Source: Acidobacteriota bacterium (GTDB lineage Bacteria > Acidobacteriota > Terriglobia > Terriglobales > Acidobacteriaceae). Taken from it: DNA of 64,000 bases. The stretch lies in NCBI GenBank assembly GCA_016196065.1, contig JACPYL010000025.1, positions 62,001 to 126,000 on the forward strand, given 5' to 3'. Made by a program: the position numbers and the translations under genes. Below, piece after piece: positions 1 to 64,000 of this stretch (position 1 is the first letter of the stretch; each line of letters opens with the position of its first letter). The notes under the pieces are model-generated. The model was not told where the DNA came from, did not search any database, and saw only the letters and a list, made by a program, of their open reading frames with translations.

Positions 1-129
1 ACCCAGACCGACCAAAAGCAACAGGGAACCAACCCCCCAGGCGATTCCGAACATGGTCAGAAACGAGCGCATCTTGTGTGCCCACAAGGTGGCCAACGAC
101 TGGCGGACGATCTCAATGAGCATTCGCAT
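1..129 (-). CDS. ABC transporter permease, MacB-like N-terminus (partial)
   Basis: The first 43 residues of a minus-strand gene that runs off the left edge. They read as a short basic N-terminus, then RSFLTMFGIAWGVGSLLLLV, the first membrane helix typical of MacB/FtsX-type permeases (MacB_PCD family), which work with an ATPase in export or lipoprotein release. Start taken at the ATG at 129; a second ATG two codons later is also possible, and neither has a strong ribosome-binding site. The substrate cannot be told from this fragment. Confidence 0.75.
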   Translation of the reverse strand, partial: MRMLIEIVRQSLATLWAHKMRSFLTMFGIAWGVGSLLLLVGLG

Positions 130-437
130 AGGCTTGTTTCCGCTGGGGCAAGTCGAGGAAAGGGCATCCACCACCCCGCCCTCTGATTGATACGGCGGGA
201 CGAGACGCACGGTTCCCACAAAAAGCGCCAGTTCCTAACTTAGACTCCAGCAACGGGTTGGACGTTAGCAGCGCACCGATGGACGGCTGGGTCCGTCGCA
301 ATATTCACAGCATTTCGCTCACCGCTAACCCGCGGGCACGTCTAAGCATGCGCTATCTCCATGCAGATCTAGAATCTGGAATCCCGATCGAATACCAACA
401 TCTGCATTACCGGGGTAGCCCCAGGAGGCTCTCGCCC
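130..437. other. Intergenic region between divergent genes
   Basis: About 300 bases between the divergent ABC permease and DUF2911 genes. It must hold both promoters, but I see no clear -35/-10 pair. The frame of the DUF2911 gene is open back to 258, but that upstream peptide lacks any secreted-protein character and the strong ribosome-binding site is at 423-429, so I leave the region non-coding. Confidence 0.5.
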
Positions 438-1505
438 ATGATTCGCTTCGCCCTACGAGGAATGATTTTCAGCGTGATGTTAGCGACGTTGTGCGGACTC
501 AGCTCCGCACAGTCTTTCGTGTTGGACCTGCCGCGGCCCAGCCAAGGCGCAAAGATCACGCAACGGGTCGGCATCACCGACGTCACGATTTCTTATCACC
601 GTCCGCTGGTCAACAATCGCAAAGTCTGGGACGGCCTGGTTCCCTACGGGAAAGTCTGGCGTGCTGGGGCCAACGAAAATACCACGATCACATTCAGCGA
701 TCCGGTCATGATCGAGGGCAAGCCGCTCGACAAAGGGACTTACGGCCTGCACATGATCCCCACCGCCGACGATTGGACGATTATCTTTTCGAAGAATTCG
801 ACTTCCTGGGGCGCCTTCACCTATGACCAGGCCGAGGATGCGCTGCGCGTCAACGTCAAGCCGCAAGCGGCCGAAATGCACAATGCATTGACCTACGATT
901 TCGACCAGTTGACTGCTAGTTCCGCGGTGGCCGTCCTGGAGTGGGAGAAGGTCGCGGTTCCGTTCAAAATCAGCGTCGACGTTCATGAAGTGGTGCAGGC
1001 AAGCCTAAAGAAACAACTCCGTAACCTGTCGCAGTACACCTGGATCAGCGGCGACGACGCGGCGAATTATCTGCTCGCGGAGAAAGTTGCGCTCGACGAT
1101 GCCCTCAAGTATGTCGACGCGTCGATTACGAACGAAGAACGCTACGACAACGAGATGACCAGATCGAACGTGCTCGCGGCACTCAACCGCAAGGATGAAG
1201 CAGCTGCAGCAGAAAAGAAAGCTCTGGCATTGGCAAACCCCTTGCAAATGCACACCTATGCCCGCAACCTGCAAGGACAAAAGCGCGCGGACGACGCGTA
1301 TGCAATATTCCGCGACAACGCCAAGAAGCACCCCGAGATGTGGTTCACTCATGCCGGGATGGCTCGCGTGTTGTCAGGCCAAGGAAAATTCGATGACGCG
1401 GCGAAGGAAATGAAGATCGCGCTGGAAAAAGCGCCTGACAATCAGAAAACTTACGTTGACGGACTGGTGAAGAAACTGGAATCGAAGCAGGACATCAATC
1501 AATAG
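438..1505 (+). CDS. Secreted DUF2911 domain protein with C-terminal helical repeats
   Basis: A 355-residue exported protein. Start chosen at 438 because AGGAGG lies 9 bases upstream and the product then begins with a signal peptide ending near SSAQ. Residues about 25-175 match the DUF2911 pattern (ITDVTISYHRP, WDGLVPYGKVWRAGANE, TYGLHMIPT). The C-terminal 170 residues are alpha-helical with TPR-like spacing (a repeat of Ala-rich helices ending in ALEKAPDNQ). DUF2911 proteins are common in Acidobacteriota and Bacteroidota, and no biochemical role is established. A likely terminator follows at 1519-1550. Confidence 0.85.
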   Translation: MIRFALRGMIFSVMLATLCGLSSAQSFVLDLPRPSQGAKITQRVGITDVTISYHRPLVNNRKVWDGLVPYGKVWRAGANENTTITFSDPVMIEGKPLDKGTYGLHMIPTADDWTIIFSKNSTSWGAFTYDQAEDALRVNVKPQAAEMHNALTYDFDQLTASSAVAVLEWEKVAVPFKISVDVHEVVQASLKKQLRNLSQYTWISGDDAANYLLAEKVALDDALKYVDASITNEERYDNEMTRSNVLAALNRKDEAAAAEKKALALANPLQMHTYARNLQGQKRADDAYAIFRDNAKKHPEMWFTHAGMARVLSGQGKFDDAAKEMKIALEKAPDNQKTYVDGLVKKLESKQDINQ

Positions 1506-1518
1506 CATCTGATGATGC

Positions 1519-1550
1519 GGGGCTGCCGACTCGCGCAGCCCTTGCATTTT
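1519..1550 (+). terminator. Probable rho-independent terminator
   Basis: A 7-bp GC stem (GGGCTGC/GCAGCCC) with an 8-base loop, followed by TTGCATTTT, starts 14 bases after the DUF2911 stop codon. Confidence 0.55.
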
Positions 1551-1589
1551 CCTGTGCCCGCGTGTCATCAATAATCCAGGAGATCAAGC

Positions 1590-2120
1590 ATGAAGCAAAT
1601 TGCCCTGTTCGCAGTTCTGGCCATGTCATTTTTCGCCCAGGCTCAGAATCCAAAAGCATCCACGCTCAAAACCGTTCTACTGGAGCAACTACGAACCACG
1701 CACAACGTGAAGGATTGGTTTGTTCCCGCCAATGTCGCAGTGGAAGGCCTCACTCCGGAGCAAGCCAGTTGGACCGACGGGCACGGCAATCATTCGGTCG
1801 GCCAGCTTGCCTACCACTTGATCTTCTGGAACCGTCACGCACTTGCCACATTCAAGGGCGAAAAGCCAGCCAAGTTCGAAGGCGACAACAAAGAGACGTT
1901 CAACAAATTCGACAGCAAGACTTGGCCCGCGACTGTAAAGCAACTCGATGAAGTGATGACGGAGTGGGAAAAAGCCGTGGAAGCAGCGGACGAGAAAAAA
2001 GTGGAAGCCGCGGCGTCCACGATCGCCCACATCGGGGCACACAATGCGTATCACATCGGACAGATCATTTACGTCCGCAAACTTCAGGGCTCCTGGGATC
2101 CGGAGAAAGGTGTGAAATAG
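1590..2120 (+). CDS. Secreted DinB-family protein
   Basis: A 176-residue protein with a short signal peptide (MKQIALFAVLAMSFFAQAQ), then a DinB/YfiT-like four-helix bundle. Candidate metal-ligand histidines are seen in GQLAYHLIFWNRH and in IGAHNAYHIGQI, the usual spacing for the family's three-His site. DinB-fold proteins include thiol-dependent transferases, but the substrate is unknown, and an exported version is less common than the cytosolic type. AGGAG lies about 10 bases before the ATG. A second DinB protein is encoded at 50437-51018. Confidence 0.85.
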   Translation: MKQIALFAVLAMSFFAQAQNPKASTLKTVLLEQLRTTHNVKDWFVPANVAVEGLTPEQASWTDGHGNHSVGQLAYHLIFWNRHALATFKGEKPAKFEGDNKETFNKFDSKTWPATVKQLDEVMTEWEKAVEAADEKKVEAAASTIAHIGAHNAYHIGQIIYVRKLQGSWDPEKGVK

Positions 2121-2178
2121 GCCTCACGAAGCAAGGGTGTGCGCCCATCTCTGCGACAGCCGTGACTCACCTGCGCCA

Positions 2179-3807
2179 TCAGTTCACAATGAACTTTGTG
2201 GCACTGGTGGCAGTTCCTCCCGGCGTGGTCACCGTGATCGCTCCAGACTTGGCTCCGACCGGCACCGTGGCGGTAATCTGTGTGTACGAGTCCACCGAGA
2301 ACTGGGCGCTCTTGGTGCCGAATGCCACCTTCGTGGCCCCGGTAAAGCTGTTGCCGGTGATCACGACCTGAGAGCCCACCGGCCCGCTGCCCGGGCTGAA
2401 GTTTCCCACTGCCGGGACAACGAGGAATTTCTGGCTGCTCTTCAACGTGCTATGAGCAATCGAGACGGTCACGAAACCGGTAGTTGCCTGGAATGCGACA
2501 AAGGCGGTGATGTACGTGTCAGAAAAAATATTCGCGGAAGCCGGCTGGCCGTTGAACTTGACACTCGTCGTTCCCAGCAGCCCTTCGCCCAGAATTTCGA
2601 CAGTTTGTGAAGGCACCCCGAAGGACGGATTCACAAGGACGAACGGCTTGAGTCCGATGTCGTAGCTGAAGAACGCTCCATGACCTGCCGCACCCCCCGT
2701 CGTGGCCTCGCCGTAGAGCTTCCCGTTCGTGTGTTGCCGGAGTGTAGCCGTCGGGAGTGAACCAGTTGCGGCAACGAAGTCATACAACTTCGCGTACACA
2801 CCGCCCGACGTAATGCGGAAGAGAGATCCCGCGGAGTTGGTTCCACCCGCGGACGTCACGCCATAGAATTTCCCGTCACTGGCCTGTACCAGGCCCGCGT
2901 AAGGCTGGTTTCCGTCAGGACTCCCATTCGTGCGATCGAAATTGTAGAGTACGGTTAGTTTTTTCTTGGCGGTGAGTTTGAAGACAATGCCACCACTGTT
3001 CTTGGTTCCCCCATCTCGTGCCGTCCCATAAAAGTTGCCGTCGGAGCCTTGCACCAGGGGAGCAAAAATGTTGGAACCGTGAGTCGAGTCGAAGTTGTAG
3101 AGAACAGTGAGGGTGCCACCGGGAGTGATCTTGAATGCCGTACCAAATCCAAGGGTTCCGCCTACCTTGGTGGTGCCGTAGAGATTTCCGTCTCGTGCCT
3201 GAATGAGCGGCGCGATCGGAGTCGAACCATGAGTGCCGTCGAAGGCATAGAGCACACTGAAATTCCCGCCTGATGTGATCTTGTACACCGCGCCGAAGCC
3301 CAAGGCGCCCGTCGATGTGACCCCGTAGTAGTTCCCATCGGTAGCCTGAATCGGCGGCGCATAGGGGTTTCCTCCTTCGGCGAGCGCGAAGTTATGGAGT
3401 GTAACCGGAGCGCTTCCGGGGACGAACTTAAACACGGTTCCGAAAAAGTTGGCGCCGTTATTGAAAGTCGCACCGAGAAAACTGCCGTCGGCGGCCATGG
3501 TGAGTCCGCTGTAGGGATTCACGCCGATCGTGTTATCGAAGCTGTACAAATCGGTGTACACGCCGGCGGGAGTGACTTGAAAAATGCCGCCTCGCCCGGA
3601 GGTTCCACCCAATTGAGCCGTGCCATAGAGGTTTCCATCGCGACCCTGGGCCAGGATTCCCGGATACTGCGGCGCCGAGAGGCCAGGTGTATTGAAGTCA
3701 TGCAGGTCGGTGTACTGCGCTTGGACGACAGGAATTCCGAACACGGCGATCGCCATGGCCGCTACCAAAGCCATCACATGCAGTTTGCCACTCCATTGCC
3801 TGGTCAT
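2179..3807 (-). CDS. Secreted GloVer-repeat protein with two IPT/TIG domains
   Basis: A 542-residue protein with an N-terminal signal peptide ending near VVQA. Residues about 30-370 hold seven copies of a repeat with core DGNLYGTxxxGG followed by a GxxFKITPGG strand (the GloVer or choice-anchored tandem repeat, TIGR03803), probably a beta-propeller. Two IPT/TIG immunoglobulin-like domains follow (PSFGVPSQTVEILGEG and FSPGSGPVGSQVVITGNSF). The role is probably in cell-surface binding or adhesion; no catalytic motif is seen. AGGAGAATCT directly precedes the ATG. The gene is not obviously in an operon. Confidence 0.85.
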   Translation of the reverse strand: MTRQWSGKLHVMALVAAMAIAVFGIPVVQAQYTDLHDFNTPGLSAPQYPGILAQGRDGNLYGTAQLGGTSGRGGIFQVTPAGVYTDLYSFDNTIGVNPYSGLTMAADGSFLGATFNNGANFFGTVFKFVPGSAPVTLHNFALAEGGNPYAPPIQATDGNYYGVTSTGALGFGAVYKITSGGNFSVLYAFDGTHGSTPIAPLIQARDGNLYGTTKVGGTLGFGTAFKITPGGTLTVLYNFDSTHGSNIFAPLVQGSDGNFYGTARDGGTKNSGGIVFKLTAKKKLTVLYNFDRTNGSPDGNQPYAGLVQASDGKFYGVTSAGGTNSAGSLFRITSGGVYAKLYDFVAATGSLPTATLRQHTNGKLYGEATTGGAAGHGAFFSYDIGLKPFVLVNPSFGVPSQTVEILGEGLLGTTSVKFNGQPASANIFSDTYITAFVAFQATTGFVTVSIAHSTLKSSQKFLVVPAVGNFSPGSGPVGSQVVITGNSFTGATKVAFGTKSAQFSVDSYTQITATVPVGAKSGAITVTTPGGTATSATKFIVN

Positions 3808-4239
3808 AGATTCTCCTGGGATAGCGGTTTACCGAGCACGCGTCGTCAAGAGGCGCACTTCTTCCTTCACTCTGTAATGTGCAATAGCAGGGGAAATCAG
3901 CTCACAAAATCACGACAAATTCTCCAACCGGAGAATCATGCCGCCCCACGTGTGACACGCCTGAGGGAGGAGTCACAATGCGACAGCGCGCTGAACACTG
4001 AAGATCCGCAAGGTCGAGTAAAGGATTGGAGTGTGCTTGCCGCCGGGGGAGACCGCGCGCGACGAGTATATGCCAGCCGGCTGCGAATCGCCAGCTCAGT
4101 ACCAACTCGCCAACATGTTGCCAGATCCGGCAAAAGGCAAGCCTGGCGGGCTATTCAGGACCAAGGCTTCAGGCTGAAACAGGTATTGCGGTCGTGTAGA
4201 ACAGCCGGCACTAAAACCGAACAGTCATTGAACCGCTCG
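3808..4239. other. Intergenic region with one short dyad
   Basis: 432 bases with no convincing gene on either strand. The only structure I see is a perfect 7-bp dyad ATTCTCC-AACC-GGAGAAT at 3919-3936, about 110 bases upstream of the GloVer gene, which could be an operator or a small hairpin. Confidence 0.5.
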
Positions 4240-5124
4240 CTATTTCGACGCCGCAGCCTCAACGTTCGTTTCCGGATAGTCGAAGACACCGCGACCTGAC
4301 TTGCGCCCCAATCGTCCGGCCTTCACATACTGCGCCAGCAACGGGCACGGCCGGAATTTCTCACCCAGGCTCTTGTGCAGGTATTCGAGAATATGGAGTC
4401 GAGTATCCAGGCCAACCAGGTCAACCAGCTCAAACGGGCCCATGGGGTGGTTCAGTCCCAATTTCAGGGCCTTGTCGATGTCTTCAGCGCTCGCGATGCC
4501 TTCCTGCAGCATATAGAAAGCTTCGTTGCCGATCATGGCGTTGATACGGCTGGTGACAAAGCCGGGCGATTCCTTGATCACGACGACTTCTTTTCCCATT
4601 CTCTTGCCGACCTCAACCACAGTGGCCAGCGTATCGTCGTCCGTTTCCAGCGCGCGTACTACTTCCAGCAACTTCATCTTGTGTACGGGATTGAAGAAGT
4701 GCATTCCAATGCATTTCTTGGCGCGGTAGGTAACGCTGGAAATTTCCGTGACACTGAGGGAAGAAGTGTTGGACGCGAGAATCGTCGTCGGGCGACAGAT
4801 CTTGTCGAGTAAGGTGAAGATCTCGATCTTCGATTCCATCTCCTCGGGAACGGCCTCGATAACAAGATCGGCTTCGCGCGCCGCCTGCTCGACGGAACCC
4901 GCATACTCGATCCGCGCAAATGCAGCTTCGGCCGCTCCCGCACTGACTTTGCCGAGTTCGACAGCCTTGTCGAGATTGGCGCGGATTTCCGTTTCTGCCT
5001 TGCGCAGCGCGTTGGGAAGGAGATCTTCGAGAATGGTGCGATAGCCGCCGAGGGCGGCGGCATGGGCAATTCCCCGCCCCATCAGGCCCGCCCCGATCAC
5101 GGCGACGGTCTTCACGTCAGACAC
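4240..5124 (-). CDS. hbd: 3-hydroxybutyryl-CoA dehydrogenase
   Basis: A 294-residue NAD(P)-dependent 3-hydroxyacyl-CoA dehydrogenase that interconverts acetoacetyl-CoA and 3-hydroxybutyryl-CoA. The N-terminal Rossmann motif is VAVIGAGLMGRG; the catalytic region has ASNTSS and the His of GMHFFNPVHKMKLLE; the C-terminal helical domain has GLNHPMGPFELVDLVGLD. Start chosen at the GTG at 5124: GGAGG lies 6 bases upstream, and the upstream stop TAG overlaps this GTG by one base, so translation is probably coupled to the small gene before it. Length is normal for the family. Confidence 0.93.
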   Translation of the reverse strand: MSDVKTVAVIGAGLMGRGIAHAAALGGYRTILEDLLPNALRKAETEIRANLDKAVELGKVSAGAAEAAFARIEYAGSVEQAAREADLVIEAVPEEMESKIEIFTLLDKICRPTTILASNTSSLSVTEISSVTYRAKKCIGMHFFNPVHKMKLLEVVRALETDDDTLATVVEVGKRMGKEVVVIKESPGFVTSRINAMIGNEAFYMLQEGIASAEDIDKALKLGLNHPMGPFELVDLVGLDTRLHILEYLHKSLGEKFRPCPLLAQYVKAGRLGRKSGRGVFDYPETNVEAAASK

Positions 5125-5312
5125 TACTTTCCTCCGCCTTCCAGTTGCTGGAGCACCGTGACAAAGTTGGGGTCGGACTTGCGCATGTATTCCGACAGGC
5201 GTTTGCGTTCTTCTTCGGTCATCGATGGAACGCCGACGGTGATCCGCCGCAGCGTTGCGGCGATGTCGTCGACGTAGTTCATCATACGAATAAATTCTCC
5301 AGTGGCAGACAT
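5124..5312 (-). CDS. Small conserved-looking protein upstream of hbd
   Basis: A 62-residue acidic/basic helical protein beginning MSATGEFIRMMNYVDD and ending QQLEGGGK. Start at 5312 because AAGGAG lies 6 bases before this ATG; an in-frame ATG at 5390 has none. Its stop overlaps the hbd start by one base, which argues that it is a real, co-translated gene. No family is recognised; it has no membrane segment or cysteine pair. It may be a small partner or regulator of the dehydrogenase, but that is inferred from position alone. Confidence 0.6.
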   Translation of the reverse strand: MSATGEFIRMMNYVDDIAATLRRITVGVPSMTEEERKRLSEYMRKSDPNFVTVLQQLEGGGK

Positions 5313-5534
5313 GAAGGCTCCTTGCGTTATTCCGGCCGCGCGGCACAGGGTAAACAGAGCGCCGCCGACAGGGTACCTTTTCATTTTCAATGGGTGGAGC
5401 CGATTAGTAAAGGCGGTGCGAGAAATCAGTAGAAACCTTGGTGCGGATACACTCGATGCTCACCATCTCCTATCGCGAAAGCCGAACCCGAATATCGAAC
5501 GCACTTCGATTTCCTTGACTGCTGATCGGCGCAG

Positions 5535-5568
5535 AAAAAAGGGCAACCACCGAGTCTGGTGGCTGCCC
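5535..5568 (-). terminator. Rho-independent terminator of the fasciclin-DUF378 unit
   Basis: On the minus strand an 11-bp stem (GGGCAGCCACC/GGTGGTTGCCC, one G-T pair) with a 6-base loop is followed by six T. It lies about 50 bases after the DUF378 stop codon. Confidence 0.85.
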
Positions 5569-5616
5569 TGCAAGCAGAAATGGCAGTCAGGCATGCCATT
5601 CCGCATCACATTGAAC

Positions 5617-5853
5617 TTAGCGAGCGTGCGCCGACTGGTGTCCCCAGCGGCTCTGGATCGCCTTGAAAGAAACTGCCTGGTACAAGGCCGACAGTCCAAC
5701 CAAAACATAAACGACCGCGCTGAGCGAGGAGGTTTCGCCGAACTTCATGCCGAAGATCGTCGCCACCAGATCGAAGTGGGCTGCACCCACCAGCCCCCAG
5801 TTGAGTCCACCCACCACCAGAAGTACACCTGCGATGACATCAAGAGTTTTCAT
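5617..5853 (-). CDS. DUF378 family small membrane protein
   Basis: A 78-residue inner-membrane protein with two hydrophobic segments (about residues 4-24 and 42-62) and the family motif GGLNWGLVG. The function of DUF378 is not established. It starts 17 bases after the fasciclin gene ends, so the two are probably co-transcribed and end at the terminator 5535-5568. AAGGA lies about 10 bases before the ATG. Confidence 0.88.
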   Translation of the reverse strand: MKTLDVIAGVLLVVGGLNWGLVGAAHFDLVATIFGMKFGETSSLSAVVYVLVGLSALYQAVSFKAIQSRWGHQSAHAR

Positions 5854-5870
5854 GTTGATTTTCCTTTCTC

Positions 5871-6356
5871 CTATTCTTTGGGCAAAAGCACGGTGTCGAT
5901 CACGTGAATCACGCCGTTCGAGGCCATTACGTCGGCCTTGATTACCTTGGCGTCATTGACCATGACCGTTCCGCTGGCTGCGCTGATGGAGACGTCCTGG
6001 CCCCCGACGGTCTTTGCCGAAGAGAGCGTCATCACTTGCTTCGCGGTCACGTCGCCGGAAACCACGTGATAGAGAAGAATCGACTTCAGCTTTTCCTTGT
6101 TCTCGGGTTTCAGAAGTGTCTCCACTGTGCCCGCGGGCAACTTGGCGAATGCTTCGTCGGTCGGTGCGAATACGGTGTAAGGGCCCTTGCCCTTCAGAGT
6201 CTCGACCAAACCGGCCGCTTGCAGCGCGGTAGCCAGGGTGTGGAATGAGCCGGCGGCTACGGCCGTATCAACGATGTCCTTTTTTGCCGAACCGGCCGAA
6301 GCCGGGATGGCAACTGCGAGGACGCTGAGGATCAATGCAAAACTGGTTGCCTTCAC
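5871..6356 (-). CDS. Secreted fasciclin (FAS1) domain protein
   Basis: A 161-residue exported protein: signal peptide to about residue 21 (AVAIPASA), then one FAS1 domain. Visible FAS1 signatures are [15 protein letters not shown] and the H-box region LLYHVVSGD, with a C-terminal [16 protein letters not shown]1 domains mediate adhesion or matrix binding. The start is a GTG at 6356 with GGAG 7 bases upstream. It is first in an operon with DUF378 and divergent from the XRE-cupin regulator; the shared upstream region has the palindrome at 6456-6472. Confidence 0.92.
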
Positions 6357-6455
6357 TTTGTTCTCCTTCGTTTTTTACGCCTTACTTTTTCTGGAAAAGC
6401 ACCTTTTGGCTTTCTTTTTTCACGGGTGCGATGTATTAACTATAGAGAACATTTA

Positions 6456-6472
6456 TTATCTCAACAGGATAA
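6456..6472. promoter_or_regulatory. Candidate operator TTATC-N7-GATAA
   Basis: TTATCTCAACAGGATAA lies between the divergent fasciclin operon and the XRE-cupin gene. On the minus strand it overlaps a possible -35 TTGAGA. A near-identical sequence (one base shorter spacer) occurs at 17162-17177 upstream of the amino-acid permease gene, which suggests a shared binding protein, possibly the adjacent regulator. Confidence 0.45.
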
Positions 6473-6550
6473 TCAGCTAGGATTTGCAATCCATTTCAAT
6501 GCCGGTGAAATTCTGGGTGGTTATTGGATTGCCAGGAAAACAGGAGGCAT

Positions 6551-7135
6551 GTGAGCACTAAAACTATCAATGACGGTCTTCGTCCCTATGCCATCGGAGA
6601 GAAGTTGCGGGCGTTGCGGCTCCGCAAGAGCATGGGACTTGTGGAACTGGGCAAGCACACGGGACTCTCGGCGGCCATGCTTTCGAAACTCGAACGGGGC
6701 AAGCTGTTTCCCACGTTGCCGACCTTGCTGCGGATCGCCATGGTGTTCGGTGTCGGCCTCGAACACTTCTTCACCGACGAGCGCAAGCGGCACGTGGTGG
6801 CGATTGCGCGTAAAGGCGAGCGTTTGCGCTTTCCCGCCAGTCCGGGCGGCGGCAGCGTTGCCTACAATTTTGAGAGCCTCGACTTCAAAGCAACCGAACG
6901 AAGGTTGAACGGTTTCTATGCGGAATTCGAACCGATTTCCCCGGAGAAGGCCCGAGCCCACCAGCATCCTGGAGCGGAATTGATCTACCTCATGGCGGGC
7001 CAATTGGAACTTACGATTGGCTCAGACAAGTTTGTTCTGGAAGAAGGGGACTCGGTGTATTTCGACGGCGTCGTTCGCCACAGCTATCACCGACTGGGTA
7101 AGGGACCGTGCACGGGAATTGTTGTCACGGCTTGA
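6551..7135 (+). CDS. XRE-family regulator with C-terminal cupin domain
   Basis: A 194-residue DNA-binding regulator. Residues about 12-70 are an HTH_3/XRE domain (LRALRLRKSMGLVELGKHTG then SAAMLSKLERGKLFPTLPTL). Residues about 110-190 are a small cupin (HQHPGAELIYLMAGQLEL, EEGDSVYFDG, RHSYH). This architecture is shared with PuuR-type regulators of amine and amino-acid uptake genes, where the cupin senses the ligand. Start assigned to the GTG at 6551 with AGGAGG only 3 bases upstream, an unusually short spacing; the TTG at 6524 is an alternative. Autoregulation via the palindrome at 6456-6472 is likely. Confidence 0.85.
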   Translation: MSTKTINDGLRPYAIGEKLRALRLRKSMGLVELGKHTGLSAAMLSKLERGKLFPTLPTLLRIAMVFGVGLEHFFTDERKRHVVAIARKGERLRFPASPGGGSVAYNFESLDFKATERRLNGFYAEFEPISPEKARAHQHPGAELIYLMAGQLELTIGSDKFVLEEGDSVYFDGVVRHSYHRLGKGPCTGIVVTA

Positions 7136-7141
7136 ACAGAA

Positions 7142-8941
7142 CTAATCCATCTTGTGGAAACGGCGGAAGCCAGCATAGCCTTCCTTGCCCATGTAACGTT
7201 CCAGAACCGAGGGATCGGTCTCGCGAAGATCGACGATCACCAGACCGTCGACGACATCCGAGAACTTGCGGTCGAGGTTGAAGCCGACCAGTTTCCCACC
7301 CACTTTGTCATACTGACGGATCAGAATGGGCACGCCTTTACCATCTTCTTCGACGTCAGAGATGGGCTCACCCAATTCGTCGAGGTTGTGCAACGCATCG
7401 CACAAGGCCCGGCAATCCAAGCCGCGCAATTTCGGAGTTCGGAACGGCGTCCGCGGCTGAATGAGATCGACAAACTCGCGACCATCATCACGGGACTCGA
7501 AGTATTGCACGATCATCTCGCGCGACAGGCGGCTGTATTCGTTGCTGATACTGACCGCCCCGAACAACACGGGAGTTTCTGGACGGGCAGCAACGAACCG
7601 GGCTATTCCCTTCCACAACTGCAGCAGCGGTGCATATTGCCGCTGATACTCGGCGCGTACAAACGAACGGCCGAGTTCGAGAGCCGAACCGATCTTCATG
7701 AACAAGCGTTCGTCGTAACGGAATACGGTGTTCGTGTAGAGACCCTTAATCCCGTGCGCGCGAATAATCTCGTCGGTATTACCGGCGCGGTACGCTCCCG
7801 CCAGTTCCTGCTTCGGCTTGTTCCAGAGCAATAGATGCCAATAGTAGTTGTCGAATTGATCGAGGTCGGTGCGTTTGCCGGTGCCCTCTCCCGCAGCGCG
7901 AAAGGTAATTTCGCGCAGACGTCCGAGCTCTTCCAACAGATGCGGCATCTCGGCGGCACGGGCCGCATACACGGCAAATTCGCTGCTCTCAGTCAGCAGT
8001 TGGTCGGCTGGCAGAGCCTCAATATCGTGCACCAGGAGACTCTGCGGCACAGCAGCGGTGATTGCCTCCTGGGCCTTTTTCGGGAGCACAGCCCGCATCC
8101 GGGTGGGAAGAGAGAGCGATTTCTTGCCGCGCTGGGCGAGCAGGTAGGTCCGGAGGCGCAAATACTCGGTGGCTTCCCGGTCATCCTCGATGTTGACGAT
8201 CAATTCCGAAGGGATCGAAGTGCCCACGCGCACTTCCAGCTTCTTGCCGCGCTGTTGCAGAAATTCCTGAATGAGCACCAGCGTTCGCAGCCGTGGATGG
8301 ATCATGCCCAACAACTGAAACGTCACGCTGTTGTGTCCACAGAAATATACGGGAAGCGCGCTGGCTCCGGTCTTGCGAATCAGACGGGCGGCAACCGTGT
8401 TCCATGCCGGATCTGCGATCTGACCTTGTCCAACATTGAACTGTGAAACTTCGCCCGCCGGGAATACAGCCAGCGCTCCACCTTGCTGGAGCCACTCGAT
8501 GGCCTGCTTCAATGCCCTGAGGTTCTTTTCCACCGAAGTGGGCGAATGGAAGGGGTCAACGAAAAAACAGTGCTCGCTGAGTTCAGGGATTCCTTCCAGC
8601 AATGAGTTGGTGATGACCCGCACGTCCGGGCGAACGCGCGATAGCAGCACTCCTAGAGCAGCACCGTCGAGCACGCCAAACGGATGGTTCGCAACGGCGA
8701 CCAGGGGCCCTTTGGCAGGAATGCGTTCTAGATCGGCCGGCTGGAGTTCCAAGTCCACCTGCATCTCTTCCAGGAGAGTTTCCAGGCGAAATCCGTTCGG
8801 CGCCGAGCGCACGCGCTCGTACAATTCGCGCATTTCGGCCATCGGAATCAGCTTGCCCGCGAACGCGGGAAGTCCGGGAAGTTGCGGCGAGCCGGTCCAG
8901 AAGTCCCGCCTGCGGTTCCTCATGCTTGGCGATCTGCGCAT
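7142..8941 (-). CDS. Bifunctional acyltransferase, OlsF-like (PlsC domain plus N-acyltransferase domain)
   Basis: A 599-residue protein of two acyltransferase halves. Residues about 60-290 are a lysophospholipid acyltransferase (PlsC/LPLAT) domain with active-site motif NHPFGVLDG and the FPAGEVS block. Residues about 350-599 resemble the GNAT-like OlsB/hemolysin N-acyltransferase (LGRLREITFR, FDNYYWHLLLWN). The same order is known in OlsF, which makes ornithine or related amino-acid lipids by N- then O-acylation; the amino-acid head group here is unknown. Start at 8941 is uncertain: no good ribosome-binding site is close, and the ATG at residue 34 is an alternative. It is convergent with the XRE-cupin gene. 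Confidence 0.8.
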   Translation of the reverse strand: MRRSPSMRNRRRDFWTGSPQLPGLPAFAGKLIPMAEMRELYERVRSAPNGFRLETLLEEMQVDLELQPADLERIPAKGPLVAVANHPFGVLDGAALGVLLSRVRPDVRVITNSLLEGIPELSEHCFFVDPFHSPTSVEKNLRALKQAIEWLQQGGALAVFPAGEVSQFNVGQGQIADPAWNTVAARLIRKTGASALPVYFCGHNSVTFQLLGMIHPRLRTLVLIQEFLQQRGKKLEVRVGTSIPSELIVNIEDDREATEYLRLRTYLLAQRGKKSLSLPTRMRAVLPKKAQEAITAAVPQSLLVHDIEALPADQLLTESSEFAVYAARAAEMPHLLEELGRLREITFRAAGEGTGKRTDLDQFDNYYWHLLLWNKPKQELAGAYRAGNTDEIIRAHGIKGLYTNTVFRYDERLFMKIGSALELGRSFVRAEYQRQYAPLLQLWKGIARFVAARPETPVLFGAVSISNEYSRLSREMIVQYFESRDDGREFVDLIQPRTPFRTPKLRGLDCRALCDALHNLDELGEPISDVEEDGKGVPILIRQYDKVGGKLVGFNLDRKFSDVVDGLVIVDLRETDPSVLERYMGKEGYAGFRRFHKMD

Positions 8942-9131
8942 AACAAATTTTCGCCTAGCTCCCTTTGCAGCCGTGTGAAGAAACGGTTAAAGGTTCGTGA
9001 ACAGTGTCCCTAAAGTAACTCCCTGAAAGATACTCGATTTGTAGTTTGGCGAATCGTGACGGAGGTCACAATACCAACGGCAGGCGGCACACGAGGGTAA
9101 TGGCAATGAGAGTCCCGGAGACCGCGATTGG

Positions 9132-10664
9132 TCAGGCTATCCACTCTTCAACGGTAACTTTGGGTAAGGGCTGCGGGAGGCGGTCTGCTACTTCCGCAAT
9201 TGCAGAAAGCCTCGCGGCCAGCTCGGCGCGTAGCATTTCCGGGCGGAAACGCCAACGCCAGTTACCCTCGGGCTTGCTCGGAATATTCATGCGAGCTTCA
9301 CTGCCCAGCCCAAGAGCGTCCTGGAGCGGTACTACGCATAGACCAGCGACTGAGTTGATCGCACACCGGATCATTGCCCAGTTCACACCGTCGTCGCTGG
9401 GGCCAAAGTACGAACTGGCATGCCGTCGTTCTTCCTCCGACGTGCCCGACTCCCACCATCCCAGGATCGTATCGTTGTCGTGCGTGCCGGTGTATACGAC
9501 TTTGTCGACGGAGAACTGATGAGGAAGGTGAGCATGCGCGCCGGCGTCGCCAAAACCGAATTGCAACACGGCCATGCCAGGAATGTTCAACCGCTCACGC
9601 AATGCATGGACATCGGGTGTGATGTAACCGAGATCCTCGGCGAAGAACGGCAGGCCTCCAAGAACATCCCGAAGATGAGTAAACAGATCGTCTTTCGGGC
9701 CGTCGACCCAGTGTCCATTGATCGCCGTACTCTCATTGGCGGGAATTTCCCAGAATTGCGAAAACCCGCGAAAATGATCGAGCCGGATGTAGTCGAAGTT
9801 GTGAGTTGCCCAGCGCAGCCGGTCGATCCACCACGAATAGCCTTGCGTCTGCATCACGTCCCAACGGTAGAGAGGATTCCCCCAGCGCTGTCCGGTCTTG
9901 CTGAAAAAATCTGGCGGAACGCCGGCAACGACTTCGGGCTCGAGTTCAGGAGTGAGGCGAAACAGATCGGGATGAGTCCAGACATCGGCGCTGTCAAGAT
10001 TCACGAAGATGGCGATGTCTCCTACCATGCGAATCGAACGCTCGGCGCAATAGGCGCGGAGCGCCTGCCACTGCTCGAAGAAGAAAAATTGGACCACGCT
10101 GCGAGTTTCCAGATCGTTGTGTAGTTCGGTGCGCTTCTTCTCCAGCGCGTCAGGATCACGGTGCGCCAATTCACGCGGCCACCGGTTCCAACTCTCCAGC
10201 TTCAAATGCGAACGTAAGCCGTCAAACAGGACGAAGTCGTCGAGCCACCAGCGATTGCCTTCGCGAAATCTGTCGAAACGGTTACGAGCGGCCGGCGAAG
10301 CCGATTGCAGGAAATTGTGAGCCGCTTCGAAGATTAGCGGCATCTTCTGTTTGAAAATTCGTTGATAGTCGACCGGTTCGATGGCGCCGGAACTGGAACT
10401 GACTTGCGCGCGGTCGATCCAGCCGTGGTCAGCCAGGCGCTCCAGGCTGATCAGGAGCGGGCTGCCCGCAAACGCAGATGTTGAGGAGTAAGGAGAGTTT
10501 CCGTAGCCTAGCGGCCCCAATGGAAGGACTTGCCAGAGGCCTTGTTTCGCAGATGCGAGATAGTCGGCGAACGCGTAGGCGGCTGGACCAAAGTCGCCGA
10601 TCCCACCGCGGGAAGGCAGTGAGGTGGGATGGAGGAGGATGCCGCTGGCGCGGGGAAAAGACAT
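9132..10664 (-). CDS. malQ: 4-alpha-glucanotransferase (GH77)
   Basis: A 510-residue amylomaltase that transfers alpha-1,4-glucan segments in glycogen or maltodextrin metabolism. GH77 signatures are complete: N-terminal SGILLHPTSLPS, nucleophile D296 in IRLDHFRG, acid/base E343 in FFAEDLG and D396 in GTHDND. Length is normal for the bacterial enzyme and no signal peptide is present, so it is cytoplasmic. The inverted repeat at 10670-10774 separates it from the foldase gene upstream. Confidence 0.95.
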   Translation of the reverse strand: MSFPRASGILLHPTSLPSRGGIGDFGPAAYAFADYLASAKQGLWQVLPLGPLGYGNSPYSSTSAFAGSPLLISLERLADHGWIDRAQVSSSSGAIEPVDYQRIFKQKMPLIFEAAHNFLQSASPAARNRFDRFREGNRWWLDDFVLFDGLRSHLKLESWNRWPRELAHRDPDALEKKRTELHNDLETRSVVQFFFFEQWQALRAYCAERSIRMVGDIAIFVNLDSADVWTHPDLFRLTPELEPEVVAGVPPDFFSKTGQRWGNPLYRWDVMQTQGYSWWIDRLRWATHNFDYIRLDHFRGFSQFWEIPANESTAINGHWVDGPKDDLFTHLRDVLGGLPFFAEDLGYITPDVHALRERLNIPGMAVLQFGFGDAGAHAHLPHQFSVDKVVYTGTHDNDTILGWWESGTSEEERRHASSYFGPSDDGVNWAMIRCAINSVAGLCVVPLQDALGLGSEARMNIPSKPEGNWRWRFRPEMLRAELAARLSAIAEVADRLPQPLPKVTVEEWIA

Positions 10665-10669
10665 TAAAA

Positions 10670-10774
10670 CCAGTTCTCGGTTCTCAGTTCTCAGTTCTCA
10701 GGCAAACTTTTTAGGTCCCAGTCCCGGCTCAGCGATTTTTCGCTGAGAACCGGGAACTGAGAACTGGCAACTGG
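10670..10774. repeat. Inverted repeat built of a tandem TTCTCAG unit
   Basis: The left arm (10670-10702) has repeated GTTCTCAG/GTTCTCG units and the right arm (10743-10774) the complementary GAGAACTG units. A second perfect hairpin, CTCAGCG-ATTTTT-CGCTGAG, sits at 10728-10747. It fills nearly all of the space between the foldase gene and malQ, and could act as a processing or termination structure. Confidence 0.8.
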
Positions 10775-10777
10775 CTT

Positions 10778-12760
10778 CTATGATCCTTCTTCGGCGCCGC
10801 GTTTGGTCAGGTTCTTGATTTCTTCCTGATTGACTTTGAGCTTCTTGGACTTTTCCATGTCCTTACGCATGTTCGAAACGAAGAGCGAGAACATCTGGTT
10901 CTGCTTAGCGTCCACCAGAGTCTGCCGAATCTGATCTTTTTGCGCCGCAAAATCCTGGTCAGTGGGAGCCTTCTTGTCGACGATTTGCCCAACCACTCCA
11001 TTCGCACCCGTAGTGATGGGGCCACTGATCTCGCCTGATTTCAGGCTGAACAGGGAACTTGCTGCACCCGCCAGCGAACCGACATCCGGAACCTGTCCGT
11101 CTGGCGCAACCAGTTCGCTGGTCTTCACCGCAGCCCCGAGTTCTTTCGCGGCCTTTTTCAGATCGTGACCTGCCTTAGCGCGGTCAGAGAGTTCCTGCGT
11201 CTTCTGTTGCAAAAGGAAACTCGCTCGTTCGTTCTTGAATTCCGTTTCCACGCGAGCATGCGCCTCTTCGAACGTGGGTGTCGCGGGTGGCTTGGTCGCT
11301 ACCAATTCGAAGATCACCGCGCCCTGCGGAACCTGGACAGCGTCTGCCGGGGCCTTTTCACGCTCGTTGAAAATCGTCTCCATTAATTCTGGAGTCGCTT
11401 CCAACCCGGGGAGGCGATCCTGTCGGCTGAAGAACTCTGTGGTGACGAGATGCGAACCCTTGGCTGCGACTGCCTTCTCCAGGCCGTCCGTACGAGCCTG
11501 GCTCAACAGCGAATTCGCTGCGACTTCGTTGGCATGTGCGGATTTCGCTTCCCGTACCTTGCCTTCAATCTCGTCCTTCACTTCCGCGAGCGTCTTGACG
11601 TGTGCTTCCTGCTTGTCGAGCACGTGGATAATGTGGAAGCCGTAGCTGCTCTTCACCAGGTCGCTGGTCTGTCCCTTGGCGAGCGAGAATGAGGCTTTTT
11701 CAAACTCGGGAACGGTGCGGCCTCGACCAATCCAGCCGAGTTCTCCACCGTTCTTCGCGCTTACCGTGTCCTCGGAAAATTGCGATGCCAATTTCGCGAA
11801 ATCGCCACCCGCTTTTACCTGCTTCAAAACATCATCGGCCTTCTTGCGAGCCGCTTCGACGCCCTTCTCATCGACCTTGCCGTCCGCACCGGGCAAAGGA
11901 GTCTTGATGAGGATGTGGGTGACTTTAGCCTGCTCGGGCACGCGATACTCATCCCGATGCTGGTCGTAATACGCCTGCAATTCCTGGTTATTCACCGCCA
12001 TGTCTTCCGGCTTAACGGCGGTGATGATGGCGTATCTGATCTGGCGCTTTTCCGGAATTGAATTGTTGTAGGTGACTTTGTTGCGATCGTAGAAAGCTTT
12101 CAGTTCCTGATCCGTCGGATGCAAGCCCTTCAGAATGTCAGCCTGCGTAAGAACGGCGTAGTCGAATTTGATCTTGGTATTGCGGCGATCGAATTCCGCG
12201 CGGACCTCCGGATCACCGACGAACGCGCTGCCGGAAATCAGAGCGCGCAACTTGCGAATCAGGATGTATTCCTTCTCGAGATTTTCGAATTGCGGGATCG
12301 TCAAGTCGGCGCGCTGCGCAAAGTTTTCGTATTCCGCCTGGCCGACAAACTTGCCATCAGGGAACAGCATGGTTGAGAGCGGGCCGTTCTTTAGTTCGTC
12401 ACGCAATTCGTCGTCGCTGACGCGCAGTCCCATACGGTGTGCTTCGGCAACCAGGGCCTTCTCGTTGATCAATTGCTCGGCAGCCTGGCCGGCAAAGAAT
12501 GGCAGCAACATGGCCGCCTGCTCGCCGCCCTTGGGAAACTGTTGCCGAACCATCATCCGGGCTTCGCGCTGGACTTCGAGCGAGGTCACTTCCTCATCGC
12601 CAATGGTGGCGACAACGCCCTTGGGAGGTGCTCCAATACCGAAACTGGAGGCTACACCGCCCGGAATGAGCGTGATCACCATGCCAGCACAAATGACGAG
12701 AAGCATCCCGCCCAGGATAATTTTCAGGGTTGGCCCTGCGCTTTGAAGAGTTCGAATCAT
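10778..12760 (-). CDS. Membrane-anchored peptidyl-prolyl isomerase, PpiD/SurA-like
   Basis: A 660-residue periplasmic foldase. A single N-terminal membrane anchor (about residues 12-35) precedes a SurA_N-type chaperone segment (VQREARMMVRQQF) and one parvulin rotamase domain at about 260-370 (VTHILIKTPLPG, FAKLASQFSEDTVSAKNGGE, HIIHVLDKQ). A second, degenerate helical region follows up to a Lys-rich C-terminus. Overall order matches PpiD, which helps folding of proteins leaving the Sec translocon. Start supported by GGAG 11 bases before the ATG. Confidence 0.88.
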   Translation of the reverse strand: MIRTLQSAGPTLKIILGGMLLVICAGMVITLIPGGVASSFGIGAPPKGVVATIGDEEVTSLEVQREARMMVRQQFPKGGEQAAMLLPFFAGQAAEQLINEKALVAEAHRMGLRVSDDELRDELKNGPLSTMLFPDGKFVGQAEYENFAQRADLTIPQFENLEKEYILIRKLRALISGSAFVGDPEVRAEFDRRNTKIKFDYAVLTQADILKGLHPTDQELKAFYDRNKVTYNNSIPEKRQIRYAIITAVKPEDMAVNNQELQAYYDQHRDEYRVPEQAKVTHILIKTPLPGADGKVDEKGVEAARKKADDVLKQVKAGGDFAKLASQFSEDTVSAKNGGELGWIGRGRTVPEFEKASFSLAKGQTSDLVKSSYGFHIIHVLDKQEAHVKTLAEVKDEIEGKVREAKSAHANEVAANSLLSQARTDGLEKAVAAKGSHLVTTEFFSRQDRLPGLEATPELMETIFNEREKAPADAVQVPQGAVIFELVATKPPATPTFEEAHARVETEFKNERASFLLQQKTQELSDRAKAGHDLKKAAKELGAAVKTSELVAPDGQVPDVGSLAGAASSLFSLKSGEISGPITTGANGVVGQIVDKKAPTDQDFAAQKDQIRQTLVDAKQNQMFSLFVSNMRKDMEKSKKLKVNQEEIKNLTKRGAEEGS

Positions 12761-12958
12761 GATTCAGGTCGCTCCAGATCAAAAACCGGAATTCTTGATT
12801 ATAAACCAGCGCGGCTCTGTCCCTCATGCCACATCGACGGAAGCACGGCAATTCGGCAAAATCTCTTTATTGAAACGTATTAATAAAATCACTAGGAACT
12901 AACGCTCTGTTCCGGCAGAATAGGTGGCGCATACATTTAGCCTTTTCCGAGGGATTCC

Positions 12959-15643
12959 ATGAACATGATCCGGCCCCTGCTTTCGGCTGTTGTCGCCATC
13001 TTGCTGTGTGCTACGAGTTACGCGCAGCCAGCCTCCAAGTCCGCTGATGAAAAGCTCTCCCTGAATGACGGGTGGGCACTGCAATCCTCTGCCAAAGTCT
13101 CGGAGAAGGGCGAGGCGATCGCTGCTCCTTCGTTTCAGCCGAAGGATTGGATCAAAGCCAATGTTCCTTCCACCGTGGTCGCGGCCCAGGTCAAGAATGG
13201 GCTGCTCCCCGACCCACTCTTCGGAATGAACCTCCGGCAGTATCCGGGCGTGTCGTATCCAGTCGGCTTTAATTTTTCGAATGTACCCATGCCTCCCGAC
13301 AGCCCGTACGCCGTGTCGTGGTGGTATCGCAAGCAATTCACCCTGCCCAAAGATTTTTCGGGCAAAACCGTCTGGCTGAATTTTCGAGGCATCAACTATC
13401 GTGGAAATATCTGGCTGAACGGTAAGCAGATCGCCAACTCCAATCAAGTCGTGGGAGCTTGGCGCACCTACGAATTCAATGTCACGGCGGATGTGAAGCC
13501 CGGCGAGAACGTCATTGCCACCCAGATATGGGCTCCGACGGACACCAGCCTGGCGATCACGTTTGTCGACTGGAACCCGGCCCCTCCCGATAAGAACATG
13601 GGCGTATGGCGAGATGTGTACCTGAAAGCCAGCGGACCAGTCGCAGTGCGCTATCCGGCGGTTGTGTCGAAGGTGGACTCTCCCGGCAACAATGCCGCTC
13701 ACCTGACCGTCACGGCGCTGCTCAAGAATGGTTCCAATCAGCCGGTCAAGGGAACTCTCAAGGGCAAGATTGAGAAAGTTGAATTCAGCCAGGATGTGGA
13801 GCTGGCAGCTGGTGAAAGCAAGGATGTTGTTTTCACTCCCAGCAGCTTCTCACAATTGAATTTTTCCAATCCGCGCTTGTGGTGGCCGACCCAGATGGGG
13901 ACGCCGAATCTGTATGACCTCGACTTATCCTTTGAGGTAAACGGCAAAGTCTCGGACTCCGGACACAGTCAATTTGGTATCCGCGAGATCACTTCGGAAG
14001 TTGCCGAGCACGCGCCCAATCGCTTCAAGCTCCTGTTCAAGGTCAACGGAAAGAACATCCTGATTCGCGGGGCGGGCTGGACTCCGGACATGATGGTTCG
14101 TCCCGATCCCGCGCGCATGGTCGACGAGTTCAAGTACGTGCAGGATATGGGCCTGAACACGGTCCGACTGGAAGGCAAGCTCGAGCCGGAATTGTTTTAC
14201 GAGACGGCTGACCGGATGGGCATTCTGGTCATGGCTGGGTGGTGCTGCTGCGATCACTGGGAGCATTGGGGAAATTGGGCGCCGGAAGATTTCGATATCG
14301 CCAAGGCTTCCTTGCGCGACCAGATGTACCGGCTCCGGAGTCATCCGAGCATGGTGATGTGGTTGAACGGCAGCGACAATCCGCCGCCGCCCGACGTCGA
14401 AGAGATGTACTTGAAGATCGAAAAGGATTTGCTCTGGCCGAATCCGATTGTGTCCTCTGCCACCGCGAAGCCGGCGACCATCACGGGCGCGAGCGGCGTG
14501 AAGATGTCAGGTCCATACGAGTATGTGGCGCCGTCCTACTGGGCAACGGATCCACACCGCCCGTTGAATGAACAGGGCTGCAACGCGGGCGGATGCGGCG
14601 GTGCCTACGGCTTCAATTCCGAAACCAGCATGGGACCAGCCGTGCCGCCGATTGAAAGCATCCGGAAAATGGTGCCGAAAGACCACATCTGGCCGATTGA
14701 CGAGTACTGGAATTTCCACGCCGGCGGTGGTGCGTTCAAGACCATCCAGGTCTTCATCGACGCGCAGGACAATCGCTACGGCAAGTCGACGAGCGCCGAA
14801 CAGTTCACGTACCGTTCGCAGCTCATGACCTATGAGGGCGTACGCGCGATGTTCGAGGCGTATAGCCGCAATAAATACACTTCGACCGGCGTGATCCAGT
14901 GGATGCTTAACAATGCCTGGCCTTCGATGATCTGGCATCTCTACGACTATTATTTGCAGCCGGGCGGCGGATATTTCGGCGCTAAGAAAGCCACGCAGCC
15001 GTTCGATCCGGTCTACGGATACGATGATCACTCCGTATGGCTGGTCAGCAGCAAATACGAAGATGCGAAGGGACTGAAACTCACAGCCCGTATCCTGAAC
15101 GTGGATGCGACCGAGAAGTTTTCGAAAGAAATTACTCTCGACGCGCCCGCCGACAGCACGGCGAAGGTCCTGGAACTGCCGCAAGTGGACGGCCTGTCCA
15201 CGGCCTATTTCGTGGATCTGCGCGTAATGGACGCCAGCGGGAAATTGGTCGGGTCGAACTTCTACTGGCTCTCCACCAAGAACGAAACCATCGATTGGAC
15301 CAAATCCAACTGGTACACCACACCGACGGAAACCTATGCCGACTATACGGCGCTCGCGCAGTTGCCCAAGGTGAAGCTGAATGTTTCCAGCCGCACCGAG
15401 AACAAAGGGCACGAAGCGATCACGCGAGTATCGCTTGAAAATCCCAGCAAAAGTGTTGCTTTCTTTGTCCGGATGAAAGTCAACAAGGGCAAAGGCGGCG
15501 ATGAAATCCTTCCGGCGGTCTGGCAGGACAACTACGTCTCATTGCTCCCTGGCGAAAAGCGCGAGATCACGGCGACGTATCGCATTGCCGATCTTGGTAA
15601 CGCGAAGCCGGAGGTTGAAGTGCAGGGATGGAACGTGGAGTAG
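12959..15643 (+). CDS. GH2 exo-beta-D-glucosaminidase-like enzyme
   Basis: An 894-residue secreted glycosidase (signal peptide to about residue 22). GH2 sugar-binding, Ig-like and TIM-barrel domains are present in order. The barrel carries WLNGSD with D473 and GFNSETSMG with E555, the positions matching acid/base and nucleophile of CsxA-type exo-beta-D-glucosaminidases; the SGPYEYVAPSYW and WMLNNAWPS blocks also fit that group. The expected reaction is release of glucosamine from the non-reducing end of chitosan oligosaccharides. The nearby YdjC deacetylase (17338) supports amino-sugar polymer use. GAGGGA precedes the ATG. Confidence 0.85.
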   Translation: MNMIRPLLSAVVAILLCATSYAQPASKSADEKLSLNDGWALQSSAKVSEKGEAIAAPSFQPKDWIKANVPSTVVAAQVKNGLLPDPLFGMNLRQYPGVSYPVGFNFSNVPMPPDSPYAVSWWYRKQFTLPKDFSGKTVWLNFRGINYRGNIWLNGKQIANSNQVVGAWRTYEFNVTADVKPGENVIATQIWAPTDTSLAITFVDWNPAPPDKNMGVWRDVYLKASGPVAVRYPAVVSKVDSPGNNAAHLTVTALLKNGSNQPVKGTLKGKIEKVEFSQDVELAAGESKDVVFTPSSFSQLNFSNPRLWWPTQMGTPNLYDLDLSFEVNGKVSDSGHSQFGIREITSEVAEHAPNRFKLLFKVNGKNILIRGAGWTPDMMVRPDPARMVDEFKYVQDMGLNTVRLEGKLEPELFYETADRMGILVMAGWCCCDHWEHWGNWAPEDFDIAKASLRDQMYRLRSHPSMVMWLNGSDNPPPPDVEEMYLKIEKDLLWPNPIVSSATAKPATITGASGVKMSGPYEYVAPSYWATDPHRPLNEQGCNAGGCGGAYGFNSETSMGPAVPPIESIRKMVPKDHIWPIDEYWNFHAGGGAFKTIQVFIDAQDNRYGKSTSAEQFTYRSQLMTYEGVRAMFEAYSRNKYTSTGVIQWMLNNAWPSMIWHLYDYYLQPGGGYFGAKKATQPFDPVYGYDDHSVWLVSSKYEDAKGLKLTARILNVDATEKFSKEITLDAPADSTAKVLELPQVDGLSTAYFVDLRVMDASGKLVGSNFYWLSTKNETIDWTKSNWYTTPTETYADYTALAQLPKVKLNVSSRTENKGHEAITRVSLENPSKSVAFFVRMKVNKGKGGDEILPAVWQDNYVSLLPGEKREITATYRIADLGNAKPEVEVQGWNVE

Positions 15644-15648
15644 GAACT

Positions 15649-15735
15649 GAGGTCAGAGGTTTGAGGTCGGATTGCAGAGGTGAACTCCTACGAGTTCGAA
15701 CGACCTCTTCAATCTGACCTCTCACCTCTGACCTT
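15649..15735. repeat. Inverted repeat between convergent genes
   Basis: Imperfect long arms made of GAGGTCAGAGGT-type units (15649-15681) and the complementary ACCTCT/TGACCTCT units (about 15701-15735), with a small perfect GAACTC/GAGTTC hairpin in the loop. It lies exactly between the convergent GH2 and permease genes, where a bidirectional terminator would be expected. Confidence 0.75.
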
Positions 15736-15746
15736 GCATTACTGCA

Positions 15747-17135
15747 TTACTCTTCCGCGGGCACGTCGAAGTTCACCAAGTTGCTCTGGAAGCCCTTCGT
15801 TTTCCACGCCCCGTACGCGATGCCGGCGATCATCCAGATTGAACCGGCAATCAGTGCCAGTTTCGACAGGTGAATCCAGATAAAGAAGCAGATCACGAAG
15901 CCCAGCACCGGCGGGATCAACTGTCCGAGCGTACGATCCGCGCCCCGAACATAGTAGTGGGTAAGCGCTGCTAAATTGACGCCCATGAATGCAATCAGTG
16001 CGCCAAAATTAAGCAGTTGCGCGCCATTGTCGTAGCTCACGATAAAAGCGCCAATGAGCGCAATCACGCCGACGAAGATCACATTGTTCGCAGGAATGCG
16101 AGTTTTCGGGTGGATGGCGCCAAAGAACTTCCTTGGGATCGCATCACTGCGTCCCATGCCATACAGCAAGCGAGCCGCTCCCAGTTGCGCTCCCATGCCG
16201 GATCCGATGGTGGCAATGAGCAACGTGAGGCTGATCGCTTTCGTCAGCAAAGGGCCCCCGGCAATCGCGGACACGTGGCTGAATGCGTTCTCCACTTCGG
16301 CATCCCCAAAAATGTACTGCTTGCTGAGTAGCTGCGCGCCGTATACCTCTGCCGAAGCCAGAAACCCAGTAATCACGCAGACCAGCACCGTGGCCAGGAA
16401 GATATTCCGCTTGGGATTTTCGACTTCTTCCGACAACGTCGAGATGCCGTCGAACCCAATGTAGGTGAGTACCGCGACCGAGGTTCCGTGAAACACCCGG
16501 CCCACCGTGAAGGTCTCGGGGTTAAAGAACGGGCGCAAGAAATACGACTCCGGATACTGGGGCAGGTGGAAGATGTAGCGAATCGTGTACCAGAAGAACG
16601 CAATAATCACCGCGCCCATGATGGCGCACAGCGTTTGATTGATCCGGGCCGAGGTCTTCACGCCGCGCAGATTCAGTACTGTGAACAACACCGCAAAAAT
16701 GATCGGCCAGAGCAGGCCAGGATAAGGAAGCTGATAGCGAGTTCCCGTCAACAGATCAGCCATGGCTTTCGAACACCAGATCGTGCAGATCAACGGATTA
16801 AGGATGTAATCCATCGTCATGCTCCATCCGGTCACATAGCCAAGCGAAGGGTGCAAAGCGCGGCCCACATAGGTATAGGCGGACCCGGCACTCGGATAGA
16901 CTCGCGCCATGCGGCCATAGCTCATGGCCGTGAAGACCATCGCAATCATCGCGATCAGAATCGAGGTGACGACATGCCCTTGCCCGGCGTTGCTGAAAAC
17001 TCCATAGGCCGGCATGGGCGCGGTCGGCTGAATCACGATAATGCCGTAAAGAATCAGGTCCCAGAGCGTAAGAGTTCGTTTGAGGCGTGGGGCGTCGATC
17101 GTTGTGCCAGAACCTGTGCTTGCGGAAGAAGTCAT
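15747..17135 (-). CDS. APC-superfamily amino-acid permease
   Basis: A 462-residue inner-membrane protein with about 12 hydrophobic segments. The first helix region carries GIIVIQPTAPMPAYG and later GSAYTYVGRALHP, typical of APC-family amino acid/polyamine uptake carriers. The substrate is not predictable. Start set at the ATG at 17135 (AAGG 7 bases upstream) rather than the adjacent TTG. The leader has a strong hairpin with a T-rich tail and contains a palindrome also seen next to the XRE-cupin regulator, so transcriptional control by that regulator or by attenuation is plausible. Confidence 0.9.
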   Translation of the reverse strand: MTSSASTGSGTTIDAPRLKRTLTLWDLILYGIIVIQPTAPMPAYGVFSNAGQGHVVTSILIAMIAMVFTAMSYGRMARVYPSAGSAYTYVGRALHPSLGYVTGWSMTMDYILNPLICTIWCSKAMADLLTGTRYQLPYPGLLWPIIFAVLFTVLNLRGVKTSARINQTLCAIMGAVIIAFFWYTIRYIFHLPQYPESYFLRPFFNPETFTVGRVFHGTSVAVLTYIGFDGISTLSEEVENPKRNIFLATVLVCVITGFLASAEVYGAQLLSKQYIFGDAEVENAFSHVSAIAGGPLLTKAISLTLLIATIGSGMGAQLGAARLLYGMGRSDAIPRKFFGAIHPKTRIPANNVIFVGVIALIGAFIVSYDNGAQLLNFGALIAFMGVNLAALTHYYVRGADRTLGQLIPPVLGFVICFFIWIHLSKLALIAGSIWMIAGIAYGAWKTKGFQSNLVNFDVPAEE

Positions 17136-17153
17136 CAATTCACCTTAAAATTA

Positions 17154-17185
17154 AAACCCCATTATCCAACAGGATAACGGGGTTT
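17154..17185 (-). promoter_or_regulatory. Leader hairpin of the permease gene (operator or attenuator)
   Basis: AAACCCCATTATCC, loop AACA, then GGATAACGGGGTTT: a 14-position stem with one mismatch. Read on the minus strand it is followed by TAATTTTAAGG just before the start codon, so it could be an intrinsic terminator or sequester the ribosome-binding site. The inner TTATCCAACAGGATAA repeats the palindrome at 6456-6472. Confidence 0.55.
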
Positions 17186-17229
17186 GGGGAAGGGATCTCC
17201 GGGCTCGCACCCGAAAAATTTCTTCTGGA

Positions 17230-17257
17230 TTCTTATATGGATGCCGTCATCTGTCAA
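17230..17257 (-). promoter_or_regulatory. Candidate sigma-70 promoter of the permease gene
   Basis: On the minus strand, TTGACA (17252-17257), a 16-base spacer and TAAGAA (17230-17235). It would give a leader of about 85 bases containing the hairpin at 17154-17185. Confidence 0.45.
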
Positions 17258-17337
17258 CTCTAAAAAAATATATTAAAACGATTCTTTACTAGAGTAGAGG
17301 TAGTAGGCGAGAATTCCCGCATCACGGATAAACCTTT

Positions 17338-18294
17338 ATGACTCATCGTCACCCAGCAAATCTTTACTGCCTTCTCTTCATCCTCATCCTCTGTCTGACA
17401 ATTACTGTGATGGCACAGACGCCGGCAATAACAGTTCAAGAGCGGCTGGGCTATCCCGCATCTGCGCGTTTGCTGATCATTCATGCCGACGATCTGGGCA
17501 TGAACCACTCTGTGAACCGAGCGACTTTCGAGGCTCTGGAAAAGCATTGGATCACTTCCTCCAGCATTCTCGTTCCGTGTCCGTGGTTTCCTGAGGTTGC
17601 GCGTTGGGCGAAAGATCATCCCGACGCCGATCTTGGAATTCACCAAGCACTCAACAGCGAGTGGACCACGCTGCGCTGGGGCCCCGTAAGTTCGACCGAC
17701 AAAGTCCCTAGTCTTCTTTCACCTGACGGCAACCTGCCGCTCGAAACCGATGCCGTTGCGAAGAATGCAAACGTGGCGGAGGTTGAGACAGAACTGCATG
17801 CGCAGATCGATCGCGCAAAAGCAGCAGAGATCCACCTGACCCATCTGGATTCCCACATGGGCGCCCTGTTTACGACCACCGACTTATTCCGCGTCTACCA
17901 GAAGATGGGATACACCTACGCCCTTCCTATTCTGGAAGCATGGGACGGCGATCACGGCCCGCACGGAGTGTCCGCACCGAAGGAAGAGATGCTGGTGCAG
18001 AAAGTGATTGAGATCAATCCGGGCATCGACGCGAAGGATTGGACCGCATGGTACGAGAAGCAACTCGCGCCACTGCCCGCTGGCGTGTACGAAGTCATTG
18101 TCCACCTCGCTTACGACGATGAAGAAATGCGCGGCGCAACTTTCGATCATCCCGATTGGGGAGCAGCCTGGCGACAGCACGATGTCGATATGGTGAAGAG
18201 CGCAGAGTTTCAGAAGTTCCTTAAGGACCAGAATTTTGTGATGGTGGGATGGAAGGACCTCGCGAAGGCTTTGCCCGCGAATTACGGGAAGTAA
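17338..18294 (+). CDS. Secreted YdjC/ChbG-like carbohydrate deacetylase
   Basis: A 318-residue exported protein (signal peptide ending near VMAQ). The YdjC fold is shown by HADDLGMNHSVN (D51, D52), the IHQAL block at about 101 and the HLDSHMG metal site (H169, H173). ChbG, the characterised member, removes an acetyl group from chitooligosaccharides; here the enzyme is extracytoplasmic. Together with the exo-glucosaminidase-like GH2 enzyme it points to chitin or chitosan breakdown. The start codon has only a weak GGA upstream. Confidence 0.85.
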   Translation: MTHRHPANLYCLLFILILCLTITVMAQTPAITVQERLGYPASARLLIIHADDLGMNHSVNRATFEALEKHWITSSSILVPCPWFPEVARWAKDHPDADLGIHQALNSEWTTLRWGPVSSTDKVPSLLSPDGNLPLETDAVAKNANVAEVETELHAQIDRAKAAEIHLTHLDSHMGALFTTTDLFRVYQKMGYTYALPILEAWDGDHGPHGVSAPKEEMLVQKVIEINPGIDAKDWTAWYEKQLAPLPAGVYEVIVHLAYDDEEMRGATFDHPDWGAAWRQHDVDMVKSAEFQKFLKDQNFVMVGWKDLAKALPANYGK

Positions 18295-18306
18295 ATTCAA
18301 AGACTT

Positions 18307-18377
18307 GAACCACGGAGGACACGGGGATCACAGAGAAGACTCGGTTTCCCCTGTGACCTCCGTGCTCCCCGTGGTTG
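18307..18377. repeat. Inverted repeat between convergent genes
   Basis: Left arm from AACCACGGAGGACACGGGGA and right arm ending in GTGCTCCCCGTGGTT pair over most of their length with a short loop. It lies between the convergent YdjC and CRTAC1-type genes, 13 bases after one stop and 12 before the other, and may serve as a shared terminator. Confidence 0.8.
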
Positions 18378-18388
18378 AGAATTTCCGG

Positions 18389-20176
18389 TTACTTGGGAAA
18401 CCCTATATCGCTGAAGGCCGCACCATCGTTGATTCCCTTCCCTTCCACGATGGTGTAGATCTTGTCCCCGGCAACGTCCTTGAAACTTTCAACTTTTCCG
18501 GTCGGCCAGCGTACTTCTACGAGATCGATCCTGGCAGCGGATCCCAATCCAAAGTGCAACCGCAGATCGCTTTGTGACAAGTAACTGCCGCCACTGCGGA
18601 CTTCGTCGAACTGCGTCATCGCCCCCGCATGAATGGTCACTCGTGCGCCGATGGCTGCGCGATTGCTCTTGCTTCCAATCAGACGAAACAGCACGCGATG
18701 GTTTGAGATCTGGTTGGTGTTGAAAAAGAGAGACGGCGCCTCTCCGACATTCAGTACGACGACGTCCATGTTGCCGTTATTGGCGATGTCTCCAAACGCC
18801 GCGCCCCGCCGGGACTTCAGGGGCATGTCAGCCAGGCCAGAAGCCTTCGTGACTTCCTCGAACGTTCCATTGCGCAGATTGCGATGCAGCAACATGGGCT
18901 GCGCGTAGGCAGCACTTCCCTTCACTCCATCCATCTGCGGATACACGTGTCCATTCACGACGAACAGATCGAGCCAGCCGTCGTTATCCATGTCGAAGAA
19001 CGCTGTTCCCCAACCAACCAGCGGAAGACTCGCCTGACCAAGACGGGATTGCATCGCAACGTCTTCAAATCCGCGCGGACCCTGATTGCGATACAACGTG
19101 TTCGGCTGATCGGCAAATTCGGTGACAAGCATCGAGAGTCGACCACTGTGATCGTAGTCGCCCCAACTCGCTCCCATCGAACCAAGCGCTTGCCCTTCGC
19201 CGTTCATCGCGATGCCGCCCACCATCGCATCGTCGGTAAATGTACCGTCGTGGTTGTTGTGGTAAAGATGATTGGGCGTTGTATCGTCGGCGACAAATAG
19301 ATCGGGCCAACCATCGTTGTCGTAGTCACTCCAAGCCGCGGTCAGACCGTAGTATTTGTCGGGATCGTCCACTCCTGCCTTCTTCGAGACTTCGTCAAAC
19401 GTCCCGTCGCCGCGATTGTGATAGAGCAGATCGGTCTCCCCTTCCATGCCCCATGGCCCACATTGCACGGGTACACCTTTAAAGTGACAAAATTTGGTCG
19501 ATCCCGGCACCGGAAGGCTGTTCATGTCGACTTGGACATAGCGTGACACGAACAGATCGACATAACCATCGCGGTCGTAGTCTGCCCATGCCGCACCAGT
19601 GGAGAACCTACCGCCGCGCACGCCCGCCTTGTCAGTCACATCCTCAAAGGTACAGTTGCCTTTGTTGCGGTAGAGCGCATTCCCGTTATAGGCGGTTACG
19701 AAGAGATCGAGATTGCCATCGTTGTCGAAGTCGGCCGCGGCGACACCCATACCCCATCCTTTTCGTGTGAGCCCAGCCTTCAGCGTGATGTCAGTGAATC
19801 TTAGATTCGCATCCTGATGCCAAAGCGTGATCAGGGCATCGCCACCTTGCCGGTAACGATCGACGGACGATCCGTTCACCATGACGATGTCGAGTTTGCC
19901 ATCGTTGTCGCAATCGAAGAGTCCGATGCCGCCACTCATGGACTCGATCACGTAGAGTTTTTCAGGAGAGGCAATGTGGGAGGTGGTCAGACCTGCCTGT
20001 AGGGCGATGTCGCGAAAGGTCGGGACGAGAGAGTTTGGCTTCGACAGTGCGTTGGGTTTTTCACCGCGTGTCGGTGGGACTTTTGCTGAAAGTCCCATCG
20101 CGCCGTTTGGTTCGGTCTGGGCCCAAAGCAGGCTGGTCAAGACGATCGACAAAATGTAAATCTGTCCGGCCCGCAT
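18389..20176 (-). CDS. Secreted FG-GAP/ASPIC-UnbV (CRTAC1-like) protein
   Basis: A 595-residue exported protein. Start placed at the ATG at 20176, which gives signal peptide MRAGQIYILSIVLTSLLWAQ; an ATG at 20221 lies inside the inverted repeat. The body is a run of FG-GAP/VCBS repeats with calcium-loop motifs DxDNDGxxD (for example DCDNDGKLD, DYDRDGYVD, DYDNDGWPD), likely a beta-propeller, and the C-terminus is an ASPIC/UnbV domain (SNRAAIGARVTIHAG, GLGSAARIDLVEVRWPTGK). The biochemical role of this family in bacteria is unknown. It is last of four co-directional genes starting at the multihaem cytochrome. Confidence 0.88.
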   Translation of the reverse strand: MRAGQIYILSIVLTSLLWAQTEPNGAMGLSAKVPPTRGEKPNALSKPNSLVPTFRDIALQAGLTTSHIASPEKLYVIESMSGGIGLFDCDNDGKLDIVMVNGSSVDRYRQGGDALITLWHQDANLRFTDITLKAGLTRKGWGMGVAAADFDNDGNLDLFVTAYNGNALYRNKGNCTFEDVTDKAGVRGGRFSTGAAWADYDRDGYVDLFVSRYVQVDMNSLPVPGSTKFCHFKGVPVQCGPWGMEGETDLLYHNRGDGTFDEVSKKAGVDDPDKYYGLTAAWSDYDNDGWPDLFVADDTTPNHLYHNNHDGTFTDDAMVGGIAMNGEGQALGSMGASWGDYDHSGRLSMLVTEFADQPNTLYRNQGPRGFEDVAMQSRLGQASLPLVGWGTAFFDMDNDGWLDLFVVNGHVYPQMDGVKGSAAYAQPMLLHRNLRNGTFEEVTKASGLADMPLKSRRGAAFGDIANNGNMDVVVLNVGEAPSLFFNTNQISNHRVLFRLIGSKSNRAAIGARVTIHAGAMTQFDEVRSGGSYLSQSDLRLHFGLGSAARIDLVEVRWPTGKVESFKDVAGDKIYTIVEGKGINDGAAFSDIGFPK

Positions 20177-20210
20177 GCACGGTGATTGTAGTCCCAGTGA
20201 ACGCTTTATA

Positions 20211-20293
20211 GGAACTGTCATCCCGAGCGGAGCGAGGGATCTGTAGTTAGCTGCGAAATGCAGATCCCTCGCTCCGCTCGGGATGACAGTTCC
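20211..20293. repeat. Perfect 33-bp inverted repeat
   Basis: Left arm 20211-20243 and right arm 20261-20293 are exact reverse complements, with a 17-base loop. The core reads GTCATCCCGAGCGGAGCGAG. It sits between two CRTAC1-type genes and covers the upstream alternative start of the 3' one. A related but diverged element is at 42770-42868. Confidence 0.92.
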
Positions 20294-20306
20294 TCAAAAA
20301 TGGTGC

Positions 20307-23300
20307 CTACTGCGGATACTGGAACGAATATCCGCCAGCCTCATTCCCGGACATGAAGCGCGTGTTGTATTCCAGCAGATAGTTCAAGTGCTCGGCGTCA
20401 CCGGGGAATGACTTCCCTTTATACGGATACGTTCCCATCGCACCGAATGGCAGCGGTTCGACCGATTCGCCGCGATACGCGTAAAAATCCATATCCTTCT
20501 CGTAGCCATGCGCCGCGAAGAAATAGTCGCGCACCCAGCCGGTCGGAAGTGTCGGCAACGTGGCCGGATCGAAATCGAGTGCCACTTCGTCGCCGGATCC
20601 AAACACCGCAAACTTGTCGTCACTGACATTGAGCAAGGGACGCACATCGCCATAGCGTGTGTACGCTCCAGCCGGACGCGTGTAGGGCCCGGTCGCGCTG
20701 ACTTTCTCGTAGATGTATTCCACATTGCCCGGCGGCTGGTTCTCAATCTTGAGCGGGAATCCGTGGAAGCTGAGATCGGCACGCGAGAGCGGCACTGGAG
20801 TGAGCCGAGCGCTCTGGTTCTGATTCGTATGGCTGATGAGGATGCTGTTCCAATAAATCTGCAGATTCGTGGTCAGACGGATACGCCGCGTACCGACTGG
20901 CAACTTCCCACTTAGATCAGCGGTCATCGTGCGCGGTCCGCCTGCGGGGAATCCCAGATCATCCATTACGCGAACCCATTTCCCATCTGAATTCTGCGCC
21001 TCAACATACGGCGCGAAGGGTTGCAGGTGCGCCTGGTCGGCGGCGTACATGCTGGTCGCGGTAAAGTATTCAATCTCGCCGTGCATCAGCAACCATAGCG
21101 GGCCGCCTCGATAGGTCTCGCCGAGATCAAGCTCCAGAGAGTGGGGCTCGGTGAAACCTGAAAACGACAGCACTTTGAAATCGCCGAAATAGCGGTGCGC
21201 GAGCAGGTCAGGGAGAACGTTGTGATGATGCTCGTCCCATGCTCCGGCGGGCGGACGCGCATCCTGCTCGCTGCTGAACACAACCTTGAACGGTGGGTAC
21301 GGAGGATTGCTCGCGAAATATTCGTTGGGATAAACATCCACACCAGCCGGATGATCGACAGCAATCAATTGCACTCGATCGAGATACACGGATTCTTCCA
21401 GCGGCTCCATGAACCGGAAACTCAGCTTGCCATCTCTTTCGCGGACAGTGTTCCGGTCGAGCTTGATGTACTCCGTCGGTCGGGCAATGTTGCGTTCATT
21501 CGGTCCAACCCAGTGACCGACTACGCCCGCACCGAGCATGTCGCCGACAAGTTGGTAGTGCGTGCCGTCCCATACAAAGAGGGTGGGACACGAACTGCCG
21601 CGACGATCGATCTCGAGAAAATTCTGAACTTTGTTGGCGGCGATTTCGATTTCATCCTGCAAAACGCCCGTTGGCCACGTCATGCGGACGACATCCGCTT
21701 CTTTGGCCTGTCCGAGGCCGATGGTCAGATAGGGCGAATTCTGTCCGAGGTATCCAGACGATCCGTACACTTCGAATTTCTGTCGCAAGCCAGCCGAGAA
21801 TACTTCCACCTTCGTTCCGATGGCGGTCTTGTTGTCATTGAGGCCCTTGAGTGCCAGTCGGAGAGAGTTGTTCTTGTTCCCGCCCTCGTTGCGGAGGAGG
21901 ACGGCGGGACCATGATTCTGCGTGATCAGGAGATCGACTGCACCATCGTTGTCGTAGTCACCGGCAATAATAGCGCGCGGCTCTTGCAGTTGAATCCTGT
22001 CGAGGCCGACGTCGGCGGTAACATCTTTCCATCCGTCGGGGCCGAGGTTGCGGAATAGGCGGACTTCGCCGCGGCCATCTTTCGTTTCGCCGACAGCTAC
22101 CAGGTCGACCCAGCCGTCGTTGTCGTAGTCGATGGCAGCCACGCCGTAGGCGCGAACCCATCCCACATTGGGAAGTTGTACACGATCAAACTTCTTCCCC
22201 AGTTTGTTTTCCCAGAGGCTGATGCCCGGTGCACTGTCGTGAGTGAACGCGATGTTCATCCATCCGTCGTGGTTGGAATCGAGTACCGCGAGACCGATCG
22301 TGGAACCCGGCATGGGCGACGACCAGGGCTGGCGGACCGGAAACTTGCCTTCACGGGGATTCTCGAAAATAGTCGGCGCCTGCTCCGAACCTGCTACCGC
22401 GATGTCGACGGCGCGGTCATTGTTGTAGTCCGTTCCCACTCCACTAATTGCATTGGCCTGAATCAGTCCCAAACTTTCCGTTGCATCCGTGAAAGTACCG
22501 TTGCCATTGTTGCGCCACATTCTTGCTGGAAATGAAGATGCGTGAGGTTCGTCGCCTACGACGGGAAGAACCGCTTGCCGGATACCTAGCAAATCGATGT
22601 CTCCATCGTGATCGTAGTCCACGAAGCTCACGCCACGCCACAACACTGCGCTGCTTCCTGCCGTTCTTTCACTGAGAATTCCCGCAGCCTGCGTCGCGTC
22701 CGTCAACTTGTCGCCTTTGTCGTTGTGAAGCAGGACCACACCCTCGGGGGTTGCGAGGGCGAGATCCGAAAAGCCATCATTGTCGTAATCTCCGGCGGTG
22801 CAGGCAGTGAGACGAAGACTTCGATCCAGACCTAATTTTCCAGAGACGTTTTCGTACTTTCCGTTTCCGAGATTATGAAAAAGCGCAGGTCCACCACCTG
22901 ATCCTGAGCGCGCAAGGAAAAGATCTATGTGACCGTCATTGTCGTAGTCGAGAAAGCACGCACCGCCGTCGGCGCTCTTTGCTTCCACCTTTGACGGAAG
23001 CCCCGCGATCTCCGTCACATCCACGAACTTCACCGGAATCTGCGCCAGCACTTTTTCAACCACCACCGGAGACTCTTCTGCCCGCGAATACTTCCCCTGC
23101 TCGCCATACGCGAGGCTGATCGGAGTGCCTAATTTGTTCTGCGTGATGTATTGAAATTTCTTCAGGCCTTCGCGGGCCTGTTCGGCTTGTCCGGATTGCT
23201 GGTAGGAACGAGACAGTCCGAACTGCGCGGAGGCATGTAGCGGATCGACCTTCAGTGCGTGCTGGAAAGACTCAATGGCTTCTGGATATTGTTTCACCTG

Positions 23301-23738
23301 CGCATAAGTCGAGCCGAGAAAATACCAGGAGTCGGCGTCGTAGGGATCGATCTCGGTGACGCGGCGAAAGGCTTCGACCGCGGCTTGCGGGCTGTCGGAG
23401 TTTTTGTAGAAGAGGCCGAGGTTGTACCAGGGATGCGCGTCTTGCGGATCGTCCTGCGAGGCCTTCAGGAGCAGTGTTTTCGCTTCGTCAACGCGCTGCA
23501 AGTTCAGGAGCGCCACTCCGCGGTTCAGTGCCGTGACTCTCAGATTTGGATCTTTTGCTGCCGCCGCCTCGAATGCCTTCAACCCCTTTTCGAACAACTG
23601 CTGGTTCATGTAGGCAACGCCAATGTTGTTCAAGCGAGCAGCCTCGTGAGAATCGGCCGGAGCAGCGGCGCCGATCATGAGCAGGAGAAGGGACGCGGCG
23701 AGGACAGCAGTGAGGGCGATGCTGAATTTCTTGATCAT
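20307..23738 (-). CDS. Large TPR + FG-GAP + ASPIC/UnbV protein with unassigned C-terminal region
   Basis: A 1143-residue exported protein. Signal peptide to about residue 28; residues about 30-210 hold five TPR-like repeats (NNIGVAYMNQQLFEKGLKAF, WYNLGLFYKNSDSPQAA); about 230-620 hold FG-GAP/VCBS repeats with DYDNDGxxDL loops; about 625-705 an ASPIC/UnbV domain (NKTAIGTKVEVFSAG, TWPTGVLQDEIEI). The last 430 residues, starting at CPTLFVWDGTHYQLVGD, match no family I recognise. They contain jelly-roll-like strands and a conserved-looking HHH at AWDEHHHN. It is the third gene of the cytochrome-CRTAC1 block. Confidence 0.85.
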   Translation of the reverse strand: MIKKFSIALTAVLAASLLLLMIGAAAPADSHEAARLNNIGVAYMNQQLFEKGLKAFEAAAAKDPNLRVTALNRGVALLNLQRVDEAKTLLLKASQDDPQDAHPWYNLGLFYKNSDSPQAAVEAFRRVTEIDPYDADSWYFLGSTYAQVKQYPEAIESFQHALKVDPLHASAQFGLSRSYQQSGQAEQAREGLKKFQYITQNKLGTPISLAYGEQGKYSRAEESPVVVEKVLAQIPVKFVDVTEIAGLPSKVEAKSADGGACFLDYDNDGHIDLFLARSGSGGGPALFHNLGNGKYENVSGKLGLDRSLRLTACTAGDYDNDGFSDLALATPEGVVLLHNDKGDKLTDATQAAGILSERTAGSSAVLWRGVSFVDYDHDGDIDLLGIRQAVLPVVGDEPHASSFPARMWRNNGNGTFTDATESLGLIQANAISGVGTDYNNDRAVDIAVAGSEQAPTIFENPREGKFPVRQPWSSPMPGSTIGLAVLDSNHDGWMNIAFTHDSAPGISLWENKLGKKFDRVQLPNVGWVRAYGVAAIDYDNDGWVDLVAVGETKDGRGEVRLFRNLGPDGWKDVTADVGLDRIQLQEPRAIIAGDYDNDGAVDLLITQNHGPAVLLRNEGGNKNNSLRLALKGLNDNKTAIGTKVEVFSAGLRQKFEVYGSSGYLGQNSPYLTIGLGQAKEADVVRMTWPTGVLQDEIEIAANKVQNFLEIDRRGSSCPTLFVWDGTHYQLVGDMLGAGVVGHWVGPNERNIARPTEYIKLDRNTVRERDGKLSFRFMEPLEESVYLDRVQLIAVDHPAGVDVYPNEYFASNPPYPPFKVVFSSEQDARPPAGAWDEHHHNVLPDLLAHRYFGDFKVLSFSGFTEPHSLELDLGETYRGGPLWLLMHGEIEYFTATSMYAADQAHLQPFAPYVEAQNSDGKWVRVMDDLGFPAGGPRTMTADLSGKLPVGTRRIRLTTNLQIYWNSILISHTNQNQSARLTPVPLSRADLSFHGFPLKIENQPPGNVEYIYEKVSATGPYTRPAGAYTRYGDVRPLLNVSDDKFAVFGSGDEVALDFDPATLPTLPTGWVRDYFFAAHGYEKDMDFYAYRGESVEPLPFGAMGTYPYKGKSFPGDAEHLNYLLEYNTRFMSGNEAGGYSFQYPQ

Positions 23739-23815
23739 CTTGGGTTACGAGTGATTCTACTTGAGCGTGGGCTGGATTTTGCTGGAAACGCGATTGCTAG
23801 GGCTCGTGACCGGCG

Positions 23816-25573
23816 CTACTTTTTCGTGTAGGGCCGAGCACTCACAACACCCTTGCCCTCTTCGACCGTCACCGTCTGCGCGCTGGCAACATTCGAGAGT
23901 TTGTCTACCTGTCCACTGGGCCATTGCACTTCGACGGCGTCGGCCTTCGTTTTCGATCCCAGCCCAAACGTCAGCACCAGTTCACTCTGCGACAGGTAAC
24001 TCGATCCCGACTTCATGGTCAGCGATTGTTTGTCGCTGCCGGCCGACACGCGCACGACCGCTCCGATGCCGTCCCGGTTCGATTTCGTACCGGCCAACTT
24101 GACGCGCAGACTCTTATTTGTCCCGCCTTCGCTGCGATAGAGATGTACCGGACCGCCATTCGTGGTCAGTAACACGTCGAGGGCGCCATCGTTGTTGATG
24201 TCCGCATACGCCGCTCCCCGCGCCACTTTCGGCGCGGCGAACGCGGGTCCCACTTTCGTGGTCATTTCTTCAAACTTACCGTTCCCCAGATTGCGGAACA
24301 GATGCGGAGGCTCCGCGTAGCTCACGCGCTTCTGCACCTTTTCGATCTGATCTTCGATGTGGCCGTCGGCAATCAGGATGTCGGGCCAGCCGTCATTGTC
24401 GTAGTCAAAGAAGAAGCATCCGAAGCCGAGGGTGACCAGCGTCGCGCGGCCCACGTCGGAGCGCGGCGCTTCGTCCACGAACAGGCCGTTGCCTTCATTG
24501 TGGTAAAGCGAAAGCATCTGATTTGAGAAATTTGTGATGATCAGGCTGGCGTGACCGGAACGGTCGTAGTCGGCAGCATCCACGCCCATGCCGGCGCGGG
24601 CGATGCCATCCTCGCTGAACGCAATGCCGGCCGAAACGGCGCGCTCTTCAAACGTGCCATTCTTCTTGTTCAGGTAAAGCTTGTTGGGCTGCGTATCGTT
24701 CGCGATCAGGATGTCGGGCCAGCCGTCGTCGTTGTAGTCGAGGATCGCAATGCCCAGGCTCTTCGAGGTGGGATCGTAAAATCCTGCCTTCTGCGTCGCA
24801 TCTTCGAATTTCCCGCCACCCAGGTTATGCCAAAGCCGCGCCGACGTGCCTTTATAGGATTCCGGCGTGCAATAGGATTTGTGTGCGCCGTCGAGCGTGC
24901 AATACAGATCGCCCTGCTCGGACCACTGCACGTAGTTGGAAACGACAAGGTCGAGTATTCCGTCGCGGTCGTAATCGACCCAGGCGGCACTGGTTGAAAA
25001 TTCGTTTGGCCCGACCATGCCGGCGGACGCAGTGACGTCCTTGAAAGTTCCGTTCCCGTTGTTGTGGAACAGATGACTCTGGCCTAGCGCGGTGATGAAG
25101 ATGTCGTCAAAACCGTCGTTGTCGTAGTCGCCGATTGCCGCACCGAGTCCAAAGAGTGCAATGCCCAGCCCGGACTTACGCGTGACGTCGGTGAATGTGC
25201 CGTCGTGATTGTTGTGATACAGCTTGGGAGTCGTCGGACCGCTCTTCGCGTGGCCCTTCCAATCCTGCCCGTTGACCAGCAGGATGTCGGGGTAGCCATC
25301 GTTGTCGTAGTCGATGAACGCACAGCCGGGGCCCATCGTTTCCGGCAACCACTTTTTCCCGAAAGCGGCGTTGTTGTGGGTGAACTGGATGCCGGCCTGC
25401 GTGGTGATGTCGCGGAAGGTGATGGATTGCCCAAAAACCGCATTCGACGTGGCCAAAACCATGCACCACAGAGTCACAGAGACGCAGAGAAAAGCGGAAA
25501 TGGAAGACCTAAAAGTTTCTTCTCTGTGCCTCTGTGACTCTGCGGTAAACATTTCCGTTGAGCTTCCGATCAC
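23816..25573 (-). CDS. Secreted FG-GAP/ASPIC-UnbV (CRTAC1-like) protein with repeat-derived N-terminus
   Basis: A 585-residue protein with FG-GAP/VCBS calcium-loop repeats (DYDNDGYPDI, DYDNDGFDD, DYDRDGILDL) and a C-terminal ASPIC/UnbV domain (SNRDGIGAVVRVSAG, GLGSKTKADAVEVQWPSGQ). The GTG at 25573 overlaps the stop of the cytochrome gene in a GTGA junction with GGGAG upstream, so translation is probably coupled. From that start, residues 8-37 are encoded by the inverted repeat at 25464-25546 and form the basic and hydrophobic part of a plausible signal peptide ending near NAVFGQ. An ATG at 25462 is the alternative but leaves only a short hydrophobic stretch. Confidence 0.87.
   Translation of the reverse strand: MIGSSTEMFTAESQRHREETFRSSISAFLCVSVTLWCMVLATSNAVFGQSITFRDITTQAGIQFTHNNAAFGKKWLPETMGPGCAFIDYDNDGYPDILLVNGQDWKGHAKSGPTTPKLYHNNHDGTFTDVTRKSGLGIALFGLGAAIGDYDNDGFDDIFITALGQSHLFHNNGNGTFKDVTASAGMVGPNEFSTSAAWVDYDRDGILDLVVSNYVQWSEQGDLYCTLDGAHKSYCTPESYKGTSARLWHNLGGGKFEDATQKAGFYDPTSKSLGIAILDYNDDGWPDILIANDTQPNKLYLNKKNGTFEERAVSAGIAFSEDGIARAGMGVDAADYDRSGHASLIITNFSNQMLSLYHNEGNGLFVDEAPRSDVGRATLVTLGFGCFFFDYDNDGWPDILIADGHIEDQIEKVQKRVSYAEPPHLFRNLGNGKFEEMTTKVGPAFAAPKVARGAAYADINNDGALDVLLTTNGGPVHLYRSEGGTNKSLRVKLAGTKSNRDGIGAVVRVSAGSDKQSLTMKSGSSYLSQSELVLTFGLGSKTKADAVEVQWPSGQVDKLSNVASAQTVTVEEGKGVVSARPYTKK
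25464..25546. repeat. Inverted repeat inside the 5' end of a CRTAC1-type gene
   Basis: Left arm CACCACAGAGTCACAGAGAC... and right arm ...CCTCTGTGACTCTGCGGT are imperfect reverse complements of about 30 bases. Unlike the other long repeats here it lies within a coding frame, directly after a coupled start codon. Confidence 0.8.
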
Positions 25574-28449
25574 CGGCCAACTCCCGAGGCCATACCGCCG
25601 TCGCTGGGAATGTGCCGTCGCTTTTGAGCCGGCAACGATGCAACGGTCTTGACAGACCCGACCGGCAGCTGCACGGAGACATGTTCGTGAATATTCTGGC
25701 GCTCGTTGTTGTCTTCGGGATTGAGCTGACGATATGGGCCGGTAATCGTCTGGGCTGATTCGTCGGCTTTGAATCGCATGTAGCGGGTCTGATGCTCCTT
25801 GGCCATCTTCTCGTCGCCGAGTCCGTTGTAGCAGAGCATCAGGTTGTAATGCGCCTGCAGATCCTCGGGATCAATCGCGAGCACCCGCTGCAGAGTTTTC
25901 ACCGCATCCGCGTATTTGCGCTGCAGGAACTGCACTCGCCCGAGATTATTCAACGCGACCCGGTCGCGCGGGTATTGCGCCAGCACTTTTCCGAGATGTT
26001 GTGCGGCGCCGTCATAGTCGCCCGCCTGACGCAGGACACCCGCATAAAAAAAGTGCGCTCTTGCGAGATCGGGACTGAGCGTGAAGGCTTTTTCAAGCAC
26101 CGTGCGGGCGCGCTCGACGTCACCTTCCTGCAGAGCGGCGCGTCCGATGTTGACCCAGCCATCGGGGTTTTGCGGGTCGACCTGCGTGACTCTTTCAAAC
26201 GCCACCTGCGCGGCTTTCAGATCGCCTTGGAGGAGCAGTCCGATGCCGTAGTCGTTCCAGCGTTGCCAGTCTTCCTTGCGAAGATCGGTTTTGGGTTGAG
26301 GCGTAGGAGCGCCCGCTGGTAGAACATCGATTGCAACCTGATTCTGCGCGACGGTCACGATCGGCAGATCTGGAATTTTCTCTTGTTTTGCTGAAACACC
26401 TTGCAGCGAGCCGTTAACCGCAAATTTCCTGTCGTCGTAATCGGGCGTCACGGCTGCGGCGGGCTGATTCGGTTCCGGAACTCCGCCAAAAGCAAACTGC
26501 GTTCCCCACCACGCGAATTTTCGATAGAGCAGTCGCGCCGTTAACGTGATCTTGCCGCCAACCGTGCCGCTGGCATTCGGAATCTTCATCCTGAAATGAA
26601 CAGTGTCGGCGGCGCCAGGCGGAATCAATCGTACATAGACAACCGAGCGAGTTGCCCATGCGTTGCGCTTGTTGATGCGATTGCCGTGTGCATCAACTTG
26701 CAACGAACGGTAGAAGTGCGCGCCCTTCTCGACCGGACCATTTCCATTGTTCTCGACTTCGCCGCTCCAGAAAACGACCTGTCCGCGCTCGTCCACACCT
26801 TTCAGTTCGAGCCACGTATCGTACGCATCGACGGTACCGCCTGGGAAAAAGTGGCCGACTCGTTTTGTGCGGACAACGACATCCACGCGCACCGTGTCGC
26901 CGCGTCGCACGGAGGGCTGCACTCGATCCAGCGGGGCGGTGACGGGCACGGCTTCTCCAACCGTTCCCGGCGTGATTTTCGCTTCCGCTTCCTCGCCAAC
27001 TGCAAACGTCGTCGAGACTTCATGCTGCGCAGTCGCTCCGGCTTTCACTTCACGCGCCGGTGACAGCGCAAAGATGTCGACCGTAAGAGCCCCGCTGGTC
27101 AGGAAATCTTCTGTCTTCTTTAACTGCTCGGGATCTTCGTTCGCGGTCGGCAACGCGGTGTTCGCGGCCGGGAAGCGGTGAGAATGGACCTTGCCGGCGA
27201 CATTGCCCATGTCATTCGAAGGCTCGAGAGGCATGTGGCAATCGGCACACCCCTGGGACTTCGGCGGGTAATAAAACGATCGCGCGCCCTGACCCGAAAC
27301 GCCGCTGGCCTGCCAGTTGTCATACTCGTTGAAGCCGCGAATCCACCGATAGTGGTTGACCGGAACATCCAGATGAACCTTGTGGCAGGAGGAACAGAAC
27401 TCGGCAGTCTGGTCGCGCATGAAAGGTTTGAGAAACACGCGCCGGTGCGGTTCCGGATTCAGTTTTGTGATCATGTCATGCAGGTAGACCACAACCGGAT
27501 TCTTGCTGGCCGCAAGTTCATGCAACTTGGGATATTCCAGGAAAAAATCTGCCTGCCCCATCGTGCTCTTCACGTCGGCGATGGCGTGACACATCATGCA
27601 GCCCAATCCGGCCTGCGCTTCCGGACTGTGCACGATCTGCTTGATCGGCGTATCCATTTTCCCGGCATAGAGCACGGCTGGATCATGACAACCGCCACAC
27701 CACTTGGAAGGCTTGGTGCCGACGACGTCCTGCATGTACTCGATCGAGTTGCGATACCACTGGTTGTTGAACGAAGAGAAATGGTGCGCCGAGCTATACC
27801 ACTGCTTATACACATCTTCATGGCAGCGCTTGCAGGAATCGGACTCCATGAAGAACTTGCTGGGAATTTTCTGTCCGCCATAAACCTGCGCGGAACTGGG
27901 GAAGAACGCACCTTGTAGACCATCGCCTTCCGCGTCCATCGTCGCAGGAGGCAGCGTGGGATTCTTGATCACGTAATAGCTCAACCAACGCGTCTCGCGC
28001 TGATAGCGCGCGGCCCAACCCACGCCCGCAACTACAGCGAGGCAAACAACCACTCGGACGAAGGCGTTTGAACTCAACCAGCCCCGTTTTCCGATTGCCT
28101 CGGCGAGCAAACATCCGATGCCTGCAACGCTGGCGATGATATGCGCGTATAACCATCTGAATTCGCTGTGCGGAGTGCCTGTCCGAATCAGAAACAATCC
28201 AAGAATTGCGCCCGCCAAGAGCAGGAGCCATCCCATCTTCCAGACAAGATTCCCCTGGCGCAAAAGCGGCCAGAGCAGCACAAGTAGAAAGACCGTCGCG
28301 ACGACGCCGCCAACGACGTGCATCAGCACGATGGCGGGATAGAGGACATTGGCTTGCGGGAACGGATATAGATACAGGGCGCTGAATAGCAGCAGCAACA
28401 TCAGGGCGCGCAGTATTTTCTGCGCAGTCGAGATTTTGGGCTCGGACAT
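25570..28449 (-). CDS. Membrane-anchored pentahaem cytochrome c with C-terminal TPR domain
   Basis: A 959-residue protein. The first 160 residues hold four to five membrane helices. A periplasmic domain follows with five CxxCH haem sites (C206, C251, C284, C352, C401), the first in the context CKRCHEDVYKQWYSSAHHFS, resembling cytochrome c-554-type haem domains. Then comes a beta-rich region (about 460-700) and about four TPRs (about 715-890). Electron transfer at the membrane is likely; the partner is unknown. Start taken at the ATG of MSEPKIS; a TTG at 28491 is an alternative. First gene of the CRTAC1 block and coupled by GTGA to the next. Confidence 0.87.
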   Translation of the reverse strand: MSEPKISTAQKILRALMLLLLFSALYLYPFPQANVLYPAIVLMHVVGGVVATVFLLVLLWPLLRQGNLVWKMGWLLLLAGAILGLFLIRTGTPHSEFRWLYAHIIASVAGIGCLLAEAIGKRGWLSSNAFVRVVVCLAVVAGVGWAARYQRETRWLSYYVIKNPTLPPATMDAEGDGLQGAFFPSSAQVYGGQKIPSKFFMESDSCKRCHEDVYKQWYSSAHHFSSFNNQWYRNSIEYMQDVVGTKPSKWCGGCHDPAVLYAGKMDTPIKQIVHSPEAQAGLGCMMCHAIADVKSTMGQADFFLEYPKLHELAASKNPVVVYLHDMITKLNPEPHRRVFLKPFMRDQTAEFCSSCHKVHLDVPVNHYRWIRGFNEYDNWQASGVSGQGARSFYYPPKSQGCADCHMPLEPSNDMGNVAGKVHSHRFPAANTALPTANEDPEQLKKTEDFLTSGALTVDIFALSPAREVKAGATAQHEVSTTFAVGEEAEAKITPGTVGEAVPVTAPLDRVQPSVRRGDTVRVDVVVRTKRVGHFFPGGTVDAYDTWLELKGVDERGQVVFWSGEVENNGNGPVEKGAHFYRSLQVDAHGNRINKRNAWATRSVVYVRLIPPGAADTVHFRMKIPNASGTVGGKITLTARLLYRKFAWWGTQFAFGGVPEPNQPAAAVTPDYDDRKFAVNGSLQGVSAKQEKIPDLPIVTVAQNQVAIDVLPAGAPTPQPKTDLRKEDWQRWNDYGIGLLLQGDLKAAQVAFERVTQVDPQNPDGWVNIGRAALQEGDVERARTVLEKAFTLSPDLARAHFFYAGVLRQAGDYDGAAQHLGKVLAQYPRDRVALNNLGRVQFLQRKYADAVKTLQRVLAIDPEDLQAHYNLMLCYNGLGDEKMAKEHQTRYMRFKADESAQTITGPYRQLNPEDNNERQNIHEHVSVQLPVGSVKTVASLPAQKRRHIPSDGGMASGVGR

Positions 28450-28608
28450 ATCGGCACTATGCATCAGAAAAAACTGTTTTGCCCCACGCAAGCAACAATT
28501 CGTAAGATGGCCAGCCTATTTCATCCCCGGCGAGCCGGATAATAGTACAAACATACTAGGAAGCATGGCTACGTAGAGCCGTGCGACAAATCCGCGCAGA
28601 AACTTGCG

Positions 28609-30024
28609 CTAGAGTAAATTCGGTGGCGCTTGCCACGCGCCGCGCGCGTCTTCCAGTTTCGCAGCAACGGCGAGAACCAATTCTTCTTCCCATGGCCGGC
28701 CTACAATTTGCACTCCGATTGGCAAGCCCTCGGAGGACTTCCCCATCGGCACCACTGCGGCCGGGAAGCCTAACAGGTTGAACCATTCGCAGTAGCTCCA
28801 CGCGTCAAGGTACTTCACGGTCTTCCCTTCCACCTGCCATTCGCGCTCACCGTGTCGAAATGCGGGGATCGCAGCCGTCGGACATAAGAGCACGGGATAC
28901 TTCCGCATCTGCTGCAGAATCTTGCCGCGAATCTCATCGCGCCCCAACCAAGTTGCGAGCAGGGAATCGCCCGAATGCGCTGGCTCAGCAGCAGTCCAGG
29001 AAGAAAACTGTCGCAAGAGTGGACTCAATTCCGAATCTCGCCCTCGCAACATCGGGCCAAGGATCATGCCGCCGGCGGTTCCAAACAAGCTCCACCAGAG
29101 CTGCCTCGATTCTTCCAGCCCCTCGGGGCGAAAGGAATCAACTTGAAATCCACTTTGTAGCAGGAGATTCGCCGCATGGCGGACCGCCAGCCTTGTCTCC
29201 GGAGTTACCGGAGTACGGCCATCGTCTTCAAAGACTCCGATGCTGGTGGTGAGGAATTCCGCTTCATGAATCTTGCGTAGCGGCACGGGAGCGGAGGATG
29301 GATCACCATCATCGGGCCCGGCCATCGCGTCGAATAATAGTTTCAAGTCACCGACCGTGCGCGCCATCGGTCCGACCACTCCAATTAATGCGAAGGGTCC
29401 GCCGGATTTCGGGAAATGTCCGGTTGATGGAATGCGTCCCGGAGTCGGCTTCAGGCCGCAGATTCCGGTGAAGTGTGCAGGCTCACGAATGGATCCACCG
29501 CCATCGCTGCCGACACCGCCCGCTGAGAGTCCGGCAGCGATCGCCGCCGATTCTCCACCGCTGGAACCACCAGCCGTGCGAGACAAGTCCCAGGGATTAT
29601 TCGTGCGTCCGTAAAGAAGGTTATCCGTCTCCCATGCCATGAGAAGCTCCGGAGTATTCGTGACTCCAAGGATCACGGCGCCGGCAGCACGCAAGCGTGA
29701 AACCAGGGGAGCATCCTGAGCCGCTACATAACCGGCACGCAGGCGAGTCCCCGCTTCGCAGCGATGGCCTGCGACGTCGATCGAAGATTTGATGGAAAGA
29801 GGAACACCATGGAGCGGGCCCAGCTCATCTCCGCGCATCACCGCTTTTTCGGCAGCGCGTGCCTGCTCCAAGATGCGCTCCGGTTGCCAGTCTACGAATG
29901 CATTCAGTTTGGGATTGAGGCGCTCGATGCGCTCGAGGTGAACGCCGGCGGCTTCTACGGGAGAAATAGACTTGGCCTGAATTTCAATGGCAAGGCGGCT
30001 GGCAGAAAAAATTTCGGACGACAT
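28609..30024 (-). CDS. Amidase-signature family hydrolase
   Basis: A 471-residue amidase. The Ser-cisSer-Lys triad is visible as K79 (LSIKSSIDVAG), S154 (AGGSSGGES) and S178 (SDGGGSIREP), the same numbering as in GatA. The C-terminal half lacks the usual GatA length and conserved glutamine-channel features, and no gatB or gatC neighbour is present, so a stand-alone carboxamide hydrolase is more likely than the tRNA amidotransferase subunit. The substrate is unknown. No signal peptide. Confidence 0.88.
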   Translation of the reverse strand: MSSEIFSASRLAIEIQAKSISPVEAAGVHLERIERLNPKLNAFVDWQPERILEQARAAEKAVMRGDELGPLHGVPLSIKSSIDVAGHRCEAGTRLRAGYVAAQDAPLVSRLRAAGAVILGVTNTPELLMAWETDNLLYGRTNNPWDLSRTAGGSSGGESAAIAAGLSAGGVGSDGGGSIREPAHFTGICGLKPTPGRIPSTGHFPKSGGPFALIGVVGPMARTVGDLKLLFDAMAGPDDGDPSSAPVPLRKIHEAEFLTTSIGVFEDDGRTPVTPETRLAVRHAANLLLQSGFQVDSFRPEGLEESRQLWWSLFGTAGGMILGPMLRGRDSELSPLLRQFSSWTAAEPAHSGDSLLATWLGRDEIRGKILQQMRKYPVLLCPTAAIPAFRHGEREWQVEGKTVKYLDAWSYCEWFNLLGFPAAVVPMGKSSEGLPIGVQIVGRPWEEELVLAVAAKLEDARGAWQAPPNLL

Positions 30025-30075
30025 GATTTTTGCGGCAGAAAGCGGAGTCTATCATGCTGCGGAACTACGACGCAC

Positions 30076-30792
30076 TCAAGCTCCAATCAGTTTTTCGAGC
30101 GCCGCTTTGTTGCGGATCAGCAGCGTGGAGCCGCGAAGTTGAGCGAACTCTTTCTCGCGAAACTCGCCGAGCACGCGGGTCACTGTTTCTCGCGAAGTGC
30201 CGATCAGCTGGGCGATTTCTTCGTGCGTCAGCGCGATCTTGATTCGAATGCCTTCACCCGTTTGTTCGCCGTCACTTGCCCACTCCAACAGCAGCCGAGC
30301 CAATTTCTCTGAAACGGAATGCGAGAGGCCTAGCGAGCGGATCATTTCATAAGCGCCCTGGCAGTCCTGGCTGAGGTGCTGCGCGGCATGCAGACAAGCA
30401 TCACCATGGGATTGGAGGAACTTCAGAAAATCTTCTCTCCGCACGAAGTCCAGCTGGCAGGGTTGCAGAGTCTCCGCTGTCAACTCGTAGGGTTTGCCCG
30501 ATACTGTGCCATGCAATCCTAGGACTTGTCCGGCCTGGGCAATCCGGAGGATAAGCGTCTTGCCGTCGCGCGACGTGGTGGTCAGTTTTACGCGTCCATT
30601 GCAGATGATATAGACGCCGCGAGGCGCCTGGCCTTCCACGAACAGGATCGCTCCCGGCGGAAACGCACTGGCATACTTGATCTTGTCGAGGGCATCGATG
30701 GCCTGCTTAGGAAGATCACAAAAGAATCCGGCATGACGAAGCTTGCACATCACACAATTCTCCGTGATCTGCAACCCGTAGGGCGTACTCAT
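30076..30792 (-). CDS. Crp/Fnr-family regulator with FNR-like cysteines
   Basis: A 238-residue regulator: N-terminal cysteine cluster, cyclic-nucleotide-type beta-barrel (about 40-130), dimer helix, and an HTH_Crp domain (LTHEEIAQLIGTSRETVTRV). Cysteines C13, C16 and C25 precede the barrel, and C112 (LQPCQLDF) aligns with E. coli FNR C122, so a [4Fe-4S] oxygen or redox sensor is plausible, although the C-x2-C-x8-C spacing differs from E. coli FNR. AGAGGGA lies about 8 bases before the ATG. It is divergent from the 31006 gene. Confidence 0.88.
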   Translation of the reverse strand: MSTPYGLQITENCVMCKLRHAGFFCDLPKQAIDALDKIKYASAFPPGAILFVEGQAPRGVYIICNGRVKLTTTSRDGKTLILRIAQAGQVLGLHGTVSGKPYELTAETLQPCQLDFVRREDFLKFLQSHGDACLHAAQHLSQDCQGAYEMIRSLGLSHSVSEKLARLLLEWASDGEQTGEGIRIKIALTHEEIAQLIGTSRETVTRVLGEFREKEFAQLRGSTLLIRNKAALEKLIGA

Positions 30793-31005
30793 ATAGAAAT
30801 CCCTCTTACCTACTACTTAACGGATAGGTCAGACTCCACCATTAGTTATTGTTATACTCCGCTGGGGCGCTGCGTGCTTTAGGTGCAACTTCCCGGGAGA
30901 CCGAGAGGTAGGCTGGTCACCCACAAGAAGTCGATCCGAATGAAGCCGGGAGCGTGCGGTCAAAGCTCTCCTTTACATGCAATAGAAGCCTGCCCGCTCT
31001 CGACG

Positions 31006-31428
31006 ATGAGGTATTCCCTGAGGACGAAAATCAAGCGAACTGCTGCGCTGCTCCTGCTTCTCACGGTGACGGGCTGGGCCGGCAAACGTCATTCCACTCC
31101 GCCCCCTCCACCCAGCCCGGACTACGTGTTCGCCCTGGCAACCGCCAATCGATTCCTCCATGCCTGGCAAGCCGATGATCTTGAAACTGGCATGGTGCTG
31201 CTGAGTGATCGAGTGCGCCATTCGCATGATCCGGAAAAGTTTGAACAATTCTTTGCGGGGAGCACCGACCGAGCCTTTGAAATCGCACGCGGACAAGGGA
31301 TTCGCGGCCGTTACAGGTTCACCGTCGTCCTCGTCACCCGTACGGGCACGAGAGTTCGTCGCCAATTCTCCGAGATCATCGTCATCGACACTGGCAAGAA
31401 CGACTGGGTGATAGATAAACTTCCTTAG
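31006..31428 (+). CDS. Secreted protein of unknown function, NTF2-like size
   Basis: A 140-residue protein. The start at 31006 gives a signal sequence (KIKRTAALLLLLTVTGWAG) followed by a proline stretch HSTPPPPPSP. The mature part (ATANRFLHAWQADDLETGM, VIDTGKNDWVIDKLP) has the helix-then-strand pattern of small NTF2-like or DUF4864-like domains, but I cannot assign it firmly. No clear ribosome-binding site is seen. The frame is open to 30883 upstream, with no secreted character. Confidence 0.6.
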   Translation: MRYSLRTKIKRTAALLLLLTVTGWAGKRHSTPPPPPSPDYVFALATANRFLHAWQADDLETGMVLLSDRVRHSHDPEKFEQFFAGSTDRAFEIARGQGIRGRYRFTVVLVTRTGTRVRRQFSEIIVIDTGKNDWVIDKLP

Positions 31429-31491
31429 TAGCCTTTCTTCCACAATTCGTCAGATGTCGTTATCGGTTCTTCATATTCGGAGTGTGCTCTC

Positions 31492-33915
31492 ATGAAACGG
31501 ATTCACAAGGTTGCCATCCTTGGCGCCGGCACCATGGGCGCTCGCATCGCAGCTCATTTCGCCAATGCGGGAGTGCCAACGCTCCTGCTCGACATCGTTC
31601 CTCCCGCCGCAGACACCGCAGGCCGCAGCACAATCGCTTCCGCCGGACTGGAGGCAGCCCGCAAATCTAAGCCTGCCGCCTTCTATGACGCTTCCCTTTC
31701 GCGCTTGGTCGCAGTCGGAAATTTCGAAGATGACCTCAAACGCCTGGCCGATGTGGACTGGATAATCGAAGCGGTCGTTGAAAATCTTGAGATCAAGCGC
31801 ACGTTGCTGAAAAAAATAGAAGCCATCCGCAAGCCGGGCACGATCATTACCACCAACACAAGCGGGCTGCCAGTCGCACAGATTGCGGAGGGCTTTTCTG
31901 AAGACTTTCGACGTTCGTGGTTCGGAACTCATTTTTTCAATCCACCGCGTTACATGCGCCTGCTGGAATTAATTCCCACCGCGGACGCAGATCCGTCGTT
32001 GATCGAAGCCGTCACCCATTTCTGCGACTCGCAACTTGGCAAGGGAGTGGTGCTCGCCAAGGACACACCGAACTTCATCGCCAACCGGATTGGAACATTC
32101 TCCGTACTCAACGTGATGCGGCTGATGCAGGAAATGGACATGAGCATCGAGGAGGTCGATGCGCTCACCGGTCAAGCCGTGGGCTGGCCCCGCTCGGCCA
32201 CGTTCCGCACGATCGATATGGTCGGTCTCGACATACTCGGTCACGTCGTCCGGAACATGACTGGAGAGAAGCCTCTCGACGAGCGCGGCGATCTCAAATT
32301 ACCCGACTTTTATCGACAAATGCTGGACCGCAAATTATTGGGTGACAAGACCAAGGGCGGCTTCTACAAGAAAGTAAAAGGCGAAGGCGGCGAGGACGAC
32401 CGTCAAGGAATCGATTGGAAAACGCTCGAATATCGTCCGCGTCAGAAGGCGAAGTTCGCCGCCCTCGAAATGGCAAAGAATGTGGAGGCGACTGGGGCGC
32501 GCGTGCGCATGCTGCTGGGCCTCGAAGGCAACTCCCCTCAAAAAGGAGACAAGGCGGGCGCGTTCCTATGGTCGGCTCTCTCCGATCTTTGGACGTATGC
32601 CGCTAACCGCATTCCAGAAATTTCCGACACCGTCGTTGAAATTGATCGAGCCATGCGACTCGGTTTTAACTGGGAACTCGGCCCCTTCGAACTTTGGGAT
32701 GCGGCGGGAGTCGAAGCCACCGTCGCTCGCATGAAGAACGAAGGCCATCCGATCGCCGCAAACGTAGAGAAGTTGCTTGGAGCAGGACAAAAATCCTGGT
32801 GCGCGGACGACCCAAAATCGGCGTCCGGTAGGACCTTCTGGGATCTGAGCACTGGCAAACGTGAAGCAGTGCAGGTCCCATCGGGTGTCTGGTCGGTCGA
32901 AGTGGCGAAAAAATCAAACGGGGTCGTGAAGAAGAATTCAGGAGCTTCGCTGGTGGATCTTGGCGAAGGCGTCGCTTGCATCGAATTTCACTCCAAGATG
33001 AATTCGATGGGCGCGGACATCGTCTCGCTGATCACACAAACCCTGAAGCCCGGCGGCCCGGGCGACAATTTTGACGCCATTGTCATCACTAATGACGCGC
33101 AGAACTTTTCAGTGGGCGCGAACCTGATGCTGCTGCTGATGTCGGTCCAGGAAGAAGAGTGGGATGAGGTCGACCTCGCCATTCGCCAATTTCAGGGCAT
33201 GACGCAAGCAATCAAGTTTTCCGCCAAGCCGGTGGTGATCGCGCCTTTTGGCCTCGCACTCGGCGGAGGCTGCGAGGTTTCCCTCCATGCGGCAGCCCTC
33301 CAACCTCACGCCGAACTGTACATGGGACTGGTCGAAGTAGGTGTCGGCCTTCTGCCCGGCGGCGGTGGATGTAAAGAGATGTTGCTCCGCGCCGTGGACA
33401 GTGCCCGTGCGATCCGATCCGACGGCCGCGGGGACTCGGTTGAGATGCTGGAGGCAATGAAGAAGATTTTCGAAACCATCGCCACCGCAAAAGTCGCGAC
33501 TTCGGCACATGAAGCGCGCGGCTTGGGATTCTTATCGAATTCCGATCGCATCACCATGAATCGCGAACGGGTGCTCTTTGACGCCAAAGCCCGTGCGCTC
33601 GAATTGGTGCGCGCCGGGTACGAGCCTCCAGTCATGAGAACGGACATTCCTGCGCCGGGAGAAAATATCCTTGCCGCTCTCAAGATGGGCGTGTACTTGA
33701 TGCGACAGGGCGCCTTCGTCAGCGACCACGAACAAAAATTGGGCAACAAGATTGCCGAAGTGATCTGTGGCGGGAACATCACCTCGGGAACTCCGATCAG
33801 TGAACAATATCTGCTCGACCTGGAACGAGAAGCCTTCAAGTCGCTGTGTGGAGAGAAGAAGACGCAAGAACGGATTCAGTACACTCTGAAGACGGGCAAG
33901 ACCTTGCGGAACTGA
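31492..33915 (+). CDS. fadN: 3-hydroxyacyl-CoA dehydrogenase/enoyl-CoA hydratase, FadN-type
   Basis: An 807-residue beta-oxidation enzyme. Residues 1-200 are an NAD-binding domain (VAILGAGTMGARIAAHF), about 200-420 the C-terminal dehydrogenase domains (FNWELGPFELWDAAG; His in THFFNPPRYM) and about 490-700 a crotonase domain (oxyanion GLALGGGCEVSLHA). The dehydrogenase-first order matches Bacillus FadN rather than FadB. No thiolase or acyl-CoA dehydrogenase gene adjoins it, which is unusual for fad operons. GGAG lies 9 bases before the ATG. Confidence 0.92.
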   Translation: MKRIHKVAILGAGTMGARIAAHFANAGVPTLLLDIVPPAADTAGRSTIASAGLEAARKSKPAAFYDASLSRLVAVGNFEDDLKRLADVDWIIEAVVENLEIKRTLLKKIEAIRKPGTIITTNTSGLPVAQIAEGFSEDFRRSWFGTHFFNPPRYMRLLELIPTADADPSLIEAVTHFCDSQLGKGVVLAKDTPNFIANRIGTFSVLNVMRLMQEMDMSIEEVDALTGQAVGWPRSATFRTIDMVGLDILGHVVRNMTGEKPLDERGDLKLPDFYRQMLDRKLLGDKTKGGFYKKVKGEGGEDDRQGIDWKTLEYRPRQKAKFAALEMAKNVEATGARVRMLLGLEGNSPQKGDKAGAFLWSALSDLWTYAANRIPEISDTVVEIDRAMRLGFNWELGPFELWDAAGVEATVARMKNEGHPIAANVEKLLGAGQKSWCADDPKSASGRTFWDLSTGKREAVQVPSGVWSVEVAKKSNGVVKKNSGASLVDLGEGVACIEFHSKMNSMGADIVSLITQTLKPGGPGDNFDAIVITNDAQNFSVGANLMLLLMSVQEEEWDEVDLAIRQFQGMTQAIKFSAKPVVIAPFGLALGGGCEVSLHAAALQPHAELYMGLVEVGVGLLPGGGGCKEMLLRAVDSARAIRSDGRGDSVEMLEAMKKIFETIATAKVATSAHEARGLGFLSNSDRITMNRERVLFDAKARALELVRAGYEPPVMRTDIPAPGENILAALKMGVYLMRQGAFVSDHEQKLGNKIAEVICGGNITSGTPISEQYLLDLEREAFKSLCGEKKTQERIQYTLKTGKTLRN

Positions 33916-33989
33916 GGCGAGCGGTCCAGACTCACTTGCTGGCGGCCGCCGCCATCACCGTCAATTCGAAAAAATACTGACAACGCATT

Positions 33990-35555
33990 TTGGCCACTTC
34001 ACCCATCGCGTCGACGCCGTCCTCTGGCTTCCGAAGCCACGTCGGCAGCATCTCGCGGCAATCCTCGGTGTTCCTGCTGGGGACGATATTCACGACTGGG
34101 GCAGGATATTTCTTCAAAATCTATCTGGCCAGGGTTCTTGGTGCGGAAGCGCTGGGCATCTATGCGCTCGGAATGACGGTAGTCGGACTGGCATCGGTGA
34201 TCGCAGCCGCCGGACTTCCACAGGCTGCCAGCCGCTTCGTGGCGGTGTATTCCGCGACTGGCGAATCCAGAAAGTTGCGCCAGTTTCTGTGGTCGGGACT
34301 CGCCATTCTGCTCGTCGCCAACTCGCTGGTCGGTCTCGCGGTACTGCTGCTCAAATCGTGGATCGCAGAGCGTCTCTATCACACGCCAGCGCTCTCGTCG
34401 TACCAGCAGTTCTTTGTCGTAATCATGATCACTGGGGCTCTAACCGGCTTTCTGGGGCAAGTGCTGGCCGGCTACAAAGACGTCGCCAGGCGCACGATCA
34501 TCACCAGTTTCGTCGGCCAATCCATGATGATGGCAGTCACGATTGGCCTGCTCACCCTAGGATTTGGCTTCAAGGGATATCTCATTGCCCAGATCGTCAG
34601 CGCCTTTGTAGTGCTTATTCTATTGGGGAGAGCCGCATGGCAACTGACTCCCCAAGCAGCGCGTCCGCCCGCAATCGAGCTACCGCTGCTGGAACGAGAG
34701 ATCGTCTCCTTCTCGTTGGCGCTGTTTGCTGTGCAGGTTTTGGAATTTTGTCTGGGCCAAACCGACAAGATCGTTCTGGGTATTTTCCTGCATGCCCGCG
34801 AGGTTGGCATTTACTCCATCGCCGCCGCGCTGGTCGGATTCGTGCCGCTGGCACTGCAGTCGGTCAATCAGATTTTTTCGCCAACCATCGCGGAGTTGCA
34901 CGCTCGTGGCGACATGGAACTACTCGCGCGACTCTTTCGCTCTCTCGTCAAATGGACCCTGGGATTGACTCTGCCGCTCGCCGCCGTGATGATCCTGTTT
35001 GCGCCATCCATCATGGGAATGTTCGGTCCTGACTTTGTGCCGGGCTGGCCGGTCCTGGCGGTGGGTACGTTTGGACAATTAGTCAATTGTGGTGTCGGAT
35101 CCGTCGGCTACCTTTTGCTCATGTCGGGAAACCAAAAGAAGCTGCTGCGGATTCAATTTGTGATGGCGCTAATACTCGTGTCCGCAAATATCATCTTGAT
35201 TCCGCGCATTGGGCTGCTCGGCGCGGCCCTGGCCGGCGCGATGGTGGCGGCTGCCAGCAACCTTTGGTATCTCGGAGAAGTGCATCGCACTCTCGTCATC
35301 GGCCCTTCTCTGCGCAAGTATCGCGCCCTGCTCGTTCCTTGCGTTCTGATGACCGCATTCGTAGTGCTCGTTCGCCATTTCGCGAGCACCGCGTGGCCGG
35401 CGTGGACGACAATTGTGGCAGCCTTGGTCCTTGGGTATGCGGTGTTTATTGCAACTTCCCTCCTATTTTTGGACGACGATGATCGAGTCGTCGCGGACGC
35501 CCTTAAAGCAAGATTGTTTCCTCGTGCAGGAACCACGCAGGGGCCCGCTGCATGA
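33990..35555 (+). CDS. Polysaccharide flippase (Wzx/MATE-like)
   Basis: A 521-residue membrane protein with about 14 hydrophobic segments, a basic N-terminus, and FFKIYLARVLGAEALGIYAL, the signature of oligosaccharide flippases of the MVF/MOP superfamily. It probably moves lipid-linked sugar units across the inner membrane. The frame has a stop at 33978, so the start must be the TTG at 33990 (or ATT at 33987); no ribosome-binding site is evident. Its stop overlaps the following methyltransferase start in ATGA. Confidence 0.87.
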   Translation: MATSPIASTPSSGFRSHVGSISRQSSVFLLGTIFTTGAGYFFKIYLARVLGAEALGIYALGMTVVGLASVIAAAGLPQAASRFVAVYSATGESRKLRQFLWSGLAILLVANSLVGLAVLLLKSWIAERLYHTPALSSYQQFFVVIMITGALTGFLGQVLAGYKDVARRTIITSFVGQSMMMAVTIGLLTLGFGFKGYLIAQIVSAFVVLILLGRAAWQLTPQAARPPAIELPLLEREIVSFSLALFAVQVLEFCLGQTDKIVLGIFLHAREVGIYSIAAALVGFVPLALQSVNQIFSPTIAELHARGDMELLARLFRSLVKWTLGLTLPLAAVMILFAPSIMGMFGPDFVPGWPVLAVGTFGQLVNCGVGSVGYLLLMSGNQKKLLRIQFVMALILVSANIILIPRIGLLGAALAGAMVAAASNLWYLGEVHRTLVIGPSLRKYRALLVPCVLMTAFVVLVRHFASTAWPAWTTIVAALVLGYAVFIATSLLFLDDDDRVVADALKARLFPRAGTTQGPAA

Positions 35556-36253
35556 GAAATCGAGAGACTACCGAGTGGGTGGCTCGCGAAGCCTGCGAGC
35601 GGTTGTATCCCCACATTACAAACCCGAATTGGTTGATCCTGACGGCACGCCGTAAGCTATTCGCAACCTGGGTCACCCGCGTGGAAGGCAACACTCTGCG
35701 GGTGCTTGACGTGGGTGGACGCATCCAACCCTACCGTCCCCTGCTCAACGGCCGAATTCGCGATTACTATTCGTTAGACCTGGTGGCTGGGCCATTGGTG
35801 AGCGCTGTCGGGAAAGCCGAGGCTCTCCCTTTTCCCGACAATCACTTCGACCTGGTGTTCTGTACCCAGATGCTGGAGTACGTTCCGGTTCCGCAAGAAG
35901 CGATCGACGAAATCCATCGAGTCCTGCGTCCGTCGGGATGCCTGTTCCTCAGTGCGCCGGCGGTTTTCCCGCGCGATTCGGACCCGGAATATTGGAGATT
36001 TCTGCCGTCTTCGCTGCAATTGTTGCTGCGCAACTTTTCCAACGTCGAAATCGCGGCGGAGGGTTCCACGATTTCCGGGCTGGTGCGGACATTGAATGTC
36101 TCCCTGATCACATTCAGTCCACGGCTCCTACGCTCCATCCTGCGTTACACCGCCACTCCCGCTTTGAACGGCCTGGCCTTGGTTCTAGAGCGCCTGGCGC
36201 GCACGACGAACAACCAATTCACCGCCAACTTCAGCGCTTTCGCCAGAAAGTGA
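35552..36253 (+). CDS. Class I SAM-dependent methyltransferase
   Basis: A 233-residue methyltransferase. The SAM site is LRVLDVGGRIQPYRPLL, followed by EALPFPDNHFDLVFCTQMLEYVP and HRVLRPSGCLFLSAP, the usual UbiE/Methyltransf_11 blocks. The ATGA overlap with the flippase gene suggests a two-gene operon and modification of a surface glycan or its lipid carrier. The acceptor is unknown. Confidence 0.87.
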   Translation: MRNRETTEWVAREACERLYPHITNPNWLILTARRKLFATWVTRVEGNTLRVLDVGGRIQPYRPLLNGRIRDYYSLDLVAGPLVSAVGKAEALPFPDNHFDLVFCTQMLEYVPVPQEAIDEIHRVLRPSGCLFLSAPAVFPRDSDPEYWRFLPSSLQLLLRNFSNVEIAAEGSTISGLVRTLNVSLITFSPRLLRSILRYTATPALNGLALVLERLARTTNNQFTANFSAFARK

Positions 36254-36284
36254 AGTCCGCTCTCGCGCGTCCTGCCTCCAATAG

Positions 36285-37847
<1,563 letters not shown>

Positions 37848-37927
37848 CGTACCTGCGATCGCATTTGTCAGCCAAATGAACGTTAGACGTGTGCCTGCTT
37901 ACGAGCCCAAGGGAGGCCTCGATCTCA

Positions 37928-38422
37928 ATGTCACAGACTGAAGAGCTTTTGAAGGAATTCGAAACGCTCGCTCGTTCCGCCACTGGCGCGCAATCTCTCA
38001 TGCAACAGGTCGCGCACGAACTCCATGAGAAGATGACGCGCTACAACTGGGTCGGTTTTTATCTGATGGAAGCACCCGCGTTCAATGCCCTGGTGCTTGG
38101 TCCCTGCGCGGGCAGCTTCAATCCCACCCTGCGTATTCCTCTCGACAAAGGATTGTGCGGGGCGGCCGCAACTTCCGGGAAGACCGTGGCCGTTAATGAT
38201 GTGGCGTCCGATCCACGCTATCTGGGGTCGGACCTCGTGAAGTCCAATATCGTGGTGCCGATTTTCGTGAAGAAACGGGTCATGGCGGAGTTGTGTATCG
38301 AGAGTTATTTTGCGAATGCTTTCATTCCATCGGAGCAAGCATTCGTCGAATCCTGCGCCGGAATTGTCGGCCGCGCGATGGAAAAGGAATCCCCGTCGGG
38401 AACGGGCAAGGCAGGAAAGTAG
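37928..38422 (+). CDS. GAF-domain protein, fRMsr-like but lacking the catalytic cysteine
   Basis: A 164-residue single GAF domain. YNWVGFYLM, LVLGPCAGSF and DKGLCGAAA match free methionine-R-sulfoxide reductase (fRMsr/YebR). Of the three fRMsr cysteines only the middle one is present (C77); the positions of E. coli C84 and catalytic C118 are Pro/Thr and Gly/Ser. It is therefore more likely a ligand-binding GAF protein than an active reductase. AAGGGAGG lies 11 bases before the ATG. Confidence 0.82.
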   Translation: MSQTEELLKEFETLARSATGAQSLMQQVAHELHEKMTRYNWVGFYLMEAPAFNALVLGPCAGSFNPTLRIPLDKGLCGAAATSGKTVAVNDVASDPRYLGSDLVKSNIVVPIFVKKRVMAELCIESYFANAFIPSEQAFVESCAGIVGRAMEKESPSGTGKAGK

Positions 38423-38464
38423 CAGGCTCAACCAATCAGGTTGGCCTACGTCCGAGAAAACTGT

Positions 38465-39127
38465 CTACTTGAAATCTGCCACGCCGTCCCACACCAACTG
38501 CACGGCAATCGACAGGATCAGGAAACCGAAGATGCGAGTGATGGCGCCCATGCCGGTGGGACCGAGTCGCTTCACGAGCGGCCCACCCAGACGCAGGAAC
38601 ATCAGCACAGAAAGCCCCACCAGGACAATTCCGATCACCATTCCCATGTAGGCTAGAAAGCCATTGGCGTGTGCCGCCAGACCCATCACGACTCCGATCG
38701 AGCCGGGACCGGACAACATCGGCATCGCCATCGGCGTGAGCGAAATATCCTGCTTGGTCAGAGCTTCGCTGCTCTCTTCGGTCGTCATGCGACTGGTGGC
38801 CGTTACCATGCCCCATGCCGTATTCGCTACGATCAATCCACCTGCAATTTTCAGGACGGGCAGCGAGATGCCGAAAAAACTCAGCACGAAACGGCCGACC
38901 AGCATGAACGTCACGAGGATTGCGGTTACGTAGAATGCGGTCCGCAAGGCCGTACGATTGCGCTCCTCGCGCGTGAATTCTCCTGTCAACGTGAAGAACA
39001 TCGGAATGCCGCCCGGCGGATTCACAATCGGAAAGAGCGCGAGAAATGTCGCCGTCGCCGCCGTGGGAAGATCTTCCAGCACGTGCCTCAGCGCCATCTC
39101 GGGATTCATCGCGTTCCACAATGCCAT
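38465..39127 (-). CDS. MarC/UPF0056 family membrane protein
   Basis: A 220-residue protein with six membrane segments. Family signatures are FLALFPIVNPPGGIPMFF and the PMAMPMLSGPGSIG block. The MarC family was once linked to multiple antibiotic resistance, a role later withdrawn; its function is open. It begins 6 bases after the M28 peptidase stop, so the two may share a transcript. Confidence 0.92.
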   Translation of the reverse strand: MALWNAMNPEMALRHVLEDLPTAATATFLALFPIVNPPGGIPMFFTLTGEFTREERNRTALRTAFYVTAILVTFMLVGRFVLSFFGISLPVLKIAGGLIVANTAWGMVTATSRMTTEESSEALTKQDISLTPMAMPMLSGPGSIGVVMGLAAHANGFLAYMGMVIGIVLVGLSVLMFLRLGGPLVKRLGPTGMGAITRIFGFLILSIAVQLVWDGVADFK

Positions 39128-39133
39128 CGTCGT

Positions 39134-41305
39134 TTACCGGTACGCTTCCAAAGCCATGGCGGCGCGATGCAACGCGGCTGCCAGCGCAGCGATTTGTTGT
39201 TCGGTGCGGCCTGCGTCACCGGCATCAATCGCTTCGTTCACTCCAGGAATCACCACCGCAGCGTAACCGGTGTACTGCCCCGGCGCATAGATCGAGTGGT
39301 GATACCACGGACGATTGGGCAGGCCCTCGGGAATCAGCAGAGCCCTCTCCGTCTCTCGCAACACTATGTTAATGCGTGCTGGATCGTTCGGCAGCTTGCG
39401 CTGCTTCTGCGACATCCTGGCGCCGGCCTGCTCCAAATGATGCGCACCCTCTACCGCAGCTGTGAAATCCGGCGACTTGTTTCCAAAGCGTTCTTTGGAT
39501 TTGTTCCTGGCGGCATCAAGATAGACTGAAATTTCTTTGCCGTAGTCTTCATAGTCGTATGGAAGAACATCGGCGTCGGCCATGCGGATCATCTCCAGGC
39601 CAAACACTCGAGCCATCTGCTGCACGTAGCGAAAATCGGGATCGCCGAATTTTTTGAACCAGGCAAAGTTGTCGAACACCGAATGATAGACACCGTAATC
39701 TCCGTTCGACCCGATGTCCGTCGACGGTACACCCAGATGCTGGAGGAACACAGTGTAGTCCGAGCCGCTGCCCAGATCGCCGACCGGTACATCGGTGCGA
39801 ACCTGCGCCACCGGCGGCTTATAGACGCCGGTCAACGATTCCTGCGAGCGCGTATTTTCCGCACTCGGCTGACTGGTCTTCTTCCATGCGTCGTACACAG
39901 TACCACCCTGCGGAGCAGGAACGTCTTTCGTGATCTCGCGAATGAATTGCTTGAGCGTGGGCACGCTCGACGCTCCAAATTTCGGACCGGAGACTGCAAC
40001 ATCCATATTGAAATATGCGGCGGCCGTACCTAATTCTTTGACGTGCCCCTCGCCCCACTCGGTCGAGCCGATCAGGCCTTCTTCTTCCGCGTCCCAACTT
40101 CCAATCACGATGGTGCGCTTGGGCTTCCATCCCGATTTCAGCAGTTCACCCAGTCCGTGCACGGACTCGAGCATGGCCGCTGTGCCGCTGTTCGGATCGA
40201 CTGCGCCATACACCCACGCATCCCGATGATTGCCCGCGACCACCCACTCATCCGGCGACACGGTTCCACGCACTTTGCCGATCACATCCCAGATCGTGCG
40301 GAATTGATAGTCCTGCTTCAGGTGAATCTTCAACTTCGCCGGCCCCGGCCCAACGTGATACGTGAATGGCAACGCTCCCTGCCATTCACGCGGCGAAGGC
40401 GGTCCACCTAAATGCTCCAGAATCGGCGAAGCGTCGGCATAGGAAAGAGGCGTTACCGGAATCTTCGAGAGTTGCGCGGACTGTGGCGGCGTCACTCGTT
40501 TCGAATCTGGCAAGGATGGTTCCGATGCAATCCCGGGAGTGGTCGGATCGCCCGCAAACTGGAACATGTACCCGACCGATCCACGTTGCGTTGCGCTTGC
40601 AGGACGCCACGGGCCTTTGGGATAGGCATCTCCGCGGTAGTAGCCGTCGTCTTTCGGGTCGGAATAAATGATCACACCGGCCGCGCCTCGTTCTTCTGCG
40701 ACGAAGGCTTTCACTCCTCGAAAATTCTGGCCATAACGCACGATCACAATCTTTCCGTGCACGTCGACATTCATCTGCTTCAACTTGTCGAAGTCTTCGG
40801 GTGCGCCGTAGTTGGCATAAACAACGTCCGCCTCGGCATCACCCGACGGCGACATTCCGTTGTAACTATTGATCACGCGCGGGTCGTCCTGAAACGGATC
40901 GCTGTCCACATGCTCTGGCCGGGGACCATGCATGGTCACGCCTTCCGGCGCGATCATGTCGACACTGATTTCCGCCGGATAATTCAGCCAGACTCTGTAT
41001 TCCACAATCTCCGTATCCAGTCCGGCTTCGCGGAATTTCCTGGCCACATAGTCGGCGGTGGCTTTGTCTTCCGGCGATCCGGCAATATGGGGCGCTTGCG
41101 TCAGGATGCGCAGATGCTCCTCGGCAAGTTTTGCCTCTGGCACCGCAAGGAAACGCTTTTCAATATCCCGCTCGCCCGCGACATCACGAAAGCCCACGAG
41201 GTTAGCCCCTTCGGCCTGACCATTCTCTTTACCGTGACCATCGGACGCACGCACACCCGAACCGATCAACATCAACAAGAGGACCGCGCTCAACACCAGT
41301 TTCAT
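39134..41305 (-). CDS. Secreted M28 peptidase, glutamate carboxypeptidase II-like
   Basis: A 723-residue exported metallopeptidase (signal peptide to residue 20). In order: a PA domain (about 120-340, KIVIVRYGQNFRG), the M28 catalytic domain and a C-terminal transferrin-receptor-like dimer domain. All expected zinc and catalytic residues are seen: H360, D370, E407/E408 (SWDAEEEGL), D435 (FNMDVAVSG) and H541 (GVYHSVFDN). GCPII-type enzymes remove C-terminal acidic residues from peptides. AGGAG lies 5 bases before the ATG. Confidence 0.92.
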   Translation of the reverse strand: MKLVLSAVLLLMLIGSGVRASDGHGKENGQAEGANLVGFRDVAGERDIEKRFLAVPEAKLAEEHLRILTQAPHIAGSPEDKATADYVARKFREAGLDTEIVEYRVWLNYPAEISVDMIAPEGVTMHGPRPEHVDSDPFQDDPRVINSYNGMSPSGDAEADVVYANYGAPEDFDKLKQMNVDVHGKIVIVRYGQNFRGVKAFVAEERGAAGVIIYSDPKDDGYYRGDAYPKGPWRPASATQRGSVGYMFQFAGDPTTPGIASEPSLPDSKRVTPPQSAQLSKIPVTPLSYADASPILEHLGGPPSPREWQGALPFTYHVGPGPAKLKIHLKQDYQFRTIWDVIGKVRGTVSPDEWVVAGNHRDAWVYGAVDPNSGTAAMLESVHGLGELLKSGWKPKRTIVIGSWDAEEEGLIGSTEWGEGHVKELGTAAAYFNMDVAVSGPKFGASSVPTLKQFIREITKDVPAPQGGTVYDAWKKTSQPSAENTRSQESLTGVYKPPVAQVRTDVPVGDLGSGSDYTVFLQHLGVPSTDIGSNGDYGVYHSVFDNFAWFKKFGDPDFRYVQQMARVFGLEMIRMADADVLPYDYEDYGKEISVYLDAARNKSKERFGNKSPDFTAAVEGAHHLEQAGARMSQKQRKLPNDPARINIVLRETERALLIPEGLPNRPWYHHSIYAPGQYTGYAAVVIPGVNEAIDAGDAGRTEQQIAALAAALHRAAMALEAYR

Positions 41306-41336
41306 GTGGCTCCTGGAAAATAGCGTTTACGAAATA

Positions 41337-41849
41337 TCAACTCTTCTTCAGCAACGGCAAAACGTCATCCAGCAACGGGACTTCTTCCGGTTCATAGGTT
41401 CTGCAGAACACGATTTCTCCACTGGGATTGATCACAAAGATAGCGCGTTCGCTGGCGCCGGCATCCCTTCCCGCCTGCCGAAGAACGCCGTAGCGCTTGC
41501 TGACGGCGCCATGCGGCCAAAAATCGCTGCATAAAGGAAAATCGAAGGGCCCCTCAGCCCGTTCCCATGCGGTCGTGTTCATGATCGATTCAACATTGAC
41601 GGCTACCGTTTCCGCGTTACTTGCCAGCACGCGTGCACGGTCAGCCTGGAAAGCCGTCATCTGGCGCAGGCTAGCCTCCTGCCAGTTGAACGGATAAAAG
41701 GCGAGTACCACGGACTTGCCGCGAAATTCCGCCAGGCGCATATTCTTCCGGACACCACCAACCAGCGCCGGCAATTCAAAATCAGGCGCCGGACCGCCGA
41801 CGCTGACCAGTCCACTCTCGATCACCCCACGAACCCGGTCGTTGGCCAT
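41337..41849 (-). CDS. Peroxiredoxin-fold (AhpC/TSA) protein lacking the peroxidatic cysteine
   Basis: A 170-residue thioredoxin-fold protein of the AhpC/TSA family (GGPAPDFELPALVGG, GKSVVLAFYPFNW, FPLCSDFWPHG, ERAIFVINPSG). Where active enzymes have P-x3-(T/S)-x2-C, this one has PFNWQEAS, with S60 in place of the cysteine and Gln in place of the Thr; the active-site Arg is kept. Classic peroxidase activity is therefore doubtful. Start at 41849 leaves a 58-base divergent promoter region; the alternative at 41909 would overlap the neighbouring gene. Confidence 0.85.
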   Translation of the reverse strand: MANDRVRGVIESGLVSVGGPAPDFELPALVGGVRKNMRLAEFRGKSVVLAFYPFNWQEASLRQMTAFQADRARVLASNAETVAVNVESIMNTTAWERAEGPFDFPLCSDFWPHGAVSKRYGVLRQAGRDAGASERAIFVINPSGEIVFCRTYEPEEVPLLDDVLPLLKKS

Positions 41850-41907
41850 GAAACGAAGATTGTATCGCGGGGAAGATTCCACAGTGGGCGCGTTACACTG
41901 AAAAGTC

Positions 41908-42669
41908 ATGAGCCCGGCTCCAACCGCCCGTTTTTCCGATCGAGTGGAAGATTACGTCCGCTACCGCCCTGGATATCCGCCGCAAGTTATCGAACTTCTG
42001 GAGACAGATTGCGGATTGCGGCCAGAACATGTTGTTGCCGACATCGCTTCTGGAACTGGAGCTTTCACCAAGCTCTTGCTCGAGAATGGCAACCGCGTAT
42101 TTGCAGTCGAACCTAACGCCGCCATGCGCGAGGCAGGAGATCGCTTACTGCAGAAATTCCCCAACCTGACTTCGATCGCCGGCACCGCCGAAGAGACCAC
42201 CCTGCGAACTGGATCGGTGGACTTCGTTACCGCTGCCCAGGCCGCGCACTGGTTTGACCGCGAACGGTCACGGGCCGAATTCGCGCGCATCCTGAAACCG
42301 GGTGGATGGTGCATCCTTATCTGGAACGAGCGCCGCACCGACGCGACACCATTCTTGCTGGACTACGAGCAACTTCTTCAGACTTACGGGACCGACTACA
42401 AAGAAATCCGCCACGAACGTACGACTGCGATCATCCATGAATTCTTCGCGCCTGCCCTCTATCGCGAACGAACCTTTGAGATGCGCCAGCAATTTGATTT
42501 CGAGGGTGCCGCCGGACGCTTGCTTTCAAGTTCCTACGCGCCCCTCGCCGGACATCCGAACCATGCGCCGATGATGCAAGAGTTGCGGAGAATCTTTGAC
42601 GTTCACGCCCAGGCTGGGAAGATCGAGTTCGAGTACAACACGCGGGTCTTCTACGGAAAACTGGACTGA
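41908..42669 (+). CDS. Class I SAM-dependent methyltransferase
   Basis: A 253-residue methyltransferase beginning with the RFSDRVEDYVRYRPGYP block typical of the trans-aconitate/UbiE-like Methyltransf_11 group. The SAM motif is VADIASGTGAFTKLLLENG, then AVEPNAAMRE and FVTAAQAAHWFD. The acceptor is unknown. Divergent from the peroxiredoxin-like gene. Confidence 0.87.
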   Translation: MSPAPTARFSDRVEDYVRYRPGYPPQVIELLETDCGLRPEHVVADIASGTGAFTKLLLENGNRVFAVEPNAAMREAGDRLLQKFPNLTSIAGTAEETTLRTGSVDFVTAAQAAHWFDRERSRAEFARILKPGGWCILIWNERRTDATPFLLDYEQLLQTYGTDYKEIRHERTTAIIHEFFAPALYRERTFEMRQQFDFEGAAGRLLSSSYAPLAGHPNHAPMMQELRRIFDVHAQAGKIEFEYNTRVFYGKLD

Positions 42670-42769
42670 GGTGACTGTTAGTTTGTAATTGGTAATTTGA
42701 ATGACATAGTACGAACGCGTGAATCGCCGCCGGAATTGCGATTAAGGAAGGATGCCCTATTTGCAACTG

Positions 42770-42868
42770 TCATCCTGAGCCGTCCTGAGCCGAAGGCGAG
42801 GACGAGCGAAGGATCTGATTTTCCTTCGCGCGCCGAAGAAAGCAGGTCCTTCGCTTCGCTCAGGATGA
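42770..42868. repeat. Inverted repeat related to the 20.2 kb element
   Basis: Left arm TCATCCTGAGCCGTCCTGAG... to about 42817 and right arm from about 42842 (GTCCTTCGCTTCGCTCAGGA) are imperfect reverse complements. The core resembles the perfect repeat at 20211-20293 with several substitutions. Outer GTAATTTG/CAAATTAC arms lie at about 42691 and 42885. It sits between the methyltransferase and decarboxylase genes. Confidence 0.8.
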
Positions 42869-42914
42869 AAGCTCGGTTTCGATTCCAAATTACTATTAAC
42901 CACATTACGAATTT

Positions 42915-44345
42915 ATGCCTTCCCACATGACTCCCGAAGAATTCCGCCGGCACGGTCACGCGATGGTCGACTGGATCGCCGACTACTATGCGCGCGTCGA
43001 GTCCTTCCCGGTGCTCTCTCGCGTGAAACCCGGCGAAATCCGCGCCAAGTTGCCTCCGTCCCCGCCCCAGCAGGGCGAACCGTTCGAAAAGATGTTTGCC
43101 GACATCGAGAACATCATTCTTCCCGGGATCACGCATTGGCAGTCGCCGAATTTTTATGCCTATTTCCCGACCAGCACGTCAGGGCCAGCCATCCTGGGCG
43201 ACCTCCTCTCCACGGGACTCGGTATTCAGGGCATGCTTTGGTCGACCAGCCCTGCCTGCACCGAACTGGAAACGCACGTTCTCGACTGGCTCGTCCCCAT
43301 GCTCGGTCTGCCGGACAAATTTCTGTCTTCGAATACGGGCGGCGGCGTGATTCAGGATGCCGCCTCGAGCGCGTCCCTATGCGCGGTGCTTGCTGCTCGA
43401 GAACGTGCGACGCAGTATGCCAGCAACCGCCGCGGCTGTGATGGAAGGCTGGTCGCGTACGCATCGACGCAGACCCACTCGTCAGTTGAGAAGGCTGTGA
43501 AAATAGCGGGCCTTGGCTCTGAAAACCTCCGTGCCATTGAAGTCGACAAGAACTTCGCGATGCGTCCCGATGCGCTCGCTCGTCAAATCGAAGACGACAA
43601 GAAGGCTGGCCTGCTTCCCTGCTTTGTCTGCGCAACGGTGGGCACGACGTCGTCGAACGCGATTGACCCCGTTCGCGAAATTGGCGCGATTTGTCGCGAG
43701 CACAATCTGTGGCTGCATGTGGATTCCGCCATGAGTGGGACCGCTGCGCTGTGTCCCGAGTTCCGCTTCCTGCACGATGGCATGGAATTTGCCGACAGCT
43801 ATTGCTTCAATCCTCACAAGTGGATGCTCACCAACTTTGACTGCGATTGCTTCTACGTCGCCGACCGCAAGCACCTGATTCAGACTCTGTCCGTGTTGCC
43901 TGAATATCTCCGCAACCAGGCCACCGAATCGGGCGCCGTGATCGACTATCGCGACTGGCAAATCCCACTTGGGCGCCGTTTCCGCTCGCTCAAACTGTGG
44001 TTTGTGATCCGGCACTACGGAATCGAGGGATTGCAGCAACATGTTCGTGAACACATCCGCCTCGGGCAACTGTTCGCCCGTTGGGTGCGAAGTGATCCAC
44101 GTTTTGAACTGGCCGCGCCAGTCCCGCTGAACCTGATCTGCTTCCGTCTGCGCTCGGCAGACGCCGATAACCAGAAGCTAATGGACCAACTGAATCAAAG
44201 CGGGGATTTATATCTGACGCACACCCGGCTCGACAACAAGTTGACGCTGCGGATCTGCATTGGACAAACACAGACCCAGGCGCGCCATGTGGAACGAGCC
44301 TGGCAACGGATTCAACAAGCAGCAACGCAACTCGGAAAATCCTGA
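42915..44345 (+). CDS. PLP-dependent aromatic-L-amino-acid decarboxylase-like enzyme
   Basis: A 476-residue group II decarboxylase. The PLP lysine is K302 in FNPHKWML; D270 (HVDSAMSG) and H188 (STQTHSS) also fit the cofactor site, and Y331 lies in the mobile loop (LPEYLRNQ). Closest family is DOPA/tryptophan decarboxylase, so tryptamine, tyramine or phenylethylamine could be the product; the exact substrate cannot be read. The usual VDAAYAG is VDSAMSG here, a noticeable variation near the cofactor. Confidence 0.9.
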   Translation: MPSHMTPEEFRRHGHAMVDWIADYYARVESFPVLSRVKPGEIRAKLPPSPPQQGEPFEKMFADIENIILPGITHWQSPNFYAYFPTSTSGPAILGDLLSTGLGIQGMLWSTSPACTELETHVLDWLVPMLGLPDKFLSSNTGGGVIQDAASSASLCAVLAARERATQYASNRRGCDGRLVAYASTQTHSSVEKAVKIAGLGSENLRAIEVDKNFAMRPDALARQIEDDKKAGLLPCFVCATVGTTSSNAIDPVREIGAICREHNLWLHVDSAMSGTAALCPEFRFLHDGMEFADSYCFNPHKWMLTNFDCDCFYVADRKHLIQTLSVLPEYLRNQATESGAVIDYRDWQIPLGRRFRSLKLWFVIRHYGIEGLQQHVREHIRLGQLFARWVRSDPRFELAAPVPLNLICFRLRSADADNQKLMDQLNQSGDLYLTHTRLDNKLTLRICIGQTQTQARHVERAWQRIQQAATQLGKS

Positions 44346-44359
44346 TACCTTGGGGCGAC

Positions 44360-44902
44360 ATGGTTCGCGAAATCTCAGCCGGCGGCGTGGTGCTGCGAGA
44401 AATCGAGGGCGTATGGCATGTCGCGCTGATTGAACCGCAAAGAGAATCCTCCGAAAAAGAGGGTGCAGCCACTGCAAAGTCCCCTCGCAAACGCACCAAA
44501 GCCACTCTCGCCCTTCCTAAGGGATTGGTCGATCCCGGCGAAACGGCTCCCGTCACCGCAGTTCGCGAGGTCCACGAAGAAACCGGCATTGTCGCGCAGA
44601 TCATCGCAAAACTTGCGGATACCAGGTATGTCTATGTCCGTAATTGGGGGGATGGCGAAAAGGTTTTCAAAATCGTGACGTTCTACGTGCTGGGTTATAT
44701 CTCAGGAGAAATCGACGATGTCACGGCCGCGATGCGCGTGGAAGTGAAACGAGCGGTCTGGACTCCTCTGCTCGAAGCGGCGCGTCACCTGATGTACAGC
44801 AACGAACGGAAAGTCCTTCGCATGGCTCAAGACTATCATCAAAAGCACGGTCTCACCCCTGAAAAGGCCACCTCGCCTTCCCGCCGGAAGCTGAAAACGT
44901 AG
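44360..44902 (+). CDS. Nudix hydrolase
   Basis: A 180-residue enzyme with an intact Nudix box (G-x5-E-x7-REVHEETGI, within residues 55-77) and the N-terminal ISAGGVVLRE strand. A Lys/Arg-rich insertion (about 31-48) precedes the box and a basic tail follows the domain. Likely hydrolyses a nucleoside-diphosphate derivative; the substrate is unknown. It starts 15 bases after the decarboxylase gene and may be co-transcribed. Confidence 0.9.
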   Translation: MVREISAGGVVLREIEGVWHVALIEPQRESSEKEGAATAKSPRKRTKATLALPKGLVDPGETAPVTAVREVHEETGIVAQIIAKLADTRYVYVRNWGDGEKVFKIVTFYVLGYISGEIDDVTAAMRVEVKRAVWTPLLEAARHLMYSNERKVLRMAQDYHQKHGLTPEKATSPSRRKLKT

Positions 44903-44992
44903 ATCACGTGGAAGTGTGATCCACGCACTTGCGGGAAGCATGAAAGAGTGATCCAAATAAACCCGTAACGCATTGAATACAAAAGATTTACA

Positions 44993-45093
44993 TTGACATT
45001 GGTCTTGCCAAAAGCTAACCTGTATTCAACTTAATAGGGCGCGTGCCGTCGCCATCCTCACCCCACATTCTTCGGCACGCGCCTGTTGCTTTT
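44993..45093 (+). ncRNA. Possible short RNA: promoter followed by a hairpin with T-rich tail
   Basis: TTGACA (44993-44998), 17 bases, TAACCT (45016-45021) form a good sigma-70 promoter pointing to the right, yet the next gene is on the other strand. About 10 bases after the expected start (near 45028) a perfect 11-bp stem GGCGCGTGCCG/CGGCACGCGCC (45038-45048 and 45073-45083) is followed by TGTTGCTTTT. This could be a 65-base RNA overlapping the 3' end of rluB. Confidence 0.35.
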
Positions 45094-45852
45094 GGCGGAT
45101 ACCAATCCCTCCCCTACTTCCAACGCCTCGTCGATCATTCTTTTCTCTGCGCTGGTCAGACGGCGCACCATACCTTTCTTCAGTTCGCCCAGCTCCAGCG
45201 GACCAATCGATGTTCGCAATAACCGTAAGACATGCATGCCCAGACCATCCAGCAAACGACGAATGTGGCGATTCCTGCCTTCGTCGAGATGAATCTCCAG
45301 CCAGCTGTTCTTGCTCCCGGCGCGCAGGATGCCCACCGACTTCACGCTCAGGCGCTCACCTCCTGCGCTGACGCCCCGCCGGATCCGGGTGAGCAATTCG
45401 TTTCCCGCAACACAATCGACTTGCACGTGATAGCACTTCTGCAGGTGGCTATCTGGATCGGTGATCTGCGCTGCCCACTTCGAGTCATTCGTGAACAGCA
45501 AGAGGCCTTCGCTGGCCTTGTCGAGCCGTCCCACCGGGCCCACCCAATCCGGAGACGCTGTATCGATTGATTTGAGCAGGTCGTAAACTGTCGCGCGCCC
45601 TTCCTCATCGGACGCGGTCGTGACCAGGCCGCGAGGCTTGTTCATCATCAAGTAGATTCTTGCCCGTTTTTCGACCGGCGCGCCGTCCACCGCGATGTGA
45701 TCGTGCTCGACCCGCGATGGCGTCTCGGGATCGCGGACGAGGCGTCCGTTCAGCGTCACACGCCCCGACTTGATCAAAGCGGCGGCTTGCGAACGCGAGC
45801 AATAACCCATCTTCGATAGAGCGCGCGCCAGACCTGTCCTCGGCTTCTGCAC
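45058..45852 (-). CDS. rluB: 23S rRNA pseudouridine synthase, RluB/RsuA family
   Basis: A 264-residue enzyme: S4 RNA-binding domain (about 8-60), then the pseudouridine synthase domain with catalytic D111 in VGRLDKASEGLL and the family motif LDEGRNRHIRRLL. Members modify 23S (RluB, RluE, RluF) or 16S (RsuA) rRNA; S4 plus length favours RluB. The start is GTG with a weak ribosome-binding site. Confidence 0.88.
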   Translation of the reverse strand: MQKPRTGLARALSKMGYCSRSQAAALIKSGRVTLNGRLVRDPETPSRVEHDHIAVDGAPVEKRARIYLMMNKPRGLVTTASDEEGRATVYDLLKSIDTASPDWVGPVGRLDKASEGLLLFTNDSKWAAQITDPDSHLQKCYHVQVDCVAGNELLTRIRRGVSAGGERLSVKSVGILRAGSKNSWLEIHLDEGRNRHIRRLLDGLGMHVLRLLRTSIGPLELGELKKGMVRRLTSAEKRMIDEALEVGEGLVSAKSNRRVPKNVG

Positions 45853-45954
45853 GCACCTATGCTAAATGGGGACGATGCGAATCAGTTCGGTTGGAACCAC
45901 GACTGGAAACGCCTGCGAAGAACGCGCGGATATTGCGGAGCGGATGTGGCGATC

Positions 45955-46212
45955 CTATTCGTAGCCTTGGTGGCCGGTAGCGTGGGTGTCGTGGCGGAAT
46001 TTTCGCGCGGCCGCTCGTGATTCTTCCAACGTATAGCGCCGGGTAACCCGGTCGGTTGCGTCCACTTCTGTGACTTCTCCGCCCTGCCCAGCCCGTTCGA
46101 GCGCGGCAGACGCCTGCTCGAGAGTGGGATAACTGTCTCCCTCGACGGCTTGGCCGTTCTTGTGAATCTGAAAGAAAGTCAGGCTGTGAGGCTTGCTTCG
46201 GATATCCAGCAT
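45955..46212 (-). CDS. Small protein of unknown function
   Basis: An 85-residue protein (MLDIRSKPHSLTFFQIHKNG...) rich in charged residues. The start at 46212 has GGGGA about 6 bases upstream; the frame is open to 46281 without one. One domain of alternating strands and helices can be guessed (EGDSYPTLEQASAALERAG), but no family is recognised. It starts 25 bases after the 46238-46477 gene, so the two may form an operon. Confidence 0.6.
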   Translation of the reverse strand: MLDIRSKPHSLTFFQIHKNGQAVEGDSYPTLEQASAALERAGQGGEVTEVDATDRVTRRYTLEESRAAARKFRHDTHATGHQGYE

Positions 46213-46237
46213 AAGGTCCCCATTTCCTGGCGAGAAA

Positions 46238-46477
46238 CTACCGTTGGGAGAAGAAGATTTCCATGGTACGAGTCGTCGCATTTTTCACAACGCGCACCGC
46301 CGCCTGGCCGAAATTCTCATCTCGCGTCATCTTTGCTGCGAGCAGGCGCCGGTCCATGTGAGTCTTCACGCAAGGCTTGCCTGTGCTGAGTTTGCATTGC
46401 TCTCTGGGCAAAGCCAGGCATACTGGGCATCGAACCGTCATGACTTGTTTGGGAGTAAGAGTATTCGGCGCTACCAT
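46238..46477 (-). CDS. Small protein with a CPVC zinc-ribbon-like motif
   Basis: A 79-residue protein with CPVCLALPREQCKLSTG and a second cysteine-histidine cluster (KPCVKTHMDRR), a pattern seen in short zinc-binding proteins of Actinobacteria and Acidobacteria. Function unknown; nucleic-acid or protein binding is possible. Start at 46477 keeps the motif near the N-terminus; a further in-frame ATG lies at 46510. Confidence 0.65.
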   Translation of the reverse strand: MVAPNTLTPKQVMTVRCPVCLALPREQCKLSTGKPCVKTHMDRRLLAAKMTRDENFGQAAVRVVKNATTRTMEIFFSQR

Positions 46478-46553
46478 CGTGACATCCAATCTCGCCCGCC
46501 AGGACGCCAAAGTCGCGCTGGCGTGGCACCGAGCGCCACTTCAGGCGTGACGA

Positions 46554-46742
46554 TCAATACCGGTTGCGGCCATCGGAGAAAGGCATCGAAGCCGGTCGCG
46601 AGGAAGGGATATGCGACTCAGCAGAATGCTGATTCATCGCTTTTGCCGCTTGCGTGCGCCGGTTGCCATTCGCGGTGTCATAATCCAGCGTGCTCACGCT
46701 GTGCTCGCAGGAAACGCACTTGAACGTGATGCCGCCATTCAT
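46554..46742 (-). CDS. Small protein with a CxxC pair (doubtful)
   Basis: A 62-residue frame starting MNGGITFKCVSCEHSVSTLD. The CVSC pair and following His suggest a small metal site and it lies just upstream of two similar small genes, but there is no ribosome-binding site and the C-terminal half is low in hydrophobic residues. The frame is open up to 46871. Confidence 0.4.
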   Translation of the reverse strand: MNGGITFKCVSCEHSVSTLDYDTANGNRRTQAAKAMNQHSAESHIPSSRPASMPFSDGRNRY

Positions 46743-46885
46743 CGGTTCGGTTGTGTAATGTCTCACAAGCTTAGTGTAGTCCCTAACTCCAGCGATGCTT
46801 CGGGGCATTGGGTGTGCGACTTTCGGGTAAAAAATGGCACACTTATGCTGAAGGTTATTGCGGGTAACCAACCTTAGCGAAGAGT

Positions 46886-47269
46886 CTATTTCTGATCGGC
46901 TTGCGCTTCGATCTTCTCGATGACCAGGGCGCTCGACCCGCCGCGGGCAAACACTTTTCCGCTCGCCGTGACTTTCTGTCCGGCAAACGGCAACAGTTTG
47001 TCATTCTGTCCGCTGGATGGCGTTGCATCGGAAATGGGCCAATAGATCGTGCCGCCATCTCCCAGGATCACCAGAGGAGAACCCGCCTTTGCACACGCGG
47101 TGGCACACTCGCCGCTGATTGGCTTCTTTAAGTCCTTGGTGAAGGCACACGCCGAATCCAGAACGTAGCCTTTGACAGTGATCGATTTGCCGCCTTCACT
47201 CCCCAGTGCCAGAACACCGCTTGCCAAAACTATGGCAAGCGCGAGCTTCCCTGCCTTCTTGAAATTCAT
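46886..47269 (-). CDS. Secreted protein of unknown function with four cysteines
   Basis: A 127-residue exported protein. Start chosen at the ATG at 47269 because AAGGAGG lies 9 bases upstream (a GTG two codons earlier has only 3 bases). After a signal peptide (KLALAIVLASGVLALGSEG) the mature part reads VKGYVLDSACAFTKDLKKP, then CATACAKAGSPLVILGDGG and FAGQKVTASGKVF. It looks like a small OB-like beta-barrel. I do not recognise a named family and no enzymatic motif is seen. Confidence 0.78.
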   Translation of the reverse strand: MNFKKAGKLALAIVLASGVLALGSEGGKSITVKGYVLDSACAFTKDLKKPISGECATACAKAGSPLVILGDGGTIYWPISDATPSSGQNDKLLPFAGQKVTASGKVFARGGSSALVIEKIEAQADQK

Positions 47270-47380
47270 AGCCACCGTCCTCCTTTAGGGCTGCGACACA
47301 AACTACCGGGCGCAATTGGCCCGGACAATACTTCAAAAGCGTTACGTAGCACCGGGTAAGCCGGTTTCATAGCTCCTTAG

Positions 47381-49945
47381 TTATTCCGACGGGCACGTGG
47401 AAGGTCCCTGTGCTTCAATCAACCGCACGTCGATCAAGTCGACATCGAGTGGCACATCGCTTTCGATCCGCAGGACTGACGGGGTGCGGCTCAAGTCCTG
47501 ACCATCGGCATGATGTGGTTTCGTAAAACATGACAGAGGCACTGCGATCTTCTGCAGCGATCCTGAGGGACGGTCGGACAGATTCTTCGTAATGTCGAGC
47601 AACGCAGAGCCAAGGCCCATTTTAACCGCGCCTTTGCGTTCCGAGGGTGGAACCGTAATGTTGAGCGTCAGAGTCACCGCCAGCATCATCGCGCCATTCG
47701 CCTCGCGACTGATATCGGTTGGCGTCTTCGCCGCAACCTCAAACCATGCTCTCGACTTGCCGTTCCAGACCAGGTGGAGACTCTTGTCGCCGGCGGGACT
47801 GAGCGTCAGCGAGGCATTGCCATAGAGAGTCGTGGTCGTGCCGACGTAGTCCATGTGCGGCGCATTGTGGTCGCCGATGCTCATGCTGTAGCCGTTCCAC
47901 GATTCGCCTTTGGTGATATAAACATTTCGTTCGCCGAAGCGCGTGGTAATTGCGACCTCATCCAGGATTGGAGTTTTCGCCGGCCGCGAGTAGCTCAGGC
48001 CAAAGCCATAAGCAAATTGTGGATCGTACTGGGCATCACCGACATTGAGCGGCGTCTGATCCGGGCGCTTCGGCCATGAAAAGGCGAGTCGTCCCTGGAA
48101 ATCGTAGCGTGCTTGCCCCTTGGCATCGGCAAGCAGCACATCGGCGACGCCTTCACCTTCGGACCCGGGCAGCCAGGCCGCGACCACGGCGTCGGAGGCG
48201 TTAATTTGGGGATTGATATAAAGAGGCCGCCCCGACAACAGCACAGACACCACGGGAATTCCTAGTGACTTCAGCTTCTTAATTAACTCCAGACTTTCAA
48301 CGTTGTCGTGATGCAAAGCAACATCGGTCTGGTCCCCCTGGAACTCGGCATAAGGCGTCTCGCCGAAAACCACGATGGCGACATCCGGCCTTTGCGTGAA
48401 ACTACCATCCGCACTGAGAACGGCTTCACCGCCGCCAACATGCGCAGCATCGGCGATGCCTTTGTAGATTGACGTCGCGCCGGGGAAATCGCCGGGACCG
48501 TTGTCGTTGCCCTGCCATGACAACGTCCACCCCCCGGATTGCATGGCGACGCTGTCGGCGCCATCACCGATTACTAAAATGCGTGCTCCAGCGTCGATGG
48601 GCAACACCGGCTTTCTATTTTCCGGACCATTGTTCTTCAGCAACACCAGGGACTTGCGTACTGCCTCGCGCGCAATGGCCCGATGCTCGGGCGATCCGAC
48701 GCCCTTGAACATATTGGGCCGGTCTTTCGGCGCTGGTTCATCAAATACGCCAGCCCGCAACTTGACGCGCAAGATGCGCCGCACTGCATCATCGAGACGG
48801 CTCATCGGGATCACGCCCGCCTTAACGTCACGCACCAGGTTGGCGTGCATCAGTTTGAAATCCTGCGGCTGGTTAAAGATGTCGAGCCCCGCATTGAATG
48901 TGATCGCGCAATCTGAATTCGTACAGCCGGGTATCTGACCTTGGGCCAGCCAATCGCCCATGATCATACCGTCGAATCCCATGTGATCTTTCAATACGTC
49001 GGTCAGCAGCCCCTTACTGGCGTGCATCTTGACGCCGTGCCAGCTGTTGTAAGACGCCATGATGGATTGCACGCCGGCATCAATTGCAGTCTTGTAACCG
49101 GCGCCGTGCAGGCGCGCCAGGTCAGCCTCCGTCGCTAGACTGTCGCCCTGATCACGGCCACCATCGGTCGAGCCGTCTCCAAGAAAGTGTTTGGCGGTTG
49201 CAATGACGTGGTCCTGATTGAGGAAAGCCTTGTCCGTGCCTTCAAGCCCCTCGACTACGGCGCGGGCGTAATCGGCAACAATCTTGGGATCTTCGCTGTA
49301 GCTTTCGTAGGAGCGTCCCCAGCGGTCATCGCGCGCGACTGCGATCGTTGGCGAGAAAGTCCAGTCCATGCCGGTTGCACGCACTTCGGCAGCCGTAACC
49401 GCGCCGATCCGTCGCAGCAAGTCCGGATCATTCGCCGCGCCCAAACCAATATTGTGCGGAAACACTGTCGCCCCGAAGACGTTGTTGTGACCATGAACGG
49501 CATCGGACGCCCAGATCAGAGGGATCACAACGGTGTGCGCCTTGGGATCAACCGATGCCTCGTAATAGGGCTCTATAAGGTTCACCCAATCCGCGACCGA
49601 GGCGTGTTTATTGCCCCCCGGCACGGAGCCGCCCCCATTCTCGATCGAGCCAATGTGATACTTGCGGACATCGTCCGGTGTGATGGACTTAAACTCCGGT
49701 TGGATGACCTGTCCCACTTTTTCCTCAATGCTCATGCGGGAGAGCAGGTCAGCAATACGATCCTCCATGGCGCGATCTTGCTTGACGCTGGAATGACCGA
49801 CAGGCCAGAGGTTGGGATGAACCTGCTGCGATGCGGCGCCGGCATTCTGCGCTGCGGCCGTCATACAAGAGGACATGATGATCAGGAAACCGAAAGATGC
49901 GCGTAGCGAATTCCTGCTGTACGAAGTTGGCAAGGATAGCGACAT
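47381..49945 (-). CDS. GH3 exo-beta-1,4/1,3-glucan glucohydrolase, ExoP-type
   Basis: An 854-residue secreted glucosidase (signal peptide ending near TAAAQ). The GH3 N-terminal barrel shows KHFLGDG (K252, H253) and nucleophile D331 in FDGMIMGDW; the C-terminal alpha/beta domain follows (about 420-650, ILVIGDGADSVAMQSGGWT). The last 190 residues form a galactose-binding-like region as in ExoP. It should release glucose from beta-glucan or cello-oligosaccharides in the periplasm or outside the cell. Confidence 0.93.
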   Translation of the reverse strand: MSLSLPTSYSRNSLRASFGFLIIMSSCMTAAAQNAGAASQQVHPNLWPVGHSSVKQDRAMEDRIADLLSRMSIEEKVGQVIQPEFKSITPDDVRKYHIGSIENGGGSVPGGNKHASVADWVNLIEPYYEASVDPKAHTVVIPLIWASDAVHGHNNVFGATVFPHNIGLGAANDPDLLRRIGAVTAAEVRATGMDWTFSPTIAVARDDRWGRSYESYSEDPKIVADYARAVVEGLEGTDKAFLNQDHVIATAKHFLGDGSTDGGRDQGDSLATEADLARLHGAGYKTAIDAGVQSIMASYNSWHGVKMHASKGLLTDVLKDHMGFDGMIMGDWLAQGQIPGCTNSDCAITFNAGLDIFNQPQDFKLMHANLVRDVKAGVIPMSRLDDAVRRILRVKLRAGVFDEPAPKDRPNMFKGVGSPEHRAIAREAVRKSLVLLKNNGPENRKPVLPIDAGARILVIGDGADSVAMQSGGWTLSWQGNDNGPGDFPGATSIYKGIADAAHVGGGEAVLSADGSFTQRPDVAIVVFGETPYAEFQGDQTDVALHHDNVESLELIKKLKSLGIPVVSVLLSGRPLYINPQINASDAVVAAWLPGSEGEGVADVLLADAKGQARYDFQGRLAFSWPKRPDQTPLNVGDAQYDPQFAYGFGLSYSRPAKTPILDEVAITTRFGERNVYITKGESWNGYSMSIGDHNAPHMDYVGTTTTLYGNASLTLSPAGDKSLHLVWNGKSRAWFEVAAKTPTDISREANGAMMLAVTLTLNITVPPSERKGAVKMGLGSALLDITKNLSDRPSGSLQKIAVPLSCFTKPHHADGQDLSRTPSVLRIESDVPLDVDLIDVRLIEAQGPSTCPSE

Positions 49946-50010
49946 GGGATGATTGTAGGGGAAGTTGCGTGTTCCCCTGCCGCAATCCGATTGTTTCCTG
50001 GAGGTGCAGA

Positions 50011-50247
50011 CTAGGAAGCGACCGCCAACCGTACGTTCAACTCACGGCGTGCCCGTTCAAGACGCAACGTCACGGCGGTAGAACTGATACCGAGAATGGC
50101 AGCGGCCTCATCAACCGAGAACCCTCGCAGGTCGCAGAGTAGAAGCGCCTTGCGAAATACGGAAGGCATTTCAAAAGCATGCATCACGATGTTCTCGAGT
50201 GCATCCTTGTCACTGTAGATTCGCGTTACTTGATCGATGCCATTCAT
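50011..50247 (-). CDS. Orphan sigma-70 region 4-like protein
   Basis: A 78-residue protein that is essentially a lone sigma region 4: MPSVFRKALLLCDLRGFSVD, then the helix-turn-helix AAAILGISSTAVTLRLERAR. Region 2, needed for -10 recognition and core binding, is absent, and the 190 bases upstream do not encode it. It may act as a -35-binding partner of another sigma factor, or as an antagonist. AAGGAT lies 9 bases before the ATG. A copy of the recurrent promoter-like element lies at 50324-50364, about 85 bases upstream. Confidence 0.82.
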   Translation of the reverse strand: MNGIDQVTRIYSDKDALENIVMHAFEMPSVFRKALLLCDLRGFSVDEAAAILGISSTAVTLRLERARRELNVRLAVAS

Positions 50248-50323
50248 CGGTAGATCCTTTTTGTTTCTGAGGTGGAATAGAGGGCCGCTATCGTCAGCAC
50301 AATTGCTGCTGCTGAGGACCGGG

Positions 50324-50364
50324 CCTCTACTAGGAAGATCGAAAAAGGAAGGGCAAAAGCGACA
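50324..50364 (-). promoter_or_regulatory. Recurrent ECF-like promoter element (copy e)
   Basis: Minus strand: TGTCGCT (50358-50364), 16 bases, CGATCTT (50335-50341), then CCTAGTAGAGG. It precedes the orphan sigma region-4 gene and is the most diverged of five copies. Confidence 0.6.
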
Positions 50365-50436
50365 TCTTCCGAGGAGGTAAAACTCTGATTACAACTGGCG
50401 GGCCGTGGCTCGGCGGGAACGGGAAGTGATCGAGAC

Positions 50437-51018
50437 CTATTTCAGATAACGCTGTTTGATGATGTCCACGTGCCGCAGTTCGTGGCCGGCGATGTGATAG
50501 GCAAGGGCGCGCACGCTCACGCGATTTCCGTCAGCGACGCCCGTCCTCATGAGTGCCGCGTCATCGAGGCTGTTAAACAGGGCGATAGTCGATTGCCGCA
50601 CGCTCACAAATTCGGAGAGGAGATCAGTCATGTCGCGGTCATTCGCGCCTGAATACCGCGCAAAGAGGTCTTGGTCAAATCCAGGAAGCTCGATAGCATC
50701 GTTACGGGCAAAGCGCAGAGCCCGGTAAGCGTAAATGCGTTCATCGTCGACAACATGTCCGACGATTTCTTTGATCGTCCATTTCCCTTCGGCATAGCGA
50801 TGCATCAGGCGAGCTTTTGGAATCGATGCGAGAAACACCGTCGTGGATTTCAGGTTGTCCTGCAGATGCCGCAGGACAAGTCCGTCGCCGGGCAGGAGAT
50901 CGATGTAGATGTCAGCGTATGCCGGATACTCCGTCTTCTTCGGCTTTTCGATGACGCGCAGCGACCGCGGGCCTTCCGGCTCAACGGTATTCGGTTCTCG
51001 CGACGGTGGAGCTTCCAT
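50437..51018 (-). CDS. DinB-family protein (cytoplasmic)
   Basis: A 193-residue DinB_2-type four-helix protein. Candidate metal histidines lie in IKEIVGHVVDDERIYAYR and in RALAYHIAGHELRHVDI. No signal peptide, unlike the DinB protein at 1590. The start is set at 51018, where GGGAGG stands 6 bases upstream. It overlaps the end of the 50981-51208 small gene by 38 bases. Substrate unknown; thiol- or metal-dependent transferase activity is typical of the fold. Confidence 0.85.
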   Translation of the reverse strand: MEAPPSREPNTVEPEGPRSLRVIEKPKKTEYPAYADIYIDLLPGDGLVLRHLQDNLKSTTVFLASIPKARLMHRYAEGKWTIKEIVGHVVDDERIYAYRALRFARNDAIELPGFDQDLFARYSGANDRDMTDLLSEFVSVRQSTIALFNSLDDAALMRTGVADGNRVSVRALAYHIAGHELRHVDIIKQRYLK

Positions 51019-51208
51019 TCTCATCCTCCCTGCAACTCGGCGCTTCGGTCGACGGATGGAATTCAATCCTAAATTCGTGCTCCTCCGCAGGCAAATGATT
51101 TGCCGGCAGGATACAGCGGAGTCCGTTGCTCATCACCGGACAAAGATCCAGGCGCCCGGCAACCATCTGCACCAATTCCTCAATCTGTTGATCGAGACTC
51201 ATAGACAT
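50981..51208 (-). CDS. Small Cys/His protein overlapping the DinB gene
   Basis: A 75-residue frame: a helix (DQQIEELVQMVAGRLDL), then CPVMSNGLRCILPANH and HEFRIEFH, a Cys/Cys/His/His arrangement that recalls short zinc-binding modules. AAGGAT lies about 11 bases before the ATG. Its last 38 bases overlap the DinB gene in another frame, so the two are probably translated from the same message. No family name can be given. Confidence 0.5.
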   Translation of the reverse strand: MSMSLDQQIEELVQMVAGRLDLCPVMSNGLRCILPANHLPAEEHEFRIEFHPSTEAPSCREDENGSSTVARTEYR

Positions 51209-51294
51209 ACGTTGAGCATCCTTCCGTTGGGAGATAGACGCTACCTCTAGTCGCTTTCACACGCCAACCCCTTGCGGGGCCGGCGGTCGACGTT

Positions 51295-52170
51295 TTACAA
51301 ACCCTTATAAGCGACCGTCACGGTCTTCGACGCCCCAGGTGGAACCCTAAGGCCGTACCCCATGGCCACCGATCCATCGGTGTCTACCAGCGGACCGTCG
51401 GCGCTCTGGATGTTGCAGGGTGACGGCCCACCCGGACCCGCTTGGACAAATCCCGTCAGCAATCCGGCCTGCGGTGTCCCAACATTCTGCAATACCAATC
51501 CGAACGGATTGTTGAAGCTGATCGAATTCCAGGCGAACGCGCTTCCAAGAGTCGCATCCAGATTGTTGGCAAAAAGGCCATCCGCATCCACGTCCGCGTA
51601 ACGGAGCAGCAATGCTGTTTTCGTTACTTTCGCGTTGTTCTTCAGCGCCATCACGATCTTGACCGACGGCGACCCGCCGGCGATCTGGGAAATGGTTTGG
51701 GTTAACGTCCATGCGCCGTCCGCGGTCGTACGCGCGATCTTGAGCATCTTCGCGCTTTGGCTGATCACGACCGGAGAATTCCAATTACCGGTATCCCCAA
51801 ACTCCGCGTAGTCGTCATATTCAACGTTGGCATCGAAGTCACAGATGCCGTACCCCTCACCGTTGATACCGTCGGGCCCAACGTTGATGTGTTCCTGGCC
51901 TTCAGGAGTTTCCAGTTGCGTGATGTTGCCATTCGCGGTCACGCAATATTTCAAAAAGCTGAGGTTTGTGCCCGAGGTAAAGGTGAAGGAACATGCGCCG
52001 GTGGCCGTCGGACTATGAAACCTGGATTGTGAGGCGCTCTTTTGCGCCAATCCGGCCGCTGCCTGCTGTCGGGGGCTGACTGCTGAATGGACTCGTTTTA
52101 CGCCCGGAAATTGAGCGAAGCTGAACGAACAGAGAATGGGAACAATGATGGCGATGATGAGTTTCTTCAT
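51295..52170 (-). CDS. Secreted protein of unknown function
   Basis: A 291-residue exported protein (signal peptide MKKLIIAIIVPILCSFSFAQ). The mature part is beta-rich with motifs ACSFTFTSGTNLSFLKYCVT, EGYGICDFDANVEYDDYAEFG and SKTVTVAYKGL; paired cysteines suggest disulfides. It resembles no enzyme family known to me and may be a surface or matrix protein. AGGAGATTCT precedes the ATG. The promoter-like element (copy a) lies about 125 bases upstream. Confidence 0.82.
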   Translation of the reverse strand: MKKLIIAIIVPILCSFSFAQFPGVKRVHSAVSPRQQAAAGLAQKSASQSRFHSPTATGACSFTFTSGTNLSFLKYCVTANGNITQLETPEGQEHINVGPDGINGEGYGICDFDANVEYDDYAEFGDTGNWNSPVVISQSAKMLKIARTTADGAWTLTQTISQIAGGSPSVKIVMALKNNAKVTKTALLLRYADVDADGLFANNLDATLGSAFAWNSISFNNPFGLVLQNVGTPQAGLLTGFVQAGPGGPSPCNIQSADGPLVDTDGSVAMGYGLRVPPGASKTVTVAYKGL

Positions 52171-52287
52171 AGAATCTCCTGGAAATTAGTCGTTGCGGAA
52201 GAAGTGACGAGAACGCCCCCTTCCTGAACCCAAATCTGGCGCGAACATCCCTCCCAGGCGTCCGCGCCAGTGCGGTGGGCCAAGCGG

Positions 52288-52329
52288 GGTACTATTTGAG
52301 ATATCGAAACCCGGAGACAAAAGACGACA
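52288..52329 (-). promoter_or_regulatory. Recurrent ECF-like promoter element (copy a)
   Basis: Minus strand: TGTCGTC (52323-52329) TTTT, then CGATATC (52300-52306) after a 16-base gap, then TCAAATAGT. It lies upstream of the secreted-protein gene starting at 52170; its first base touches the T-tract of the terminator at 52329-52356. Confidence 0.65.
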
Positions 52330-52356
52330 AAATAAAACCGGCCCCTTATGGGCCGG
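52329..52356 (-). terminator. Rho-independent terminator
   Basis: Minus strand: CCGGCCC, loop ATAAG, GGGCCGG, then TTTTATTTT. It ends the 52381-52920 gene, probably the whole unit starting at 53387. Confidence 0.88.
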
Positions 52357-52380
52357 AATATTCTTGCCAGCAGAGGCCAT

Positions 52381-52920
52381 TCATTGTTTCGTCGCCAACT
52401 GTTCTGGTGTCGCCTGATCTTCTTCAGCAGTCGATGCGAGGATGAGGTCGGCGGCGTTCCGGGACTCGGCGATCCACTCCCAGACCCGGCGTCCCTTGCC
52501 GTTGGAAAACGCCCTTACCTCTCCGGACGCGACCAGACGATTGAATACGGTCGTCACCGACGCAAGCGGAGTCTTGTGATGTTCGATCAGACCCGGGAAT
52601 CGGCGTTGCATTTCCCGTAATCCTTGACGCGCTTCCAGAGGCGTCGTTGACTCCATCAAAACCGCGCGACAGCCCCGCGTGAGTCCGGGCTGCTTGCGGG
52701 CCGGGATGCGTCCCAACAAATGCAGCACCTCTGGAGTCAGTACTTCGTCACCAAAGACTTTCTCGAGATAGACGAGAGTCTGTTTCACGGTCCCGATGCG
52801 TTTCATGAGTTCAGACCGCTGGCGTAGAAGCTGAATTAATTCGTGCTGCGCTGAATGGACCACTTCCTCAATATGTCCATTCAACGCAGCCGGGTTAGCC
52901 ACAGTACGTACGGAGCTCAT
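52381..52920 (-). CDS. Hypothetical protein with helical N-terminus and winged-helix-like C-terminus
   Basis: A 179-residue cytoplasmic protein. Residues about 15-60 form a probable coiled coil (VVHSAQHELIQLLRQRSELM); about 85-150 look like a winged helix (TPLEARQGLREMQRRFPGL, SVTTVFNRLVASGEVRAF), suggesting DNA binding. No family name can be given with confidence. AGGAGAAGAG precedes the ATG. It starts 44 bases after the 52965-53387 gene, with no promoter-like element of its own, so it is probably transcribed with it and ends at the hairpin 52329-52356. Confidence 0.75.
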   Translation of the reverse strand: MSSVRTVANPAALNGHIEEVVHSAQHELIQLLRQRSELMKRIGTVKQTLVYLEKVFGDEVLTPEVLHLLGRIPARKQPGLTRGCRAVLMESTTPLEARQGLREMQRRFPGLIEHHKTPLASVTTVFNRLVASGEVRAFSNGKGRRVWEWIAESRNAADLILASTAEEDQATPEQLATKQ

Positions 52921-52964
52921 TCACTCTTCTCCTGACTGATCTAACTAAGTACCGAGCAACGTTG

Positions 52965-53387
52965 TTACGGTTGGCTTCCTTCCGCCGCCTCGCGAGAATC
53001 GGTCGAGCGACGCTTCGCCATGACGACCTGCTCCTTGACGTGCGTAAGCTGCTGGCCGGTATCGCTGCCGTCCCATACCTCGGACAGAATGTGCATTCCA
53101 TCCGCGGTCGCGAACTTCAGCTTTGACTCATTGAAAGTAGCGCGCGATTCGATTCCTGCCGTGAGAGCCTGGGCGACAGCGCGTCCACGCGCATCGCGCA
53201 GCACCATTACATTTTGTTCGGGCTGGGTGAATGTGTACTGACCAGCCGGAAACGTCTGCGAGCCGAATTGGAATTCAAACGGAACATTCACTTTCAGGTT
53301 GTGAGTCGTCTGCGCCGGGGCTGCTACCGCCAGTCCCATCACAGCGAGAGTGAGTGATGCCAAAGTACGAGTAACAAGATGTTTCAT
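52965..53387 (-). CDS. Small secreted beta-rich protein of unknown function
   Basis: A 140-residue exported protein with a signal peptide (LASLTLAVMGLAVAAPAQT). The mature domain begins NLKVNVPFEFQFGSQTFPAG, a pattern I associate with small secreted proteins of Acidobacteriota, and continues YTFTQPEQNVMVLRDARG. Function unknown. The start at 53387 has a strong AGGAGG 6 bases upstream. Promoter-like element (copy b) lies about 215 bases upstream. Confidence 0.82.
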   Translation of the reverse strand: MKHLVTRTLASLTLAVMGLAVAAPAQTTHNLKVNVPFEFQFGSQTFPAGQYTFTQPEQNVMVLRDARGRAVAQALTAGIESRATFNESKLKFATADGMHILSEVWDGSDTGQQLTHVKEQVVMAKRRSTDSREAAEGSQP

Positions 53388-53593
53388 ACTTCCTCCTAAT
53401 TGTGGTAAACACCGGTAACCGATCTCCGGATTCCAGGAGCTTGGCCGCGCATTACGAGCTGGGGGAGTTCTGCACGGGCACCCAAGCCCCTGGGATCGAG
53501 ATATCCAACACTGGCGTTCAGAGTCTTCTTGTGCCGCCGGAACGCTCAGCCGCCGACCTCGCCTTCCAGTTCGACGCGAGCGGCTAAGCGTTT

Positions 53594-53636
53594 GATCTCT
53601 ACTTGGGATATCGGAACGGCGAGGGAAAAGACGACA
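53594..53636 (-). promoter_or_regulatory. Recurrent ECF-like promoter element (copy b)
   Basis: Minus strand: TGTCGTC (53630-53636) TTTT, 16-base gap in all, CGATATC (53607-53613), then CCAAGTAGAGATC. Upstream of the secreted-protein unit starting at 53387. Confidence 0.65.
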
Positions 53637-53760
53637 CCCGGCAGCACGTTTTTTGTGCAATTCGACGTCAGTCTGTTCTAAGAGATCGATCAGGCACGCG
53701 ATGCAGCCCTGAGTAAGGGCGCATCGTCGGATTGCTGAAGAGCAAACCTACCAGGGTGTG

Positions 53761-53788
53761 AAAAAACCGGCCTCAGACGAGGCCGGTT
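53761..53788 (-). terminator. Rho-independent terminator
   Basis: Minus strand: perfect 10-bp stem AACCGGCCTC/GAGGCCGGTT with a 4-base loop and six T. It lies about 70 bases after the mddA-like stop codon. Confidence 0.9.
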
Positions 53789-53860
53789 GTGCTTATCCAC
53801 GGGACCGCCGTCGATGTGCGCGGCGGCCAGTTTTAAATTCGCTGATCCCCGGGAAGGAAC

Positions 53861-54634
53861 TTACTTGGTCTTGGCGCCACCCTCGCTAGCTCCCGCCAGG
53901 CTCGCGTTCGATATCTTCGGTAACGGAATCAGCATCGGCACTTGTTTGCGATAGCTTCGGTAGGACTCGCCGTGTTCCGTCATCAGGTCTCGCTCCTCCA
54001 GAAATATTCCCAGCAGGATGTATCCCGTGCAGGCGGCCGCAAAAAACAGATGTCCAACGCTCATCCGGGGAGCAGACCAGAACGCAATGATAAATCCGAG
54101 GTAGAGCGGGTGACGCACGATCCGGTACAGGATGGGCGTGCGAAATTTTGCGCCGCCATACTGCTTGCCGCGGAAGTGTCCCCACACCTGCTGCAGTCCA
54201 AATAGTTCAAAATGGTTGATCAGGAATGTGCTGGTGAAAAGGAGCACCCATCCCAGCCAGAACGCGATCGTCAGCAAGGCGGCGGCGACGCCGTGCAGTT
54301 CCCAGACTAATTGCGGAATAGAACGCCACTGCCAGAGCAGCAACATCAACAACAGCGTGGCGGCCAGCACATACGTGGGACGCTCCAGGTGTTTGGGAAT
54401 GATTCTTGTCCACGCTCGCTTAAAACCTTGTCGGGCCATGATGCTGTGTTGAGCCGCGAACAGGGTTAGAAGAACGGCGTTGATGGCAAGTGCCGCCAGC
54501 AGCGGCGATTCCGGGCCGCTGTCAATTGTTTTTGGAACTGCGATATTGCCGATAAACAATATGGCGTAGATAAACGAGAACAAAAATAGTCCATACGCGA
54601 TCGACCCATATAACAGTGAAAATGCACGTCTCAT
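53861..54634 (-). CDS. mddA: Methanethiol S-methyltransferase-like membrane protein (MddA family)
   Basis: A 257-residue protein with about five to six membrane helices. The C-terminal block ILYRIVRHPLYLGFIIAFWS, followed by LEERDLMTEHGESYRSYR and VPMLIPLP, is the isoprenylcysteine-methyltransferase-like SAM site; together with INHFELFGLQQVW it matches MddA, which methylates methanethiol to dimethylsulfide. NnrU or other ICMT-like relatives cannot be excluded. Start at 54634 with AGGAG 9 bases upstream. Promoter element (copy c) lies about 140 bases upstream. Confidence 0.75.
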   Translation of the reverse strand: MRRAFSLLYGSIAYGLFLFSFIYAILFIGNIAVPKTIDSGPESPLLAALAINAVLLTLFAAQHSIMARQGFKRAWTRIIPKHLERPTYVLAATLLLMLLLWQWRSIPQLVWELHGVAAALLTIAFWLGWVLLFTSTFLINHFELFGLQQVWGHFRGKQYGGAKFRTPILYRIVRHPLYLGFIIAFWSAPRMSVGHLFFAAACTGYILLGIFLEERDLMTEHGESYRSYRKQVPMLIPLPKISNASLAGASEGGAKTK

Positions 54635-54762
54635 AGTTCGATTCTCCTGACGGAAGGATCTGACGTGGACAGCTGCGCAGGTTCCCTGCCTAGCGCGGCC
54701 GTCCGCGTGAAGATTCCTTCCGGAAACACTTCTCGGGTTGGACATGAACAGTCCGAAGAAGT

Positions 54763-54805
54763 GATCTCTACTTGTGGAATCGGAAACGGAGGGCAAAAGA
54801 CGACA
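54763..54805 (-). promoter_or_regulatory. Recurrent ECF-like promoter element (copy c)
   Basis: Minus strand: TGTCGTC (54799-54805) TTTT, 16-base gap, CGATTCC (54776-54782), then ACAAGTAGAGATC, the last nine bases identical to copy b. Upstream of the mddA-like gene. Confidence 0.65.
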
Positions 54806-54848
54806 GCCCCAAGAAAAAAACTTGAAGGCAGGCACCGGCTAACAAATG

Positions 54849-57596
54849 TCATGTGTGGGAGTCTGCGAGATCGCGAGCACTACGTGTGTCGGGATGATCT
54901 GGGCCGAGAGTACTTTCCAGATGTTCGAATGCCGAGCGAAAGGCGGACCGAGCTTCCTCGATTTTGCCCTGCGACTGCAGCGCATGGCCCAAGGTCAGGT
55001 AGGCGCGGCCGGCTATACAGGAGAACGTTCCCTGTTCGGTAATGGGTCGCAGAAGTTCCAAGGCCTTGGCCGAATCAGATGCGGCCTGCTGGGGCCGTTG
55101 CAGATCGAGTTGAATCGACGAGCGGCGGACGAACAGAGTGGGCAATAGCGTCGCTCCCTGTCCGCCCGACTTGATCGCGGCTTCATCAATCGTTACGGCA
55201 TGATCCGCCAACTGCAATGCGGAAGAAAAATCCCCCATCGTCTGCGCCAGAAGAGCCTGATCGGAGGCGATGGCTGCGAGCGCGATGTGCTCGGGAGGCA
55301 GAAGGCGACGATATTTCTGTTCCACCTGTGCAAAGGCTGCAGTCGCGCGCTTGAAATCCCGCCGATCCCGGTAAATGCGCCCCTGCTGCAGAACCAACTT
55401 GTCGATCAGCACTGCGTCGCGGGCCTGACGAGCTTTGGCGTAGGCGCGGTCCGCGTAATCAGCCGCTTCAGGAAGGCGTCGCAAATCGCGAAGAACGAGA
55501 GAATAGTTGTACAACAAGGTTGGTGGAACGGCGTCTTCGGTCTGATTGGTTCTGCCAACGTCGATCGCGTGCCGGTAGGCCTTTTCCGCCTCCAGGGGCC
55601 GTCCCGCATAAAACAGGACGACGCCCCAGTCATTGAACAACTTCGCCGCCTTTTGCGTTTCGTCGTACCCGAGATTCATCATCAGGACCGAAGCTCGTTC
55701 AAACGTGGCGTTCGATTCTCGAAACTGGCCGGTACCTCCGTACGCGCCCGCAAGCTGGATCATGGCAGTGAGTTCTTCGACGGGAGAATGGGCAGGCGAC
55801 TCCTTCACAATCCGCACCGCCGACTGAGCTCGCTCCACGGCTTGCTCTGAGCGGCCCCTACCGTAGGCGATCTCGCTTCCGTAGGCCAGGCAATACACGC
55901 GGTCGGAGCCAAACTGCAGTTCCTCTGGCAGCTCGCGGAAGCCTTCCTGAAAGAGCGCTTCAGCGCGTTCCAAATCACCGACGCTGACCATCTGGCCAGC
56001 TAACGCGCACGAGGCTTTCGCTCGCACGGACTTTTCTGTCAGCCCGCGGGAAAGTTGATAGGCCTCTTGAAGCACGCGCAGACCCTTGGTGTTCTCGGCT
56101 TCACTCGAGTATTGATCGCCGATCGAAATCAACAACTCAACATGATTCGCGGCATTTTCGTAGTGTTCGCGCTCGACGATATGCTCCTCGCGTTCGATCA
56201 GCTCATTGGGCGTGAGGGCCTTTCCCTGCGGCGCGACGTCAGTCAGCAGGATATCGTTCAGATCGTTGAGTCGCTCCGCGCGGGAGAGTTGGTGAAGTGC
56301 GAAATCACGCTGCACGCGCGCCGTCCTCGCTTGGATCCATGTACCAACCAATCCCCCCGCCGTCGCCACAACCGCGACGCTCGCGAGTACGACCGCTGTC
56401 CGGTGCCGGCGTACGAACTTGGCAGTTCGATAGGCTAGCGAATCTGGGCGAGCGCTGATCGGTGCGTGACGGAGGTAGCGCCGCAGGTCATCTGCCAGGG
56501 CGGTCACTGACGGATAACGTTCGGCTGGATCTTTCTTCAGCGCCTTGGCGATGATGGTGTCGAGGTCTCCGCGCAGCATCCGTTGGAGCCTGTCGGGAGT
56601 CGTGGTCCGTTTCGCAGCCGTGGCAGTCGTCAGTTCAGAGTTCGTTCCCGAGATCACGGCATCGGAAGGCCGCCCCGCCTCCGTATCCACAATCGCCTTC
56701 ACGATGTCTGCCGGCGTTTTCGAATCCGAGCCAGAGGGATGCTGCCCGGTTAGCAATCCATAGAGCAACACACCCAAGGCATAGACGTCTGTGGCTGTCG
56801 TGATGGGGCCGCCGCGCAGCTGTTCCGGAGCCGCGCATTCGGGCGTCAACGCGCGCACGCCTTCCGCAGTCATGGTCTTGCTTCCCGCAAGGCTCACACC
56901 TTCCAACAACTTCGCGATGCCAAAATCGAGCAGCTTTACCTGGCCGTCATTGCGTACCAGCACGTTTGAGGGCTTGATATCGCGGTGCACAACGAGGTTG
57001 GCGTGCGCGTGAGCTACCGCTGCGAGCACATCGAGGAAGAGCCGGATTCGCGCGTCGACGGCGAGTTTATGCAGGTCGCAATAGCCATCGATGTGCTCAC
57101 CCTCAATGTGCTCGAGGATCAGGTAAGGCTGTCCAGCCTGCGAGACTCCTGCATCGACCAGTTCCGCGATATTGGGATGAACGAGCAACGCCAAGATCCG
57201 GCCTTCCCGTTTGAACCGCGCTTCACCGGCCTTTCCCATGAACGCGAGGTTCAGAAACTTCACCGCCACTCGCCGCTCGAAACGGCCGTCATTCCGTTCT
57301 GCGAGCCACACGCTGCCCATGCCACCCTGACCGAGCGGGGACAACAGCGTGTAGTCACCCAGCGTTTTGCCAGCAAGCCCGGTTTCTACCGGCAGACTCG
57401 AAGCATCGCGATCGAGAAAGCCTTCGTCGCACAAGGAGCGGTACTCGTGGAAGAGGATTTCCAATTGCTCCGCAAGAGCGGAGTTCTCGGCACGAATATC
57501 CGACAGCCAAGCCAATCGTTCTTCGTCCGTTTTTTCCAGCGCCTGGTCCAGGTAAGGACTCAGCGTCTGCCATTGATCGGGAATTTCATTACCCAT
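54849..57596 (-). CDS. Transmembrane Ser/Thr protein kinase with C-terminal TPR region (paralogue 1)
   Basis: A 915-residue PknB-type kinase. A helical N-terminus (1-75) precedes the kinase domain (about 82-380): glycine loop LGQGGMGSVW, K113, HRDIKPSN with D206, DFG with D224. One membrane segment lies at about 400-421, and the last 480 residues are TPR-like helices (LYNYSLVLRDLRRLPEAADY, AYLTLGHALQSQGKIEEARS). Kinase inside, TPR sensor outside is the likely layout. It is a paralogue of the next gene upstream and probably arose by tandem duplication. Confidence 0.9.
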   Translation of the reverse strand: MGNEIPDQWQTLSPYLDQALEKTDEERLAWLSDIRAENSALAEQLEILFHEYRSLCDEGFLDRDASSLPVETGLAGKTLGDYTLLSPLGQGGMGSVWLAERNDGRFERRVAVKFLNLAFMGKAGEARFKREGRILALLVHPNIAELVDAGVSQAGQPYLILEHIEGEHIDGYCDLHKLAVDARIRLFLDVLAAVAHAHANLVVHRDIKPSNVLVRNDGQVKLLDFGIAKLLEGVSLAGSKTMTAEGVRALTPECAAPEQLRGGPITTATDVYALGVLLYGLLTGQHPSGSDSKTPADIVKAIVDTEAGRPSDAVISGTNSELTTATAAKRTTTPDRLQRMLRGDLDTIIAKALKKDPAERYPSVTALADDLRRYLRHAPISARPDSLAYRTAKFVRRHRTAVVLASVAVVATAGGLVGTWIQARTARVQRDFALHQLSRAERLNDLNDILLTDVAPQGKALTPNELIEREEHIVEREHYENAANHVELLISIGDQYSSEAENTKGLRVLQEAYQLSRGLTEKSVRAKASCALAGQMVSVGDLERAEALFQEGFRELPEELQFGSDRVYCLAYGSEIAYGRGRSEQAVERAQSAVRIVKESPAHSPVEELTAMIQLAGAYGGTGQFRESNATFERASVLMMNLGYDETQKAAKLFNDWGVVLFYAGRPLEAEKAYRHAIDVGRTNQTEDAVPPTLLYNYSLVLRDLRRLPEAADYADRAYAKARQARDAVLIDKLVLQQGRIYRDRRDFKRATAAFAQVEQKYRRLLPPEHIALAAIASDQALLAQTMGDFSSALQLADHAVTIDEAAIKSGGQGATLLPTLFVRRSSIQLDLQRPQQAASDSAKALELLRPITEQGTFSCIAGRAYLTLGHALQSQGKIEEARSAFRSAFEHLESTLGPDHPDTRSARDLADSHT

Positions 57597-57680
57597 TGAA
57601 TCCTCTGTACTGCAAGCGGCGCGTGCTGCGACATCGCGGTCTCAGCGGAACCTAGGCTAAGCAGGCGACGACGACCACTA

Positions 57681-60425
57681 TTAAAGATCGGCCATCTGCC
57701 GGGCGTTGTGGGTGTCGGGATGATCCGGACCCAATGTGCTTTGCAGGTTTTCCAGCGCGGAACGAAAGGCGGCGCGAGCTTCGCCGGGTTTTCCCTGCGC
57801 GCGCAGAGCGAGTCCCCGCGAGTAGTAAGCATGGCCGAGAACGCTCGAGAACGTTCCGGTCTCCACGGATTTTTGCAGAATGTGCAACGCTCTGTCTGCG
57901 TCCGCGGCTGCGTCGTCGGTTTGACCTGATTCGCGTTCGATATCCGACCGGGGGACCAGCAGCAACCCCAGGTAGTCTTCTCCTCCACGCCCAGCCTTGA
58001 TGGACGCTTCGGAAATTGCCTGCGCCTGATCGACGAACTGCCGAGCAGCCGGCAAATCCCCGCGTGCGCGCGCCAGGAGCGAATGCTCTGTAGCGAGCGC
58101 CGCAAACGCAAGATGGCCGGGAGGAAGCGCTTTCCGCAGTCTCGGTTCCACTTCCGACAACATGGCTTCCGCGCGTGCCAGCTTGCCCTGGTCGCGATAG
58201 ATTCGAGCTCGCATCAGGAGCGACTGATTGACCACCACCTGGTTGCCCGATTGCTTTCCCTTCGCATAGGCGCGCTCCGCGTAGTCCGCTGCCTCCTCGC
58301 GGCGTCCCAGTTCCCGCAGTGCGCGAGCGTAGTTGAGCAGCAGCATGGGTGAAACGCCTTCTTGCAACTGGTCGGCGCTACTGATATCGATGGCGCGGCG
58401 AAAGAGTTTTGCGGCTTCAAGCGGCCGGCCCGCGAGTTGCAGTGCGAGGGCCCAGTTATTGAACATTGTGCCGGCAGTCTCGGTGTCATCGCGTCCGAGG
58501 GCCGTCATGAGTGCGGAAGCATTCTGGAAAGCGGAAATCGAATCGCGAAACTGACCGGCCACGCGATACGATTCTGCCAAGCTCATCTGGACACGCAAAT
58601 CCGAGATCTCCGATCGCAGGGGCGATACAGAAAGCAGGTTCCGCGCCTCCTGACTGCGCGCGATGGCTTCCTGGGTAGCGCCGGCTTCGCGTGAGACCCC
58701 GCTTGCATCGAGCAGGCAATCGATGCGGTCGAGCGCGAACTGAGGATCGTTCTCTGGAAGCTCGCGTAGCCCTTCCTGGATCAGCGCTTCCGCGCGGGGC
58801 AAGTCGCTATGCGCCAGTGCCGACGCCAAAGCACATGCAGCCGACGCTCGAGCCGATGGATCCTTGAGTCCACGTGAAACCTGGTACGCCTGTTCAAGGA
58901 TGCTGCCGGCTTTGCCGTCCTCGTCCTGCCCCACATACTTGTGACCGATGGAAGTGAGCAACTCCGCCCGATTGGCTGCGCCCATGCTGGACTGCCGTTC
59001 CACGATGTGCTTCGCGCGCCCCAGCAGTTCATTCACGGTAAATCTCTTGCCGGAAGGCGCCGCATCCGCAAGCAGGAAGTTATCCAGGTCGTTGATGGAT
59101 TCTGAGCGCGCAAGTTGACGGAGCGCGAAGTCGCGTTGCGCGCGCGCCTTGCGCGACTCCATGAGTGTTCCCGCTACACCCGCGATAGAGGCTGCGATCG
59201 CCAACGTTGTCAGCAGCACTGCCGTTCGATGGCGTCGCACAAATTTGCGGGTGCGATACACAATCGCGTCGGGGCGCGCGCTGATCGGTTCATTTCTCAG
59301 GTAACGCCGAAGGTCGTCCGCCATCGCCGTCGCCGACGAATATCGCTCGGAGGGTTCCTTCTTGATCGCCTTCGTGATGATTGTGTCGAGATCGCCTCGC
59401 AGCAAGCGGCTGAGCTTGTGAGGATTCGTGCGCCGGCGTGAGGCATTCTGAACCGGGACCTCAGCACTTTCGTCTATGCAGGTCACGGACTCCGAAGGCC
59501 GGACCGGTTCGGTATCCACGATCGCCTTGACCAGATCTGCCGCTGTGTGTGGTCCGTTCCCCGCAGGATGATGGCCCGTCAGCAACACATAGAGTAAAAC
59601 GCCCAACGCGTAGACGTCGGTAGCGGTTGTGATGGGCTCGCCGCGCAGCTGTTCAGGCGCGGCGCAAGCAGGCGTCATCGCTCGCACGCCGTCGACCGTA
59701 AGCTCGGTCCCGGCCGGTTGTCCCTCGACCTCCAGTAACTTCGCAATGCCAAAATCGAGTAGCTTCGCTTGCCCATCGTTGCTAACCAGCACATTCAGGG
59801 GCTTGAGATCGCGATGCACAATCAGGTTGGCATGCGCGTGGGAAACCGCGCTGAGGACATCAATAAACAGACGAATCCGCGCTTCCACTCCGAGCGCGTG
59901 GTGATCGCAGTAGTGATCGATGCGATCCCCTTCGATGTGTTCGAGAATGATATAAGGCTGCCCTGCGCGGGTCACACCGGCATCGATCAATTCCGCGATG
60001 TGCGGATGTGCCAGGCGAGCCAGGATGTTCCCCTCCCGTCTGAATCGCTCCTCGCCGTCCTTGCCGACCAGAGCGAGGTTCAGGAACTTCACCGCCACCT
60101 GTCGCTCGAACCTTCCGTCGTTCCTTTTCGCGAGCCAGACGCTGCCCATGCCACCCTGGCCGATTTGTGTCACCAACGTGTACACGCCAATCGACTGCCC
60201 GGCCAAGCCCGTCTTCGCCGGCAATCCAACGGAGCCCTTCTCCAGGAAACCTTCCCCCGAGAGTGCGCGATAGTCCCGGAAGACGATCTCAAGCTGGGCC
60301 GCCAGGCTGGCATTCTGGACGCGTAACGCCGAGAGCCAACTGAAACGTTGTTCCTCTGTCATGGCCAGCGCTTCGTCCAGATAAGGACTCAGCGCCAGCC
60401 ATTGATCTTGATCGAGTGCGGGCAT
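57681..60425 (-). CDS. Transmembrane Ser/Thr protein kinase with C-terminal TPR region (paralogue 2)
   Basis: A 914-residue kinase with the same layout as its neighbour: kinase domain with IGQGGMGSVW, HRDLKPLN and DFG, one membrane segment near 400-420 (AVLLTTLAIAASIAGVAGTL), then TPR-like repeats (MLLLNYARALRELGRREEAA). Start at 60425, 8 bases after the ECF sigma stop; an upstream ATG at 60452 would overlap the sigma gene. The three genes form one unit, so the kinases may control the sigma factor by phosphorylation, as known for kinase-linked ECF groups. Confidence 0.9.
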   Translation of the reverse strand: MPALDQDQWLALSPYLDEALAMTEEQRFSWLSALRVQNASLAAQLEIVFRDYRALSGEGFLEKGSVGLPAKTGLAGQSIGVYTLVTQIGQGGMGSVWLAKRNDGRFERQVAVKFLNLALVGKDGEERFRREGNILARLAHPHIAELIDAGVTRAGQPYIILEHIEGDRIDHYCDHHALGVEARIRLFIDVLSAVSHAHANLIVHRDLKPLNVLVSNDGQAKLLDFGIAKLLEVEGQPAGTELTVDGVRAMTPACAAPEQLRGEPITTATDVYALGVLLYVLLTGHHPAGNGPHTAADLVKAIVDTEPVRPSESVTCIDESAEVPVQNASRRRTNPHKLSRLLRGDLDTIITKAIKKEPSERYSSATAMADDLRRYLRNEPISARPDAIVYRTRKFVRRHRTAVLLTTLAIAASIAGVAGTLMESRKARAQRDFALRQLARSESINDLDNFLLADAAPSGKRFTVNELLGRAKHIVERQSSMGAANRAELLTSIGHKYVGQDEDGKAGSILEQAYQVSRGLKDPSARASAACALASALAHSDLPRAEALIQEGLRELPENDPQFALDRIDCLLDASGVSREAGATQEAIARSQEARNLLSVSPLRSEISDLRVQMSLAESYRVAGQFRDSISAFQNASALMTALGRDDTETAGTMFNNWALALQLAGRPLEAAKLFRRAIDISSADQLQEGVSPMLLLNYARALRELGRREEAADYAERAYAKGKQSGNQVVVNQSLLMRARIYRDQGKLARAEAMLSEVEPRLRKALPPGHLAFAALATEHSLLARARGDLPAARQFVDQAQAISEASIKAGRGGEDYLGLLLVPRSDIERESGQTDDAAADADRALHILQKSVETGTFSSVLGHAYYSRGLALRAQGKPGEARAAFRSALENLQSTLGPDHPDTHNARQMADL

Positions 60426-60432
60426 CAGATTC

Positions 60433-60999
60433 TCAAATAGGCAGGTCCGCACGAATGCTGCGGTGGAGATAGATGCGCGCCTTTTCCCATTGTCTCTGCA
60501 CGGTCCGCTCCGACACCTTGTGCAGAGCGCCGATTTCGGCGAAAGAAAATCCGCAGAAGAACTTCAGATCCACTACCTCCGCAAGTTCAGGCTCGATCCT
60601 CGCCAGTTCATCCAGCGAATCGCTGATCGAGGAGAGTTGCCTGGCGTCGGCGAAATCGTCCGCAACATCGATTTCAAGCGATGTAATCTCGAACTCTCCA
60701 CCACGTTTGGTGGCGGTGCGGCGGCGTGCATGATCGATGATCAATCCGCGCATCACTCGTGCAGCATATCCCATGAAGCGAGCCTGATCCGGAAAGGACG
60801 CGCCATCGCGTCCGGAAATGTCCAGATAGGCTTCATGCAGCAGAGTGGTAACACTCAGACTTGGCGGACCCCATTGCCGCGCCAGCTCGCGTTTCGCCAT
60901 CCGATGCAACTCGGAATACAAAGTACTAAACAAAACATCTGTTGATGAATTGTCGCCTCGCTCGGCGATGTTACTGAAAGCAAAACCTGTAGACGCCAC
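60433..60999 (-). CDS. ECF sigma factor (kinase-linked, TIGR02999-type)
   Basis: A 188-residue sigma-70 family factor with region 2 (LHRMAKRELARQ, then MGYAARVMRGLIIDHARRR) and region 4 (LKFFCGFSFAEIGALHKVSERTVQRQW). No anti-sigma gene follows; instead two kinase-TPR genes do. The start is a GTG with GGGGGAG 6 bases upstream. Its target promoters are unknown; it is one candidate for reading the five-copy element in this region. Confidence 0.93.
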   Translation of the reverse strand: MASTGFAFSNIAERGDNSSTDVLFSTLYSELHRMAKRELARQWGPPSLSVTTLLHEAYLDISGRDGASFPDQARFMGYAARVMRGLIIDHARRRTATKRGGEFEITSLEIDVADDFADARQLSSISDSLDELARIEPELAEVVDLKFFCGFSFAEIGALHKVSERTVQRQWEKARIYLHRSIRADLPI

Positions 61000-61416
61000 G
61001 CAGTACTCCCCCTTTACTAAGGCCCCTCTCTGCCGTAAGCCGCAGCGCGAGGCTTGGAAATGAGATGAGCCACCTCGAACATAAGGTGACTTTTTTTGGA
61101 AATCGGCCTACGCGATGGTGCAGTGGGCCAAAGCAGCGTTCGCCTCGGTTGAGGGAACATCTGTCCTAGTTGTTGGGTGGGAAAGTTCCAACGAAAGTTA
61201 GTGTAGCGGCCTGCGATTCACGATTTGTCACACATTTGTCACCCAAACGTAATTTATTGCGCAGCGAACAAAAGACAAATCGGGCTGCGTTTTCGATCGA
61301 GCCCACGTTGCAAAAGCTATCCAGCAGGAAAAAAGCCCTTCCAGCCTGTAGCAGACCGAAAGGGCAATTATTCTCAGTCCAACATTCGTCCGTCCGACGA
61401 TCGCTTCAAGTACTGA
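61000..61416. other. Intergenic region upstream of the ECF sigma gene
   Basis: About 417 bases. The right part holds the terminator of the 61417-62019 gene; the left part must hold the promoter of the ECF-kinase unit, but I see no copy of the two-block element and no clear sigma-70 boxes. An open frame on the plus strand from 61170 is not convincing. Confidence 0.5.
61329..61366 (-). terminator. Probable rho-independent terminator
   Basis: Minus strand: GCCCTT, a loop of about 19 bases, AAGGGC, then six T. About 50 bases after the stop of the secreted-protein gene. Confidence 0.65.
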
Positions 61417-62019
61417 CTACTGGGCCTGGGGAGCGAACGTCTCACAGGAAACATTGGGGTGCCAGTTCACGAACGCTCCGTTTGGATTGTCCTTCCATGC
61501 CCAGACATGCAGCGTGTAGAACGGGGGAAGTCCGAAACGATTGGGAGCATCGAACAGATGAAAGAGTTGTCCCATCAACTCTGGCGGAGAAGTATGCTTC
61601 GGATCGGAATTCCATGTGTCGACGAGCACGAGGTAATCGGCGCCAATCAAGCGGAGTCCGCCGTTGGGCGTTGGTTCGTAGATCACAATCTGCGGACGAG
61701 TAGGATCGATCACGCCGCCTCCCACCAGACCACCGTTCACATAGTGCAAGCCCATCGCGCCCTCGGTATCACCGCTCACGCAACCGAATTGCAGGGCGTA
61801 CCCTTCGTGTTCCGCCACGGTCACATCCTGAAAACGCGCGGTCGATTGCCGCACGAGCTTGATCAGGGCGCTGGCCTGACTCTTCTGTTTCGCGCTCATT
61901 TCACTTTGCTGCATCGTGTTGTGTGAGTGGACGTCTTGTGCCAGCGCGTTCGAGGACGAAACGCCGATGAAAACGAGGGCACCGATCGCGAAATGTGTCG
62001 CGAATTTCTTGACTTTCAT
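61417..62019 (-). CDS. Secreted protein of unknown function
   Basis: A 200-residue exported protein (signal peptide ending near NALAQ). The mature part starts with a His/Met-containing stretch (DVHSHNTMQQSEM), then FGCVSGDTEGAMGLHYVNGG, VLVDTWNSD and YTLHVWAWKDNPNGAFVNW. Conserved-looking His and Trp suggest ligand or metal binding, but I recognise no family. Start at 62019 with GGAGG 8 bases upstream. The promoter-like element (copy d) lies about 95 bases upstream. Confidence 0.8.
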   Translation of the reverse strand: MKVKKFATHFAIGALVFIGVSSSNALAQDVHSHNTMQQSEMSAKQKSQASALIKLVRQSTARFQDVTVAEHEGYALQFGCVSGDTEGAMGLHYVNGGLVGGGVIDPTRPQIVIYEPTPNGGLRLIGADYLVLVDTWNSDPKHTSPPELMGQLFHLFDAPNRFGLPPFYTLHVWAWKDNPNGAFVNWHPNVSCETFAPQAQ

Positions 62020-62103
62020 TGTGGAAGCCTCCAGACCAACATGAATTGCACGAGGTTTCGGCAGACACGGGACGATACCCATGTCGACCGTCAATCCGAC
62101 TCC

Positions 62104-62144
62104 CCGCTGTTTGAGATATCGGAATCAGCCACAAAAAAACGACA
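62104..62144 (-). promoter_or_regulatory. Recurrent ECF-like promoter element (copy d)
   Basis: Minus strand: TGTCGTT (62138-62144) TTTT, 16-base gap, CGATATC (62115-62121), then TCAAACAG. Upstream of the secreted-protein gene starting at 62019. Confidence 0.62.
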
Positions 62145-62245
62145 GGCTCATGCGGACATTCTGGAGGCTCGAGAGGCTTGACTGGAAACAGGCGGCCTTC
62201 GCTTCTTCGAGTGGTTTGACGCAACCTACGAATTGTTGCGACCAC

Positions 62246-64000
62246 CTACTGTGGTGTTGCTTCCAGCAGCAGGTGTTTGGAGAAGCTCACGGATAGCTTC
62301 GCGACCGGACCGCGAACAATTCCGTAGTCCTTGCCGTCGACGTAGTCCACGACGTGATACGAACGATCGTTGAGGCCGCGCAGTTCCACGTTGCCTTTCC
62401 AATTGCTGGCAAAGAACGCGTAGTACATCTTGCGGTCTTTGCGGATGACGTGCGTTTCGGGCAGATCAAAACCGATATCGTAGAGCGTGCCAAGATATTG
62501 GCCGCGCGACAGGCCTTTGTCGCGATAAATATCCATCCACTTCTGAAAAGTCTTCGCGTGGTCCGGCGTGAGATCAAATCGGCCGTGCTTCTTCACTAGA
62601 GCGGGCAGCACAAACTGCGTGCCAACTACTCCTCCCACGCCCAACGTGGAAGCAAAATCGTCGTGACCATCGCTCAGCTCAACGTGATCGCCAAAGTAAG
62701 GGATGTCATCTCCCATGAGCCCTTTGAGTGTCTTGCCCTTGGAACGAACCTGGTATGAGCTTCCCGGATCGGAAGCAACCGACATATTGAAATGCGGCAT
62801 GGTGAAGAAAGAGAACGAGGTACCGCAAGGACAGAACTCCACGAGTGATCCGGGCTTGGCTTTTTGTGCGGCATCGTAGATATCGCGGAAAAAGTTCGGC
62901 AAAGCCTCGACCGACTCCTCGGGGCGCTGGTGATGGTGAGCCGGGTTATAACAGGCCGGAACGCCATTCATGTGCTGGCCATCGAGTTTGAGGCCGTCAA
63001 ATCCCCAATCGACCAGTATCTTGCGCACTAGTTCTTTGTGATATTCCACCACGCGAGGCTGAGCGGGGCAGAGATAATAGGAATTCCACCACGAAATTTT
63101 TCGCCTCGATCCATCTTTGTTCTTCAAGGCAAGATCAGGTTCATCCAGGAGCAACTTGGAATTCGGGACCGCGCTCAGCGGCGACCACCAAAGTTGTGCT
63201 TTGAATCCCTCCTGGTGAATGCGATTCACCATCGCCTTGATGTCGGCATCTCCGCGAGGAAACTTCTTGGGATCGAGTTGCCAGTCGCCGTAATTATTCT
63301 GCCAACCATCGTCGAGTGTCACCCACTTGAATCCCATCCTTTTGACTGTGGGGAGCGTGTCGTAAACCTGTTGCGGTTGGAAGTTACGCCCATATCCCCA
63401 GGCGCACCAGATTGCTCCGAAGCCGTCGTCTGGAGTTGATGCCATGTGGAAACCGAGTTTCGACATGTATCCGCGGTATGTAAGGAGCGTCTGGAAGTAG
63501 TCGCCCTCGTGTACGGTCACGAACGTGCGAAACGTGTGGAAGCTGTCGCCGGGTTGCAGGGATTGGTCGTGGCGATACTGCACACCCACTTGAGCCTGGC
63601 GCGCGTTGGGCATGGAAACTGGCAGGGACACCAAACGCGGCCCCGGCTCAACGTGGCCCACGCCAATCCCCACGTCTCTCCGCCACACATCGATGATCGG
63701 CGTACCGCCACCGTAGTCGCTGGCATTCATGCCGAGATAGTTCTGCTGAACGAAGCCGGTGTGGAGCGGGAGTATCCAGTTCGGACGGCGCTCAAACGAA
63801 GCGCTCTGGAACGACCAAAATGCAATCGGGGCAGCGTTGCGCTCTGCATCAATTTTGTAAGCGTTGTTGCTCCAGCCGAGAACCTGCAGCGGCGATTTCC
63901 CAGTATTGGTGTAACTGACATCAAAGACGGCAAGGCTTGGAAATTCGTCATAAATCGTGACTGCCAGAATCTTGCGAAGCGAGCCGGACGCGCCAGTCAG
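62246..64000 (-). CDS. Alpha-galactosidase-like glycosidase (GH36/GH27 type), 5' end missing
   Basis: At least 584 residues; the frame stays open to the right edge (GFVQQNYLGMNASDYGGG continues across the ATG at 63730), so the true start lies outside. The TIM barrel shows FKWVTLDDGWQNNYGDWQ, the nucleophile region FDGLKLDGQHMNG and a possible acid/base Asp in ASDPGSSYQ, as in melibiases. The visible N-terminal part is a beta-rich domain. The substrate is probably an alpha-galactoside. Encoded after the copy d region in the same direction. Confidence 0.85.
   Translation of the reverse strand: MTGASGSLRKILAVTIYDEFPSLAVFDVSYTNTGKSPLQVLGWSNNAYKIDAERNAAPIAFWSFQSASFERRPNWILPLHTGFVQQNYLGMNASDYGGGTPIIDVWRRDVGIGVGHVEPGPRLVSLPVSMPNARQAQVGVQYRHDQSLQPGDSFHTFRTFVTVHEGDYFQTLLTYRGYMSKLGFHMASTPDDGFGAIWCAWGYGRNFQPQQVYDTLPTVKRMGFKWVTLDDGWQNNYGDWQLDPKKFPRGDADIKAMVNRIHQEGFKAQLWWSPLSAVPNSKLLLDEPDLALKNKDGSRRKISWWNSYYLCPAQPRVVEYHKELVRKILVDWGFDGLKLDGQHMNGVPACYNPAHHHQRPEESVEALPNFFRDIYDAAQKAKPGSLVEFCPCGTSFSFFTMPHFNMSVASDPGSSYQVRSKGKTLKGLMGDDIPYFGDHVELSDGHDDFASTLGVGGVVGTQFVLPALVKKHGRFDLTPDHAKTFQKWMDIYRDKGLSRGQYLGTLYDIGFDLPETHVIRKDRKMYYAFFASNWKGNVELRGLNDRSYHVVDYVDGKDYGIVRGPVAKLSVSFSKHLLLEATPQ

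What the first reader, a model, noticed from the sequence alone, without database searches (positions are those of the whole stretch)
50324..62144. Five copies of a two-block promoter-like element define a probable small ECF-type regulon
Upstream of five minus-strand units (starts at 50247, 52170, 53387, 54634 and 62019) the same element occurs: TGTCGTC with a T-tract, then CGATATC or a close variant, with exactly 16 bases between the two 7-mers in all five copies, followed by a CAAGTAG-like stretch. Positions: 50324-50364, 52288-52329, 53594-53636, 54763-54805, 62104-62144. The constant gap, the same orientation and the distance of 85-215 bases from start codons fit an alternative promoter. 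From memory, some ECF groups (ECF41, ECF42) use TGTC-type -35 and CG-type -10 boxes. The downstream genes encode three secreted proteins, an MddA-like methyltransferase and an orphan sigma region-4 protein.
Basis: partly seen in the sequence, partly recalled or inferred. Interest (0 to 1): 0.9.

Follow-up and report, generated by a model that had tools for sequence, protein, structure and literature searches.

The report
Kinase-linked sigma factor promoter set
Five copies of one unusual promoter in a genome related to soil Acidobacteria most likely belong to the alternative sigma factor encoded among them beside two protein kinases, and the same arrangement recurs in dozens of related bacteria, mostly ahead of genes for exported proteins.

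Summary
In detail: all five elements exist at the stated places with exactly 16 bases between the 7-mers. A matrix from other species' copies ranks these five first in the window (31-54 bits; next -2.5). In 12 of 20 relatives' stretches chosen by motif, a close ECF lies with the motif. In 28 of 44 testable GTDB loci chosen by ECF and not used for training, the motif lies within 300 bp after the kinase stop; four more by eye; 12 lack it. Motif and ECF co-occur in 13 genomes (18 with motif, 15 with ECF, of 150; p=4.6e-13). The motif lies directly upstream of the ECF in 0 of 74 loci. Targets are mostly exported: 52 of 73 against 218 of 940. The sigma region normally reading DAED is SVTT, as in phosphorylation-activated ECF43 factors. 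Best reading: a kinase-activated ECF regulon of Acidobacteriota with a long promoter. Transcription and phosphorylation were not measured, and the main published ECF classification could not be read.

The parts
62104..62144 (-). promoter element 1 (TGTCGTT-16-CGATATC), upstream of exported-protein gene 61417-62019 and, beyond it, the ECF gene
   Evidence: same order motif-gene-ECF-kinase in L228
61417..62019 (-). exported 200-aa protein (start 62019); target family also in L139, L144, L228
   Evidence: cluster of 4; no Pfam match
60433..60999 (-). ECF sigma factor (PF07638, TIGR02999), proposed reader of the promoters; region 2.2 reads SVTT instead of DAED
57681..60452 (-). Ser/Thr kinase with TPR repeats, predicted transmembrane (HRDLK 213, DFG 233, strong hydrophobic segment near 412)
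54849..57596 (-). second Ser/Thr kinase with TPR repeats, predicted transmembrane (HRDIK 204, DFG 224, hydrophobic segment near 400); 56% identical to the first
54763..54805 (-). promoter element 2 (TGTCGTC-16-CGATTCC), about 44 bases after the second kinase gene, the place where most relatives have it
53861..54634 (-). methanethiol S-methyltransferase MddA
   Evidence: NCBIfam equivalog NF045656 E 7.9e-101, above cut-off; related targets in L041, L151
53594..53636 (-). promoter element 3 (TGTCGTC-16-CGATATC)
52965..53387 (-). exported 140-aa protein; a weak homologue follows a motif in L039
52381..52920 (-). 179-aa protein without Pfam match, possibly in the same transcription unit
   Evidence: position only
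52288..52329 (-). promoter element 4 (TGTCGTC-16-CGATATC)
51295..52170 (-). exported 291-aa protein; paralogue with its own motif at own-genome C12:296929 (L058), homologues in L037, L105
50437..51000 (-). DinB-superfamily protein downstream in the same orientation
50324..50364 (-). promoter element 5 (TGTCGCT-16-CGATCTT)
50011..50247 (-). 78-aa protein with sigma region 4 only
   Evidence: PF08281 E 3.3e-10

Best explanation
The five elements are promoters of the ECF sigma factor encoded at 60433-60999. TGTCGTCTTTT is the -35 part, CGATATC the -10 part, and the conserved TAGAG block covers the start of transcription, leaving a leader of roughly 80-210 bases. The ECF lacks the acidic DAED motif that grips RNA polymerase and has SVTT there. 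The kinases encoded with it, predicted to span the membrane with TPR domains beyond it, most likely sense an envelope signal and phosphorylate the sigma factor, probably at Thr51, which lets it bind polymerase and switch on exported proteins, MddA and a region-4-only protein. Shown here by computation: the elements, their conservation, their usual place after ECF-kinase operons, their recurrence ahead of the same target families, and the change in region 2.2. Inferred: promoter activity, start site, membrane topology, phosphorylation, signal, direction of control.
For: Close ECF (phmmer 4e-74 to 3e-84) with the motif in 12 of 20 stretches chosen by motif alone. Of 80 GTDB loci chosen by ECF alone, 67 did not contain a training copy or a locus seen before, and 44 of these were testable: 28 have the motif on the ECF strand within 300 bp after the kinase stop, against 7 hits elsewhere in 584 kb; four more by eye (L126, L144, L163, L180; the first two are among the 7) make 32 of 44. 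Three loci with no adjacent kinase found carry the motif soon after the ECF (L041, L120, L147). Co-occurrence 13 with 18 motif and 15 ECF genomes of 150, p=4.6e-13; 3.3e-12 without the own genome (two genomes with only a 37%-identical ECF were not counted as ECF genomes). In the 67 loci TGTCGNNTTT is followed by CGAT at gap 16 in 37 cases, 0 at 15 or 17 (5 at gap 10, one each at 11, 22, 24); same strand 37, opposite 2, reversed 0 in 822 kb. A gene visibly of the di-haem DHOR family that follows ECF-kinase-motif in L047, L048, L049, L051 and L056 has the motif at own-genome C1:163153, a contig without a clade member. None of the five other TIGR02999 ECFs of the genome has a credible motif within 50 kb. 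Region 2.2 lacks D/E in 77 of 79 ECFs parsed; EcfP has STTA with the second Thr phosphorylated (PMC8999054 section 12).
Against: 12 of 44 testable loci have no motif after the kinase, among them L103, the closest ECF by sequence (76%); L087 (72%, the window ECF's neighbour on the tree) and L088 also have none there. Eight of the 20 stretches chosen by motif show no close ECF, though five of the eight come from short contigs or incomplete genomes and four from genomes that have the ECF elsewhere. Five of 18 motif genomes have no close ECF: G036 and G037 are 76% and 53% complete; G044, G065 and G090 look like chance hits. The 67 loci are independent only in that they hold no exact training copy; some are near-copies of each other or of training loci. 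Residue-to-box covariation is weak: the VMRR sigma factors with CGTT are one clade, CGCT occurs with both G and T, and L213 has G with a weak CGTT copy. In X. citri EcfK, a T51A form still worked in vivo, so Thr51 need not be the only switch (PMC13147305, passages). No expression data.
Confidence: 0.86

Rival explanations
1. The element is the operator of an unidentified activator or repressor that acts with the housekeeping sigma factor, and the ECF-kinase pair is only a neighbour.
For: The conserved stretch is long (about 43 positions) and includes a T/C-rich spacer and a downstream TAGAG block, more than I recall for most ECF promoters. I compared the loci only with the window's proteins and did not search for another recurring regulator gene.
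Against: Loci chosen by motif alone contain the ECF in 12 of 20 cases and loci chosen by ECF alone contain the motif in 32 of 44. The element has a rigid 16-base gap of the size expected between -35 and -10, and the -10 variants tend to follow ECF clades.
Confidence: 0.07
2. The promoters are real but read by a different sigma factor, for example another of the eight TIGR02999 ECFs of the genome or one helped by the region-4 orphan.
For: The genome has 8 TIGR02999 ECFs above cut-off, three of them close paralogues that could share sites.
Against: The five other TIGR02999 genes have no motif hit within 50 kb except one 7.6 kb away inside a 235-aa frame; no counterpart of the region-4 orphan was found in the stretches compared (only a longer 241-aa frame in L088 matched it). 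Cross-talk among the three close paralogues is not excluded.
Confidence: 0.06
3. The element is part of a leader RNA, terminator or mobile repeat.
For: In 28 loci it starts 7-214 bases after the kinase stop codon, where a terminator could be.
Against: In 39 aligned copies conservation stops about 45 bases after its start, with no shared leader or flanks; it also lies ahead of genes not next to a kinase.
Confidence: 0.01

Closest known systems
ECF43 sigma factors with Hanks-type kinases (EcfP/PknT of Vibrio parahaemolyticus, EcfK/PknS of Xanthomonas citri)
   Same: ECF beside a Ser/Thr kinase; DAED of region 2.2 replaced by uncharged residues with Thr at the third position (SVTT here; STTA in EcfP; QATE, still with one acidic residue, in EcfK).
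   Different: Acidobacteriota; kinases with TPR domains; targets mostly exported proteins, di-haem enzymes and MddA; a promoter found right after the kinase gene. Group assignment was not tested.
Sig-70_X6 (TIGR02999) ECF family
   Same: Window ECF scores 148 bits against a cut-off of 126.
   Different: The family is broad; only one clade of it, 3 of 8 members in this genome, goes with this motif.
ECF41 / ECF42
   Different: Those have fused C-terminal domains (ECF41: title of PMC3426412 in search listings; ECF42: recalled); this ECF has none.

Membership tests
ECF (group 4) sigma factors | only regions 2 and 4, recognised by ECF profiles | tested here: met
   PF07638 131 bits, TIGR02999 148 bits over cut-off; the model is of low confidence (pLDDT 63) and Foldseek's best matches are sigma factors but none below E 0.001
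Phosphorylation-activated ECFs (ECF43 type) | gene beside a Hanks-type Ser/Thr kinase | tested here: met
   two kinases directly downstream; an adjacent kinase frame, complete or cut by the contig end, in 69 of 80 GTDB loci (counted)
Phosphorylation-activated ECFs (ECF43 type) | DAED of region 2.2 lost, Thr at the third position | tested here: met
   SVTT; no D/E in 77 of 79 parsed ECFs (two read GATE; five read SAST, with Ser at the third position; 8 others not parsed by the expression); profile alignment to SigL puts SATT opposite QAED
Phosphorylation-activated ECFs (ECF43 type) | Thr is phosphorylated by the kinase and this activates the factor | not testable with these tools
   needs biochemistry
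ECF43 group | assignment by the group's own profile | not testable with these tools
   the ECF group profiles were not available and the classification paper is not held
ECF41 / ECF42 | C-terminal regulatory extension | tested here: not met
   188 aa; match to the sigma profile ends at residue 182
Canonical autoregulated ECF | target promoter directly upstream of its own gene | tested here: not met
   0 of 74 GTDB loci with the motif within 400 bp upstream on the same strand; in the window and L228 it lies one gene further upstream

The most novel reading that the evidence does not exclude
A lineage of kinase-activated, not directly autoregulated ECF factors in Acidobacteriota reads an unusually long promoter (-35, conserved pyrimidine spacer, -10 and a start-site block), and its paralogues within one cell have split the -10 box (CGAT, CGTT, CGCT) into separate sub-regulons for exported proteins, di-haem enzymes and dimethylsulfide formation.
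Probability: 0.4. Interest if true: 0.7.

Novelty: new variant of a known kind. Interest (0 to 1): 0.6.

Why it matters
Promoter prediction for ECF factors rests largely on autoregulated ones (PMC8103513, passages); kinase-linked ECFs that do not control themselves are a gap. Here genome position gives sigma factor, kinase, promoter and target list together, in a soil phylum that is hard to grow (abstract start of PMC3174227 in a search listing), with a testable phosphorylation site and a possible control point for MddA, an enzyme of dimethylsulfide production in soil (PMC5607357, search listing).

Tried and rejected
Rejected: chance; leader RNA or repeat (conservation profile); the region-4 orphan as reader of the promoters (no counterpart in the stretches). 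Weakened by the tree: covariation of the VMR[G/R/T]L residue with the -10 box looked strong by counts but the VMRR factors are one clade and L213 goes against it, so it is at most one or two events. Led nowhere: profile search of solved structures at 1e-5 found nothing (five weak matches at E up to 1); the structure model is of low confidence and Foldseek gave no match below 0.001. Literature: nine paper searches; no paper on this motif or on an Acidobacteriota ECF-kinase regulon appeared in their listings, which cover open-licence papers only; the 2021 ECF re-classification, which may list a motif for this group, could not be read.
Full report
Observation.

More than chance. A 30-base pattern gave 10 hits in the whole genome and 0 for the reversed pattern. 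Four are window sites; C12:139461 and C12:296929 precede genes for exported proteins, the second a paralogue of the window's 51295-52170 gene; C10:1995628, C25:325775 and C25:496122 lie in longer reading frames; C27:78079 is unclear. A longer pattern found the five plus C10:1611470 and C1:163153 and nothing in the 395 other genomes drawn from the phylum (the draw did not include the motif-bearing relatives). A matrix from 39 foreign copies put the window's five first by more than 33 bits; those copies had been picked with a first matrix that contained the window's sites, so this shows separation, not full independence.

Which sigma factor. In the same family 18 of 150 genomes carry the pattern. 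I took 20 stretches around hits, by motif alone; 12 contain a close relative of the window's ECF, and in 11 of these the order is ECF, kinase-TPR, motif, target; in the twelfth, L041, no kinase was found. The other eight (L038, L039, L040, L044, L045, L046, L052, L053) have no close ECF in the stretch. The reverse test started from the ECF: 80 GTDB loci, of which 13 held a training copy or had been seen before, 67 remained, and 44 had a complete adjacent kinase frame and at least 150 bases after it; 23 were not testable. In 28 of 44 the motif lies on the ECF strand within 300 bases after the kinase stop; 7 other hits occur in 584 kb. Two misses have a shortened kinase frame with the motif further on (L126, L144; these are two of the 7) and two have a copy visible by eye below threshold (L163, L180), giving 32 of 44; 12 have none: L103, L127, L130, L140, L155, L159, L161, L169, L170, L171, L172, L178 (L130 has a copy on the other strand near the ECF start). 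Some of these loci are near-copies of one another (L124 and L126, L139 and L144). Where no adjacent kinase was found, in L041, L120 and L147, the motif follows the ECF. Motif and ECF co-occur in 13 genomes. Of the eight TIGR02999 factors in the genome, the three of this clade have a motif nearby: the window's, C10:1616334 (two copies, one of them found only with the -10 columns left out) and C18:73745 (a CGCT variant right after the kinase).

Promoter anatomy. In 39 copies aligned from the 67 loci by a loose expression, conservation is confined to about -20 to +45 relative to the first T: a weak T-rich stretch, TGTCGTCTTTT, a C/T-rich spacer, TTTCCGATATC and, with some play in spacing, TAGAG. 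With CGAT as second block the gap is 16 in 37 cases and never 15 or 17; 5 matches at gap 10 and single ones at 11, 22 and 24 were not examined; with CGAT, CGTT or CGCT one of 40 instances has 17. The distance from the second 7-mer to the start codon has a median of 96 bases over 73 unique sites, training sites included. These features fit -35, -10 and start site of an ECF promoter; the block names are inference.

Targets. Of 73 sites with a downstream reading frame, 52 encode a signal-peptide-like N-terminus by a crude hydrophobicity rule, against 218 of 940 other frames in the same kind of loci (Fisher p=1.4e-16; relatedness of loci not corrected for). Clusters by phmmer: 15, with a CCP_MauG/MbnH-like representative; 10, with a DHOR di-haem representative; 7 large proteins, representative without Pfam match; the window's 200-aa (4) and 291-aa (4) families; tectonin-domain proteins (4); MddA-type methyltransferases (3) (at most one representative of each was scanned). 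The own-genome gene after C1:163153 is visibly of the DHOR cluster's type by its N-terminal sequence and lies on a contig without a clade member. The order motif, 200-aa protein, ECF, kinase recurs in another genus (L228), so there the promoter might also feed the ECF; the direct upstream position was seen in 0 of 74 loci.

Activation. Both window kinases have VAVK, HRD and DFG motifs and one strong hydrophobic segment after the kinase domain. The sigma factor has SVTT where others have DAED; 77 of 79 parsed ECFs have no acidic residue there, the other two read GATE. A profile alignment with SigL of M. tuberculosis (weak, E 0.0095) places this tetramer opposite QAED and Gly85 opposite the Asn of its ARN motif in the -10-reading helix (the role of that Asn is recalled). 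PMC8999054 (section 12 read; passages), PMC8103513 (passages) and PMC13147305 (passages) describe or propose phosphorylation at the matching Thr in EcfP and EcfK; the last also reports that EcfK T51A still works in vivo and that linker residues are phosphorylated, so the switch may involve more sites. The analogy supports kinase activation here; it is not a test.

Paralogue split. Counting 51 unique loci, VMRG goes with CGAT in 44, CGCT in 2, CGTT in 1 and TGAT in 1; VMRR with CGTT in 2 (a third, L090, by eye), VMRT with CGCT in 1; L213, not in that count, has VMRG with a weak CGTT copy. The VMRR factors form one clade (100/88) and a VMRG sister of the VMRT factor already has CGCT (L118), so this shows promoter and sigma lineage changing together, not a residue-by-residue code. 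On the same tree the label 'motif found' is clustered (5 of 500 shuffles as low) but patchy, 21 changes on 85 rows, partly because some contigs end before the kinase does; L103 and L087, both without a motif after the kinase, sit next to the window's ECF. L087's genome has three pattern hits elsewhere, one before a weak relative of the 140-aa protein.

Verdict. Observation confirmed and interpretation supported, with the sigma factor and its kinases now named. Known kind (kinase-linked ECF), new variant: its promoter, place and targets did not appear in the nine search listings named under Tried and rejected; the 2021 classification was not readable.

Noticed in passing
window 50011-50247: A 78-aa protein with sigma region 4 only lies under promoter element 5; it might compete with or damp the ECF. 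No counterpart was seen in the stretches compared.
   Followed up: partly
window 54849-60452: Two tandem kinase-TPR genes, 56% identical, where the relatives compared mostly show one.
   Followed up: partly
L228:1068-1180: Two divergent copies of the motif about 110 bases apart in a genome of another genus, upstream of the 200-aa gene, the ECF and the kinase.
   Followed up: partly
L167, L176, L178, L179, L181: ECF relatives in assemblies labelled Betaproteobacteria, Burkholderiales or Aquabacterium; L167 also has a motif-like site. Transfer or mis-binning not examined.
   Followed up: no
L046:5948-9472: A more distant kinase gene (phmmer E about 1e-28) stands just before a motif in a stretch with no close ECF.
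   Followed up: no
window 18389-28491: A run of large FG-GAP/ASPIC-like, TPR and CxxCH-containing proteins visible in the reading-frame list; families judged by eye only.
   Followed up: no
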